NCBI GenBank assembly: GCA_030737835.1
Contig: CM060854.1
Span: forward strand, 12,038,311-12,102,310
Length of the DNA: 64,000 bases
DNA from: Acorus gramineus
Lineage: Eukaryota > Streptophyta > Magnoliopsida > Acorales > Acoraceae
Direction: 5' to 3'
Shown: piece after piece, positions 1 to 64,000 of the stretch
How positions within the stretch are numbered: the first letter of the stretch is position 1
How the letters are laid out: every line of letters begins with the position of its first letter
Notes under the pieces: model-generated
What the model saw: the letters and a program-made list of their open reading frames with translations, nothing else
Databases searched by the model: none
Told to the model about the DNA's origin: nothing
Program-made: the position numbers and the translations under genes

Positions 1-743
1 GGATGATGAGGAGGGAGAAGATCCTGATGAGGCCGAGGCGGAGGTTTCCGAGGCTACATGAGTCGTGGTATGTCCTGATTTCTCTTTGTCTAGTCATATA
101 TTTTATATTTCATACCTTGAATTTATGTGTGTGCATGCTTATGAATGTCTGGTGTATAGGTTTGTGAATTTCTAGGAGGAGGGGTCATGTATGTAGTAGG
201 GATAATGGCATTTCATAGTCTAATAACATGCTTGCATTTAGATATGGTGTTGTTCTAGTGTAAGAGATGGTGGTGGGGTTGTATGAGCATGTGAGTTTTT
301 TTAGGGGAGTGACATTTTTGAAATAGATATGTTTTGATGTGATAATAGTATAGAAAGGCAAGTAAGCATGTGTTCATGATCACGGTGGTGTTTATGGGAG
401 AGGAACAATGATGGGATTTTCATAAGTATGCCTTTTATAGGAAAGAAAACAACTATGTTTTGAAAAAGGTTTTATAAGGAAGGAAGTGAGTAGTATGCAA
501 GTGATATCTTTAGAATAACTATGGTGGGATAAGTTTAGGGGGATTTTGCATGCGTTTTATTTATGATTGGTTTTAAACATGCTTTTTAAAGAGATAGACC
601 ACGGTGGGATAAGAGGGTAAAAAGTGAACTTATACTTCATGCTTTGATATTCGATGTTTAACTAAGCATGATCTTTTAATTAAATTTTGAAGCATTCTTA
701 CCTTCCGAGTATTTTTATCGACCTAACCTCTTTCTTCATTCCA
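1..743. other. Edge of window; possible end of an upstream coding exon then intron-like DNA
   Basis: The first 60 bases read in one frame as a strongly acidic tail (many Asp and Glu) ending in a stop near 61. It could be the end of an upstream coding segment cut by the window edge. The next 680 bases are AT-rich and show no reading frame. They end in a good splice acceptor (TTCATTCCAG, ending 743) just before the PMD-gene sequence, so they may be an intron of that gene. This is inference only. Confidence 0.25.
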
Positions 744-2893
744 GCGACCAAACCGGATACGAGCTCTATGGCATGGGATGAAGAGATGGTATGACGCCCT
801 AAGGTAGGAGGAGAGGGATTTGGTGGATGGAGCGGGCTTCCGCTCCTTCTTGATCAAGCCCTTCCACGTTCATCACCCTTACCTTGAGGCGTTGGCAGAG
901 CGGTGGGACCTGGAGAGCTGCGCCTTCATCCTCCCCACTGGTGCAGTGATGTCGACGCTCGAGGATGTGGAGCAGATTATGGGCCTCCCAGGCTTGGGCG
1001 AGGCGGTGATAGCGGCAACCAATCCAGACTACAAGGCGCTCTTTCGAGAGTTGATTGGCGACTGGGAGTAGGTGGAGAGGGAGAGGACGTTGAATCGGAT
1101 CCCTCTTGGATAGCTATCGAGGCAGTATGGCCTCAGTTCATTCACGCGGCGTCAGATGGGCGAGGCTGCGGCTAGTTATGAGAGGAGGAGGCTGATGACT
1201 GAGGCTAGGGAGGCCACTGCATGCCCACAGAGGGCTTGGAGAGAGTTGAGGGCGTTCTTCCTCTATTTCTTCGGCCAGGTCCTCTTCTCGATGGCCTCCA
1301 ACAAGGTTTCCTCTCACTTCTTGTTGCTGATGGGGGACTTGGTGATGACGGGTTGCTTCCCTTGGGGTGCAGCCATGCTGGCTCATCTCTTCGTGGAGCT
1401 GTTGAAGAAGGTGAAGAGGGCCGGGGGCAAGAATCTCAGCGGTTTCGCAACATTTCTGCAGGTATAATTAGCAAAACTAGAAATGATTTGATCTCTGTTT
1501 ATTCACTTCACCTGACTTTGGTTTTTGTTTTCCTTCTACAAATTTTTGGGTACGAGCACTTTGCCATTGCTCGTCCGACCCAGCTGGTCTTCGACCGTGC
1601 CCTCCCTTGGGCTATGAGATGGGCGCCTCCAGGGGCTTCTCGCTTGCGTCGCCTCGCTCAGTTCTGAGAGGCGTTCCGCGCTTTAAAGGAAGAAGAGGTA
1701 TATATCTTCTGGATTTCTAGCTTGTACTTGTTTTTTTTCCTACTAAGCTCTCTTCTCATTTCATGATATTCTTTGTTTCAAATGATCTGGAGGCCCTATA
1801 CTAAGGAGGCAGTCCCCGAGGCTGTCGCGGGACATCTGGCTGATCTTTTTCAACGAGGTGGTCTTTCACGCGATCAGCCGGGTAGTCCGCCAGCTTGGGT
1901 ATCATCAGTGGGTGCCCGTCGACCTGCCGAAGCGTCCTCCGATCCCAGTAGCTGGAATTCCTTGGGACACGAACCTCCCGAGGAATTATGCCATGTACTT
2001 GCGGGGATGGGTAGAGAGTGGGATCTTGGTTGAGGGTCGTCCCAAGGTGGTTAGTAGTGAAGAGTACATGGCTTGGTACCGCAAGAAATATGTTGACATC
2101 CTCGGGACTATGGAGGAGGAGATCCCAGACACTTACATAAGAAAAAGCTCTCTCTCTTCTCTGTCTTTTCTTTCTTCCACTCTATATTGAAAGATGTGTT
2201 CTTGGTGCAGGCTGAGCTGAATGAGTTAAAGAAGAAGCTCAAGACTGCCAATGAGCACCTCCAAGCGCGGGCCAGGCAGGTAGAGGGGTTGCGGGTGCAG
2301 AGGCAACGCTTACAGGACCAGGTTTGGGTCCTTGAGGCTCAGGTGGATGCTCTTTCGAGAGCAAGAGCTGATGGCGCTTCTTCCTCCTCTGCTCCTCCTC
2401 TGACCAGTGCCCCTAACCGAGAGCTCGAGGGTACGAACGAGCTAGGCATGGTTCAAAGCGAGCTTCTGGCTACTCGGATGGAGCTTGATCTTGCCAGGGA
2501 GAGGGTTGCCAGGGCTGAGGACGAGGTGGACCAGTTGAGGTCCTAGAGATCGTCAAGGGAGGAGGTGTTGGGCCAGCTGCAGTCCGGGATGGTGTTGGGA
2601 GAGGAGTCATCCATCTTACGCCGCGAGCAAGACTCCCTCCAGGCTAGAGTGTCGGAGTTGGAGGTGTCAGCCGGCGTGCCTGGTGGTTTGATGGGAGACC
2701 TGGTCCGTTCTCTTCAAGCAACTGGGGATAGGGACCGGGAGGCTCTCAGGGTCTCGGAGGCAAGGGCATGGGAGCTGGAAGAGAGGTTGAGGACGGCCAA
2801 GGATTGATCCAGAAGCATGGAGAGCCTCCTTCGTCAGAGGTTGGAGAGAAGAGATCGGGATATGCAGCAAGTCCACCTCTGGGAGGCCACCAT
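744..2893 (+). pseudogene. Plant mobile domain (PMD) gene remnant with coiled-coil C-terminal part
   Basis: I see blocks typical of the plant mobile domain (the family called aminotransferase-like PMD, found in MAIN/MAIL1 proteins and in genes carried by retrotransposons and MULEs). They are: a start-like block at 820-1071 with LESCAFILPTGAVMSTLEDV; a block at 1156-1461 with FFGQVLFSMASNKVSSHFL followed by a splice donor; a block near 1544-1667 with GYEHFAIARPTQL; and blocks with IWRPY (1785) and VDLPKRPPIPVAGIPWDTN (1917). From about 2187 to 2807 it turns into a long heptad-rich coiled coil (residues such as LDLARERVARAEDEVDQL). The sequence does not read through as one gene, and a 3.2-kb solo LTR lies inside the coiled-coil part, with the same coding sense resuming at 6077. 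PMD proteins act in silencing and genome stability, or ride on transposons; which applies here cannot be told. I treat it as a fossil. Confidence 0.7.
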
Positions 2894-3157
2894 TGTTATA
2901 TATGTGTCACTTTTAGCCTGCTGGTAACCGTTAGAGCGTCCTGGCAGTTTTAAAATTTTTTAGGGTTTTCGATCGGAACCGCTAATTTTTGGACTGTTAG
3001 CCATCGTCCTAAGCTAGAGGACTCCGATTGGAAATCTAACTGCATATTTGGTGTCCTGATGCCATTTTAGACCTCTCACGAAAATTTCATCGAATTCCGG
3101 TAACGTTTCTGAAATTTCACAGTTCCGGGGCGTATCCGGGTATTTTAAGTCGCTTAC

Positions 3158-3165
3158 TATATAAG
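3158..3165 (+). promoter_or_regulatory. TATA box of LTR A
   Basis: TATATAAG lies between the start of the LTR and a C/T-rich stretch (3205-3245), the right place for an LTR promoter. Transcription would begin near 3190, which puts both intron-like segments of the LTR downstream of the start site. Inferred from position and sequence only. Confidence 0.55.
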
Positions 3166-3484
3166 AGTGGGATCTAATTTTTCCGAGTTACTGTTCATCG
3201 TCCCTACCAAATCATCTTCTCTCTTCCCTCTCTCTTTTTCTCACTTTTGAGCCCCCTAGACCCCTCAAACCAAGAAACCTAAAGCACGGGAAGTGTAGAT
3301 CGGGTCCCGATCTACACACCGGTGTCTTCAAATCCCGTTTCCGGCGATCCTAGCCTCCCCGACCTCCCCTCTTTGTCCTCTGATTTGGCCCGTTTCGAAG
3401 GCCAAGGTAGATCGGGGCGTGAGAAGGTTGTTGGGAAGGGTTTCGGTGCGCGGAGAGCACCCGGTCACCTCTTCCTCCCCCTTG

Positions 3485-4381
3485 GTAAGCTTCTTTCCCT
3501 CTTTTTTCTTGTCTAGATGATTGCTAGGGGGGGTTTTGTGTTTGGGAGGTGGTCGGCGGCAGTGGGGGTCGTCGGAGGGTGGTCGGAGGTGGTCGGAGGT
3601 GGTCGGAGGTCGTGGGAGGGGCGGTGGTGGCGCTCGAGCAGTGGTTGGCCTGTTTCGGGCAGCAGGCAGCAGCGGCAGCGACCCAGGCGGCACGCAGGCC
3701 GGGCGCGCGCGGGCATGCGCGCGTGCGTGCGCGGGCGTGCGTACGCGCGGCGTGCGCGCGAGTGTGCGCGGGTCTGGTGCGGGGAGCTGCTCGGGCGGCT
3801 GTGCACGGGGCTGTTCGTGCGGCTGGTGCTGGGCGGCTGGTGCTGGGCGGGCTGGTGCGTGCGCGAGGTGGTGGCTGAGGCAGCGGAGGTGCGTGCGCGA
3901 GGTGGTGGCTGAGGCAGCGGAGGTGCGTGCGCGAGGTGGTGGCTGAGGCAGTGGAGGTGCGTGCGCGAGGTGGTGGCCGAGTGCAGGGTGCGCGCGGAGG
4001 GCGCGGCGAGGCCGTGGCGGTGCGCGCGGGGCGCGGTGAGGCGGCGGTGGTGCGCGCGAGGCGCGGCGAGGTGGCGGAGGTGCGCGCGGGGTGCGCGCGA
4101 GGCGAGGCGCTGCGCGCGGGGGCGCGCGGGGTGCTCGCGGGCGGCGCGAGGCGTGCGGGGTGCGTGGGCTGAGGCGCGGCGGTGCGCCCGGGCGGTCGGG
4201 TGGCCGTGCGGGTGGGTGCCGGCCGTGCGGGGGGTTGCCGGAGTACTCGGGCTAGCGTGCGTGCGGGTCGTATGCACGTTTGCCCGAGTGTGGGGTGTTT
4301 AGTTGTGGGTTTATGTATGATCTTGTGTATTTTGTGGTATTTATGGATTTTAACTCACCATATTGAATGTCTGTCTTGCAG
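3485..4381 (+). other. Putative LTR intron 1 (GT-AG) of LTR A with GC-rich core
   Basis: Donor CTTG|GTAAGC and acceptor GTCTTGCAG|ATCT. The same donor and acceptor contexts recur in LTR B (8866-9427, minus), C (11293-11860) and D (13309-14027), and the segment is missing exactly between these points in LTR E (junction 18499/18500). The core (about 3640-4270) is extremely GC-rich with GCGC and GTGC runs. The long open frames there on both strands (runs of Arg, Ala, Gly) come from base composition and are not genes. Confidence 0.6.
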
Positions 4382-4726
4382 ATCTAGACGGACGGTCGCG
4401 CGACGACCCAGATACGGTGAGTGGGGCAATCCAACCCAGTAGAGAGGCGTTATACGCACTTGGGCGTATACCGACCTCTCCTGGGGCACCGTGGATGAAT
4501 ATTAACCTGCAGTAATATGTAATCCATGCTTGTATGATTAAATTGTAGAATGCATGCTACCCTAGACTTTGCATGTTAGGGACTTGCACCCTTAGGATAT
4601 GTGTATGAGCCATGCACCATGCCTCCTGTTTCATGTTAGGAAACCTCGACCTGTGTATGCGTCCTACTAGTTAATTTATTAAATTAAATGCTAGTGTATG
4701 TTAAATCGCATGCCTTAGGTAATATT

Positions 4727-5045
4727 ATCGGGAGGAGCCTTGCGAGGACAGCGGTGAGACCCGTGTTAGGGTACTCCGTGTTCCTTGTTTGGTTGTCGGG
4801 ATGTCCTGTATCGGGACCTCATGCTGCTCTCCCAAGGTTTCTAGTCCCAATAATATTATATGTAATGTTGTATGATTTGTATGATTATTAACATGAGTAG
4901 TGAATATTATAGGGGAGGGGCCTTGCGAGAACAGCGGTGAGACCCGGGTTAGGGTACTCCGTGTTCCTTGTTTGGTTGTCGGGGTATCCTATATCGGGAA
5001 CTCACGCCGCCCTCCCGAGTTTCTTTCCCCCAATGATATTTCAAC
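4727..5045 (+). repeat. Tandem pair of about 183-bp units in LTR A
   Basis: Two diverged direct copies, each starting near GGAG(G)GCCTTGCGAG and containing CAGCGGTGAGACCCG, CTCCGTGTTCCTTGTTTGG and a TCGGGA-CTCA block; they begin near 4731 and 4914. They lie inside putative LTR intron 2 and have no coding sense. Confidence 0.75.
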
Positions 5046-5374
5046 CTTGCTTTTGATTATACTTATTTCCCCGCATCGTAGTTATGCGCCCTGGAGGAAC
5101 TCGGAAGAGTTCATGACATTTGAGTCGTAGTGATATGTTGTTGACGGATCCGAATGGATCATATGCGTATGGTTAGACTGTTCTGTTCCCTTCGCCGGAT
5201 CCGGTAGAGACTGCCCCAGCGTTAGAAAGGCCGTCCTTCGGAGGACCCACATCAGTAGGCGCCTCCCGATATTTGTGACGGACTGTGCTGAAGTTGTGGG
5301 TGGAGACCAGGTGGCCTACGGAGTGGAGGAGAGACTATCGGTGGACTAAGGGTGACCAACAGCCTAGTCAGTCC

Positions 5375-5545
5375 CAAAATCCTATGTCACCCGTGGTAGG
5401 GTGAGGGTGAGGGTGTAGTGGGTTGGCGATGAGTGACCTACTGGTTTTGTGATTGGATGATTATCAGTCCCAATAGCCTATGTCACCCATTGATGGGTGA
5501 GGGTGAGGGTGTGGTGGTTCGGCGAAGTACGAACCACTGGATTAT
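5375..5545 (+). repeat. Tandem pair of about 90-bp units in LTR A
   Basis: Two copies of a segment with CAGTCCCAA, CCTATGTCACCC, then GGGTGAGGGTGAGGGTG and a CGA(T/A)G(T)GA-CTACTGG end. The GTGAGGGTGAGGGTG stretches recur in inverted form in LTR B and in direct form in LTRs C and D. Confidence 0.65.
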
Positions 5546-6076
5546 GTTGTTATGTCGTAGAGACTGGATAAATAATGGAATTGTGGTAAATATTGTCTGT
5601 GATGCATGGGTTGTGCTGTTCACTGAGCGTGTGGCTCACCCCTCGCATATTTTTCCCCAGTTGTTACTGAGCCTGAGCTGGAGCCGGAGCAGCAGTTGGA
5701 GCTTTCCTAGGGATTCCTTCAGTAGCGGAGCAGCGCCACGTTCCGCGAGTGCCAGAGGCTATCAGCATCCCTTTCCTTGGCTGTATGTATTTTATTTCCG
5801 TGCTTGGCACGCGTCTGTATATATTCAGTTGTTATTTCCATGTATATTGGCTCTCACAGGACGTATGATTGTGTATCGAGTCTGTAATATGTTTTGGGTT
5901 ACAGACTCAGTTTTAGCTTCCGCTATTTTGTGTATATATTATGTCAGCCTTGTTTGATATCTGTGTTGTCATTTTTATCTGTGGTTTAGAGTATATGTGT
6001 TTGACCTCATGTGTGGGCCTCTGATATGATATATACACCTGCCGCGTCCCGGGGACGGCCGCCCTGGGGCGTGACA

Positions 6077-6656
6077 ACCATGAGGGGGAAGCTGGTCGGG
6101 GGAGGGTCTATGATGGAGGTGGACCTCGATCTTCTCCCTCTCGAGCCTGACCATTTAGTCTCTGCTTCCTTAGCTATCGGAGCCACCATTAGTTGAGCTT
6201 TTCGCCCATCAGCGACTCGGAGTCGTGGGATATATGCGAGGGCGGCTTCTTCGGTCCATAAGACTCCTCCTGCTCTAGATGTTCAAGAAGCCCAATCTTC
6301 TCACCAGCCACTACTTCCTTCATGCCAGGATGCTCCTCCTTTAGCCCAGCCTCCCGGGGATGACAACACTCCGAGGTAAAGTCTTTTGTGTCTTGGTTTT
6401 GGTAGAAGAAATGTATATATGCAAGGAATTCATGCTTTTCTTGTTTTCTTTTTGCCCAGGTGATTGTTTTGATGGTGCACAGCTCAAGATATTAGAGTTT
6501 GAAGCTTTTGGTGGACCTATCGCTCTCTTTTGCTTTTATAGTCTTACTTTTGTGTAATTTAGGGACAATTTATGTTTGTTTATGCATGATTTATGTATTT
6601 AAACATAAGTGTTTAGTTTTGAAAGTATTTTTTATTCTAATCTTGATGATTGTGTA
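6077..6656 (+). pseudogene. Distal part of the PMD-gene remnant beyond the solo LTR
   Basis: Begins with the second copy of the ACCAT target duplication and carries on in coding sense to about 6195, followed by Pro/Ser-rich sequence to 6375. A donor (CCGAG|GTAAAG, 6377) and an acceptor (TTTTTGCCCAG, ending 6460) suggest one more intron. It stops where LTR B begins at 6657. No function can be assigned. Confidence 0.45.
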
Positions 6657-7489
6657 TGTCACACCCCAGGGCGGCCGTCCCCGAGACGTGACAATAATAA
6701 AATATCAGCTATCAATACCTGAGGTCAATAAAGACTCCAACAACAACACACAAGGTGGCAAAGCAAGGATAATGATAACTGACTGAAAAGCGGAAGCATA
6801 ATATATAAACAATGTCTGTAAATCAAAAACATTATTACAGACTCGAATACACAATCACTGTCCTGTGAGAGCCAAGTCTAGACCAAAGAAAATACAACCT
6901 GTGCCACATGCACGATTTACAAAGCATAAAAATGACTCTAGGAATGCTGGCAGCCTCGCACTCGCCACCCGTCGACAGAACGCTCCACGCCCATAAGACC
7001 ACGCCACAGGGGAGCTCCAACTCCACGCTCAACACTACCCTTGAAAAGAAACAGTATGCGAGGGGTGAGCTACAAGCTCAGTGAGTGGTTGGAAACCAAT
7101 CACCATACAACAGTTCAATACATAAGCACTTTCCTTTCAAGGAAAACATGGGTGAAAACCCATGGATAACAGGGTCACGCGGCAGCGCGACCAACCTCAC
7201 CCTCACCCTCACTCCCAGAGGGAGACTCTTGGGACTTTTGGGGAGAGACCATACCGTTGGTCGAGGAGACCCGGGATTACTGGTCCACACAACAATACTG
7301 GAACATCTACATCGGGATAACTGACCCACGATGTCTTTAAACATCGACACGAGACCGGACCATACAACTATGGGAACGGACGAACAACGAATGGGTCACG
7401 CGGCGATGTGTCTTCACCTCATCCTCACCCTCACCCCTTAGAGGTGACATAGGACTTTTGGAAGAGACTTAGACTGCTCTACACCCTTG

Positions 7490-7790
7490 GTCCACCGGTA
7501 GCCCTTTCCCCACGTAGCCTCTACCTGGTATACTCCCACGATCAGTACGCTTCTGAATGCATCGGTGGTACCTACGGATGGGAGCCCTCTGTCAGGACAG
7601 CTTTAACGCCGGGGAGTTCCTACATCGGATCCAACGAAGGGGAGAACGATTCCACGCTCACAATATCATTCGTTAACCCTCTCCCGGGTAGCCTCTACCT
7701 AGTATACTCCCACGATCAGTACGCTCCCGAATGCATCGGTGGTACCTACGGATGGGAGCCCTCTGTCAGGACAGCTACAACCCGGGCCTC
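7490..7790 (-). repeat. Repeats carrying CCTGACAGAGGGCTCCCATC in LTR B
   Basis: Two tandem copies of about 160-185 bp (near 7500-7612 and 7683-7772) contain, on the minus strand, a block with CCTGACAGAGGGCTCCCATC, GGTACCACCGATGC, TGATCGTGGGAGTATACC and AGGTAGAGGCTAC. The same block recurs in LTR D (14506, 14910, 15155) and LTR C (16625, 16800). Confidence 0.75.
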
Positions 7791-8865
7791 TTCAACACGG
7801 ACGACATTGGGAGTAAACATTCCATGTTCGCAAAGCGAATCCAATGGAAAAATAACTACTCTCGATAATCACTTATCGAGATATCGAATACTACTGTACT
7901 CCCACACCGTTGCGTCGCTCAGACACAAAGGGGGGTTGCCTCTGCTCTCACATAGAAATAATCCCATAAGCTAATGAATTCTCCTGAATTCCAAATGAGT
8001 GCATCGCTCGGGGTGATTGCATCGCTAGCGCTCTAACTAATAAGGTACAACCTGACAGCGGGTCATACCCACGCCTATTTCAGATAGGCCTAATTAGTTT
8101 TAACATGCGCATATATTTTAGAGGAGAATTTAATCTTAGTTGTGTGCATGAACCATATGCACGATCACATATCAATTAATCATAGGGATACTCCCTAATC
8201 ATATATTTACATCATAATAAATCATACAACATGCATACATGGTCATTAATCACATAAACATACCAAATATACTTTAATATCCGTTGGATATCGCCAACTT
8301 AAAAGAAAGGGTCAAGCGCGATCTCGCGCACTAACAGGTGCATGCCAATATTCCAAACGAACCTGAGTCGAGTAGGAAATCGCCTCTACTTACTCAGTTC
8401 GTTCAGAGGGAGAGGGCGAGAGAGATCATCATCTCATGAAGCTGGTCATAGCTTTGCCCCATTAGCATGGGCGCAACAGCTACACCACGCCCTCGAGTCT
8501 TATCGCAAGGGAATATTAGGCAGGTGCCCGTTATTAACCCAGACTTAATCATACTGTATATTCCCATTAATATGGTGAGAGTAGTATTACAATACCACCT
8601 AAGACATGCCATATTCTATACATCCATACACATTTACAACATACATGCCCATACTAGAGGGGCTCATGCAACACAATCATTCATACATGAATACAATACA
8701 TGTATATAAGCCTAGCATGCAAGATATCTACATATTATAGCTTAAGGGGCCCCATCGATGCGCGACGCGCGTCTACGCGCGTCGAGCGCATCCCGAGAGG
8801 GGGGGGGATTGGATCGAACCACTCACCATACAACCCGGGACCTCGCGCATCCCATCCGACGAGAT

Positions 8866-9427
8866 CTGCAAGGTAGGGGCATCAAATTTGGTGAGTAACA
8901 TCACAATTTAACACTTAGAAATCATTAGAAATACCAAAGACTTAGACATGCACGCATACGGGCTCGCACGCATGCGAGCACGCGCGTACGCACGCATGCC
9001 CGAGTGCCCCAGCACCTACCCGAGACCCTCGACAGCCCCACACATTCCCCAGCACGCACGTGCGCATGCGTGCACTGACACCCAGTCCCACGCCCAGACG
9101 CATGCCCAGACGCATGCCCCGCGCGCGCGCACGCTCGTGCGCGCACCCCCGCTAGCGCCAGCGCCCGCGCGCACCAGCGCGCCCACTCCGCGCGCACCCG
9201 CGCGCTCGCACGCACGCGCCCGCGCATGTCTGCGCGCCCGCCTGCGCCTGCCAGAGCTTGCACGCGCACGCGCGCAGACAAGGCTCTGCACGCGCCCAGC
9301 CTATCCTAACCCTCTTTTAACCCCTCCTCCACACTTCTCACTCACCCTAAACCAATTACCTAGCATGCATGACCTCCCCACAACCCCCTAAGCCATGAAA
9401 ACCAAGAAAAGAAGGGGAAGAGCTCAC
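8866..9427 (-). other. Putative LTR intron 1 of LTR B
   Basis: On the minus strand the donor reads CCCAAG|GTGAGC (starting 9427) and the acceptor CCTTGCAG|ATCTCG (ending 8866), 562 nt. The GC-rich part (about 8945-9300) is CpG-dense and gives spurious open frames on both strands. Confidence 0.55.
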
Positions 9428-10298
9428 CTTGGGAGGGGGAATGAAAGGGGGAGATTCGGGGGCCCTCGATGCACCCGCGACCACCACTACCACCACCTCC
9501 TCAGCCCTCCCTCAGCCTCCTTCTTGGCTGAAAATCAGGGGGGGGGGAGTTCATGAAAAGGTGCTTGAGAGAGAGGAGATCAACAACAACAACAATACCT
9601 ACACAAACCTACACTTGCACTTGCACCTTCTCCTTCTCTTCTCTTTAAGAAATTAATACAAACACATGGTGGGAGTGAAAAGAGAGAAGACAGAGCCAAG
9701 AAAAGTTGACGTGGGGAGTGGGAGAGAGAGAGAGGGAGATATTTTGGGCAAATAAATATCTAAAAGAGGGATAGAAATGACCAATTTATCCTTGACTAGA
9801 AATTCTGAGCATGCTTCACTATAACAGCCATAACTTCTTCAATCTAGCTCCGAATTGCACTATTCAAAGTCCGTTGGAAATCCAAGACGATTATCTACAA
9901 CTTTTATGTTTATGCCAAGATCAAATAATCCTTTTAGCTATTTCTAAATGTGAGCTAAACATTGAACAGGGCTGCTGCCAGAATTTTTCATCCCCGGGGT
10001 ATACTTGGAAAAATACCCATAACTTTTACTACATGAATCCAGTTGATCTAATTCCACTTTTGTACGAAATCTAACTCAAAACTGAGCATCTCATAATAAA
10101 ATCATATTTAAACCTCTTCATCTTGGATTTTAACAAAATCAAATCCAAATACCAAATTGGAAATACATAACTTCTAGGAGAAAAATTATGTAACCAAATT
10201 TTAAATCAGAGCGCTCCAACTCCTGCAGGTGGCTAAAAGCCAAAATTTTAGCGACTCCGATCGAAAAAAATAAGGCTCCAAATGACATAGGCATAACA

Positions 10299-10333
10299 TT
10301 CTTCCCCCCTTAGGAAATTTAGTCCTCGAAATT
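10299..10333 (-). other. Polypurine tract scrap beside LTR B
   Basis: On the minus strand it reads CGAGGACTAAATTTCC then TAAGGGGGGAAGAA directly before the LTR start TGTTATGCC. A GGAC-AAATTTC block followed by an AAGGGGGG polypurine tract just before the 3' LTR is typical of plant Ty3/gypsy elements. This is the only internal sequence of this family left in the window. Confidence 0.65.
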
Positions 10334-10491
10334 TACATGAATCACATGCACAATAACATAATGATTAACTATAAGGGTTCTCCCTAATATGAATATACAG
10401 CATAAACAACATATCATGCAACGTATATACAAGGCATGGCCTAACTACACATGCATACGAGGGCTATTAATCATACAAAGCACACAAAGTA
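10334..10491 (-). mobile_element. LTR E, first fragment (minus)
   Basis: Matches the middle of LTR B (8140-8270) imperfectly: CATGAATCACATGCAC, TACTCCCTAAT-like and CATGCATAC blocks in the same order. It ends in AAGTA at 10487-10491, the left target repeat of LTR C, and continues at 17852. Divergence from B makes it the oldest-looking LTR here. Confidence 0.65.
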
Positions 10492-12477
10492 TGTTATGCC
10501 TGTGTCATTTGGAGCGCTCTGATTGAAAATTAAGTTACATAATTTTCCGATTTGGTATTTGGATTTAATTTTGTTAAAATCCAAGATGAAGAGGTTTAAA
10601 TATGATTTTATCATGAGATGCTCAGTTTTGAGTTAGCTTTCGTAGAAAAGTGGAATTAGATCAACTGGATTCATGTAGTAAAAGTTATGGGTATTTGTCC
10701 AAGTATACCTCGGGGATGAAAAATTCTGGCAGCAGTCATGTTCGATGTTTAGCTCACATTTCGGAATAGCGGGAGGGATTATTTGATCTTGGCATAAACA
10801 TGAAAGTTGGAGATAATCTTCTTGGCGTTCCATAGGACTTTTCATTGTGCAATTCGGAGCTATATTGAGGAAGTTGTGGCTGTTCTAGTGAAGCATGTAC
10901 AAAATTTCTAGTCAGGGACGAATTGGTCATTTGTATCCCTCTTTTGGATATTTATTTGCCCAAAAATATATCTCTCTCTCTCTCTCCCTCCCACTCCCCA
11001 GGTGGGATTCTTGGGTCTCTCTCTCTTTTCACTCCCCCCATGTGTTTGTGTTATTTCCTCAAAGAGAAGAGAAGGAGAAGGTGAAGGAGAAAGAGAAAGG
11101 TTTGTGTAGGTGTTGTTGTTGTTATTGTTTCCCCTCTCTCAAGCACCTTTTCATGACCATTCCCCCCCCCCTGATTTGCAACCAAAGAGGGCTGGTGAGA
11201 GGCTGAAGGGGAGGCGTGGTGGTGGTGGTAGTTGAGGTGGCCGTGGGCGCGTCGAGAGCCCCGCATCTCCCCCTTTCCTTTTCCCTCTTTTGGTAAGTCC
11301 TCTTCCCCTTCTTCTTGATTTTTTTGGGCTGTTGGGATGGTTGGGGAGGTCATGCATGCTAGGTAGATGGGTTAGAGTGTGTGTGAGGGGTTGGGGAGGG
11401 TTAAAAAGGGGTTAAGATTGGCTGGGCGCGCGCTGGGGGCTGTCTGCGCGCGTGCGCGCAGGAGGGCGCTGGCAGGCGCAGGCGGGCGCGTAGACGCGCA
11501 CGGGCGCGTGTGCGCGAGCGCGCGGGTGCGTGCAAAGTGGGCGCGCGGGCGCTGGCGCGACCGGGGGTGCACGCAAGCGCGCGGGAGCGTGAGCGCGCGC
11601 GGGGCAGTGCGCATGGGCGTGTGTCTGGGCGCACGGCTGGGTGCCAGTGCTCGCGCGCGTGTGCGTGCACGTGCTGGGGCATGCGTGGGGCTGCCCAGGG
11701 GCTCGGGTAGGTGCTGGGGCACTCGGGCATGTGTGCGTACACGCGTGCTTGCATGTGTGCGAGCCCGTATGCGTGCATGTCTAAGTCTTTGGCGTTTCTA
11801 GTAAATTCTAAGTGTTAAATTGTGATGTTACTCACCAAACTTGATGCCCTTACCTTGCAGATCTCGTCGGATGGGATGCGCGAGGTCCCGGGTAATGGTG
11901 AGTGGTTCGATCCAATCCCCCCTCCCCCCTCTCGGGATGCGCTCGACGCGCGTAGACGCGCGTCGCGCATCGATGGGGCCCCCTAGCTATACTACTTGTG
12001 TAGATAAGTAGTATGGCCATGCTTAAGCTATAATATGTAGATATCTTGCATGCTAGGCATATATACATGTATTGTATTCATGTATGAATGATTGTGTTGC
12101 ATGAGCCCCTCTAGTATGGGCATGTATTTTTGAAATGTGTATGGATGTATAGAATATGGCATGCCTTAGGTAGTATGGTAATACTACTCCCACCATATTA
12201 ATTGGAATATCGAACATGAATAAGTCTGGGTTAATAACGGGCACCTGCCTAATATTCCCTTGCGATAAGACTCGAGGGCGTGGTGTAGTTGTTGCGCCCA
12301 TGCTAATGGGGCAAAGCTATGACCAGCTTCATGAGATGATGATCTCCCCCGCCCTCTCCCTCTGAACGAACTGAGTAAGTAGATGCGATTTCCTACTCGA
12401 CTCAGGTTCGTTTGAAATATTGGCATGCACCTGTTAGTGCGCGAGATCGCGCTTGCCCCTTTCTTCTAAGTTGGCGC
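10492..12477 (+). mobile_element. Solo LTR C, first part (plus), TSD AAGTA
   Basis: Begins TGTTATGCCTGTGTC right after AAGTA. Carries the C/T-rich leader (10975-11040), putative intron 1 (11293-11860), the 37-nt exon-like piece (11861-11897) and the GTGAGTGG donor. It is interrupted at 12477 by LTR D and resumes at 16095; the sequence either side (TTAAGTTGGCG / ATATCCAACGG-type) is continuous in LTR B. Together with 16095-17851 it is about 3.74 kb and nearly the mirror image of LTR B, so 6657-12477 forms a very large imperfect palindrome. Confidence 0.85.
11293..11860 (+). other. Putative LTR intron 1 of LTR C
   Basis: Donor CTTTTG|GTAAGT, acceptor ACCTTGCAG|ATCTCG, 568 nt. The GC-rich core is at about 11420-11780. 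A splice of this segment would give a junction TTG|ATCTCG, which is what LTR E shows in genomic DNA. Confidence 0.6.
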
Positions 12478-13308
12478 TGTTGTGCCTGTGTCATTTGGAA
12501 TGCTCTGATTGAAAATTTGGCTACAAAATTTTTTTCCTCGAAGTTATGTATTTCCAATTTGGTATTTGGATTTGATTTTGTTAAAATCCAAGATGAAGAG
12601 GTTTAAATATGATTTTATTATGAGATGTCTAGTTTTGAGTTAGCTTTCGCACAGAAGTGGAATTAGATCAACTGGATTCATGTAGTAAAAGTTATGGGTA
12701 TTTTACCAAGTATACCCCGGGGAGGGAAATTCTGGCAGCAGCCCTGTTCTATGTTTAGCTCTAATTTCGGAATAGCTGGAGAGATTATTTAATCTTGGCA
12801 TGAACATGAAAGTTGTAGATAATCTTCTTAGCTTTCCAACGGAATTGGAATTGTGCAATTCGGAGCTATATTGAGGAAGTTATGGCTGTTCTAGTGAAGC
12901 ATGCGCAGAATTTCTAAGTCAGGGATGAAATGGTCATTTCCATCCCTCTTTAGATATTTATGTGTGCAACAAAATCTTCCTCTCTCTCTCTCTCTCTCTC
13001 CCTCCCAACCCCACGTCAACCTTCTTCAAGCCCTCTCTTCCTCTCTCTCAAGCCCCCCAGGTGTTTGTTTTAATGTCCCAAAGAGAAGGAGAAGGTGGAG
13101 GAGGAAGAAATGGTGAGGGTTTGTTCATGTATTGTTGTTGTTGATCTCCTCCTATATCAAGCTCCCTTTTCATGATCCTCCCCCCCTGATTTGCAGCCAA
13201 GAAGGAGGCTGAGGAGAGGCTGAAGGTGGTGGTGTTGATGGTGGTGGTTGAGGTGGCCGTGGGCGCGTCGAGAGCCCCGCACCTCCCCCTTTCCGTTTCC
13301 CTCTTTTG

Positions 13309-14027
13309 GTAAGTCCTCTTCCCCTTCTTTTTTATTTTTAGGGTTGTTGGGATGGTTAAGGTGGTCATGCATGCTATGCATAGGAGTTAGAGTGTGTGTG
13401 AGGGGTTGGGGAGGGTTAAAAAGGGGTTAGGGAAGAGTGGGCGTGCGTTAAGGGACGTTTGTGCGCGTGCGCGCGCAGGTGCGCACGCAGGCGGGCGCTG
13501 GAAGGCGCTGGCGGGCGCGCGGGCGCGTTCGCGTGAGTGCGCGGGTGCGCGCGAAGTGGGCACGCGGGTGCTGGCGCGAGCGGGGGTGCGCGCGGGAGTG
13601 CGCGCGGGCGCGTGTGAGCGTGCGCACGCGCGGAGCAGTGCGCCTGGGCATGCGCCTGGGCGCGGGGCTGAGGCCAGTGCACGCGCGGGGTTCTGCACAG
13701 GCTGGACGCGCAGTGCGCGCGGGCTCACGCAAGCGTGCGCGCGCGCGCGACAGCGCGTCTGGGAGCCCGGGCAGGCGCACGGCAGTGCGCCAAGGGTGCT
13801 GGGGCGCGTGCGTGCGTGCGTATGCGTGCGTGCGCGTGCGGGGGGCCGTGCGTGTGGCTGCCCGAGGGTTCGGGTAGGTGTCGGAGCACTCGGACTCACG
13901 TGCTTATGTGCGTGCTCGCATGCGTGCGAGTCCGTATGCATGCTTGTCTGAGTATTTGGTATTTCTAGTAAATTTCTATGTGTAAATTGTGTTGTTACTC
14001 ACCAAATTGGATGCCCCTACCTTGCAG
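13309..14027 (+). other. Putative LTR intron 1 of LTR D with long alternating purine-pyrimidine tract
   Basis: Donor CTTTTG|GTAAGT and acceptor ACCTTGCAG|ATCTCG, 719 nt. Within it, 13804-13840 is 37 nt of uninterrupted purine-pyrimidine alternation made of GCGTGC units, a strong Z-DNA candidate. Open frames across it are compositional. Confidence 0.6.
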
Positions 14028-14505
14028 ATCTCGTCGGAAGGGATGCGCGAGGTCCTGGGTCATATGGTGAGTGGTTCGATTCAACCCCCCCCCCCTCTCT
14101 AGGGATGCGCTCGACCCGCGTAGACGCGCATGTAACCATGCCACATTAGACCTTGTATGCTAGGGATATACATCCATATATCATGTATAGAGGCCCACAC
14201 ATGCCTAGACACCATGTCCCTTAATTGGAAAGCCTCGATCTACGCATGTTGCCCATTTAGTTTAATTTATTTAAATCAAATGTTAATATTTTGTTATAAG
14301 CATGCCTTAGAGAATATTATAACCTTGCTGTTATAATATATGTTTCCCCGCATCTTAGTTATGCGCCCTGGAGGAATTCTTGAGAATTCATGACATTAGT
14401 AGTGTTACAAATCGTTGTCGACGGATCCAAGAGGATCGTATACGCGTGAGTAGGTTGTCTTCTCCCTATGGTTGGATCCGAGTAGGGACTCCCCGGCGTT
14501 GGAAA

Positions 14506-15290
14506 GCTGACCTGACAGAGGGCTCCCATCTGTAGGTACCTCCGATGCGTTGGACAGTGCTGATCGTGGGAGTATACCAGGTAGAGGCTACGGAGTGTGG
14601 GAGAGGCTACCGGGTGGACCAAGGGTGGAGAGCAGTCTAGTATGTCTCAAAAGGCCCATGTCACCCCTAAAGGGTGAGGGCGGGGTGGGTCGGCGATCTT
14701 ACGACCCTCTAACTTGTGTACTTACTCCCGTATAGGGACTATGACTATTTTAAGGTTAATATAAGTGTGTTGAGTATTGTTATGCCTATGTTTTGATATC
14801 TCGATAAGTGAGTATCAAGAGTAGTTGTTTTCCATTGGGTTCGCTTTGCGAACATGGGATCGTTCTCCCCTTCGTTGGATCCGATGTAGGAACTTCTCGG
14901 GTTTAGTTGTCCTGACAGAGGGCTCCCATCCGTAGGTACCACCGATGCATTCGGAAGAGTACTGATCGTGGGAGTATACCAGGTAGAGGCTACCCGGGGA
15001 AAGGGCTACCGGCGGACCAAGGGTGTAGAGCGGTGAGTTGAGGAGATCGGGTTGTAGATACTACCCGGGAGAGGGTTAACGAATGATGTTGCGGGTATGG
15101 GAATCGTTCTCCCTTTTGGTTGGATCCAAGTAGGGACTCCCCGGTGTTGGAAAGCTGTCCTGACAGAGGGCTCCCATCTGCAGGTACCTCCGATGCGTCG
15201 GACAGTGCTGATCGTGGGAGTATACCAGGTAGAGGCTACGGAGTGTGGGAGAGGCTACCAGGTGGACCAGGGGTGTAGAGCAGTCTAAAT
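14506..15290 (+). repeat. Three CCTGACAGAGGG repeats in LTR D
   Basis: Copies near 14506, 14910 and 15155 each contain CTGACAGAGGGCTCCCATC, GGTACC, CGATGC, TGATCGTGGGAGTATACC and AGGTAGAGGCTAC. Each is preceded by a GTTGGATCC-AGT(A)GGGACT block. Confidence 0.75.
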
Positions 15291-16094
15291 CTCTTCCAAA
15301 AGTCCCAAAAGTCTCCCTCCAGGAGTGAGGGTAAGGATGAGGTGAAGAATATCGCCGCGTGACCCATTCGTTGTTCGACCGTTCCCATAGTTGTTGGGTC
15401 CGGTCTTGTATCGATGTTTAAAGGCATCGTTTGAGCAATTATCTAGATGTAGATGATCCAGTAGTGTTGTGTAGACTAGTAAATCCGGGTCTCTTCGACC
15501 GACGGTATGGTCTCTCCCCAAAAGTCCCAAAAGACTCCCTCCGGGAGTGAGGTGGGGGTGAGGATGGTCGCGCCGCCGCCTGACCCAGTTATCCATGGGT
15601 TTCCACCCATGTTTTCCTTGAAAGGAAATTGATTATGTATTGAACTGTAGTATGGTGATTGGTTTCCAGCCACTCACTGAGCTTGTAGCTCACCCCTCAC
15701 ATACTGTTTCTTTTCAGGGGCAGTGTTGGGCGTGGAGCTGGAGCTTTCCTGTGGCGTGGTCTTATGGGCGTGGAGCGTTCTGCCGGCGGGTGGCGAGTGT
15801 GAGGCTGTCAACATTCCTAGAGTCATTTTATGCTTTGTAAATCGTGCATGTGGCACAGGTTGTATTTTCTTTGGTCTAGACTTGGCTCTCACAGGACAGT
15901 GATTGTGTATTCGAGTCTGTAATAATGTTTTTGATTTACAGACATTGTTTATATATTATGCTTCCGCTTTTCAGTCAGTTATCATTATCTTGCTTTGCCA
16001 CCTTGTGTATTGTTGTTGGAGTCTTTATTGACCTCAGGTATTGATAGCTAATATTTTATTATTGCCACGTCTCGGGGACGCCTGGGGCGTGACA

Positions 16095-17851
16095 ATATCC
16101 AACGGATGTTAGAGTATATTTTGTATGTTTATGTGATTAATGACCATGTATGCATGTTGTATGAATTATTATGATGTAAATCCATGTTAGGGAGTGTCCC
16201 TATAATTATTAGATGATTGTGCATATGGTTCATGCACATAGCTGATATAAAATTCTCCTGGATATATTTATATGCGCATGTTAAAAACTGATTAGGCCTA
16301 TCTGAAATAGGCGTGGGTATGACCCGCTGTCGGGTTGTACCTTATTAGTTAGAGCGCTAGCGATGTAATCTCCCCGTGCATCCGAGTGATGCACTCGTGT
16401 GGAATTCAGGAGAATTCATTATCTTATCGGATTGTTAAGCCGGTAGTTGGGGCGTGACACCCCCCCTTGTGTCTAAGCTACGCAACGGTGTGGGAGTACA
16501 GTAGTATTCGATATCATCGATATGTGATTATCGAGTGTAGTGTTTTTCCATTGGGTTCACTTTGCGAACATGGAATGTTTACTCCCAATGTCGTCTGTGT
16601 TGAAGAGGCCCGGGTTGTAGCTGTCCTGACAGAGGGCTCCCATCCGTAGGTACCACCGATGCGTTCGGGAGCGTACTGATCGTGGGAGTGTACCAGGTAG
16701 AGGCTACCCGGGAGAGGGCTAACGAATGATATTGCGAGCGTGGAATCGTTCTCCCCTTCGTTGGATCCGATGTAGGAACTCCCCGGCGTTGGAAAAGCTG
16801 TCCTGACAGAGGGCTCCCATCCGTAGGTACCACCGATGCGTTCGGAAGCGTACTGATCGTGGGAGTATACCAGGTAGAGGCTACGTGGGGAAAGGGCTAC
16901 CGGTGGACCAAGGGTGTAGAGCAGTCTAAGTCTCTTCCAAAAGTCTCAAGAGTCTCCCTCCGGGAGTGAGGGTGAGGATGAGGTGAAGACACGTCGCCTC
17001 GTGACCCATTCATTGTTCGTCCGTTCCCATAGTTGTTGGGTCCGGTCTCGTATCGATGTTCAAAGACATCGTTGGGCAGTTATCTCGATGTAGATGATCC
17101 AGTAGTGTTGCGTAGACCAGTAATCCCGGGTCTCCTTGACCAACGGTATGGTCACTCCCCAAAAGTCCCAAGAGCCTCCCTCCGGGAGTGAGGGTGAGGG
17201 TGAGATTGGTGATTCAGTAATGTTGTGTGGACCAGTAATCCCGGGTCTCCTCGACCAACGGTATGGTCTCTCCCCAAAAGTCTCAAGAGTCTCCCTCCGG
17301 GAGTGAGGGTGAGGGTGAGGTTGGTCGCGCCGCCGTGACCCTGTTATCCATGGGTTTCCACCCATGTTTACCTTGAAAGGAAATTGTTTATGTATTGAAC
17401 TGTTGTATGGTGATTGGTTTCCAGCCACTCACTGAGCTTGTAGCTCACCCCTCACATACTGTTTCTTTTCAGGGGCAGTGTTGGGCGTGGGGCTGGAGCT
17501 TTCCTGTGGCGTGGTCTTATGGGCGTGGAGCGTTCTTCTGGCGGGTGGCGAGTGCGAGGCTGTCAGCAGTCCTAGAGTCATTGTATGTATTGTAAATCGT
17601 GCATGTGGCACAGTTGTATTTTCTTTGGTCTAGACTTGGCTCTCACAGGACAGTGATTGTGTATTCGAGTCTGTAATAATGTTTTTGGTTTACAGACATT
17701 GTTTATATATTATGCTTCCGCTTTTTAGTCAGTTATCATTATCCTTGCTTTGCCACCTTGTGTGTTGTTGGAGTCTTTATTGACCTCAGGTATTGATAGC
17801 TGATATTTTATTATTGCCACGTCTCGGGGACGGCCGCCCTGGGGCGTGACA
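16095..17851 (+). mobile_element. Solo LTR C, second part (plus)
   Basis: Continues LTR C from ATATCCAACGGATG and runs to the terminal GGGGCGTGACA (17851), followed by AAGTA (17852-17856), the second copy of the target repeat seen at 10487-10491. Includes two CCTGACAGAGGG repeats (16625, 16800), a duplicated GTCTCC...CGGGAGTGAGGGTGAGGGTGAG segment (17120-17330) and the CACTGAGC motif with acceptor TTTCTTTTCAG (ending 17472). Confidence 0.85.
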
Positions 17852-19272
17852 AAGTATACCCTAACATGCATTGGATATCATCAACTTAAAAGGGAAGGGT
17901 TAAGCGCGATCTCGCACACTAACACGTGCATGCCAATAATCCTAAGAGAATCTTAGTCAAGTAGGTACCACATCTACTTACTCAGTTCGTGCAAAGAGGG
18001 AGGGCGAGAGAGAGAAAAAGCCTCATTATCTCATGATGTTAGTCATATCTTTGCCCCCAACGAATATGAGCGCAACAACTACACCACACACTCAAGTCAA
18101 TGACAAGGGAATATTAGGCATGTACTCGATTATTAACCAATGCTTAAAGATGCTAGATACTTACTATCATAGGGGTAGTATCAAATAAGAACTACTTAAG
18201 GCATACCATATTCTATACATCCATAATACTCACACAAAATACATGCCCAACAAGAAAGGCGCATGAAAACATGATCATTCATACATGAATACAATACATA
18301 GGCAAGTACATTGGAGAATAGGGGGTTCTATGTAATATACGAGCTACACAGGCCTAGCATGCAAGATATCTAACATATTATGGATGCCAAGATGCCCCAT
18401 GGATGCGAAATGCACGACTACGTGCATCGAGCGCTTCCCAAAATGTTGGATTAAACCACTCACAGATACCTAGATTGTCACGCATCCATCCAACGAGATC
18501 AAGAGAGGGGAAGGAAAGGGGGAGATACGGGGGCTTTCAACCGCACCCACGACCACCTCGACCACCACCACCTCCCTTGCTTCTCTTCTTCTTCTTGGTT
18601 GAAACAGGGGATGGGAAAATTTAGGGAAAAAAAGTGGGGGAGTTAGAGGGGGAGGAGAAGGAAGAGACAACACACAAGCACACACACCTTCACTTGATCT
18701 TGCTCTTCCAAGCACTTATTCTTCTTCTTCCATCTCCTTATCTTTTCCACCAAAATACACACAAAAGGGGGGGCTGAAACCAGGGGAATGAGAGGGAGAA
18801 AACTCAGCTTGGATGGAGAGAGAGAGGGAGAGAATAAAACTAATTTAGTCAAGTCCAAATACATCGAGTGATGTGTATTTAGGGGTGACCTTAAGTGGGG
18901 CAAAGGGGGTGGTAAGGTTAAGTTTAAAGTCACCCACACCCAACCACAATTTTTCACTTTATTGAGAAGTGTGAAGTGAAGCGAAGTATCACATCACTCG
19001 AAATATCACACCCACCGAAACCCAGTAATGGTCAAACCCAGATGCAATTCGAAATTGCATATTTTTTTAAACGTTACCCGAATTCGATGAAAATTTACGG
19101 GTATGACAATACCAGTACTAGAACTTGTAATATGCAGTCAGATTTTTTTATTAGATCCCTCAAACTCCCATAGATCGTAAAAACCTAAAATTTTAGCAAC
19201 TCTATTAAAAAAAATATGACTCCAAATATCACCAGCTTCACTAATATGACTCCAAATGACACAAACACAACA
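17852..19272 (-). mobile_element. LTR E, second fragment (minus), lacking intron 1
   Basis: Continues the minus LTR split by C. On the minus strand it starts TGTTGTGTTTGTGTC (19272) and resembles B-D throughout, but more diverged. At 18499/18500 the sequence passes directly from the leader end (CTCTCTTG) to ATCTCGTTGG; every other copy has 560-900 nt of GC-rich sequence between a GT donor and AG acceptor at that exact point. The GTGAGT donor of putative intron 2 is still present. This is the copy that suggests splicing of the LTR leader. Confidence 0.75.
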
Positions 19273-19390
19273 GGCACAGCACGTGAACGTGAAATGGGTC
19301 GTGTCGTGCCTGCCCAAAAGCCCATTAACTTGGTCGACTAATGGGTCGGGCCGACACGACACGTCCCATTTTACACTTCTAATGGGGTGC
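19273..19390. repeat. Inverted GTCGTG/GGGTCGGGCC scrap, hAT-MITE-like
   Basis: Contains GGGTCGTGTCGTGCC and, 50 bp on, GGGTCGGGCCGACACGACACG, partly inverted to one another, the internal style of plant hAT MITEs of the TAGGCCTGTCAA group. No ends or target repeats are visible, so it is a fragment at best. Confidence 0.35.
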
Positions 19391-19619
19391 CATATATTTA
19401 TAGGGACAAGAGTTGATATATGCAGTCCGTTTTACAACCTCACTTATAGTTCTAATATGTATGGAATTATAAAATTTTAGTAGATAGAACTATAAAGTAA
19501 ATATGTGACTTTATTTTTCATATTGAGGTGGTCCCCCTTACAAGTTTTTTTGGTTCCGCCTGAGTAAGTTGGCCAGGTGGTAGTAGTAAGTCCCGTGTGA
19601 TCCGCACCATACATTTCTT
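19391..19619. other. AT-rich intergenic DNA, nothing recognised
   Basis: No reading frame, RNA gene or repeat could be supported between the LTR nest and the MITE-like segment. Confidence 0.5.
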
Positions 19620-20015
19620 AGCCCCTAGATAGAGAAATAAACTATTTTAGGATAAATTATTATTTCCGTATAGATAAGGCATAAACGATTTTTGTGTTTG
19701 GTTGCATTTTTAGTTACTCTCATTGAGGAATGTAATGATGAAGGTTTTGTTGTTTAGTTGGTCATAGATAAATTGTGAATAAAAGATAAACACGATGTAA
19801 ATAAAAAATTATAAAATGTACAAAATGATATCACACGTTAAGTCATCTAATTTATAAGACGATGACAAGTGATTTGACATATAAACCCCTCTTATACCAG
19901 TTGAATAAATTGGATGAAATAACATAATTTCAAAGGAGATATATCAGCTTATTAATGTTTATTCTAATATAATTATATACTCGCTTATTCTTATCAAACA
20001 AATAAATTTTTTTGG
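19620..20015. mobile_element. Diverged copy of the CCCCGTTTGG MITE family
   Basis: Shares with 49178-49624 the ordered blocks TTGTGTTTGGTTG, ACTCTC(A)TT-AGGAA-GTAAT-ATGA, TGTTGTTTAG and GTGAATAAA, then AATAAC-TAATTTCAA-G, ending near TCAAACAAATAAA. The terminal inverted repeats have decayed. A shorter copy lies at 41215-41360. Confidence 0.5.
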
Positions 20016-20329
20016 CTTATTCACCCATGTTCCACTATATTCTCTACTAATTTCACTATGGAAACAGGTGCTTAAGAAATGAAAAATGTTAGATCAGTCA
20101 TTTTTATAGTTTTAAACGTAGACCATGTATGTTTTTTTTTTTTTTAAATAGTAAACATCATCTAACGATATATATGCTTTAATAAAAATATATATCGCTC
20201 CATTTTGAATGGAATGAATCTAATTTTAGTAAATATGAAAAAGAATTTATAATGTTTATACCTCATCTAACTATGTATATGCAGATATGTTTTACTGAAT
20301 TTCAAACAATAAATATGAGATTGTATTTT

Positions 20330-20520
20330 GGACAGTAAAAAATACCGAAAGTAACGGAGCCCAAAAGAAATAAAGGGCCCAGGGAGGCGAAGGAAATCCT
20401 GACCGTCTGATCAAAGAAAAACAGACCATGTAAACGGATGCGATCGTCCGACCGAGCCACAACAGTGGGATTTCAGTACGTCGTCTCCTACATTAGATAA
20501 AAAAAAGCCCCGCCTTTCAT
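20330..20520 (+). promoter_or_regulatory. Probable promoter region of the PETs gene
   Basis: Just upstream of a C/T-rich leader. Holds a GGGCCC box (20377-20382, AAAGGGCCCAG), a GGAGCCCAAA, and an A-rich TATA-like stretch (TAGATAAAAAAAA, 20495-20507). GGGCCC/TGGGCC boxes are common in promoters of plant ribosomal and plastid-translation genes. No start site can be shown from sequence. Confidence 0.4.
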
Positions 20521-20667
20521 TTCTCTCTCTCTACCGATTTATTGGTCTCTCTCTTCAGCAGTTCATTATTGAGACTTGAGAGAGACAGAGAGTGGTGAAG
20601 CTCTTCACCCTATCTAATTATCTGAATAGCATATCTGGGTTTTGATTGGATTTTTCGTTGATCGCTT

Positions 20668-22981
20668 GTATGTGTTCCTTCTTTGTAATGTAAATTTTTA
20701 ATGTTTCATTTCATCTGGGTTTCTGTTTTTCTGTCTTGGGTTGGTCTAGTTGTTCCAATTTTGGGTTTTTATTATGGTTTTCTATGTGGGTTAGTTGAGA
20801 TGATGTGTTGGGGTTCTTTGATTTGGTGATTCTAAGAGTTGCTACAGTTGGGTGTTTGATTGGAGGTACTCTTTTGTAAAGTTTGGAACTTTGGAGACTT
20901 TTGGGGAAAGGAAGTGTATGTATATTCATATAAAGGATGCTGATTTGGGGTTTCCAGAGGACACCTTGGAAGATTTCAGGTGATGGTTTATCATTATTGT
21001 TGTTTTCGTAGCTTATTGAAGTGCTGCATTCATGTGGTTGTGGAAAATGACATTTGAATTTGAAAGGAGACCTTTTTGTGTGTGTGATAAGATTATGCCC
21101 ATGGAACATCATTGGCAGCAGCATATGTTATGTAATCCAATCGGAAACACTTGATGGGAAGATGTGGTTTTGGGTGATAATTGGTTTTGTGGGCGGAATG
21201 GTGACTGCCCTTGGAATAACTATGTGAAATTCCTTGGAGAAGGATATGTTTTGTCTCCTTTGACCTTATATGAACCTTTTATTTCATATATCGCTAGATG
21301 GCCATCACACAGAGCGATCCCGCATATCACAGGGTGCTGGGAGAGAGACTGGATATGATCTGAACCTTGTCAATTATTTTTTGACACAAAGTGGCTGCTC
21401 TCAAGACTCAAACCTAGGATTCTCTCCTGTTAGTCCGAGAACTTTACCATGTTTATTAAAGAAAAAAAAGAAATAGAGAGTTAGGTGACAAATAACTCTT
21501 CGTTGGAGATATTTAACTTGCAAGACTAGCATTGTCTATGCTCATGAGTTTCATGTCTATCGTCCATTGCAGTAATGTTGTGACTAAGTCACTAAGAGCA
21601 ACAATGCCTTTAATCCAAACAAGATGGAGTGGTAGATATGTTTTCTGATATTTTGATCAAAATTCTAGGAGGACTTGAGAAATATTGCGGACCTGATAAT
21701 TAAATTATTAGGATGCTTTTTCCTCAAAATAATAATAATAATAATAATTTATTAGGATGCTTAAAGGAGATAGTGAATAAGGTGATGAATATTTTGTGAT
21801 GAATATTTTGCAATGCAGTGTGTAATGCTATGGAGTGGGATATTAAAGTTCAACAAAGTTGGATTGTGGGGAATAATAGTACAGTGTGTCATTTCATTGA
21901 AGATCAATGTGAGGCTGTGGTTCATTTGAGGGACTTATGTTACTATGACTCTTTGGGGAGCTGTCCTAAGCAAAAAATAAAATGCCGTCCAGAATTTGTA
22001 GTGTGCACTTAATTCTCATATTGGTTATACACTTCTCTTTCTTGAATAAAGCTATTTTTCATTTTGATTGTTTGTCCCAATTGGCAACAATCCAAGAGTC
22101 TAGCTATCTCATTTTGGACATGAAGCTTTCTTTTTGTATACAATTGAAGATGGGGTACTTGTGAGAAAGGTGGTGGATGTGTAAAAACACTATATGGAAT
22201 ACACTAAGCTAGAAATTTCCATCAGTTTTTGTGAGCTATGATGAGGCATGTGTCCCTTCATGCAGACTTGAACTTGACAAGTTAAAAGATATTCAATATG
22301 GATATACCAATAGAAACACTATTAAGCTTAGTGGAAAATGCAACAAAAATTTTCTTTTCCCTTTTTGTACATAAAAAAAATTTAAAAGTTATTGGCTTAT
22401 TGCATTTTAATTAATTACTACATGACCACACCATCAACTATCTTTCTTTTGTGTTGCTCCTTTGACCTTATGATGACTAAGCCATTGATGGTACAAGTTC
22501 TGCCCTGGTTAAGTAAGATTAATCAGATCATCCACTAAAATGATTGTTTATGAGAACATACAATGCAAAGGATACCAATGTGATTCGCTAGAGAACAATC
22601 TTTCTGATTGTGAATGGAAAAAATAAAAACACACTTGAGGTTAGATTCTATAATTTTGCATCTCGGCCTTCTGATACTTTGCTTTATCTGTGTATTTATG
22701 TTATGGTGTCATGAACAAAAGAGCAACCGTAGTGAACACATTTTTTTTTTCCAAACTAGATTTGCATGTAATCAGGAGTAACAATTTATTGCACCATGAA
22801 CTACAATGAGAAACAAAAATATCTTGTTGTCGAGTTTTCAATTCAGTCAAAGGATTAGGACCCTAGTTTTACTTGCAAATTATTTTATTGGAAACTATAT
22901 TTTGTAAGTATACCATGCTTAAAACACTCTTGAGCTGCAAATGAAAATGCGACACGATTGATCGTTCTTTTATATTTGCAG
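20668..22981 (+). other. Long intron in the 5' leader of the PETs gene (inferred)
   Basis: A C/T-rich leader with CTCTCTCTC (20521-20667) ends in a donor GCTT|GTATGTG (20668). The next convincing acceptor before the start codon is TATATTTGCAG (22971-22981). The 2.3 kb between have no usable gene: the open frames there are short and unlike known proteins. A 20-bp (ATA)n run sits at 21731-21752. Leader introns of this size are usual for plant housekeeping genes; this one is inferred, not proved. Confidence 0.45.
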
Positions 22982-23007
22982 GTTATGAAAGGAGCATAAG
23001 ATTTTGT

Positions 23008-23043
23008 ATGGTATCAAACTATAAACCCTATCTGCTACATTGA
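23008..23043 (+). promoter_or_regulatory. Upstream ORF (11 codons) ending 2 nt before the PETs start
   Basis: ATG at 23008 opens an 11-residue frame (MVSNYKPYLLH) whose TGA (23041-23043) is followed by AA and then the main ATG. A second, 4-codon frame (MKGA) starts at 22985. Both lie after the inferred leader acceptor, so they should be in the mature leader. The spacing would favour termination-reinitiation; this is inference. Confidence 0.5.
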
Positions 23044-23045
23044 AG

Positions 23046-26000
23046 ATGACAGCTGTGTTTCCTTGTTCCATTGGCAATGTTGCTCTTTTCCCTCAAACAA
23101 CTTTCATACCTAGGAAAGGTGTTAATCTTCCAAAACCAACCTTTTATGGTCTCTCAACGAAACTAACACCATCTCAGAAGTTTCAGTTGAGCAAGTCAAT
23201 CGCACTGAGACTATTGCAGAAAAGATCAAGAATCCAAATCTTATCAGCCGTCCCTACTGATGTGGCTGTTGACATTAATGCAGCTACTTCAGCCACTGAT
23301 GCTGAGAAAACCTCAGAACCTTCTCCAACTACTACTGGTGCATCCAAAGTTCCCTCTGTTACTTCTCATTCTTCTCCGACTCAGAAAAAACATCAGAGAC
23401 CCATGAGAAAAAGTGAGATGCCACCAGTGAAGAGTGAGGAACTAAAACCCGGTGCATCTTTTATGGGGAAAGTGAGATCAATACAACCATTTGGTGCTTT
23501 TGTCGACTTCGGGGCATTCACGGATGGTCTGATACATGTTTCCAAAATGAGCGATGGGTTTGTCAAAGATGTTGGAAGCATTCTTTCGATCGGTCAAGAA
23601 GTAAAAGTCAGGATAGTGGAAGCTAATTTTGAGACCAGAAGAATCTCCTTGACGATGCGTGAAAATGATGATGTCAAGCCACAACAAAGTAAAGAGCCTA
23701 CTGGCACTACTAATAATGATAGGCCAAAATCCGCCAGAAGGAACAGTGGAAAACCTGCTCAAAAGCAAAAGGAGGCCAAGAAAGCAACCAAGTTTATGAA
23801 GGGTCAGGTTCTGGATGGAACTGTGAAGAACCTCACAAGATCGGGAGCTTTCATATCCCTCCCTGAAGGCGAGGAAGGATTTCTACCGCAGTCTGAAGTG
23901 GCTGAAGTGGTTGCAAACATTATGGGGACCTCAAGTTTGCAGGTTGGTCAAGAAGTGAATGTTCGGGTGTTACGTATATCTAGAGGACAGGTGACTTTGA
24001 CGATGAAGAAGGAAGAGAATATGGAGGAGCTGAATATGAAACTGAATCAGGGGGTTGTGCACAAAGCAACCAACCCTTTCTTTCTGGCCTTCCGCAAGAA
24101 CAAAGAAATCGCGTCTTTTTTGGATGAAATGGAGAAGCTGAAATCTGTTGCTGAAACTAAAACAGAGACTGTTGTTCATGAAGTAGAAGATTCAGGAATT
24201 CCTGGTGGAGTCCCTGATAAAGATGGGATATTGTTCAAAGAAGTGATTGAGGAAGAAATGGCGGGTGATTCGACTGATAAGAAAGCACCAATAGAAGAAG
24301 CTGAGGTAATTGCTGTGGTAGAAATAAAAACGGAGCCTGAAGAAGAAAACATATCTTTAGAAGAGGTGGGCAAGGGAGAAGAAGACATAACAGTGGCTTC
24401 ATTGAATGCTGAAGCTGCAATTTTGACCGTAAAAGAAGAGGCCAGTACTGGTTTACTTGGAGAAAACGATGTGTCTGTATCAGATCCAGTAATTGATGAG
24501 GGTCCTGTGACTGATGAAGTTAAGGAAGCTAGTGATGCAGTTGCTTTGTCTGATGCTTCAGTACCCAATGAAGTTATTGAAGTGGGATCTGTGGTTGATC
24601 CATCTGCAGACACGAGTGACACAATTTCAGAAAGTGTGGAGCCTGAGGAAGTTGTTTCCTCAGAAACTGCAGTCCTTGAGGACACTGTATCAAATGAAGC
24701 AGAAGAAGCTACAATGGAGAGTAATCTAGAGGTGGTGTCTGAGAAGCCATTGCCTGTGGAAGATGAGATACCTCCAGTAGTTGCATCAGAAAATGGTCCT
24801 TCCATTCCTGACGAAAATGGTGGTGTCATCTCAGGTGGAGAAAGAAATGATGCACCGCAGGAAAGCGTGGCCAAAGGTTTGTAGTTTTTTTTTTTATTTC
24901 CTTGTATTATGTTTATTCTCCTGTACTTATTGTGGATGATTCTTTTAACTTTGAAACATATGAAGTTTATTGCCCATATTTTAATATGAATTCAGTGGTG
25001 CTGTAGGTGTTCCACTGGGATAGCATATGATAATTTTGCAAAATAGACATCTGGGCTTTGTTTGCAAAAATATGTGCTGCTTTGATTAAAACTTGCTAGA
25101 TGATCTTTTTCTGTAAGACCTGAAATCAGATTGCAGAAATAACAGTAAATCACCATAGTTATAAACTTGTAAGAACACTCATATACAAAAACATACACAA
25201 GGACCAATGTAGATATTATATTCTTATTGGTTTTGGTTAAAAATATTTTATTGATTACTTGCAACAATTTATTTTGTTTTGTTTGTGTATGTCATGGTGT
25301 TGCCCAGTTAACAAAGGTAAAGTTTGACAATTTTTCATTAATCACAATATTATGGGACTTCTCACTCAAATTTGACATAATGGTTCGGCCAAAAGAATCA
25401 TTGGCTGCAACTCTGCATACTTAAGACAATGCTCACATGTTCTATTTTTAGTGATAGATTTTTGTTTATTTGATATACAAATGCGCAACATCTAACAGCA
25501 CAAATTTATGGTTTCATTCCACTTTATTGCAATGCTTGTAGATGATAAAATAATACCATCTTACTGACATTTCTGTTTCAATATGATGCCTGGAATCAGC
25601 AACTATAAGCCCAGCTTTGGTAAAGCAACTACGCGAAGAAACAGGAGCAGGGATGATGGACTGCAAGAAGGCCCTCTCAGAAACTGGCGGTGACATCACT
25701 AAAGCGCAGGAGTTCCTTCGAAAGAAAGGCTTAGCAAGTGCAGATAAGAAAGCCAGCAGAGCCACAGCTGAGGGTAGGATTGGCTCCTACATCCATGATA
25801 ACCGTATCGGTATCCTTATCGAGGTGAACTGCGAGACTGATTTCGTATCTCGAGGTGAGATATTTAAGGAATTGGTTGATGATCTCGCGATGCAAGCTGC
25901 TGCTTATCCGCAGGTACAATATTTGGTCACTGAAGATGTTCCGGAAGAGACAGTGAACAAGGAGAGGGAGATTGAGATGCAAAAGGAAGATCTTTTGAAT

Positions 26001-27870
26001 AAACCTGAGCAAATATGGTCAAAAATCGTCGAGGGTCGAATAAAAAAGAGGCTTGATGAACTTGCTCTGCTCGAGCAACCGTACATAAAGAATGATAAGG
26101 TGCTGGTGAAGGACTGGGTGAAGCAGACGATCGCAACTGTTGGTGAGAATATAAAAGTGAAGAGGTTCGTACGGTTCAATCTCGGGGAAGGCTTGGAGAA
26201 GAAGAGCCAGGATTTCGCTGCAGAGGTGGCTGCACAAACTGAAACAAAAGTGTCGCCCACAGTATCGATGGATCCTCCCAGTGAAGTGAAGGAAGTTGTT
26301 GAAAAGTAAGTAAAGCCTTCCTGAATACCATGTTGGATTCTCCTGAATGTTTTCTACTTTTCGCACTATAGTTCACTAGTAATTATTCAATGGGAAGGTG
26401 GAATATGTTACTATTCAGTAGTATACACAATAAACTGAAAAAAAGGATTCAGAAAAACTGAAAATTAAATTTTTTATTCCAGGTAATGGTATGGTTTTAT
26501 TAGTAACCCAACTAAACCTGACCTTGTTGGGGTGGGTTTGGGTTCCATCGAGTTTTAAGTTTTTAGCTTGGAACCCACCCGAATCTGCAACCTCACATAA
26601 ACTAGAAACTTTAAAAATTATGGTTTTCCTCTCATTTAAACCCTCTCTTCCCAGCCAAAACCCTTTTATAGGTCTTATATATATTTGATTAGATAAAATG
26701 TTTTATGTTATGTATTTTGAGATTTATTCATGAGCTTTAAATGTTTTATGTGATGAATATTATAAAGAACAATTTATGTTTTATGATTTTGAGACAGGTA
26801 GTCTCTTTATGTTGAAACAATTTATAATTTTTTATGCTAAACATAACTTAATTCTTTTAAGTAAATTTTATTATTATGTTATGTACTCCAACCACTTAAA
26901 AAAGCATGTGCAGGTATGGATTTCAAGAAGAAAAAAAAAACTGGAGTGGGGTGAGGTGGGTATTGAGTCAGACATTGTGGAGTGAGGTTTGGTTTGGGTT
27001 GCATCAAACCTGACTACAACCTGACCCATTGTCGATTCTACTTGTGACAGCAAAATTCAGGACAATAAATATTTTAAAAAAATTTTATTGATCTTATGAA
27101 ACAACGAGTTCTCCACACATCTAGCTTTTGTCTTAATTTAAAGTAAACTATTGTTTTTACAACTTGTAATACATGACCATGTTGAGACATTTCAGTTCTT
27201 TAACTTCTGAAATTCTGAACACAAACTCGATTGCAGAGCCCCAACCGTCGCAATCTCGGCTGCATTGGTCAAGCAACTACGTGAAGAAACCGGCGCAGGA
27301 ATGATGGACTGCAAGAAAGCATTAACAGAGACAACCGGCGATTTAGAGAAGGCCCAAGAGTACCTCAGAAAGAAAGGCCTCTCATCTGCAGACAAGAAAT
27401 CAAGTCGGTTAGCCGCAGAAGGCCGTATATCGTCATACATACATGATGCCCGCATCGGAGTCCTACTCGAGGTCAATTGCGAGACTGATTTCGTGGGTCG
27501 GAGCGAGAAATTCCAGGAGCTCTCTGACGACCTTGCCATGCAAATCGTGGCATGTCCACAGGTGAAGTATGTCTCTATTGAAGAGATCCCGGAGAGCATC
27601 AAGAACAAGGAGTGGGAGATTGAGATGGGGAGGGAGGATTTGAAATCAAAGCCCGAGAATGTAAGGGAGAAGATTGTTGAAGGGAGAGTCTCGAAGAGGC
27701 TTGGAGAGCTTGCTCTTCTTGAGCAGCCCTTCATTAAGGATGATGGGATGCTTGTGAAGGATTTGGTGAAGCAGACAGTGGCTGCTCTTGGGGAGAATAT
27801 AAGAGTCCGAAGGTTCGTTCGATTCACTCTTGGAGAGACAACTGAAGTTTTCAATGAACAAATCACATAA
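23046..27870 (+). CDS. PETs: Polyprotein of elongation factor Ts, chloroplastic (PSRP-7 S1 domains + two EF-Ts units)
   Basis: Coding exons 23046-24876, 25600-26305 and 27237-27870 join in frame (phases 1 and 2) to 1056 residues. The N-terminus (about 65 residues, Ser/Lys-rich) looks like a plastid transit peptide. Two S1 RNA-binding domains lie at about 131-203 ([16 protein letters not shown]) and 250-325 ([16 protein letters not shown]). Then comes a 280-residue acidic linker rich in Glu, Val and Ser. Two EF-Ts units follow, one in exon 2 and one in exon 3, each with [16 protein letters not shown] and EVNCETDFV signatures. EF-Ts recycles EF-Tu in plastid translation; the S1 part corresponds to plastid ribosomal protein PSRP-7, and the fusion is conserved in plants and green algae. 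ATG at 23046 is chosen because [12 protein letters not shown] fits the family; the preceding TTG at 23040 is not a start. Retaining intron 1 would end the protein two codons past the exon (GGTTTGTAG), leaving an S1-only form. Confidence 0.95.
24877..25599 (+). other. PETs intron 1, between the S1 and EF-Ts parts
   Basis: Donor CCAAAG|GTTTGT, acceptor GGAATCAG|CAACT. An in-frame TAG lies 7-9 nt into the intron. The intron falls exactly between the PSRP-7-like and EF-Ts-like parts, so splicing choice here could decide whether an S1-only or a full polyprotein is made. Confidence 0.7.
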
Positions 27871-28274
27871 TGTATGAACAGAAAAGAATTGGCAATTTTG
27901 TTGTGATTTTTTTTTCCCTTTAGAATGAGAGACTGCTGGGAGGAGTAGGTGTTCATTTTGTGAAGATACAGTTTTTGTGTTTCTTGGTGACTTGTTGTAT
28001 CTTGTATTGTTCATCTTCTTTGCCCAGGAATATTAATAATACCTTGATGTAGAGAAGCTTGGAATCAGAAATATTTGTTTTTTTCTTGCAGATCAATTTG
28101 AATGCGTGACAAGGATTAGAATCACAGGATGTGATATTTGGCCTTTGATGGTGCGGATTGTGGAAGAAGCAGAAGCAATTGTTTTGTGATGGGCCGTAGG
28201 GCGTGGATTTAAGTTGTCTCCATTCTCCTATACCTCGGTAGCACAATTACTCACATTAACAAGGTATATATGCA
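27871..28274 (+). other. PETs 3' untranslated region and following DNA
   Basis: T-rich DNA after the PETs stop, with AATAAT at 28033 as a possible polyadenylation signal. No further gene. A short stretch (28107-28130, GGATTAGAATCACAGGATGTGAT) recurs nearly unchanged at 31492 on the far side of the palindrome. Confidence 0.4.
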
Positions 28275-28735
28275 TTTTTTGATACCCTATCGATCCATCA
28301 TATCTTGATACAAGCAAATAATAGTCCTTGCATCCATTTTATGCCTCATTTTGGATTGATCCATCATATCTTTATACTGGCAAAGTATTGACTCATTGCA
28401 TCTATTTTGATACTCCACTTAGGATCATATGTCGACATTGGAAATGATTAAGTCATTGCATTCATTTTGCTATTTCATGCTCTTGCTAAATATGTCAAGC
28501 TAATAGAGGAAATCAAGTTATCTACAATCACAAATGATTGAGTCATTGCATCTATTTTGATACCCCATTTATATGTTGACAATGGAGGCATTGCATTTAT
28601 TTTGATAACTCATGCTCTTGCTAAATATGTGAAACTGATCAAGAAAATCAGGTTGTCCACATTAATAAACGATCAAGCTATCGCATTAGCTCCACATTTA
28701 GGATTCTTACATCATGTTATACTGACAAATGAGCG
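28275..28735 (+). repeat. Degenerate tandem repeats with TGATTGAGTCATTGCATCTA
   Basis: Blocks such as AGTCATTGCATCTATTTTGATACC and CATGCTCTTGCTAAATATGT recur four or more times at irregular 60-170-bp spacing. No coding sense; short frames here are not conserved. Confidence 0.6.
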
Positions 28736-28804
<69 letters not shown>

Positions 28805-28814
28805 GGGGGGGGGG
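28736..28814. repeat. (CT)n(TA)n(GA)n(G)11 microsatellite at left edge of palindrome
   Basis: About 28 nt CT, 23 nt TA, 15 nt GA and 11 G in a row. A matching (TC)n(TA)n tract ends the palindrome on the right (31345-31389). Confidence 0.9.
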
Positions 28815-31343
28815 TTTGATACCTTGCGGACGGGGCTCTTACGTGCGGATCGTGTCGCAGCTGTCCGGTCGCGCGGATCGAGTGACAGCAGTCCGATCGC
28901 GCGTCCAGATGTGATAAAAAAATGTGAAAAACACAAACCAAAAAAAGGACCACCGCGTATTGGAAAGGGCCACCATGTGCTCGACCGTCCGATTAGATGT
29001 GATCGGATGGGTCCAAAACAAATGAATAAATGCCCTCAAATGCCTCTCTCAACTCTCCCCATCTAGACTGTCTCTCTCAACTCTCTCTCACGAAAACCAA
29101 ACCCCGAGCACCCGCGACCCCCCGCCGATCACACGCGACTCCAGCAACCCCCCGGCGACCATCGGCGAGCATCCGTGACCATCGGCCATCCCCCGCGACC
29201 CCGATTCCAGGTTGAGCTCTCTCTCTCTCTCTCTCTCCCTCTCTCGCTGTTTATGATTAGGGTTTTTATCTAAGATTTGTGATTTTTAGGGTTTTATCAT
29301 CTAGGGTTTGTGATGATTGGGATTTTTTATCTAGGGTTTTTGGTGATTTGGGGGGGGGGAGGGTTTTCATCTAGGGTTTGTGATGATTGGGGGTTTTTTA
29401 TTTTAGGTTCCATTATTGAGTTGGTGACATGCTTAAATCTGTGTTATGAGCATATTGTTTAGTGAATGATAATAGCAGTAATATCAAATATGAAATGACA
29501 ATTTTCACTGTCTACAAAAAAAAAAAAAAAACCTCAGGTTCAAAAAAATTCAAAACTCAGTAAAGAAGGTAGAAGATACACAGCATAAACTAGAAGAAAA
29601 CATTAGTAACATTGAAATAGCCTAACAACTAGTGTGCTATAGTGCATACACACGTGTGCTACAGTGTTTGCTCTTTTTATGTCAGCATACATGCCCCAGA
29701 CACTAATAAAGTTTGCAAGAAGTCTCTCACAGCTTAGGATGACTCTCAACTAAGGCCAGGCTTTGGAAGACATCAAATTTTGAGGTTACCAGTAGTTTTT
29801 TATTTTTTTTTGTTCTCACTTTTCTGTATAACATCAAAGCAAGCATATAAATACTTGAATTTGATTTGCCATGATGAGAAAATTGGATACAACATATTGG
29901 ATTATGAGAATAAGCTCCGTTCGTTTTATGATATGTACATGATATATATATTTTTCAATTATGCAGGTATGTGCAGAATAATTGAAAACCATGTATAAAT
30001 AGTGAAATGTGAACAGTTGCCTAGATTTTGCAAATTGACCTATTTTTCTACATAAATAGTGAAATGATGTTTGTCTCACAAACCCTAAATAGTGAATCAG
30101 ACAAACATCATTTCACTATTTATGTAGAAAAATAGGTCAATTTTGAAAATCTAGACAATTGTTTACATTTCACTATTTATACATGGTTTTCAATTGTTCT
30201 ACACATACCTGCATAATTGAAAAATATATATATCATGTACATCTCATAAAACAAAAGGAGCTTATTCTCATAATCCAATATGTAGTATCCAATTTTCTCA
30301 TCATGACAAAATCAAATTCAAGTATTTATATGCTTGTTTTGATGTTTTACAGAAAAGTGAGAACAAAAAAAAATAAAAAACTGCTAGTAACCTCAAAATT
30401 TGATGTCTTCCAAAGCCTGGCTTTAGTTGGGAGCCATCATAAGCTGTGAGAGACTTCTTGCAAACTTTATTAGTGTTTGGGCATGTATGCTGACATAAAA
30501 AGAGCAAACACTGTAGCACACGTGTGTATGCACTATAGCACACTAGTTAGGCTATTTCAATGTTACTAATGTTTTCTTCTAGTTTACGCTGTGTATCTTC
30601 TACCTTCTTTACTGAGTTTTGAATTTTTTTGAACCTGAGGTTTTTTTTTTTTTTGTAGACAGTGAAAATTGTCATTTCATATTTGATATTACTGCTATTA
30701 TCATTCACCAAACAATGTGCTCATAACACAGATTTAAGCATGTCACCAACTCAATAATGGAACCTAAAATCAAAAACCCCCAATCATCACAAACCCTAGA
30801 TGAAAAAACCCCAATCATCACAAACCCTAGATAAAAAAAATCCCCAATCATCACGAACCCTAGATGATAAAACCCTAAACATCACAATCCCTAGATAAAA
30901 ACCCTAATCATAGACAGCGAGAGAGGGAGAGAGGGAGCTCAACTTGGAATCGGGGTTGCGGGGGTTCACCGATGGTCGCGGGTGCTAGTCAATGGTCGCC
31001 GGGGTCGCTAGAGTCGCATGTGATCGGCGGGGGTCGCAGGTGCTCGGGGTTTGGTTTTCGTGAGAGAGAGTCGAGAGAGACAGTCGAGATGGGGAGAGAG
31101 TTGAGAGAGAGAGAGAGAGAATCAAGAGAGGCATTTGAGGGTATTTATTCATTTGTTTGGGACCATCCGATCACATCTAATCGGAAGGTAGGTCGAGTAC
31201 ATTGTGACCCTTTCTAATACGCGGTGGTTCTTTTTTTTTTTGTGTTTTTCACATTTTTTATCTCATCTAGACATGCGATCGGATGGCTGCCACGCGATCC
31301 ACACATAAGAGCCCCGTCCACACGTCCGCGGGGTATCAAAACC

Positions 31344-31362
<19 letters not shown>
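28790..31362. mobile_element. 2.6-kb foldback element or palindrome with arms of about 1.27 kb
   Basis: The left arm (to about 30076) and right arm (from about 30099) are inverted copies along their whole length, with a loop of about 22 nt at 30077-30098. Examples: TTTGATACC at 28815 against GGTATCAAA at 31332; CACATGATTAGATGTGATCGG-like against CCGATCACATCTAATCGG; ACATAAATAGTGAAATGATG at the centre. Arms differ by scattered substitutions and small indels. Both ends abut (TA)n, resembling transposons that target (TA)n microsatellites (as described for Micron in rice). The arms hold C/T leader-like sequence and repeated AGGGTTT; open frames in them are short and not recognised. It could also be a Mutator-type foldback. 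Confidence 0.75.
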
Positions 31363-31388
<26 letters not shown>

Positions 31389-31389
31389 A

Positions 31390-32061
31390 TTTCAATATAT
31401 GATGAGGATATTTACTTCTCTTTTTTTTTTTTTTTTGTCTAAAATGATGATATTTACTTGGGGCTATAGGTCATAGACCATCTTAAAAAAACAGGATTAA
31501 AATTACAGGATGTGATGTACGAAATTACAGCAGCAGATGGAATTACATGGGCATGAAAGAGGATCATAAAACTGCCAAATGAAGTCACTCAGTATTCAGT
31601 AGAACACTCAATCAAGGCTGTCGTGGATTCACTTGCGAGTCCATAAATTGACATCGAAAATAATTGTTTAATAAAATACATGCTTTCACAAAAACTGAAA
31701 TACATACTCAATCAATAAAATATACAGTCATAATAGAGAATATATTATATTAGAAATTTCATGTATTGCATGCATCTGAAAAATGTGTCGTACGTGTATG
31801 GAACCCATTGACATTTAATGATCAAAGTACCTAATATAGCTGCAGTTTTACAAAATTCATAACCCTTTTCAGGTTGCACAAAAAGTGGGGGAAAATGGTT
31901 ATCCACTGTCATATACTCATATATGTTCATACATGAAATACATGGGTGGAAAGAAACTCTTGCTTCACCCTTCCATATATCCATGATTCCATATTACATT
32001 GAATGAACAAGATATTAAAATTTAGATTCATTTTGCGTCTTATCTCCGGCAGGGTTAACTC
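31390..32061. other. Intergenic DNA downstream of METTL5
   Basis: AT-rich. Holds the end of the (TA)n tract, a T18 run at 31419, and the 3' untranslated region of the minus-strand METTL5 gene. No other gene is supported. Confidence 0.5.
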
Positions 32062-34997
<2,936 letters not shown>

Positions 34998-35089
34998 CTT
35001 CTTCTTTTTTCAGCAGTTCATGAAACCCTACCAATTGTTTCTTTTCACACCTCTTCGAGGAGGGATTAGGAGAGACAGCGGTCAATTTG

Positions 35090-35650
35090 TAATGGCATAA
35101 CTGTTTACTAACCCGAGTTTTCGACGAATTTTTGTTGTCTGGTTCAATTCAAATCCAAACCTTAGTTTGAGTCCGGATTCTTTTATCTTTAGGGAAATTA
35201 ATTAGGATCTCTAACTCTGTGAAATGATAAGATGCGGTCACCGTACCCTCTTCCTTAGGTGTGGTCACCGTGTCATTATCATCCGATTAAATGGATTTTA
35301 ATCAGACGGTTAAAATAACCACCTCATGAAATCACATATATCCCTATGAATCATGATCCCTCTTTTTTCTCCACATGATCTCCCCTTTTATCTCTTGTGA
35401 TTCTTTTATGGACCATTTTCTTACTATTTGATTAAATGCACATTTTTTGTATGGTGATTAGAAAGTGATCGCATATTAAAAGGGAGTATAGTGTCCACAT
35501 CATATCACCTCTCATCTGACTCTATATCCATAATAACAATAAGTCTCTGGACTGTTTTAAATTTTTTTTAGGTCCCTCGGTTAGTAGTGGTATTTTCTTT
35601 AGGTCCTTCCATCTATTTTCCATCCAATCCATTATTTTTATTTCTATTTT
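35090..35650. other. Intergenic DNA upstream of METTL5
   Basis: Presumed promoter side of METTL5 (minus) up to about 35200, then AT-rich sequence with a duplicated GTGGTCACCGT/GCGGTCACCGT motif (35235, 35261). No gene seen. Confidence 0.4.
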
Positions 35651-36487
35651 ACCCTCAACTCAATCTAACATGAATTTATTTTCTCTTTCTTCTCCAATAT
35701 CTCTCTTTCTCTCCCAAAACTCAACATAAGATGAGAATGTGAGACCACCTCCACCAGCCCCCTCCATCGTGCCTCCCGCGGCCCCATCGCGTCCCTCGGC
35801 CCCCCGTGACCACCGCACGCCTCCCACCCCCTCCCGCAACCCCAACCTCCCCCGACCCCCAATCTTGACCACGGATCTTACCAAGGACCCGAATCGATTG
35901 ATTCTCACTCCCGGAGTCACCAATGTATGTTTTTAATAAATGTTCAAAGCAATATTTTATTCTTTTTTATAGTTTTCAATGTTATAATGTTGATTTTATG
36001 CGTCTTAGATATTTGTATAAATGTTTCTAAACTGGAGGGTTTTCAGAAATATGAAAGTTTAAGGGTATATACAGTGCGCTTATCAGTGTACACATACAGT
36101 ACATGACATGGTGTGCGGCGATTTTCAGTTTTATGTAGTTGTGCATGTTCTGGAATTATAAAATTTTAAAGTTTTAGTCTTTATGTAATTGTGTATGTTC
36201 TTAAACTAAGAAATTCTCAAAATGTGCATATTAATAGTGTGCACAGTGAATCTAACAATGTACATTGAGTCCATTGTGTGTTTTCTATGGTTACAGTTAC
36301 TAGGCAATCTATATGCATGTTATAATATGATGAAAATATGAAATTCATGTCAATTGCATTTTAATGTTTGCATATTAATTTATCATTGTTGAAAAATGGA
36401 ATCAATCATGGCTTACCCTGTGTCCATGGTTGTGCTGTAGTGTGAAAAATAAACCGCTCCATCAATGATTATTGTTCACCGTATTTT
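35651..36487 (+). other. C-rich patch and AT-rich DNA, probably part of the Mutator-like relic
   Basis: 35740-35920 is C-rich and gives a Pro-rich frame (65 residues) resembling no known protein. 36060-36300 has AGTGTACA-type motifs (CAGTGTACACATACAGTACATG) like those of the tandem repeats at 39304-39745, suggesting both belong to one element. Confidence 0.35.
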
Positions 36488-36742
36488 ATGTCTGATACTT
36501 TCCACCAAGCATATGCAGGTGCAATCCTACCTGTGGTAGGGGTTCAGAGACTGGCTGAGGAGGAGGAAGGAAGCATATTCATCAAACCTCCATTTACAAA
36601 GATCAAGCCGGGGAGGAAGAAGAAAAAGATAATAGAGTCACAGGCAGATCCAGATCCGATAACTCACAATCAATGTTCGAGATGTAAGGGATTTGGACAC
36701 AACAGGAAGACATGCAGGAATCCAGTGCCCATTGAAGAATGA
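36488..36742 (+). pseudogene. C-terminal end of a Mutator-like transposase (zinc knuckle)
   Basis: The 84-residue frame ends a MULE transposase: a PxxR-like linker (KIKPGRKKKK) followed by CSRCKGFGHNRKTC, a CCHC zinc knuckle of form C-x2-C-x4-H-x4-C. The acceptor-like ATATGCAG just inside its start suggests that true coding sequence begins at GTGCAATCC (36519). The catalytic DDE part is absent from the window, so this is a remnant. A Ulp1-like protease relic on the other strand at 39870-40212 fits a MULE of the Ulp1-carrying (Kaonashi-type) group. Confidence 0.75.
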
Positions 36743-36837
36743 TGTATCTTACATAATCTAGTATTTCAAAATTTTATGATGTATGAATAACATGAATGAT
36801 ATATTCCTCCATGTTTGAATCTATACCTATGCTTATG

Positions 36838-39274
36838 TGTAACTACTGTGACTTTTAGGACATAATTAATCTGTTTTTATAATGTGTTTAGTACTCCAAA
36901 TTATGATAATTTAGCATGGTTAAATTCTTTGTTTTATTGGCTTTCCAACGCTTCTTATGGATTGTAAATCGGATGCATATTGATCAAGTTATGGATCAAA
37001 CCATAACAAGGAGTCGGGCTGTGTTCTGACGGCTCGTAAGGGTGTCGTCGGATCTGGACCTGATGGATCCTGTAAGTGCCATCGGGTATTGGGCGACGGA
37101 CTCAACCAGAGCTGTCAATCTAGAAAACTTCGTATTTTTGAATATTCAGTCCATTTTTTGAAAAGAACAAATGCTTTGATTTCGAATTATTTCGGTTTAA
37201 TTGGGTCGTATTTTGTCCCCCACATGTGTAAGAGGTTATAAACCTCTTTTTCTCTCTCTCCTTGCATTGAAACCCTAAACCTAAAAACCCTAAAAGATCT
37301 TTCTCTTACCGTTTGCGTTGACATTGTTGAAGAGCTCGGGAAGCGAACAACGGGTTCTTGTGAGTATTTCTCTTGATTTATGAAGATTTTTAATTGATGA
37401 CTGATTCATTTTAGAGGTTCTTGTTTCATAAATTCATTTTTAAGTTTTTCAAACAAAAGAATTGATCTTTCTTTCATTATTCTTGAAAACTTTGTATGAT
37501 TTTGGATCCTTGTGTTCTACCAATATTATGTCAATGATTTACGATCTTTTTACAAGTTTTAGATGGTGGTATTTGGTCTCAAAGGTATATGTATATGACT
37601 TGATGATTTCATGAGTTCTTGTTGGATTTCTTATGTTTTTTTATATATGATTTTAAAAGACTCTTAGATCTCATGTTATAGCCTTCATATTCTGTGATTT
37701 TCAATAATGTATGAACATTTTTTTTATCAGAAAGAATATGTTATGTATACCTCATGCTTAGGATTTTTATTCATTGATGTATAAATCATGTTTATGATCT
37801 TTAAACCTTATACACTTAGATCTGAACCAATGCCTATATTATTGTGATTTTTGGAGTTTTAAACATAGATCCATACTAGTTATTTATGCCTATGTTAAAC
37901 CTAGGGTTTTCAAAGATATTTTCAAAGAGTTTTTATTGGTCTTAATCGGATTTTTCGTATGTATGATTTGATTTTGATGTAAACTCTTTCTGTTTTATAA
38001 CGTTTAAATGACTCGCGTAGGGTTTTCGATGATAGAATGTGTTAGTATTTAAAAAAAAAAAAAGGGTTTCATGTTTCTCCCTCAAGACGGCTCCTTTGAG
38101 AGCCGTCGGACATGTTCTAGATGGCCCCGAGAGGAGCCGTCGGTTTGTTTGGACGGCCCCGGTAGGATCCGTCGGTTCTTCCTCAGACGGTTCCTGGAGG
38201 AGCCGTCAGATTTTTGGTAGGTACGGACCCCATCAGGTCCCGTACTGTTTGATCATGCTGTGACCTAGCTCTATCTTTTCTTGTCAGATTAGATTTACTG
38301 TCTCGGTTGTAGTTTGCGAATCATTGGACCGGAGGTGAGTGGGTCTAGTCTTTATGTAGATTTCAAATTTACTTATATTTATATCATATTCACATCATGC
38401 CTATGTTATGAATACAACTGTTATTTTGAGTATGGAACACATGAGCATGACATCACGTTTTGAGACATTATTTTATATATGAACTATATATTGGAGGCTG
38501 TGTTATTCTTGCATGCAAACTATGGGTTGATGAATTGATCATGCATGCATATCATCTGTCTGTGTGACCCCATCTGCGTGACGACCGGTCTGCGTGACCC
38601 AGTTCAGTGGGACCTTGTCTGCGTGACGTCTGTGTGACCAAGCTCTAGATGGAGTACCTTTTGGCTGCGTGCCATGCGGGCATGCATGTCCGTTGCATCA
38701 TACGCATCATGTAGTTAGTGTTGTGATTTGTGGCTATTCCTCTAAAGAAATGCATTATGTTTTATCGTTGCATTTGTGAAAATATATATCTATATATGTT
38801 ATATTCTGCGCGTTTTGGATTTTATGGGATTGTTCTTTAAGATTATTGTTGTTGTTGTTGTTGTTGTTATTGGGACGCATTAGGTCCATTCACTGAGCGT
38901 GTGATAATTCACTCCTCTTTTCCCAACCTTTTAGAATAGCTATTGGTGATTGTCGCTCGTGGTGAAGCGTTGGCGATTTAGTTCGCGTTTTATCTTCGTT
39001 GCATCGTAGGTGTCGAATAAGCCTTCTTCTTGGCACGTAGTGGACGTCCTTAGCCTTATCAACAAAACTAGAGGAATTATTATTAGTATTAAATAAAGAA
39101 CTCGTGTGTATTCATTCAAACTTAATAATAAATTATTGAGATCATGTGGTTGGTTTATGTTTTAAACCTGCGAGTTTATGATTTTATTTATAAAGTTCGA
39201 TATTTTGTGGATTGTTTACGTAACGCATTGTATCGCATGCCTTAATTAAGGATAATGGGTGCGGGGGTGTTACA
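36838..39274 (+). mobile_element. Solo LTR F of a second LTR family (2437 bp), TSD TTATG
   Basis: Starts TGTAACTACTGTGAC and ends GGGGGTGTTACA, flanked by TTATG (36833-36837 and 39275-39279). No internal region, so a solo LTR. Sequence differs from LTR A-E except for shared layout: TATA box (TTATAAAC, about 37226), C/T-rich leader, GT-AG segment 37360-38287, a 47-nt piece 38288-38334 ending in donor GGAG|GTGAGTGGG, second GT-AG segment 38335-38934 with CACTGAGCGTGTG-CTC before the acceptor, and a terminal piece. It lies in the Mutator-like relic. Confidence 0.85.
38086..38250 (+). repeat. GACGGCTCC short repeats in LTR F
   Basis: At least five copies of a 30-35-bp unit with (A)GACGG(C/T)(C/T)CC and GGAGCCGTC(G/A)G, alternating in orientation and so able to form several small hairpins. 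They lie just before the intron 1 acceptor of LTR F. Confidence 0.55.
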
Positions 39275-39303
39275 TTATGTCTTGTAGTGTATACTGTGTA
39301 AAC

Positions 39304-39745
39304 AGAACCTGTAACATTTATAGTAGTGTACACATGCTGCATAACAGTGTACACAGTTTAAAACACAGAACCTGTAACATTCATAGCAGTGTACACATGC
39401 TGCATAACAATGTACATCATGTAACAGACAGAACCTGTAACATTTATAACAGTGTACACATTCTGCATAACAGTGTACATCGTGTAACAGACAGAACCTG
39501 TAACATTCATAACAGTGTACAAATGTTGCATTACAGTATACACTATGTAACAGACAAAACCTGAAACATTTATAACAGTCTACACATGCTGCATAACAAT
39601 GTACAAAGTGTAAAATACAAAACCTGTGACATCCAACATGATACACATACCGCAAAATAAGTTACATATTGTAACACAGAGAGAACATGTCACATACACA
39701 ACAGTGTAGACATATTGCATAACAGTATACAAAACCTGCATTACA
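39304..39745 (+). repeat. Minisatellite, about seven units of 60-63 bp
   Basis: Units begin CAGAACCTGTAACATT(T/C)AT and contain AGTGTACACATGCTGCATAACA and GTACA-(C)-GTGTAACAGA. The first four are close copies; the last three are more diverged. It runs open on both strands for over 100 codons only because the unit length is near a multiple of three and lacks stops, so this is not a gene. Confidence 0.85.
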
Positions 39746-39869
39746 AACATCATCTCATAATATCTATTCTTCAAAATATATAAAACATCAGCACCATATA
39801 AAACATCACCATCACTGATATAATGCAATACACCACATTACACCACCACCACATTATATTACAAACACA

Positions 39870-40212
39870 TTACATTTGTTGTTTATATGTTTCATAGTCT
39901 TCTTGTATTTTCTTTATCCAATTTTCACTCTCTTTAGCTTTTCGAATGACTTTGACTGCATATTCCCCTCGGAACTTTGGAATGTTCTTTTGCTCGAAAT
40001 CCATGTCCGCTCATTTTATGAGGTGCTCGCCGTATTTAAGCACAAACATACCACAATCAACCCTACAATCACCATAAACATATATATTATCACGTTCTTG
40101 CATAAATTAATCATGAGAATATATCGATAACATTCACCCATTAGATTGTTGTGGACATTGGTCATCTCTTACGATTGGCCAGTCTTCAACATTGGAGATG
40201 AAATGTCTTCGG
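39870..40212 (-). pseudogene. Ulp1-like cysteine protease C-terminal relic of a Mutator-like element
   Basis: On the minus strand two pieces (about 40212-40138 and 40062-39870), separated by a GT-AG gap of 75 nt (40137-40063), carry the end of a Ulp1/SENP C48 peptidase: VEDWPIVRDDQCPQQSNG, then VDCGMFVLKYGEHLIK, then DFEQKNIPKFRGEYAV. The active-site Gln (CPQQ) and Cys (DCG) are present. One in-frame stop follows HLIK, and the upstream part with the catalytic His is not seen. Such domains ride on Kaonashi-type MULEs. The convergent transposase end at 36488-36742 fits. It is a DNA-transposon remnant, not a working host protease. Confidence 0.65.
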
Positions 40213-40460
40213 TTTGAACTTGGTATTGGTGGATGACTTAGGTTTAGACTTTTCCTGGGTCTTTGTGGATGACTTCAGAAGAGTTTTGGTTGGGGGTAAA
40301 GTCTTGGTGGAAGATTTGGGATTTTGAGGATCTATAGATGATGATGCCCGAGTCTTCCTAGTAGAGGTAAAAGGATCATCCTCATTAGAAACTACTGTTT
40401 TCTTGTTTCGAGGACTACGTCATGGTGTGATTTTTTTGTGGACGAGCCATTATGTTTCAA
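40213..40460 (-). pseudogene. Ser/Thr/Lys-rich reading-frame remnant upstream of the Ulp1-like relic
   Basis: On the minus strand a frame of about 75 codons (SSSIDPQNPKSSTKTLPPTK) with an ATGGCTCGTCCACAA near 40450 that is out of phase with the rest. Low-complexity basic linkers of this kind are usual ahead of the protease domain in MULE-borne Ulp1 proteins. Function not assignable. Confidence 0.35.
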
Positions 40461-42239
40461 CTTGACAACGTGAAAAAAAACTATGTTGGAGTCAGTGGTG
40501 AACAATCCCTCATACTACATAATTATAAGAATGATTTATCAATGTACATATAAAGCATACCAGTGTATCTAAGAAGCATAATAGTGTACATGAAGATGAT
40601 GTACAAGATAAACATAACAATGAATTTTAGAGTTCCTTTGTCATGTGAAATCTATTCCTATGAAAATGACTTGTGCAACATAAAAGTACGCATCAATATC
40701 AAATATTTCATCAACATCAATATCATTTAACCCCGAATATATTTGCATAAAAGCTACATAAATATCCCAATAGGGAAAGGCAATTGCAATTTTTATCCTT
40801 AACTTAGTAGTTCATGATGTGCTCTTAAAAACCAAGGTTTAATCTTTCAGGTTCTTAAGAACCAAATTTAATCTTCTTTTCCTTTATACAACTTCAATTT
40901 AATTTTCGGTTCCGAGTGGGAGGTCACTGAACCTGATTTATTTCTCAATAAATAATTCCAAGTACAACTATAACCCCTACAACCATAAAGAATACAAGGT
41001 TTTAAGGGTGTACATATGAAGTATATCAGTGCACATATAACATTGTAAACATGAATTTTGCATTTTTATTGTCCATTTAACCTCACTAAACAATACCCTG
41101 ATGCCTCAAGCTTCATGAGCCTTAATATAGAACATTGTAAACATAAATCTTGCATTTTCAGGGTAGAGAGTTTACAAATGAAGTAAGCTAGTCAATCATT
41201 TAGCTTTCATATATTTAGGTAGCGATATAAGCTATTTTAGAATAGATATTATTTTAATATAGACAAAGAATAAACCATTTTTTGTTTGACTGTGTTTCTA
41301 ATTACTCTCAATGAGAAAATGTGATAATAATTTTTTATTGTTTGATTGATGAAATTGACAGTTGTCCATATGCTCATCAGCATGTATTTATTGCATGGTT
41401 GAACAGTTAGAGTGACTATGAAATATTGGACTTGTTTTTAGTAGGGACACCCTTTTTAATAATCCTACATGATTTTTCTTTAAAGAATTGACAGTGTCAA
41501 GATTCATGAATGTCTAATAAATTTGAAAGTATGACTATCTAAAAACAAGGCATTGGACTACATGGAACAATGGACTTGCATAGTGTTGCAAGCACTTGCA
41601 GCTCTAGGGACAGAACTCTGGTTTAGTTAAAACCCACATTTACCATGTTCGACGGTCTTAAGGTAGTGAACTAGTGATATTGTTGGAAGACAATGTTCTC
41701 AATTTCTAGGATTTCTCTTGCACTTCACAAATGTCATGGATGGGAGAAATAAAATTAGTTAGTGCATCTATGTATCAACTATCAACATACAAACAAAAAA
41801 AATGGTTTTCTGGGATGTAAGTTACCCAAAATAAGTTGGATAATTTTTTTTCAATTTCTTGGATAATAGAAGACACATTTACAAAGTCTACTCAGCTCAA
41901 CAATGATCTTGATTGCTTGACGGGATTGTTGAGCTGTATTTGCCCTGGGGCCCCATGCAATAACTCTTTCATGTCCTCTATTACCTTTCTAAGCTTGCTC
42001 CAGGTATAAGGACCCGATTTATGGTTTACATTCAGAAGAGTGATGGGCGGTGATTTTCTGCTTGCTTTTTCTGCACATGACTTTTTTAAATATGACCGAG
42101 TTAATTGTTATAAAATCTTGGTTGATGTGACCAATCAGCACCACCATCACTCAAACATGAGAAACACTAACAAAATGCTAACACTACTATAATCATAACT
42201 AGGAAAACCAAAAAGAAACTACATTATGCATAATATGGA
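40461..42239. other. AT-rich transposon-derived DNA
   Basis: Contains further AGTGTACA/CAGTGCACA motifs up to 41060 that link it to the Mutator-like relic, a short diverged copy of the CCCCGTTTGG MITE at 41215-41360, and at 41892-42003 a 36-codon minus-strand frame (WSKLRKVIEDMKELLHGAPG) that may be a captured gene scrap. No intact gene. Confidence 0.4.
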
Positions 42240-42660
42240 TGACACTTAATACAAAACAACTCACAATGAACAACTCCAAAATCATCCATAGAATCACTAC
42301 TTCCCACACCACAACCACCACACTCGTCACCGGTGATAGAGGATTAAACAGGGGTCACACCAATGTCACCACCATACACAATTGGTGGACCAATACAAAA
42401 AAAAAATCATCACCACAAACCTTAACCTTGGCCTTTGATTCAAGCTAGGCGTGATTCAATCTTTGATCACAAAAAACAAAAAAACTACAACAAACCCTAT
42501 GATCACAACGAACACCAACAATCTTACAAAAATCATCACCAACACAATCATCATTACTACCACATTCATTTCAATCAAATACGCAAACCAAAAAAATTTA
42601 AACAAGAAAAACCATTACCTGCTTCAAGTAGGGCCTTTGATTCAAGCTAGAGTTCCATGT
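42240..42660. repeat. A/C-rich low-complexity DNA with a duplicated 18-bp block
   Basis: GCCTTTGATTCAAGCTAG occurs at 42431 and again at 42630, with CAC/ATC-rich sequence between. Frames here are Thr/His/Asn-rich from composition and not credible genes. Confidence 0.4.
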
Positions 42661-43029
42661 TAGCATGACATGGTGGTCGTGGGAGTTCTTGATGATGATG
42701 GAGGAATGAACAGGGTTCACCACGAGTTCGTCTGATGAAGAAGCCACTGACGGGGAAGAGAAATGGCGGGCAAGAAAAAAAGAGGGGGGGGGGGTTTAAT
42801 ATTGGGGGTGAGCTTTTGATTATATGGGACATTGTGGGGTGCAATGTGTATGTGGTGGCTATACTTCACAGAGGGTGGGGAATGTAGGGGTGGGATGCTC
42901 TACTGTTAAAACCACAATATGCATTTTTTAAATGGGGTTGGCTGCATAACTAGAGGGGTTGAAATAACCGCCCCCTTTTTCATATTACTCTGTATGGGGT
43001 TTCTTAAAAGGGTTAATTGATTTTCTTTG

Positions 43030-43735
43030 GGTACCAAATTGTGGGCGCTCAATTTTCTGGCTGCCTAAGGCAGGCTAGGTCGGGGGTCCCGTCGGATCCG
43101 ACCCGACAAGATGATGACCCGTCCGACTCGAACCCAAACAAACTCGACCCAAAGGTTCATATCTGACCAACTACAACAAGCCAAGTCAGTACTCATCCAC
43201 TCACACACTGCCCTGATCTCTTTATATATATTGCAATTATCATTATTTAAATTCAATCAATGTTGGCATATATCACCAAATCAAGTCATCATTGATTGTG
43301 TCCCCAAAATCCCACCCAAATATGGATTTACATGTCAACTCATAAATGACCAAATCTTGTGATTTTATCTGTTATCTCCTCACTAATGACTGACGGAATC
43401 TCGATTGTTCAATGGAGAGGGGTTGATCAGGAACCCTAATCAAATCATAGTGAATCCTCTATAAATAGGGGGCAAGAACAGACACAGGAGGTAGGCACAA
43501 TTTCTTTTGCTAAAACCCCTTTTTGGCCACCTTGACGACTTGAACATCGGAGGGTTTTCGCAGGTCCCCACCTCCCTGTGTCTGCAGCGCTCAAGAAGTG
43601 CTCGCCGGCGGAAGACGAAGGAACTAGGCGGAGGAGAACGGGAGAGTCCAGATCCGTTTACCCGAACTTGGTAAGCAAAATTTTTGCCTCTCCACAAATT
43701 TTGCAATGTAAATGCCGTCCTAAACTCTGGTGATG
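43030..43735 (+). mobile_element. Possible LTR or LTR-promoter fragment
   Basis: A TATA box CTATAAATAGG (43459-43469) is followed by a leader and by CTTGAACATCGGAGGGTTTTCGCAGGTCCCC-type sequence (43541-43571), a layout common at the R-U5 part of plant Ty3/gypsy LTRs. The clear ends and target repeats I would want are not found, so limits are approximate. Confidence 0.35.
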
Positions 43736-43879
43736 ATTTACTTGATAAAAAAATTATTTTTGTTTATGTGATGATCATCTACTTAACAAAATTAGAAGAT
43801 GAAATCTATGTTATCTTTATGTTTATTCGTTGGGTTAATCATCACACTTATTTACATTTTTATTATTTGAATATGGTGT

Positions 43880-44725
43880 TTGATATTGAAACTTATGTTT
43901 TAAAATTCATTTATATTTTCAAATGTAATTGAATTTTATATGTATTATACTATCTGTTTTCAATGTGATTTTGAACAGTATTTTCTTTTTTTTTAAAGTC
44001 AGTTACATTTGTTAGATTTATTATTTTAGAAATGTATATGAACATTATTTTTGCCTTTTATGCATTTTATGTTTTTCATTAAAGTTTTAAAATTCAGTTA
44101 TATTTTCAAATGTATCTTAATTTTATATACATTACTTTATGTTTTTAGTGCGATTTTTTAACATTATTTATTTGTTCTTTTGAAAGTCAGTTACATTTGT
44201 TAAATTTAATTTTTTGAAAATATATCTGAACATTATATGCATTATATTTTTTTAAAAATTTGTTCCTTTATGTAGTTTTTGTTTGTCATTAAAGTTTTAA
44301 AATTCAGTTAAATTTTTAAATGTATTTGGATTTTATATGCATTATACTTTTTATTTTTTAGTGTGATTTTAAATAGTATTTGTTCGTTGTTTTGAAAGTC
44401 AATTATATTTGTCATATTTATTTTTTTGAAAATGTATCTAAACATTACATGCATTATATTTTTGAAATATTTTGTGATTTTATGCAATTTATGTTTTTCA
44501 TTAAAATTCAGTTACATTCGAAATCTATTTAAATTTTATATGCACTATACTTTATGTTTTATATGTGTTTTTAAACAATGTTTGTTTTTCCTTGAAATTT
44601 AATTACATTCTAAATGTATGTGATCTTTATATGCATTATTTATATTTTAATATTTTATGTGTTGCTAAACAAGTTTTGATTTTTTTTTAAAGTTAATTAC
44701 ATTTTTAGATGTATTTGAATTTCAA
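43880..44725 (+). repeat. AT-rich tandem repeats of about 190-210 bp
   Basis: AGTTTTAAAATTCAGTTA and ATTTTATATGCATTATAC blocks recur at about 43896, 44084, 44294, 44500 and (diverged) 44600, each unit also holding TGAAAATGTAT-TGAACATTA. A related stretch recurs at 46590-46740. No gene. Confidence 0.65.
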
Positions 44726-44873
44726 ATAAAAAGGTGGAGGTGGAGGCCAGAGAAAGACTTGAAAGGTAGCTTAACCACCTTTAAGGTAGCAAGAGGGATC
44801 CAAGGGTGGAAACACAGGTCGTCGGAGATGAGGAGGGTGACCGGAATGAATTTTTGAAGTGACGGGTGACTTA

Positions 44874-45505
44874 GGCCATCTCCATGCCTTACTCAAACCT
44901 ATACCCAAATTTCACTTAAAATTTGAGTAAAAGTTTGATATAATATAATGTGTCTCCAATCATCACTTTGTGTTTTACTCAAATCTTTTAAAATTTTCGC
45001 ATCTTCTTCTAATTATTTCCTATAAACATTTTCAAAGTCCTTCTTGAAATTATTACTCAATTTTTTTTCCCTCAAAATATTTAAATTTAAAAATTATTAT
45101 CATCCAATTTTTTTTAAAAAAAGGTAAAAGTAAATTTTCTTTTTATTGGAGTAAAAAGTAAGAAGTTAAAAAACAAAGATGAAGATTTAAGAAAGAAGAC
45201 TATTTTTTTTTTTGAGATTCCAAGAGATAGTGAAAATTTTGAGAGGTGAGAAAACATCTAATATAATTAAACTAAAGGTGGAGTTGAAGGAAAAAAAAAT
45301 GTTACATTGGAAGAAAATGTGGAGATAAAAGAAAAAAAGAGATGTTGAAATTTGGATAAAGATTTGAGTCTTCCTTGATTTGAATAAAGATTTGAATAAA
45401 AGCTTGATTTGGTGTAGGCACGGGTAAATTGTTGGAGAGGTTTTGGGTGATTTTTACTCAAATTTAAGTTTGAGTAAAAGTTTGGGTATAGAATTGGAAA
45501 TGCTC
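44874..45505. mobile_element. Tourist-like (PIF/Harbinger) MITE, 632 bp, TSD TTA
   Basis: Ends GGCCATCTCCATG... and ...TTGGAAATGCTC, inverted and flanked by TTA (44871-44873, 45506-45508), the 3-bp TWA target of PIF/Harbinger elements. The subterminal ACTCAAACCTATACCCAAATTTCA is repeated in inverted form (TTTGAGTAAAAGTTTGGGTAT). A shorter copy is in intron 1 of the gene at 48144-52411. Confidence 0.8.
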
Positions 45506-45735
45506 TTAGGAAGGGTAGTATTGTCTTTGCCTTTTTGCCTTTTTAAAAAGTCAAACAGAAGTAATAACAACTATTAGAGCTTCTCAATGAGACATAAACT
45601 TTGGGACACATGTAGACTCTTACAATATTATATATATAAATCCTTATGTATTTTTTTTCTTTTAGTCGGTAATTGCTTCCCAAATATTGAGGAGATGGCT
45701 ACGATTGATATCTTTCCATTGTAGGAACCTTGCGA

Positions 45736-46298
45736 TAAGCCTGTCAATTATCCGAAAAAATATCTGTATCCGATCCGAATCCATATCCAAAAATGCAGAC
45801 AATATCCGATATCCGAAAATTCGTATCCGTATCCGAACCAAATAATCCGTATCCGAAAATTTTTGGATCAGATTGGATATAGCCTATATCCGATCCGAAC
45901 AATATCCGTATCCGAACTGTTATTTTATTTATATATGTTAGAATTAGTTTCAACCCTTAGATGAAAATCCAATTGCTCATGATTTAGGGTAAAACACAAA
46001 CCTATTTAACCATGTTGGATATTTGTTTAACTATATTAGGATTTATGTTTTTATGTCTTTGATGGATACCTATTTAATCATGTTAGGACTTAAGATTTTA
46101 TAAATTTTTTATCTTTTAATCTGGTTCGGATATTTCAGATATTATCCGAATCCGTATCCGGGTTTTTGGATTGGATACGGATATGGGTTTTGGAATATCC
46201 GTCGAATTTCGGATACAGATATTTTTTCGGATATTCAATTCGGATACGGATACAGATATGGGCCTATCCGATCCGTATCTGTCCGATTGACAGGCCTA
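45736..46298. mobile_element. hAT-type MITE, 563 bp, with TATCCGAA repeats
   Basis: Terminal inverted repeats TAAGCCTGTCAAT and ATTGACAGGCCTA, flanked by CCTTGCGA (45728-45735) and TCTTGCGA (46299-46306), an 8-bp target repeat with one mismatch. Ends of the TAGGCCTGTCAA kind are known in plant hAT MITEs. Inside, TATCCGAATCCGTATCCG-type units recur many times near both ends in inverted orientation, likely transposase-binding or hairpin-forming arrays. Confidence 0.85.
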
Positions 46299-47418
46299 TC
46301 TTGCGATGCCCTTTTTATTCCATTTTTTTTTAGTAATTCCTTCTCATTCAATCATTTATATTGATTTTTTTCTAATCAATCGATTAGTATTATAATGTTC
46401 AAACACAAACAGTGATTGAAATTTTTTATTTTTATTTTTGAGGATTTTCACCTACTGCTTTGGTTTTGAGCTATTTGATTTTCATTTCATTAATATCTGT
46501 CGATTCAGGTTTAGCAGCTCAGTTAATTTATATTTATGTAGTGGTTTTCTAATTATTTGAATTACATATTTATATTAATTGAATCTGGTGTTTGATATGA
46601 ATTTGTTAAATAGTATTTTTTTTTTTGAAATTTAGATGCATTTCAAATGTATCTAAATTCAATATGTATTATATTTTTTGAATTTTTTTATGATTTTAAA
46701 CAACATTTGTTGTTTTATATGTTTTATACAAAAATTGGAGGATGTTTTTTGAAATTTCAACTATTATTTTCGTTTTGAATGGTTAGATTTTTCCAAAAGA
46801 AGTGAGGAAGAGATTACACGAGAATTAAAAAAAGGAGGGGAAAATTTTCTTGAGAGTGAAAATGTGGATTTTAAATAAATGACATTATTGTATTTTATTT
46901 TTTAAACCTTTTTGTAAAAGTCAGTCAGAGAATCAATGAAAAAATGACACTTAATAAAGCTTGTTAATGAGACCTAAAAATTGAGGCTGGGGTAACAGAA
47001 CCGATAATATAATTACCTCAAAAACAAGTTTATATTAAATATAATTACCGTAGAACTTATTTAAACTGAACTAAACATTAAACCCTTATTTGGATAGAAG
47101 AATAGATGTGAGATAAGGGTACATAAACAATATTAAAAAAAACATGTTTGTTTATAGTGAACAGGTGTGTACAAATACCAAAATAGATAAGATAATAAAC
47201 TAAATAGTGGTATTCTAGGTCCTCTGCTATTGTGTTATTCTAACCAATCTAGAATATCCTCACTGTCAAATCATTTTTACCTTTTAGAACACTTTATTCG
47301 TGTTGTATTCAAATTTTATTTACATATTATATTTATAGTCAACCAAACATAAAAAATCTTAATATTACAATTTTAACAAACTAAAAACACTACCAAACAA
47401 AAAAATAACTTTTTTTTA
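46299..47418. other. AT-rich intergenic DNA
   Basis: 46590-46740 resembles the repeats of 43880-44725, and 46900-46985 resembles 45540-45600 (AAAGTCA-CAGA, TTAATGAGACATAAA). A degenerate MITE with GTTTGGATA-like ends may lie at 47085-47290. No gene. Confidence 0.4.
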
Positions 47419-47922
47419 TCTATATACTAAGCGAAAGTATTTTCAAGTGTATGTAACATAATTTTACAATTTTACACCTAACAAATTTATTAAAGTCCAT
47501 TATAATTCAAAGTTAATATTTATTTTCCTAATCTTATCTTAAGATTTTAAATAGATAAATTAGATTTTATAAATTTAAATAAAACTAAATTCTCTAATAA
47601 TTAACTAAAAATATGGCATTTTTTAAATAAAATAAAATAATTTATGGGTACATTTTATTTGAATTTTTATTTTATTTATTTGTTGGTGGGTTGTTGAAAT
47701 TTATTGATATTTGGTGGATTTTATGAATTTGGGTGGGATCCATTTAATTTATTCTATTTTATATTATTTTAGTATAAAAATTCATTAAAATTAAAGGGAT
47801 TTGAATCATCAAATTATTTTATTTTAATTTAGTGTCGGTGGTTTTTATTTTTATGATTTATTAATATATCATATTATATATTTATTGTATTAGTTTTATT
47901 CACGCACATCGTGGAAAACTAG
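47419..47922 (+). mobile_element. Non-autonomous Helitron, 504 bp
   Basis: Starts TCTATATACTAAGCG after an A and ends CACGCACATCGTGGAAAACTAG before a T. That is the TC...CTAG layout, a short hairpin (CACG/CGTG) about 10 nt from the 3' end, and insertion between A and T, as expected of Helitrons. AT-rich inside; no protein. Confidence 0.75.
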
Positions 47923-48029
47923 TATTCTACAAACGTAATTATGTCAGGGGTTCAACGGTTAACGCGAAACAGTGGACCAGAAGAAATCATTTTTTAATCC
48001 AACACATGTTGCCAAAACGCAACTATCCA

Positions 48030-48143
48030 TTTTTCAAAATCCCATTTATAGCCCTCACACACAGACACTCTCTCTCCCCATCTGAGCCTGAGAAGCAACG
48101 AACATCCGATCGGATCGATCGACCCGCATACCTCTCTCAACCG
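48030..48143 (+). promoter_or_regulatory. Core promoter and leader of the gene at 48144
   Basis: A TATA-like ATTTATAG (48043-48050) stands about 100 nt before the ATG and is followed by a C/T-rich leader (CACACACAGACACTCTCTCTC). In-frame codons before 48144 have no ATG after the leader, which supports that start. Confidence 0.45.
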
Positions 48144-51100
48144 ATGCAAGAGACCGGCCTGTCGGCGCGTCGTTCGCCGGCGGCGACGGACACGGGAGAG
48201 GGCTTCTTCGATGACGTCGCCGCTGACGAGTCGAAGACAAGGAAGCAATCGACCCTCGCCGCGCGCGCCGCAAGGCAATGCGCCCGTATAGGCCCCGCCG
48301 GCCAGTGCGCCGCCGTCTCCCTCTTCTTCGTGATCATCGTCGCCTCCCTCGCCTCCAGATCCCGCGACATCGTCTGCATCGGCTCCGATCCGCTCTACCG
48401 GACCACCGGCCTCTTCAGCTCCCCCGCCGATGGCGTCGGGTCGGACTTCGGTTCCCTCGGCGTGCCTTGGTGTGAGTCCTCTCTCTCTCGCTTGCTCTCT
48501 CTTGTTAATGACGTGTTGAAGAAGTTTCTAGTGGATCTTTTTTTTTTCCATTTCGATTTGTGCTTGGACTTGTGTGATCTCTCGTTCTATTTTTATGCTC
48601 GATTGCACATTGTTGTTAGGGTTTTGGAGTAGATTTGCCGATGGAATAGAATAATATCGATACAGTTTTAAATTGTTCCTTTTTTTTTTTGTTTGGTTGG
48701 CAACTTGGCATATGTGTATTCAATATAGAATTTGTGGCAGCACTTAACTTTATGCCATCTCCAACCCTCATTCAAACCTATATCCAAATTTCACTAAAAA
48801 TTTGATTTAAAGTTTTATCCGATAGGGTGTGTCTTCAACCATCACTTTGTGTTTTACTCAAATCTTTTATAAAATGTAGAGTTGAATAAGTAAATAGCAT
48901 TTTGAAATTTGGGTAAAGGTTTGAGTTCTAACTTAATTTTGGTAAAAGTTTGAGTAAAAACTTGATTTTTTATGAGTATGAGTAAATAGTTGGAGAGATT
49001 TTTTTGGATGATTTTTACTCAAATATAAGTTTGAGTACACATTTGGGTATAAAATTGAAGAGGCTCCAAAAAGAAAAAGAATAAGTGTTTTGTGGCATTA
49101 AATAGCTGAATAAGCCTGTTCTACCTTTCTCTCTTGAATAGTATCATTCATCCAGTTCTATTTTAAATGGTTTTTGTCTTCCCCCGTTTGGATACAGGAT
49201 AAGACTTATTATTGGGTGTACAGTTATTCTAGCATAAATGGGTATAAATAAGGATAAAGTGATTTTGTGTTTGGTTGTGTTTTGAATTATTCTCGTTAGG
49301 AAACGTAATAATAAATTTTTTGTTGTTTGGGTAAAATGTGAATAAAGTGTGGATAAAGATTTATAAAAAGTGAAAAAATAATGATAGTTGATTTGACATG
49401 TGATTTATAATAGGTGATGACAGTTGATTTGATAGAGGGTCTACATATTTTTTGGGTGTAATAACTTTAATTTCAAGGGTTAGTTGGAATCCATATGCCA
49501 TTTTATACCAGTTTATTTTGACATAGGTTATATAGGTTATTTCCTGCATCCAAATAACAAAAAAGATCTATTCTGTTTTATTCTCACTTATTCTCTAGGC
49601 TATTCCATATCCAAACGGGGGAAGGTTCATTTTCCCAACCTAACAACGAGAATCAGAAAATGACCTACTCCACCCCTTATTCCATAAACAATCGTGTTAC
49701 ATGTTTCTGTAGAAGCCAGTTCTCATAAATAAGGAGATTTCTCCATCATTTTATTCATATTAAGGTGTTTATATATTGAATTGAATTGCGAGATCTAAAT
49801 TGTTTATTTTCTCATTGTTCTTCTGTTACTGATTGAAATTCACTTTATTATCCTTTATATCAAACCAATATGAATAAAAGAAGCAACATGACAGGGAGAG
49901 TGGAGAGAAACTATGAGAGTGGACTTGAACCGCTCACTATCTAATGGAAGTTCACTCAGTTTGTGGACACCAATTATTGGATTTTACTTAGCCCTTGCAT
50001 TTTGTTAGTCAATAAATGTGGATTTATTAGTGATTGATTCATTGCATTCAAATTCATGGATGAAATGGTAAAACTAACATATTATCTTGTAACATGATTT
50101 TATCGAAAATAGTAGTCTTTCACTTCTTGTTTTGAGGTGGGATTTAGTAAATGTTGGATCCCATCAGTGTTTGTCAATTCTTCAGTGTTATGAATGATCA
50201 CAAAATTTCACATGTTATTATACATGTGAAGTGACATATGTCAGTCCCTCATTAGGGAGTGACATACTAATGTGATTCAACACTAAATCCTATCCTCCTT
50301 GTTCAGTGCTTCTTGTTTGACATTAACTTTGTTAGCCTTTAGTATGAACTTCAAAAGTCCCACTTTGAATAGTGAAAGAACTATAGAAGTAGAAGCATAA
50401 CAAAGAGTAATCACTGAAATCGTTCTGAACCTCTCATTGCCTTGTGAAAATCTTTCACTTTGTGACCACCCACTATTGGGTTTTTCATGTTGTCAGTAAG
50501 TGAAAACACTGTGGACTTCTTTAATTTGTATATTCTGATAAAGGCAGATCGAAACATGGTAAAACTGTGGAATGGACATCAAAGGACCTTCTGAAAGGGT
50601 TAGAAGAGTTTGTCCCTATATATGAGACACGTCCAATCAAGAACAACATGTATGGGATGGGCTTCGATCACAGCTTTGGTCTCTGGTTCATCACAAGGTG
50701 GCTGAAACCTGATTTGATGATTGAGAGTGGCGCTTTTAAGGGTCATTCTACATGGGTCCTCAGGCAGGCAATGCCTGATAAGCCCATCATCTCGCTCTCA
50801 CCTCGCCACCCAGAGAAGTATCTGAAGAAGGGGCCTGCTTATGTTGATGGAAACTGCACGTACTATGCGGGGAAGGATTTCGTGGATTTTGGTAGCATGG
50901 ACTGGGCAAGCGTGATGAAGCGGCATGGGATTCAGGATCTCAGCCGGGTAGTCGTATTCTTCGATGACCATCAGAATGAACTGAAGAGGTATGCATATAT
51001 ATCTGGATTTCTAGTTTATATTAATCTTTTGTTACTCTGTGGAGTATAATTAACTTTATGGGTGATTTGATTTCATTGGCTCGTTCATTCATTGATGCTG

Positions 51101-52411
51101 CTCGTGCTGTTTTATATTTTGATTTACAGGTTGAAGCAGGCCTTGAAAGCTGGATTCCATAACCTTGTTTTTGAGGATAACTATGATACTGGAACAGGCG
51201 ACCATTATTCATTGAGGCAGATATGTGATCAGTTCTACATTCGAGGTGCATGATTTCACATTTGCTTTTTTCAAGTTTCATTACACATGCATTATTGCTA
51301 GCCTGTTGTGTCCATATGATGTTCTTCAACAAAACGGTTTATATATCCACAATTGGCTGATATCGGATCACTAAAGATATTTTTATGTCACGGATCATTA
51401 GTTGTTTATGTATCCACATTGTCACCACACTGGATCATTAGCTGAGAAAATTTCTTCAAGTGACTATCTGAAAGAATGTTTTCTAAGTAAATATTTTCTA
51501 GTTTATCCCCAGAGTCTGGATCTCCATAAGAACACTGTAGTTGAACTCCAACCATTATCTTATTCAAGCTTTTGGAATTAAGAAACCTCAGTTATATTCT
51601 TTAAATAACCTCAGAGTTCCTTTTATCAGAGAATACACTCTGCTACTTAAATACTTATTTTCTCTAATGAAAATATACCCAAAAGTTTCAGGAGTACTGC
51701 CACATTTAGAAAATATCATGGAGTACAGTTGCCATTTTCATGAACTAGGGAGCTGCAAAATTTCACTAATTTCGACCATGCCAAGAGCCGAAGCATAAAG
51801 CAACCCCTATTTAGTTATTAATATTATTCTCATACTTCCTGTGTGTATATGGTTAACAAGTCTAAGTGGATGCCCATTTCTTGTTGATTAATGAAGAGCG
51901 GCCAATAAGATCTATGTGACTAAAACAACAAGTGGTGATTATATGGATTCTCTCTCCAAATATTGACCTTCATTTGCCATCTTCTGCAGGAGGTGGTCAC
52001 AGCTGCTTTGGAGATAGCGATGAAGCTCGCATCAGAGCAAAACGAAAAAAGTTCTGGGAGAAGGCTGTCAACATAGAAGAACTGTGCGGGAAGGGTGGTG
52101 AAGCTTGGTGGGGTGTCAGGGGGCACACGAGGGACGATTTCAACCACAGCAACAAAGCCATCTCATATGCTGAACATTTCCAGAACAGCAGGTTCATGGA
52201 ATCAGTGCTGGACGTGTACTGGGAACTCCCTCCTGTCGCTGGTCCATCTCTGACTCATCAGACAAGATACGATCCAGCCCGAGTGTCCGAGCCTATCATC
52301 GAAGATGGAAGATATGGTTTGTTTCAGAGGCTGGGATTGACAAGGCTCGAGGCCTCTGTGTTCAACGGTTACACTGAGATGGTGTATGTTCAGATATCAC
52401 CCCCCAAATAG
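48144..52411 (+). CDS. Plant type II membrane protein with methyltransferase-like domain, function unknown
   Basis: Four exons, 48144-48471, 50544-50988, 51130-51245 and 51990-52411, join in frame to 436 residues. A short charged N-terminus is followed by one membrane segment (about 55-71, AAVSLFFVIIVASLA), then a large domain with FGLWFITRWLKPDLMIESG (154-172), GAFKGHSTW (172-180) resembling a SAM-binding motif I, LSPRHPEKYL, FFDDHQNELKR (248-258), a YDTGTGDHYSLRQICDQFY block across exon 3, and a conserved C-terminus (WELPPVAGPSLTHQTRYDP). I recognise this as a plant-wide conserved protein of unknown role. The topology suggests Golgi or ER with the large domain in the lumen; a methyltransferase-like fold is inference. 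Acceptor of exon 2 is ATAAAG|GC: the nearby GCAG would break the frame. Exon 1 is very GC-rich; later exons are not, a 5'-to-3' GC fall common in monocots. Confidence 0.88.
48753..49066. mobile_element. Shorter copy of the Tourist-like MITE, in intron 1
   Basis: Starts TGCCATCTCCAACCCTCATT and ends AATTGAAGAGGCTC, with ATCACTTTGTGTTTTACTCAAATC and TTTGAGTA-ACATTTGGGTAT as in 44874-45505. The left flank has TTA; the right flank does not match, so it is older or rearranged. Confidence 0.65.
49178..49624. mobile_element. MITE with 17-bp perfect ends CTTCCCCCGTTTGGATA, in intron 1
   Basis: Perfect 17-bp terminal inverted repeats (CTTCCCCCGTTTGGATA and its complement) enclose 447 bp of AT-rich sequence. 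Related decayed copies lie at 19620-20015 and 41215-41360. The target repeat is not clear, so I do not name the superfamily. Confidence 0.75.
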
Positions 52412-53250
52412 TCAGGCAGAGGTACTTCTCGTGGCGCCTTTTTTTTCTTTTCTCCCTCACTAGTCACAACTCCCTGTATGACTGACTGTTTAGTCTCTTG
52501 AACTTGAGTTTTATACATACATGCTCCTTGATAATTCATTACATTTCCTGGATCATTTGTCTAAGTACTTGTGCAAATAGTTTACATTTTACATTCAAAC
52601 GAGAATTTTATAAGATTCTTGTAGATTCATTCACTCTCATTATTCAGAGCAGAATCAGCAGATGCAGTCGTCCATAGCACAGCCATCACTTTTCTTTTGA
52701 GTGTTTTCATAAAAAAAAAAAAAGTACATACTTAATAAATTGTATGCATACAATTTTATATTTTTTTTAGTGATACAATATAATAATATATATAATAAAC
52801 TCAATTTCAATTTACGTTCTATTAGAAATTTCATATTGAATGTATCAAGGCCCTTGGTCAGTGCATGTAATAAAAACATATATGGGATATCCCTAATTGC
52901 TTGTTACACAAAAATAAAAAATCAAAGTGTTTCATTTAACCAAAAAATAAAAAATAAACATATACCAATGTTAACACGTTAGGATTACACGCAAGGACTG
53001 ATTTATTCATAATAGGAGCTAATAGTTTGTATATACATGTACTAATAAAAACAAAATGAGTTACATCAATCTGAAACCGTCAAATCACCATCAGACGACC
53101 GACAAACAACGAACCAATTCGATTCCGTACCTTCCACAGACACGTCAGCACCCACCATAACGAAATCCGCGTGTATACGTACGGCCGATCAAACCTTCCA
53201 TAAAAAGAGATTAAAAAAAATTTTAAATTGCCAAAAAAAATTCTGGACCG
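52412..53250. other. Converging 3' regions of the membrane-protein and ARM genes
   Basis: Contains the 3' end of the gene on the plus strand and that of the ARM gene on the minus strand; AT-rich with A runs. 53075-53200 is more GC-balanced and includes ACACGTCAGCA and TACGTACGG, but no gene or element is supported. Confidence 0.4.
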
Positions 53251-54162
53251 TCAGATCCCGAAGTCATCGGCAAAATCCAGCCGTCCGTTCTCTCGGAGCG
53301 CCTTCAATAGCTGCCCTCCCTTCCTCCTCCCCCTGGCGGAGCACTCCCCCTGCATCGCCAAAACCACCGCCCTCGCCACCGCCGCCACCGCCGCATCATC
53401 TCCGCCTCCTCCTCCGCCGCCGCAGTAGACGACGGCGAGCGCCCCGATCGCGCTCTCCCTCCCCCTCCCGGCCATCTTCCCCACCGCCTCCACCAGCGCC
53501 GGCACCGCCAGATCGTTCCCCCTCAGCTCTGCCGCCCCCTCCGCCGTCGTGCACATCAGCTCAATCGCCGCAAGAGCCCTCTCTGCCGCCGCGTCTCCCG
53601 CCGCCACCGCCTCCAAAGCCGCCGCCAGCGCCCCCGCCTCCACCGCCGGCCTCCGGTTCCCCTCCGCAAGGAGCAGCGCCAGCAGCACCCTCGCCGCCGC
53701 CCGCGCCGTCGAGTGGTCCCTCAGCGCGGCGACCACGGAGGCCATCACCGCCGGGGGGCAGGCAGCGGAGGGATCGCCGTCCGGGACGAGTGAGCGGTCG
53801 AGGAGGCGGAGGGCGGGACCTGGGGCGCCGGATCGGAAGTGTAAGTCGGCGGACTGGAAGAGATCGGAGGAGGGGTTTTGAGGAGGGGGGGAGGAGGGGG
53901 GATGTTGGAGAGGGAAGCGCCATTGAGTGAAGCTTTGGGAGGTGGAGGAGGAGGAGGAGGAGGAGGAGGGGAGAGGGGGAGGATGGGGTGGGGCGGAGGG
54001 AGGCGGAGAGGGGGCGGAGGGAGGCGGAGAGGGGGCGGAGAGAGGCGGAGGAGGGGGAGGGGAGGAGGAGGTGGGGCTGAGGACGGTTTGGGTGCATTGG
54101 CGGAAGATGCCGCAGGAGAAGAGGGGCTTCAGCTTCGGGTGGTGGTGGTGATGGTGTTTCAT
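53251..54162 (-). CDS. ARM-repeat protein (related to plant U-box ARM regions), intronless
   Basis: 303 residues in one exon on the minus strand. N-terminus: His run, then PLFSCGIFRQCTQTVLSP, a motif I associate with a small group of plant ARM-repeat proteins, then a Pro/Ser-rich low-complexity stretch (35-72). From about 98 an alpha-helical region of ARM-like repeats rich in Ala and Leu follows (ARAAARVLLALLLAEGNRRP, AIELMCTTAEGAAELRG, AIGALAVVYCGGG). It ends MQGECSARGRRKGGQLLKAL, resembling the C-terminal ARM end of PUB-type E3 ligases, but no U-box is present. Very high GC3 and Gly/Pro codon repeats. Likely a protein-interaction role, perhaps in ubiquitin signalling; that is inference. The long plus-strand frames here are shadows. 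Confidence 0.8.
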   Translation of the reverse strand: MKHHHHHHPKLKPLFSCGIFRQCTQTVLSPTSSSPPPPPPLSAPSPPPSAPSPPPSAPPHPPPLPSSSSSSSSTSQSFTQWRFPLQHPPSSPPPQNPSSDLFQSADLHFRSGAPGPALRLLDRSLVPDGDPSAACPPAVMASVVAALRDHSTARAAARVLLALLLAEGNRRPAVEAGALAAALEAVAAGDAAAERALAAIELMCTTAEGAAELRGNDLAVPALVEAVGKMAGRGRESAIGALAVVYCGGGGGGGDDAAVAAVARAVVLAMQGECSARGRRKGGQLLKALRENGRLDFADDFGI

Positions 54163-54480
54163 CAGTGGCAGTTTTGGAGTTTTGGGGACTTTTAGGGGGA
54201 GACTGTTTTGAGTGGATAAGGTGTGGTGTTTTTATGAGAGAATGATTCATCAGGGAAGTAGTAATACTTGTAGAGGGGGGTGGGGGGTGGCGTTGATGGA
54301 GGGTTATTCTACGCATGCCTTATGATGCACTCGCTTTGTTTCTGTGAAGCAGAGACGTTGGATCGGTGGAACATATGGTGTCATTTTGTTCGTGATAGCT
54401 GCTGGTCTGAAGGGTACGTACGGTTAGAGTTGGTTGAGTTTTGGTTGAACCACACAAAGGATCCGTTGGTGACGGAACAA
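54163..54480 (-). promoter_or_regulatory. Upstream region of the ARM gene
   Basis: Minus-strand upstream DNA with a GT-rich patch at 54273-54295; a TATA-like CATAAAAACACC on the minus strand (about 54224-54235) lies about 65-70 nt before the ATG. No other signal is clear. Confidence 0.3.
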
Positions 54481-54482
54481 AT

Positions 54483-54720
54483 GGGAAATGTCCATATAAC
54501 CCCCCACAATGTTGCTAAAATCTAAATAACCCCCCCCCCCCCCCCCCCCCCGGAAATTTAACAAAAATTCAAAAAAAAAAACTGAGTTAAAAAAAAAATG
54601 ATAGAAATAATATTCTATTATGTTAACTCACCATAATTCTAAATACACAGATAAGTCTATGCAAACTGTTAAAAACTCAAATAACCCCATGATAAAGATG
54701 ATTTTAACCCTCCTGTGTTA
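54483..54720. mobile_element. End of a MULE-like foldback family (ATCCATATAACCCCC)
   Basis: GGGAAATGTCCATATAACCCCCC, AATCTAAATAACCCC and CAAATAACCCCATGATAAAGATGATTTTAACCCTC occur in the same order as GGGAAAAATCCATACAACCCCC...GATTTTACCCTC at 63735-64000. The opposite end is not found, so this copy is partial. Confidence 0.45.
54530..54551 (+). repeat. Run of 22 C
   Basis: Uninterrupted C22 (G22 on the other strand), able to form G-quadruplex or i-motif structures and prone to length error in sequencing. It lies within a MITE end. Confidence 0.95.
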
Positions 54721-55870
54721 GAACTTAACTTCTTCCACATTGTCATTGGTTTTCACTCACCCGATCATTGGGGGAGTCGACTGTTGTGTAGCCCTCTCGA
54801 TTGTTACCACATCCACACTTGACTCATGTTTGTTAAGTTGAATTTTTTTTATGGAAATTTGTGAAAATAACCCTGTAAATTGTTTTATTGCATGATTAAT
54901 CCAACATCCATTTTAACTGTAGATTTTAACCTTTGACCCGATTAGCACTTCCACAACAACGATGATTGTTTTTTTTTTTTAAGAGACCTTATTTATATAT
55001 CATGCCTCCTTTGTTTTTTATGATAGGATTAAGACAAAAATTAAATTAAGATAAGATTTCAAATTTCACATAAGATTTTATCTGACCTTACCTTAATTTT
55101 AAAATCTTATACAATTTGAAATTTAAAATTCTTCTTTGTAAGATTGAGAGGCAATTCAAAATTTAGTTTTTATTACAATATTATTTATTAAAATTTAATA
55201 TTTATTTGAAAAATACAATTCAAATTTAAATTTTATCTCAATCATTTATTAATCTCATTTGTTAAGATTTTATATGAATCCTATCTGATCAAGTAAATTT
55301 AAATTCAAATAAAATCTTAATAAATAATAAGAAAACAATATAAATCATGTCTCAAAAAAGATGTGATATATAAATCACCCATTATGTAAAACAAATTTAA
55401 AAAATACAGCAGATGACTTTCATGCATAACTGGGAGGCGTGATATATAAATCACGTCGCTTATAGGGAAAAAAAAAAAAAAAACTCAACCACTGCTAACA
55501 TGGCAGTGCTGAGTTATAATTTACAATTAAAATAGAGGTGAGGTTAAACTTGAAATAAAAGAAAATTTCACTGTTATTTTTGCTATTTACCCTATTATGG
55601 TTTAATATAGACAAGATACATGTTTAGATCAATTTCGCATCTTAAAATAGAAAAAAAGCTAAATATTGACCCAAACACGGATTTCATGTTTGTGTCCTAA
55701 AATAACACAACAAGAATTTGAAAAACCATATATATAAACAAAAACAATGGTTTTTAAAAGATAAATATAAAATGCAGGATTATAAGAATAAGTTTTTTTT
55801 ATCTCATCAAGTCATTACTAGTTCTCCATTGAATGGGCACGACTAACCACTAGCTAACCACTAGCTCTTA
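54721..55870. other. AT-rich intergenic DNA with an inverted pair around TGATATATAAATCACG
   Basis: TTATTTATATATCATGCCTCC (54987) and GGAGGCGTGATATATAAATCACG (55433) are inverted to one another and could mark a decayed 480-bp element; a third GTGATATATAAATCACC is at 55364. No gene. Confidence 0.35.
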
Positions 55871-56038
55871 CTAGTTTTTAGCCACACATGATGTGCGTGA
55901 AAAATAAAAAAAATTAAAACGATTTTCATAAACCAGCACCCTTATTTTTTCAACCCATTTATATGTTATTAAATATAATACGGTTTTAAGTTTTATATAA
56001 AACAATATATATAGAAAACACAGAAAGAATACTATAGA
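55871..56038 (-). mobile_element. Possible 168-bp Helitron (minus)
   Basis: On the minus strand it starts TCTATAGTATTCTTTC and ends CACGCACATCATGTGTGGCTAAAAACTAG, inserted between A and T, with a hairpin-forming CACATCATGTG near the end. Very short, so coincidence is possible. Confidence 0.45.
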
Positions 56039-57029
56039 TTATATTAACTAGTAGTTTGAAGTGAGGAATAAAAACCAAGCGTACTGTGTGGACGAATATG
56101 TTCTCTGTTCAATGAAGAAGACCGAGGCTAGAGTTGTACTCTATTTTCTTAAGACTTTATTCACCCTGCTCTGGTGCTCACGGATGCTAGGGATAGTCTC
56201 CTAGGATACAACGGTCAGACGTCATGTGGTAGCAGCACTTCAAACCACAAGACCAACTAGCCCACTATTGTGTATGACTCTCTCTCGGACACACTGAACT
56301 GGACTGGATGCAATAAATAATACGCAAGAACTGGAAGGACTTAGTGACTTCGATGGTCTTCAAAATTTAGGGACTGAGTGGTTTTTGTAGAGGAGAAAAC
56401 TGTTGAAGAGACTATTGGAGGCACGTATTCATGTATTCAATTTTTCACTGAAACGGAGCTTAAGGCATCCCTTCTTCAAGCAACTAATGGCTAGATCATA
56501 ACCGTCGATCCAACGGCCCATATAGCATCTGACGTTTCTTTCATCAGACGGTTCAAATTGCTTCTACTCAAAATGATCTCCACTATCTGATTTGACAAAA
56601 AGTCAAAAAAAAAAGGGTACAGTTCCTAGCGGCGATGCGTATGTGCGAAGTGCCAAGTGCACCTCTAAAACGCCCACGCGCGCGCTGATGCTATGCACCA
56701 CCCCGCATGGAAAGGTCCACCATAGGGTGTCCATAAAAAACAATTCACTAGAGTACAATGAGCCCATCCTTCAATACTTTTTTTCAACAACCAATATGAG
56801 ACTATTACTTTTTCTTCTCCAATCACTAACCATTTTCACCATGTTATTGGAAGAACTTTGGATCCAATTTTCTCATTCACCCAAAATCGATTTTGAGATT
56901 GTAAATATACTACGTTTATCTCCTCGACTAGAAAAACGCAATCCAATAGGTTTTCACTAAAAATAATTAGTAGAACCCAAAAAATGGTCAAAACCCAAAT
57001 TTTTCCAACAATATATGCAATATAATATT

Positions 57030-57030
<1 letters not shown>
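56039..57030. other. Intergenic DNA, nothing identified
   Basis: 56060-56420 is of more even base composition and may derive from an unrecognised element, but no reading frame, ends or repeats support a call. 56592-56960 has an open frame with no recognisable domain. Confidence 0.4.
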
Positions 57031-57061
<31 letters not shown>

Positions 57062-57070
57062 TATATATAT
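57031..57070 (+). repeat. (CATA)n(CA)n(TA)n microsatellite
   Basis: CATACATACATA, about ten CA and five TA units in a row, directly before the long-TIR MITE that begins at 57071. Confidence 0.9.
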
Positions 57071-57718
57071 GAAAAATGACCCAAAAAAATCTCATAAAAG
57101 TTAAAGAAATACTCAAATTAGTCACTTTTTAAAATTATATAAAAAAAATCTCATTTCATGATTTTGAAAACTATTCTACACCTCTTAACTTTATTAAAAT
57201 ATTTCACAAGTTTTGATTTTGTTAAAATATTTCATATATTCTCATGCAAAATTATTTTACTGTAAATTATTTATCATTAGGTGGATTCTGTGAGACATGT
57301 ACCAATATAATTTAAGTTTTTGATGATGGACTCCCTTAAATGTTGATGCTTCTTTAAAAAAATGGATATATGCCAATGACACCATAAAAATATTTGAATA
57401 AGGATTTATAGCATTATAATATCACCTACTTCATTTGGACATAGCACATATTCAAATTATATATTATGATTATTCACATTGAAAAATGATAAGCAACATA
57501 ACGTAAGATACAATAGATTGTTGTTTTGTAAGAAAAATAGGTTTTTGGTGTGGAATAACCCAATAAAGGTTAGAGGCATGTTAAATATCTAATTACATAA
57601 GTGTAGATTAGTTTTTTGAGTTTCTAAAATTTTGAAATGGGATTTTTTTTTGTATAATTTTAAAAAGATACCAATTTGGGTATTTTTTTACTTTTAGGAG
57701 ATTTTTTCATCATTTTAG
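57071..57718. mobile_element. Long-TIR MITE, about 650 bp, Mutator-like
   Basis: About 90 bp at each end are inverted copies: AAATGACCCAAAAAAATCTC and TTAAAATTATA-AAAAAAATC on the left against GATTTTTTTTTGTATAATTTTAAAAAG and GGAGATTTTTTCATCATTTT on the right. Long TIRs and AT-rich core fit a MULE-type MITE; the target repeat is not clear. Confidence 0.6.
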
Positions 57719-58008
57719 TATTAAATAAATATTAATAAAATTTGTTATGAAATTAGAAATGAATTGAATATGTTATGATTAGAAAATGATTTTTTTTGTA
57801 TGTATACCTCTCAATTAGTTTTATATTATTAAAAATTTTCATTTGAAACTGTCAAACCACTAATACTATTCAAATGAGTTAAAAAACAATATTATACACA
57901 ATTTAAACAAATTTTTTTTAGGATTTGGAGCCCATGTGGAGGCCCTAGGCCGCCTTGTTAGGGTATGTGGTGGGTTGGCCCAAACTATAATGATTTTACT
58001 TTGAGTAC

Positions 58009-59767
58009 TACTACACTCAGTTTATAACACTGACCGTTCTCAGACCCCACGTCAGATTGCTCATGTGAAATTTTTTTTTAAATGCCACGTTAGCTCTCAA
58101 AAATGCCCACAAAAATTTCCCCCCAAAAGTCCCTCCCTTTTTTTCGGTTGGTACCCTGTTTTTTAACCTTTTCTCTACCATGTTTTTTTAATTTCATTTA
58201 TTGTTTATGTTTCTCTCTCTCTCTCTCTAGATCTCTCTCTCTCACATCAGCGACAACCAACACATACCAACCATAGCAACTCCACGAGAGGGTATAAATA
58301 TTCCTCGTTTGCAGTTAGGGGACAAAAAGTTGGTATATGCATAGTTTTCATAAAATTCCCCTTTTTTCGTATTCATCTGCTTTTTTGTATGTTTTTTCGT
58401 TGTTTGTGACAATCTTTTCGTTGAATGTAGTTGTAAACTTTTTCCTTTTGTTTTGGAATCATATGTACAAATCGTTATAACGTATATACTTACTTAAAAA
58501 TCATAGGCAAATCATTAGACCAAATGGAGATGAATGATTTGGAATATATTGGAGAGAGCGTTGACATTGAACTCCAAGTTGAAGTAAATCGCGATGAAGA
58601 AGTTACAAACATTAGAAATTGCAAAGCGAATGAAGAGTTGATTATTGGGATGGAGTTTAATTGTATCGAAGAAACATTTTCTTGGTACAAGGCATTTGCT
58701 TTTCGCTGTGGTTTTGGTGTCATGAGGAGCGGAAGAAGATTAACTTCCGAGCGGCAGTTATTTTTGCATGTTCGAAGAAGAGAAAACTGAGAAAAAAGAA
58801 AGACGAAACTAGCACAAACAAGCATCTCTCAAGCCTGGTACAAACCCACTTGCAAAACCAATTACAAAGCTAGGATGCAAATAAGAAAGTTCAGTGATAG
58901 AAAATGGGTATTAGATCTGCTTGTTCTTGAACACAATCAAGAGATGGACTCAAGACTCTCACGATTTCATAGATGTCATCGCGCACTGACTGTACATGCC
59001 ATGAAACAGTTGGCTATTAATGATACTGTCGGACTTCCTCCATGCAAGGTATTTGTTGCTCTAGCATATGAAGGGGGAGGCTATGACAATACACTGACAA
59101 AGACTATCGGAATTATCTTCAAAATACTGCAGTATTTCTGCAAGGAACATAAGTTGAATGCAAGTTTCTTTCATATGATCGATTTGGACGAAAAGGGGAA
59201 GCTGAAAAATGTCTTTTGGGCAGATGCAAGTTATAAAGGCGGAGATGGAAATAAGAGTCGGCACTTCTCAAATCTGATAGGGTGAGGCAGAGAAAGAGAT
59301 CAGAGTCAGTGAGGAGGAAAGGGAGATGAGAGACGGGGAGGCGCAGAAGGGGAAAGAGAGAGAGTTTCTTTTGTGGGGCACGAAAAGGTTGTGTAAAAAA
59401 AATGAGAGGGCTTTGTCACACCTTAAATAACTCTCATCGATATCCACCCACCACATACAAAATTCTTGGTCATGGTACATATCCTGTTATCGGAGTACAC
59501 GCTCTCTCAAATAGCACATGTACTTACATATCATTGGGATTCGTGTTGCAAAACTGTGTGAGGATCATGTCACATTGTCAGAAACATCTTTTCAACAATT
59601 TAATGCAAAGTCAGACGACTTGTAAATGCAATTCAAATTTCAAAATTTGAATTCCAATCAATCCCTTGTAATAAAAATAAATCGAAGGCACCACGTCATT
59701 GGTGCTGTTCATGTCAGATCCTACGTGGGGTCTGAGTTTCGGATTGAGAACCAGCCAGAGTGTAGTA
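58009..59767 (+). mobile_element. Transposon remnant with TACTACACTC ends carrying a FAR1-like frame
   Basis: TACTACACTC (58009) and GAGTGTAGTA (59767) are terminal inverted repeats, with a second inverted pair further in (CAGACCCCACGTCAGAT near 58035 and ATCCTACGTGGGGTCTG near 59718). They enclose a C/T-rich stretch, a FAR1-related frame and a G/A-rich stretch. FAR1-family genes descend from Mutator transposases and still occur within such elements. No target repeat was confirmed. Confidence 0.6.
58524..59285 (+). pseudogene. FAR1/FRS-related sequence, broken
   Basis: Starts MEMNDLEYIGESVDIELQ, then the FAR1 DNA-binding region (EELIIGMEFNCIEETFSWYK, AFAFRCGFGVMRSGRR), which shifts frame near 58765. 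A second frame from 58875 has DRKWVLDLLVLEHNQEM (the WVV-x-EHNH part of the domain; the usual H is Q), and SRFHRCHRALT; and further on LQYFCKEHKLNASFFHMIDLDEKGKLKNVFWADA, the segment before the MULE DDE domain, here ending within 20 residues. At least one frameshift and one stop break it and the transposase core is lacking, so it is a decayed copy. FAR1 and FHY3 are light-signalling transcription factors. Confidence 0.7.
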
Positions 59768-61736
59768 TTTTCCTTTTACTTTTATGAATTACAATGAATT
59801 TTCATGGATGTTTTGTTTAAAATGAAATTTATATAATGACACATTGCATATGTATGGAGTTTTTGCTTTGTACTTCGAGTAATCTTCTTTGAGACTCCCT
59901 CAAGAAAATCCTTAGTCCATCACTGCTCACAACACTCTTTTCTAATGCAACAGCGGACCTTCATCTTCTCCATGCATATCATCATAATCTTTCATTAATT
60001 TTATAAAAAAATAAAGTTTATATTTCAATTAATTATATATATTCTCCTGTGCCAAAACAAAAAAAAATGATATGTTTCATTAGATGAAACATATACATAG
60101 CTAGATGATAAAACCATAAGAATGATTATATATCTTAAAGCTGGGCTTAAGGGTAGCCCAATATACGTGACATGCCAATAAAATATGGTAGTTAGGGCTA
60201 ATGCACTAAGGTCATTTGCAGTTATTCTTGTCGTCTTAATCCAGGATATAAAATCTTTGATAAATATCTACTCATCATTATAAAAAATATATATATATGC
60301 ATTTACTTTAGTTGAATGTATATTTGATACTTTAGTTTTTGTAAAGATATATATATTTTTATTAATGATTCAAATGTATATATTAGATAAGTATAAACCT
60401 TTTAGAATAAATTTGTAACATGTTGGGACAACAAAATGCATAACTTGAATGTGGCTAACATTTTCCAAACATTTTTACTAATTTTGTTCATACCAACCCA
60501 CCAGATCAACCAGTTTGTTATGGCACATGTGTCAATTTCTTTTTATCCTTAGTGAAAAAAAATTATAGCTTGTTATGTATATCATAAGTATTGATAAAAC
60601 TGTGGCAGGCAAAAAAAATCAAAATAAAAATTCTGAGCAGATGACCAGGCGAGAAAAAACAAGAAGACAGCAGAGTACACACAGCTCATTAGAAAGGACC
60701 AACCAACAAAACCACTATCACTGCAACATAAATTGTGCTGGAAAAAAAGGAGTGGTTCATGATCTCTCTCACAGTGTACTGTATTTTTGAAGGGTACACT
60801 CTTCTTTCCTCTTTAGGTTTTCAAATTTTAGATCAATAAACTTTCAATATTCAAGGACAAGACCCTGGTGGTTTTTTCTCTTTTTTTTTGGTTAGTTTTA
60901 ACTTTCAATTTTTTTTGCGTAGGTAACATTTTAGTAGCTTTTTTTAATAGTTAAATTTTCTGCTGAGTAACACTTAGATGCAGGGTTAGCAATTGGAAAA
61001 TAGATGTCAGCCATCTTCAATTCACACTGATTTTCTTCCTTTCTTTTTAAAATATACATCTAAATTGTGCTATTATAAAAAGTGACATGTTATTATAAAA
61101 AGTGAAGTATACATTAAGATGCAGTATTAGTGTATTTTTTTTTTTTAATAAAATTTTATACACTGTAATAATATAGTATACATTGTGTGAATTACTGCAG
61201 TGTATAGAAGATTTGGAATCATTTATAGACTACTAACAGAGTTGTATGTACAACAAACTTAGTGTATCAAAACTCTTAGACAACCACAATTTATCCACTT
61301 CGTTTAGCTGCAAAATTATTTTTATGTTAAGTTAGGGTTTAACCTAACTTTTTAGTTCCGTGAGGACCTAAAATTAAGTGAAAAATATAGAGGGGTTTTT
61401 TACTAACTAACTAATAAAATAATATTTTTTTAAAAAAACTTGCATCTACTAAGAGTGGGTCTGACGCACCGGGCATCTAGTAATTGGGCCTCAGGCCCAT
61501 GTGATTGTTTGATGCATTTAATATTGTGGGCCCAAGATAAATGATAATGTTGCGCACATTTTCCGATTGTAGTCCACACTTGTTTTCTCATCTAATAAAA
61601 TCATGTTTTTATAATATAAAAAATAAAACGTATACTTTAATAAATTATATGGATACATTTTAAAAAATATAAAAAAATTCTATCGCAACATATATTTCTT
61701 TAATATGTGTATATGGTGTTAACAAAGGGCAAAAAT
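59768..61736. other. AT-rich intergenic DNA
   Basis: No gene or clear element. 61110-61205 has AGTGTA/CAGTGTATA motifs like those of the 36060-41060 region. A small direct repeat (TTATTATAAAAAGTGA) is at 61070-61105. Confidence 0.45.
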
Positions 61737-62075
61737 ATTCCCCCTATCCAACTTAATTTTTCCAGAACTTCATATTTACAAAAAAACTAGTTTTTTGTTT
61801 TTTTAGTCCATTAACCCTACTACTCAGATCAATAGGGACTCAGTCGAAATCTTCTTCACTGGAACGACAAAAGGTCTGTCGACCTGACGGAGAAAGAGAT
61901 GACAACACATGTCAACTCTTGTTCAGTCAACTGTCGTTCCAGTGAAGAAGATTTTGATTGGGTCTCTATCGAACTGGATAGTAGGATTAATGGACTAAAA
62001 AAACAAAAAATTGGTTTTTTTGGTAACTATGGAGTTGTGGGAAAATTAAATTGGATAGTAGGAATATCTTAGCCC
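61737..62075. mobile_element. 339-bp foldback MITE
   Basis: The two halves are inverted copies: GGGCAAAAATATTCC and GGAATATCTTAGCCC at the ends, TAGTCCATTAACCCTACTA against TAGTAGGATTAATGGACTA, and CTTCTTCACTGGAACGACA against TGTCGTTCCAGTGAAGAAG around a loop of about 60 nt. It would fold into one long hairpin. No target repeat was confirmed. Confidence 0.7.
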
Positions 62076-62444
62076 ACATGCATGACTTGAGTTACAGTTA
62101 AAAAAGGGACTGTGTGTAACAACACTCAAAAATAAAAACACTCAATAAAAGCCTTTTTTTTTTCTTAATTTCTTAGGTACAAATCTTTTGATAAATTTAT
62201 GTACTCACGGGTTAGCAATCTGTCATAGAACTATATAACAATCTTGGACGTGTTTTAATAATGAAGTGCACCAATTGGGTGACCCAATTTGTGATTAAAA
62301 TTTTAATAAGACAAACTTTTCTACTATACTAATAAAAAATGTTTAAGTTGTCATATTTGTTCCTTTGTGTATGAGGGCGGAGCCACATGGAGATGAGTAG
62401 GGACAGCTGCCCCCACAAAAACCATGCCCCCTTTTATATTTTTA

Positions 62445-63722
62445 GGGTTAAAGACATCTAAGTCCCTACAAACATGAGAAAACCCATATAAGTCCCTATT
62501 AAAATTGAAACAGACATACGAGTCCCTGAAAACTCAGAAAAACCCAATTATTATCCCTGTGTTGAATTTTCATCAAAACTTAATGGAATATTCCCATAAT
62601 ATTCTGTCACATATAATTGTGTAGACATTGAAATCCTTAGAAACAGTCATAAAGACAAATTAGTCCCTGCAAAAGACAAAATTGCCAATAAAAGACTTTT
62701 ACATTAAATTGTGTACAGATTGCAGTCCCTATAAACAATCATAAAGACAAATTAGTCTTTGCAAAAGATAAAATTGCCTCTGAAAGATTTTTTACATTTA
62801 ATTGGATAGACATTATAAATAATCGTAAAGACAAATTGATCCATGTAAAAGACAAAAATGCTCCTGAAGTATTTTTACATTTAATTTTGTAAAAATTGCA
62901 GTCCTTATTTACCTATAAACAATCATAAAGACAAATAATATAATTTTTTTATTTATTCTTTCATCTTTTATCCTATTGCTCACACTTCACCTGAACAAGT
63001 AATGAATAATGCTCTTTTCTTTAAGGTGTTTGCTTGCTTTGAAATACCTATGCATGATTTTACACAAAATTTGTTTATTTACATTCATAGCAGATATAAT
63101 TTTAATAAATTCATGCCATTTTTTTGTAATTCCCTACAAACAAAAAGGTAAAAAGAATGCATTCTACTGGTTAAAATATTTTTTTTACATCCAAATTTAG
63201 ATCTTCAGGTGGAGTGTGAGTGATAGGATAGAAGATAAATAAATAAATTATATTATTTGTCTTTATGATTGTTTATAAGGAAAAAATCCTTCAGGGGTAT
63301 TTTTGTCTTTTAGAGGGACCAATTTGTCTTTACGATTATTTATAAGGATTGTAATGTCTATTCAATTAAATGTAAAAGTCTTTCAAGGACAATTTTATCT
63401 TTTGCGGGGACTAATTTGTCTTTATGATTATTTATAGGGACTGCAATGTGTACACAATTTAATGTAAAAGTCTTTTAGGGGCAATTTTGTCTTTTGCAGG
63501 GACTAATTTGTCTTTATAACTGTTTATAAGGACTTCAATTTCTACACAGTTATATATGATGGAATATTCTAAGAATATTCCGTTAAGTTTGGATGGAAAT
63601 TTAATTCAGAGATGATAATTGGGTTTTTTCTGAGTTTTTAGGGACTCGTACGTCTGTCCCAATTTTAGTAGGGACTTATATGGGTTTTTTCATGTTTGTA
63701 GGGACTTAGATGTCTTTAACTC
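62445..63722. mobile_element. 1.28-kb Mutator-type foldback element with 9-bp target repeat
   Basis: Arms of about 550 and 520 bp (62445-62997, 63205-63722) are inverted copies around a loop of about 200 bp. Ends are GGGTTAAAGACATCTAAGTC and GACTTAGATGTCTTTAACTC. Flanks ATATTTTTA (62436-62444) and TTATTTTTA (63723-63731) give a 9-bp target repeat with one mismatch, which points to the Mutator superfamily. Each arm holds about three units of 90-100 bp with AAAGACAAATTAGTCCCTGC and AAGACTTTTACATTAAATTG. No protein. Confidence 0.8.
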
Positions 63723-63734
63723 TTATTTTTAAGA

Positions 63735-64000
63735 AGGGAAAAATCCATACAACCCCCTGAAATCTGACTGAAATCCCTATAACCCCCTGACTTTTCTTAA
63801 AATCCATATAACCCCCTAAAAACACCTAGTAAATCCAAGTAACCTCCTGAATAAAATTTTGTTAATAGATGATAAAGATTTTGCGCATATTTTGTTTAGT
63901 TAACCTTGACTGAAAACATGACATACAAAAAAACCATTACAATGGATTAGAAATGCGAAGAATCCTATGAAAACGACGATTTTACCCTCTCTGGATATAT
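63735..64000. mobile_element. Start of another foldback element cut by the window end
   Basis: GGGAAAAATCCATACAACCCCCTG with three short repeats of ATCC-TATAACCCCCT resembles 54483-54720. The rest lies outside the window. Confidence 0.5.

Follow-up and report, generated by a model that had tools for sequence, protein, structure and literature searches.

GT-AG segments with intron-like edges inside the long terminal repeats of a plant retrotransposon family, and their exact absence from one copy

Introduction

Plant LTR retrotransposons generally carry no introns, and the available part of one account names Ogre and EVADE as the exceptions (PMC12786077). The intron of Ogre, a plant Ty3/gypsy element, is removed from part of the transcripts only, as far as the accessible portions of the sources go (PMC6317226, PMC12786077). 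In BARE1, EVADE, and CRR, splicing separates the RNA used for translation from the RNA used for replication. For BARE, the accessible text of the same source adds that the spliced RNA must stay out of reverse transcription, that attempts to amplify DNA copies of the spliced RNA failed, and that no loss copies were found (PMC3735527). How translated RNA is kept apart from replicated RNA in LTR retrotransposons at large is presented there as an open question (PMC3735527, available part). Outside this group, Penelope-like elements are described as retaining introns through retrotransposition (PMC3846280, available part). Introns have also been used as markers: in intron-marked Ty and ONSEN reporters, the loss of the intron proves an RNA intermediate (PMC12786077, available part). 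Transcripts of solo LTRs spliced to downstream exons are reported in PMC4558846, the accessible portion of which contains no LTR-internal intron, and in the paper by Neumann et al. (2011), which deals with centromeric retrotransposons, introns and splicing are not mentioned. Within the accessible portions of the openly licensed literature (CC0, CC BY, CC BY-SA), we found no LTR that has both splice sites inside, which is weak evidence of absence. Here we describe a family of plant LTRs in which four copies carry a GT-AG segment inside the LTR and a fifth lacks it.

Results

The window, that is, the whole stretch of 64,000 nt that was analyzed, is plant DNA: Pfam matches mark an EF-Ts/S1 gene region of the chloroplast type and a protein with a U-box and ARM repeats. 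Self-comparison of the window and reading of the ends located five LTRs of one family, referred to as A to E, which are nested at 2.9-19.3 kb (Table 1); these five copies within 64,000 nt are the sample for all LTR comparisons. A, B, C, and D are complete (3183, 3743, 3642, and 3617 nt, respectively), beginning with TGTTATA, TGTTATGCC, or TGTTGTGCC and ending with GTGACA; E is truncated and has the TG end only. Target-site duplications flank A (ACCAT) and B (AAGTA), and C and E are without a partner end. For D, the duplication was sought at both ends and not found (flanks GGCGC and ATATC), and D was therefore rejected as an ordinary insertion flanked by a duplication. LTR E is the oldest copy of the nest; B is inserted in it, and D in B. 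The initial annotation had taken E for an LTR like its sisters, but E is not whole: it is interrupted by LTR B and has lost its far end, being truncated near the polypurine-tract-like sequence before LTR C, at a point somewhere within 10312-10340. The leader drawn in that annotation also proved too short, since the complete LTRs (3183-3743 nt) run far past it. The U3 of E scores 75 and 82 against A and C, respectively, with shuffle maxima of 41 and 49, so that E belongs to the same family. We also considered whether E and C might be an LTR pair from a single element and provisionally rejected this, as the identity after the E junction is 74% between C and E versus 94% between B and C; the flanks (TACAC versus GTGCC) also oppose it.

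All copies of the cluster are solo or truncated and lack pol, and a short polypurine-tract-like end precedes LTR C. We take the family, as a lead only, to resemble the Tekay/Del-like clade of Ty3/gypsy chromoviruses, from its long LTRs and the look of the pol end and polypurine tract. Conserved LTR motifs had no matches in the viral contigs and prokaryote genome contigs scanned. An inverted repeat, GTCTGTAA...TTACAGAC, lies near the LTR end at 5878-5910 in A and has counterparts in B, C, and D. The segment 14067-14700 of D, at the place of the first part of putative intron 2 (see below), resembles A (73-80%) and not B or C, which suggests that D is a mosaic made by template switching between subfamilies. 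Elsewhere in the window, two reading frames with an EF-Ts domain (25617-26309 and 27265-27870) both match Pfam EF_TS and share 70% DNA identity, and an S1-domain frame (23040-24884) lies ahead of both. A 2.6-kb near-palindrome at 28766-31386 is 87% identical to its own reverse complement, about 63-bp units stand in tandem at 39302-39695 in five copies in register, and 92-bp tandem-repeat blocks form an inverted pair at 62444-63723.

Table 1. Positions of the LTRs and of the segments within them, in window coordinates.
Feature	Position	Strand	Remarks
LTR A, complete solo LTR	2894..6076	+	Target-site duplication ACCAT; most divergent copy
LTR B, 5' part	10492..12477	+	From self-comparison; B inserted in E, target-site duplication AAGTA
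LTR B, 3' part	16095..17851	+	From self-comparison; holds putative intron-2 acceptor TTTCTTTTCAG at about 17472
LTR C, complete	6657..10298	-	Preceded by polypurine-tract-like AAGGGGGGAAGAA
LTR D, nested in B	12478..16094	+	Target-site duplication not found; mosaic
LTR E, 5' part	17852..19272	-	Starts with TGTTGTGTTTGTGTCA; interrupted by solo LTR B at 17852
LTR E, continuation beyond inserted LTR B	10340..10486	-	About 73-74% in alignment to B and C
Putative intron 1 of LTR A, 897 nt	3485..4381	+	GTAAGC...TTGCAG
Putative intron 1 of LTR B, 568 nt	11293..11860	+	GTAAGT...TTGCAG
Putative intron 1 of LTR C, 562 nt	8866..9427	-	GTGAGC...TTGCAG
Putative intron 1 of LTR D, 719 nt	13309..14027	+	GTAAGT...TTGCAG
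Putative mini-exon 2 of LTR A, 35 nt	4382..4416	+	
Putative mini-exon 2 of LTR B, 37 nt	11861..11897	+	Followed by GTGAGTGG
Putative mini-exon 2 of LTR C, 39 nt	8827..8865	-	
Mini-exon homologue of LTR E, 36 nt, joined directly to exon 1	18464..18499	-	GTGAGTGG at 18463
Putative intron 2 of LTR A, 1244 nt	4417..5660	+	GTGAGT...TTTTTCCCCAG; signals only
Putative intron 2 of LTR C, 1787 nt	7040..8826	-	GTGAGT...TTTTCAAG; signals only
Putative intron 2 of LTR D, 1651 nt	14067..15717	+	GTGAGT...TTTTCAG; signals only

The initial annotation had reported a GT-AG segment that is present in A-D and absent from E, and this is confirmed. The segment, referred to as putative intron 1, sits at one position in the four LTRs (897, 568, 562, and 719 nt in A, B, C, and D). 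It ends with CTTGCAG, after which the LTR continues with ATCTCG (ATCTAG in A). LTR E reads CCTCTCTTG and then ATCTCG at 18500/18499 on the minus strand with no segment between, the end of its exon 1 before ATCTCG being CTCTCTTG; the junction given in the annotation is thus borne out.

We then inspected how exactly the junction coincides with the splice-like sites. By BLAST, E 18575-18500 matches B 11218-11292 and E 18500-18394 matches B 11860-11979; the matches break at both splice sites, and their one-base overlap is a shared G. All pairs of breakpoints within 30 nt (3721 pairs) or 60 nt (14641 pairs) to either side of the splice sites were scored. For both B and D, the narrower scan yields two best-fitting pairs and no others, namely the exact splice pair and its 1-nt equivalent (2 of 3721), and the same two are best in the wider scan (2 of 14641). 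Against C, 15 of the 3721 pairs score at least as high as the exact pair, the top ones being displaced by 3-5 nt at the donor and by 1-3 nt at the acceptor, and against A 27 of the 3721 do. C and A leave the breakpoint undecided because their exon ends differ from that of E (CCCAAG in C, shorter in A). The claim of a precise absence at the splice sites holds in comparison with B and D, to within the G/G ambiguity; C and A do not settle it either way. A microhomology-driven deletion was rejected, as the breakpoints share one base only. It is unlikely that E lost a real intron by an ordinary DNA deletion that chanced on the splice sites. The cluster has indeed undergone other rearrangements (E is truncated, D has no target-site duplication, and the number of repeats in putative intron 2 varies), and a single loss copy is known. 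Such a deletion, however, would have had to hit the splice pair or its 1-nt equivalent among the 3721 or 14641 pairs in the comparisons with B and D, and with a breakpoint homology of a single G no repeat explains the site.

The polarity of the change was judged from the relationships of the five copies. Past the junction, E shares 73-74% identity with B and C, and the identity of A with B, C, and E is 44-46%. The maximum-likelihood tree places E, on a branch of 0.23, between A (branch 0.65; 1.22 in a second alignment) and B+C+D, the split of B+C+D from A+E having a moderate support of 83 and 71 of 100 in the two alignments. The midpoint root falls on the branch of A. Although exon 1 of A is barely alignable to B-D (41-45% identity), the segment of A is homologous to that of its sisters. 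Its last 130 nt resemble C and D better than any of 1000 shuffles each, and B with 6 of 1000 shuffles as good; its first 60 nt resemble C and D with 7 and 2 of 1000 shuffles as good, respectively, and show no significant likeness to B (203 of 1000). As the outlying A has a homologous segment, a loss in E is more economical than a gain elsewhere, which agrees with the loss proposed in the initial annotation under a root that is set by midpoint only. Intron 1 is thus probably ancestral and lost in E, judging from midpoint rooting of five copies. The opposite polarity, an E-type ancestral LTR and a gain of the segment by the ancestor of A-D, is quite unlikely. The unrooted five-copy tree by itself allows the root on the branch of E, but the far longer branch of A, the closer identity of E than of A to B and C, and the presence in E of the rest of the leader, including the second donor-like site described below, argue against it.

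At both edges, segment 1 resembles an intron, in support of the initial annotation. T makes up 39-42% of its first 80 nt and 37-47% of its last 90 nt, compared with 18-27% of the final 100 nt of exon 1 and 11-26% of exon 2. The middle of the segment is 72-78% GC and in this departs from the U-rich norm that the available part of the source gives for plant introns (PMC3735527). By a simple U1-match score, in which ties are present, donor 1 ranks 11 of 283 GT sites in A, 2 of 324 in B, 1 of 296 in C, and 2 of 303 in D. By an ad hoc acceptor score, acceptor 1 has middling ranks of 4 of 177, 6 of 221, 6 of 220, and 11 of 241, respectively. A branch-point-like ACTCAC is located about 27 nt before acceptor 1 in all of A-D, so that GT-AG ends, a U1-like donor, a branch-point-like motif, and an acceptor, as expected of a U2-type intron, are all present. 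TATA-like boxes lie 327 (A), 344 (B), 331 (C), and 354 nt (D) upstream of donor 1, and on this basis the segment would lie downstream of the predicted start site; A-D have additional TATA-like matches, and E has a weaker TAAATA 382 nt before its junction.

Intron 1 also folds more strongly than its shuffles in B (z -6.8) and C (z -5.5), with 0 of 100 shuffles as strong in each, and in A with z -2.5 (1 of 20 shuffles). The predicted fold may fit a role in packaging, or may reflect the alternating GC repeats only. Rfam gave no matches over the window, and the GC-rich fold was rejected as a known RNA. We regard it as distinctly improbable that the segment is an unspliced GC-rich insert or fast-evolving block whose GT and AG ends arose by chance. 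The very GC-rich middle and the folding, which could belong to a structural leader element, would suit such a block. The U-rich edges, the occurrence in A, at homologous positions, of donor, branch-point-like, and acceptor motifs, the lack of a duplicated target at the segment ends, and the exact absence in E speak against it.

A second donor-like site, GTGAGTGG, follows the acceptor or the E junction by 35-39 nt in all five LTRs. It is the best or tied-best scoring donor in each of the four complete LTRs and is weaker in E because the preceding base is T. The likely acceptors read TTTTTCCCCAG in A (rank 3), TTTCTTTTCAG in B (rank 1) and D (rank 2), and TTTCTTTTCAAG in C (rank 12). They are preceded by a conserved GCTCACCCCTC, and A is 90-93% identical to B, C, and D over 30 nt there. 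These signals make a second leader intron probable in these LTRs, with a mini-exon between the two introns. If both are real, introns 1 and 2 make up 64-67% of each complete LTR. They would hold most of the ATGs of the leader, about 47 of 55 in A, 78 of 88 in B, 80 of 90 in C, and 49 of 61 in D, the leader being taken as the span that starts 290 nt upstream of donor 1 and stops at the LTR end; the introns would also account for most of the length of this span. Donor 2 is still present in LTR E, as is the beginning of intron 2, in which 521 of 604 nt align with C, so that splicing would have removed intron 1 alone from the template of E. Within putative intron 2, blocks of about 100-130 nt are repeated (14905-15034, 16619-16748, and 16796-16925, with counterparts in C); they differ in copy number among B, C, and D and are partly conserved in A.

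Discussion

In our judgment, it is fairly probable that these LTRs contain a spliced 5' leader past the TATA box, that unspliced RNA is the usual template of reverse transcription, and that E is a copy of spliced RNA. In the leader, exon 1 (about 300 nt) and mini-exon 2 (35-39 nt) would be separated by intron 1 (562-897 nt), and the mini-exon would be followed by probable intron 2 (1.2-2.0 kb) and by an exon 3 that extends beyond the LTR. The spliced RNA, which has fewer upstream ATGs, would probably be the translated message, and the unspliced RNA would normally be packaged and reverse-transcribed. A-D would retain intron 1 because the unspliced RNA is the normal template; with four of five copies keeping it, the unspliced RNA must be the usual template under this scheme. 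LTR E would derive from an RNA freed of intron 1, though not of the start of intron 2, before reverse transcription. During LTR replication, the 5' end of the RNA is the template for R and U5 in both daughter LTRs, so that a single spliced template would make both LTRs intronless.

Several observations count against this reading. The sample has five copies and a single loss event, the partner LTR of E is absent from the window, and LTR C, which is on the same strand and adjoins E behind the polypurine tract, carries the intron. The GC-rich middle of intron 1, the middling ranks of acceptor 1, the lack of likeness between A and B in the first 60 nt of the segment, the breakpoint left undecided by C and A, and the moderate support of a tree rooted by midpoint weigh in the same direction. 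It is very improbable that a resident LTR E was converted by the cDNA of a spliced LTR transcript instead of being inserted from spliced RNA: the same exact junction would be expected, and the mosaic LTR D indicates that copies exchange sequence, but an extra recombination step is needed and an informal look at the alignments made gave no sign of a conversion tract in E.

An extension of the spliced-template reading is possible, and we put it forward tentatively. The whole R-U5 would be a two-intron leader, with about two thirds of the LTR length being intron, splicing would sort translated from packaged RNA, and E would be a natural leak of this sorting. The LTR would then bear a heritable mark of the RNA pool that was reverse-transcribed, and E would read out the error rate of the sorting. 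An LTR-internal intron would be inherited only via unspliced RNA; a single round of copying from spliced RNA would remove it from both LTRs. Counting intron-plus versus intron-minus copies in such a family would measure RNA sorting directly from genome sequence. An intron-bearing leader would, moreover, offer one reason why some LTRs are very long.

The described systems each share part of this arrangement. Like Ogre, this is a plant LTR retrotransposon with a candidate intron; Ogre, according to the parts of the sources available, splices in its coding part. The introns of BARE1, EVADE, and CRR are likewise placed in the coding part in the available text, whereas intron 1 of the present family has its two splice sites within the LTR itself. 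Reportedly, an intron inside the terminal repeat of a Penelope-like element was described by Arkhipova et al. in 2003. Penelope-like elements may serve as a partial precedent outside true LTR retrotransposons: they are not LTR retrotransposons, they have another replication scheme, and the puzzle there is the retention of introns, not their loss. HTLV-1 and foamy viruses have a splice donor in the R region, inside the 5' LTR, as here. Their acceptor, unlike the one here, is outside the LTR, downstream in the coding region, and splicing leaves no intact LTR-to-LTR replicating RNA. The introns of the Ty and ONSEN reporters were engineered, whereas the intron of this family would be a natural one, situated inside the LTR.
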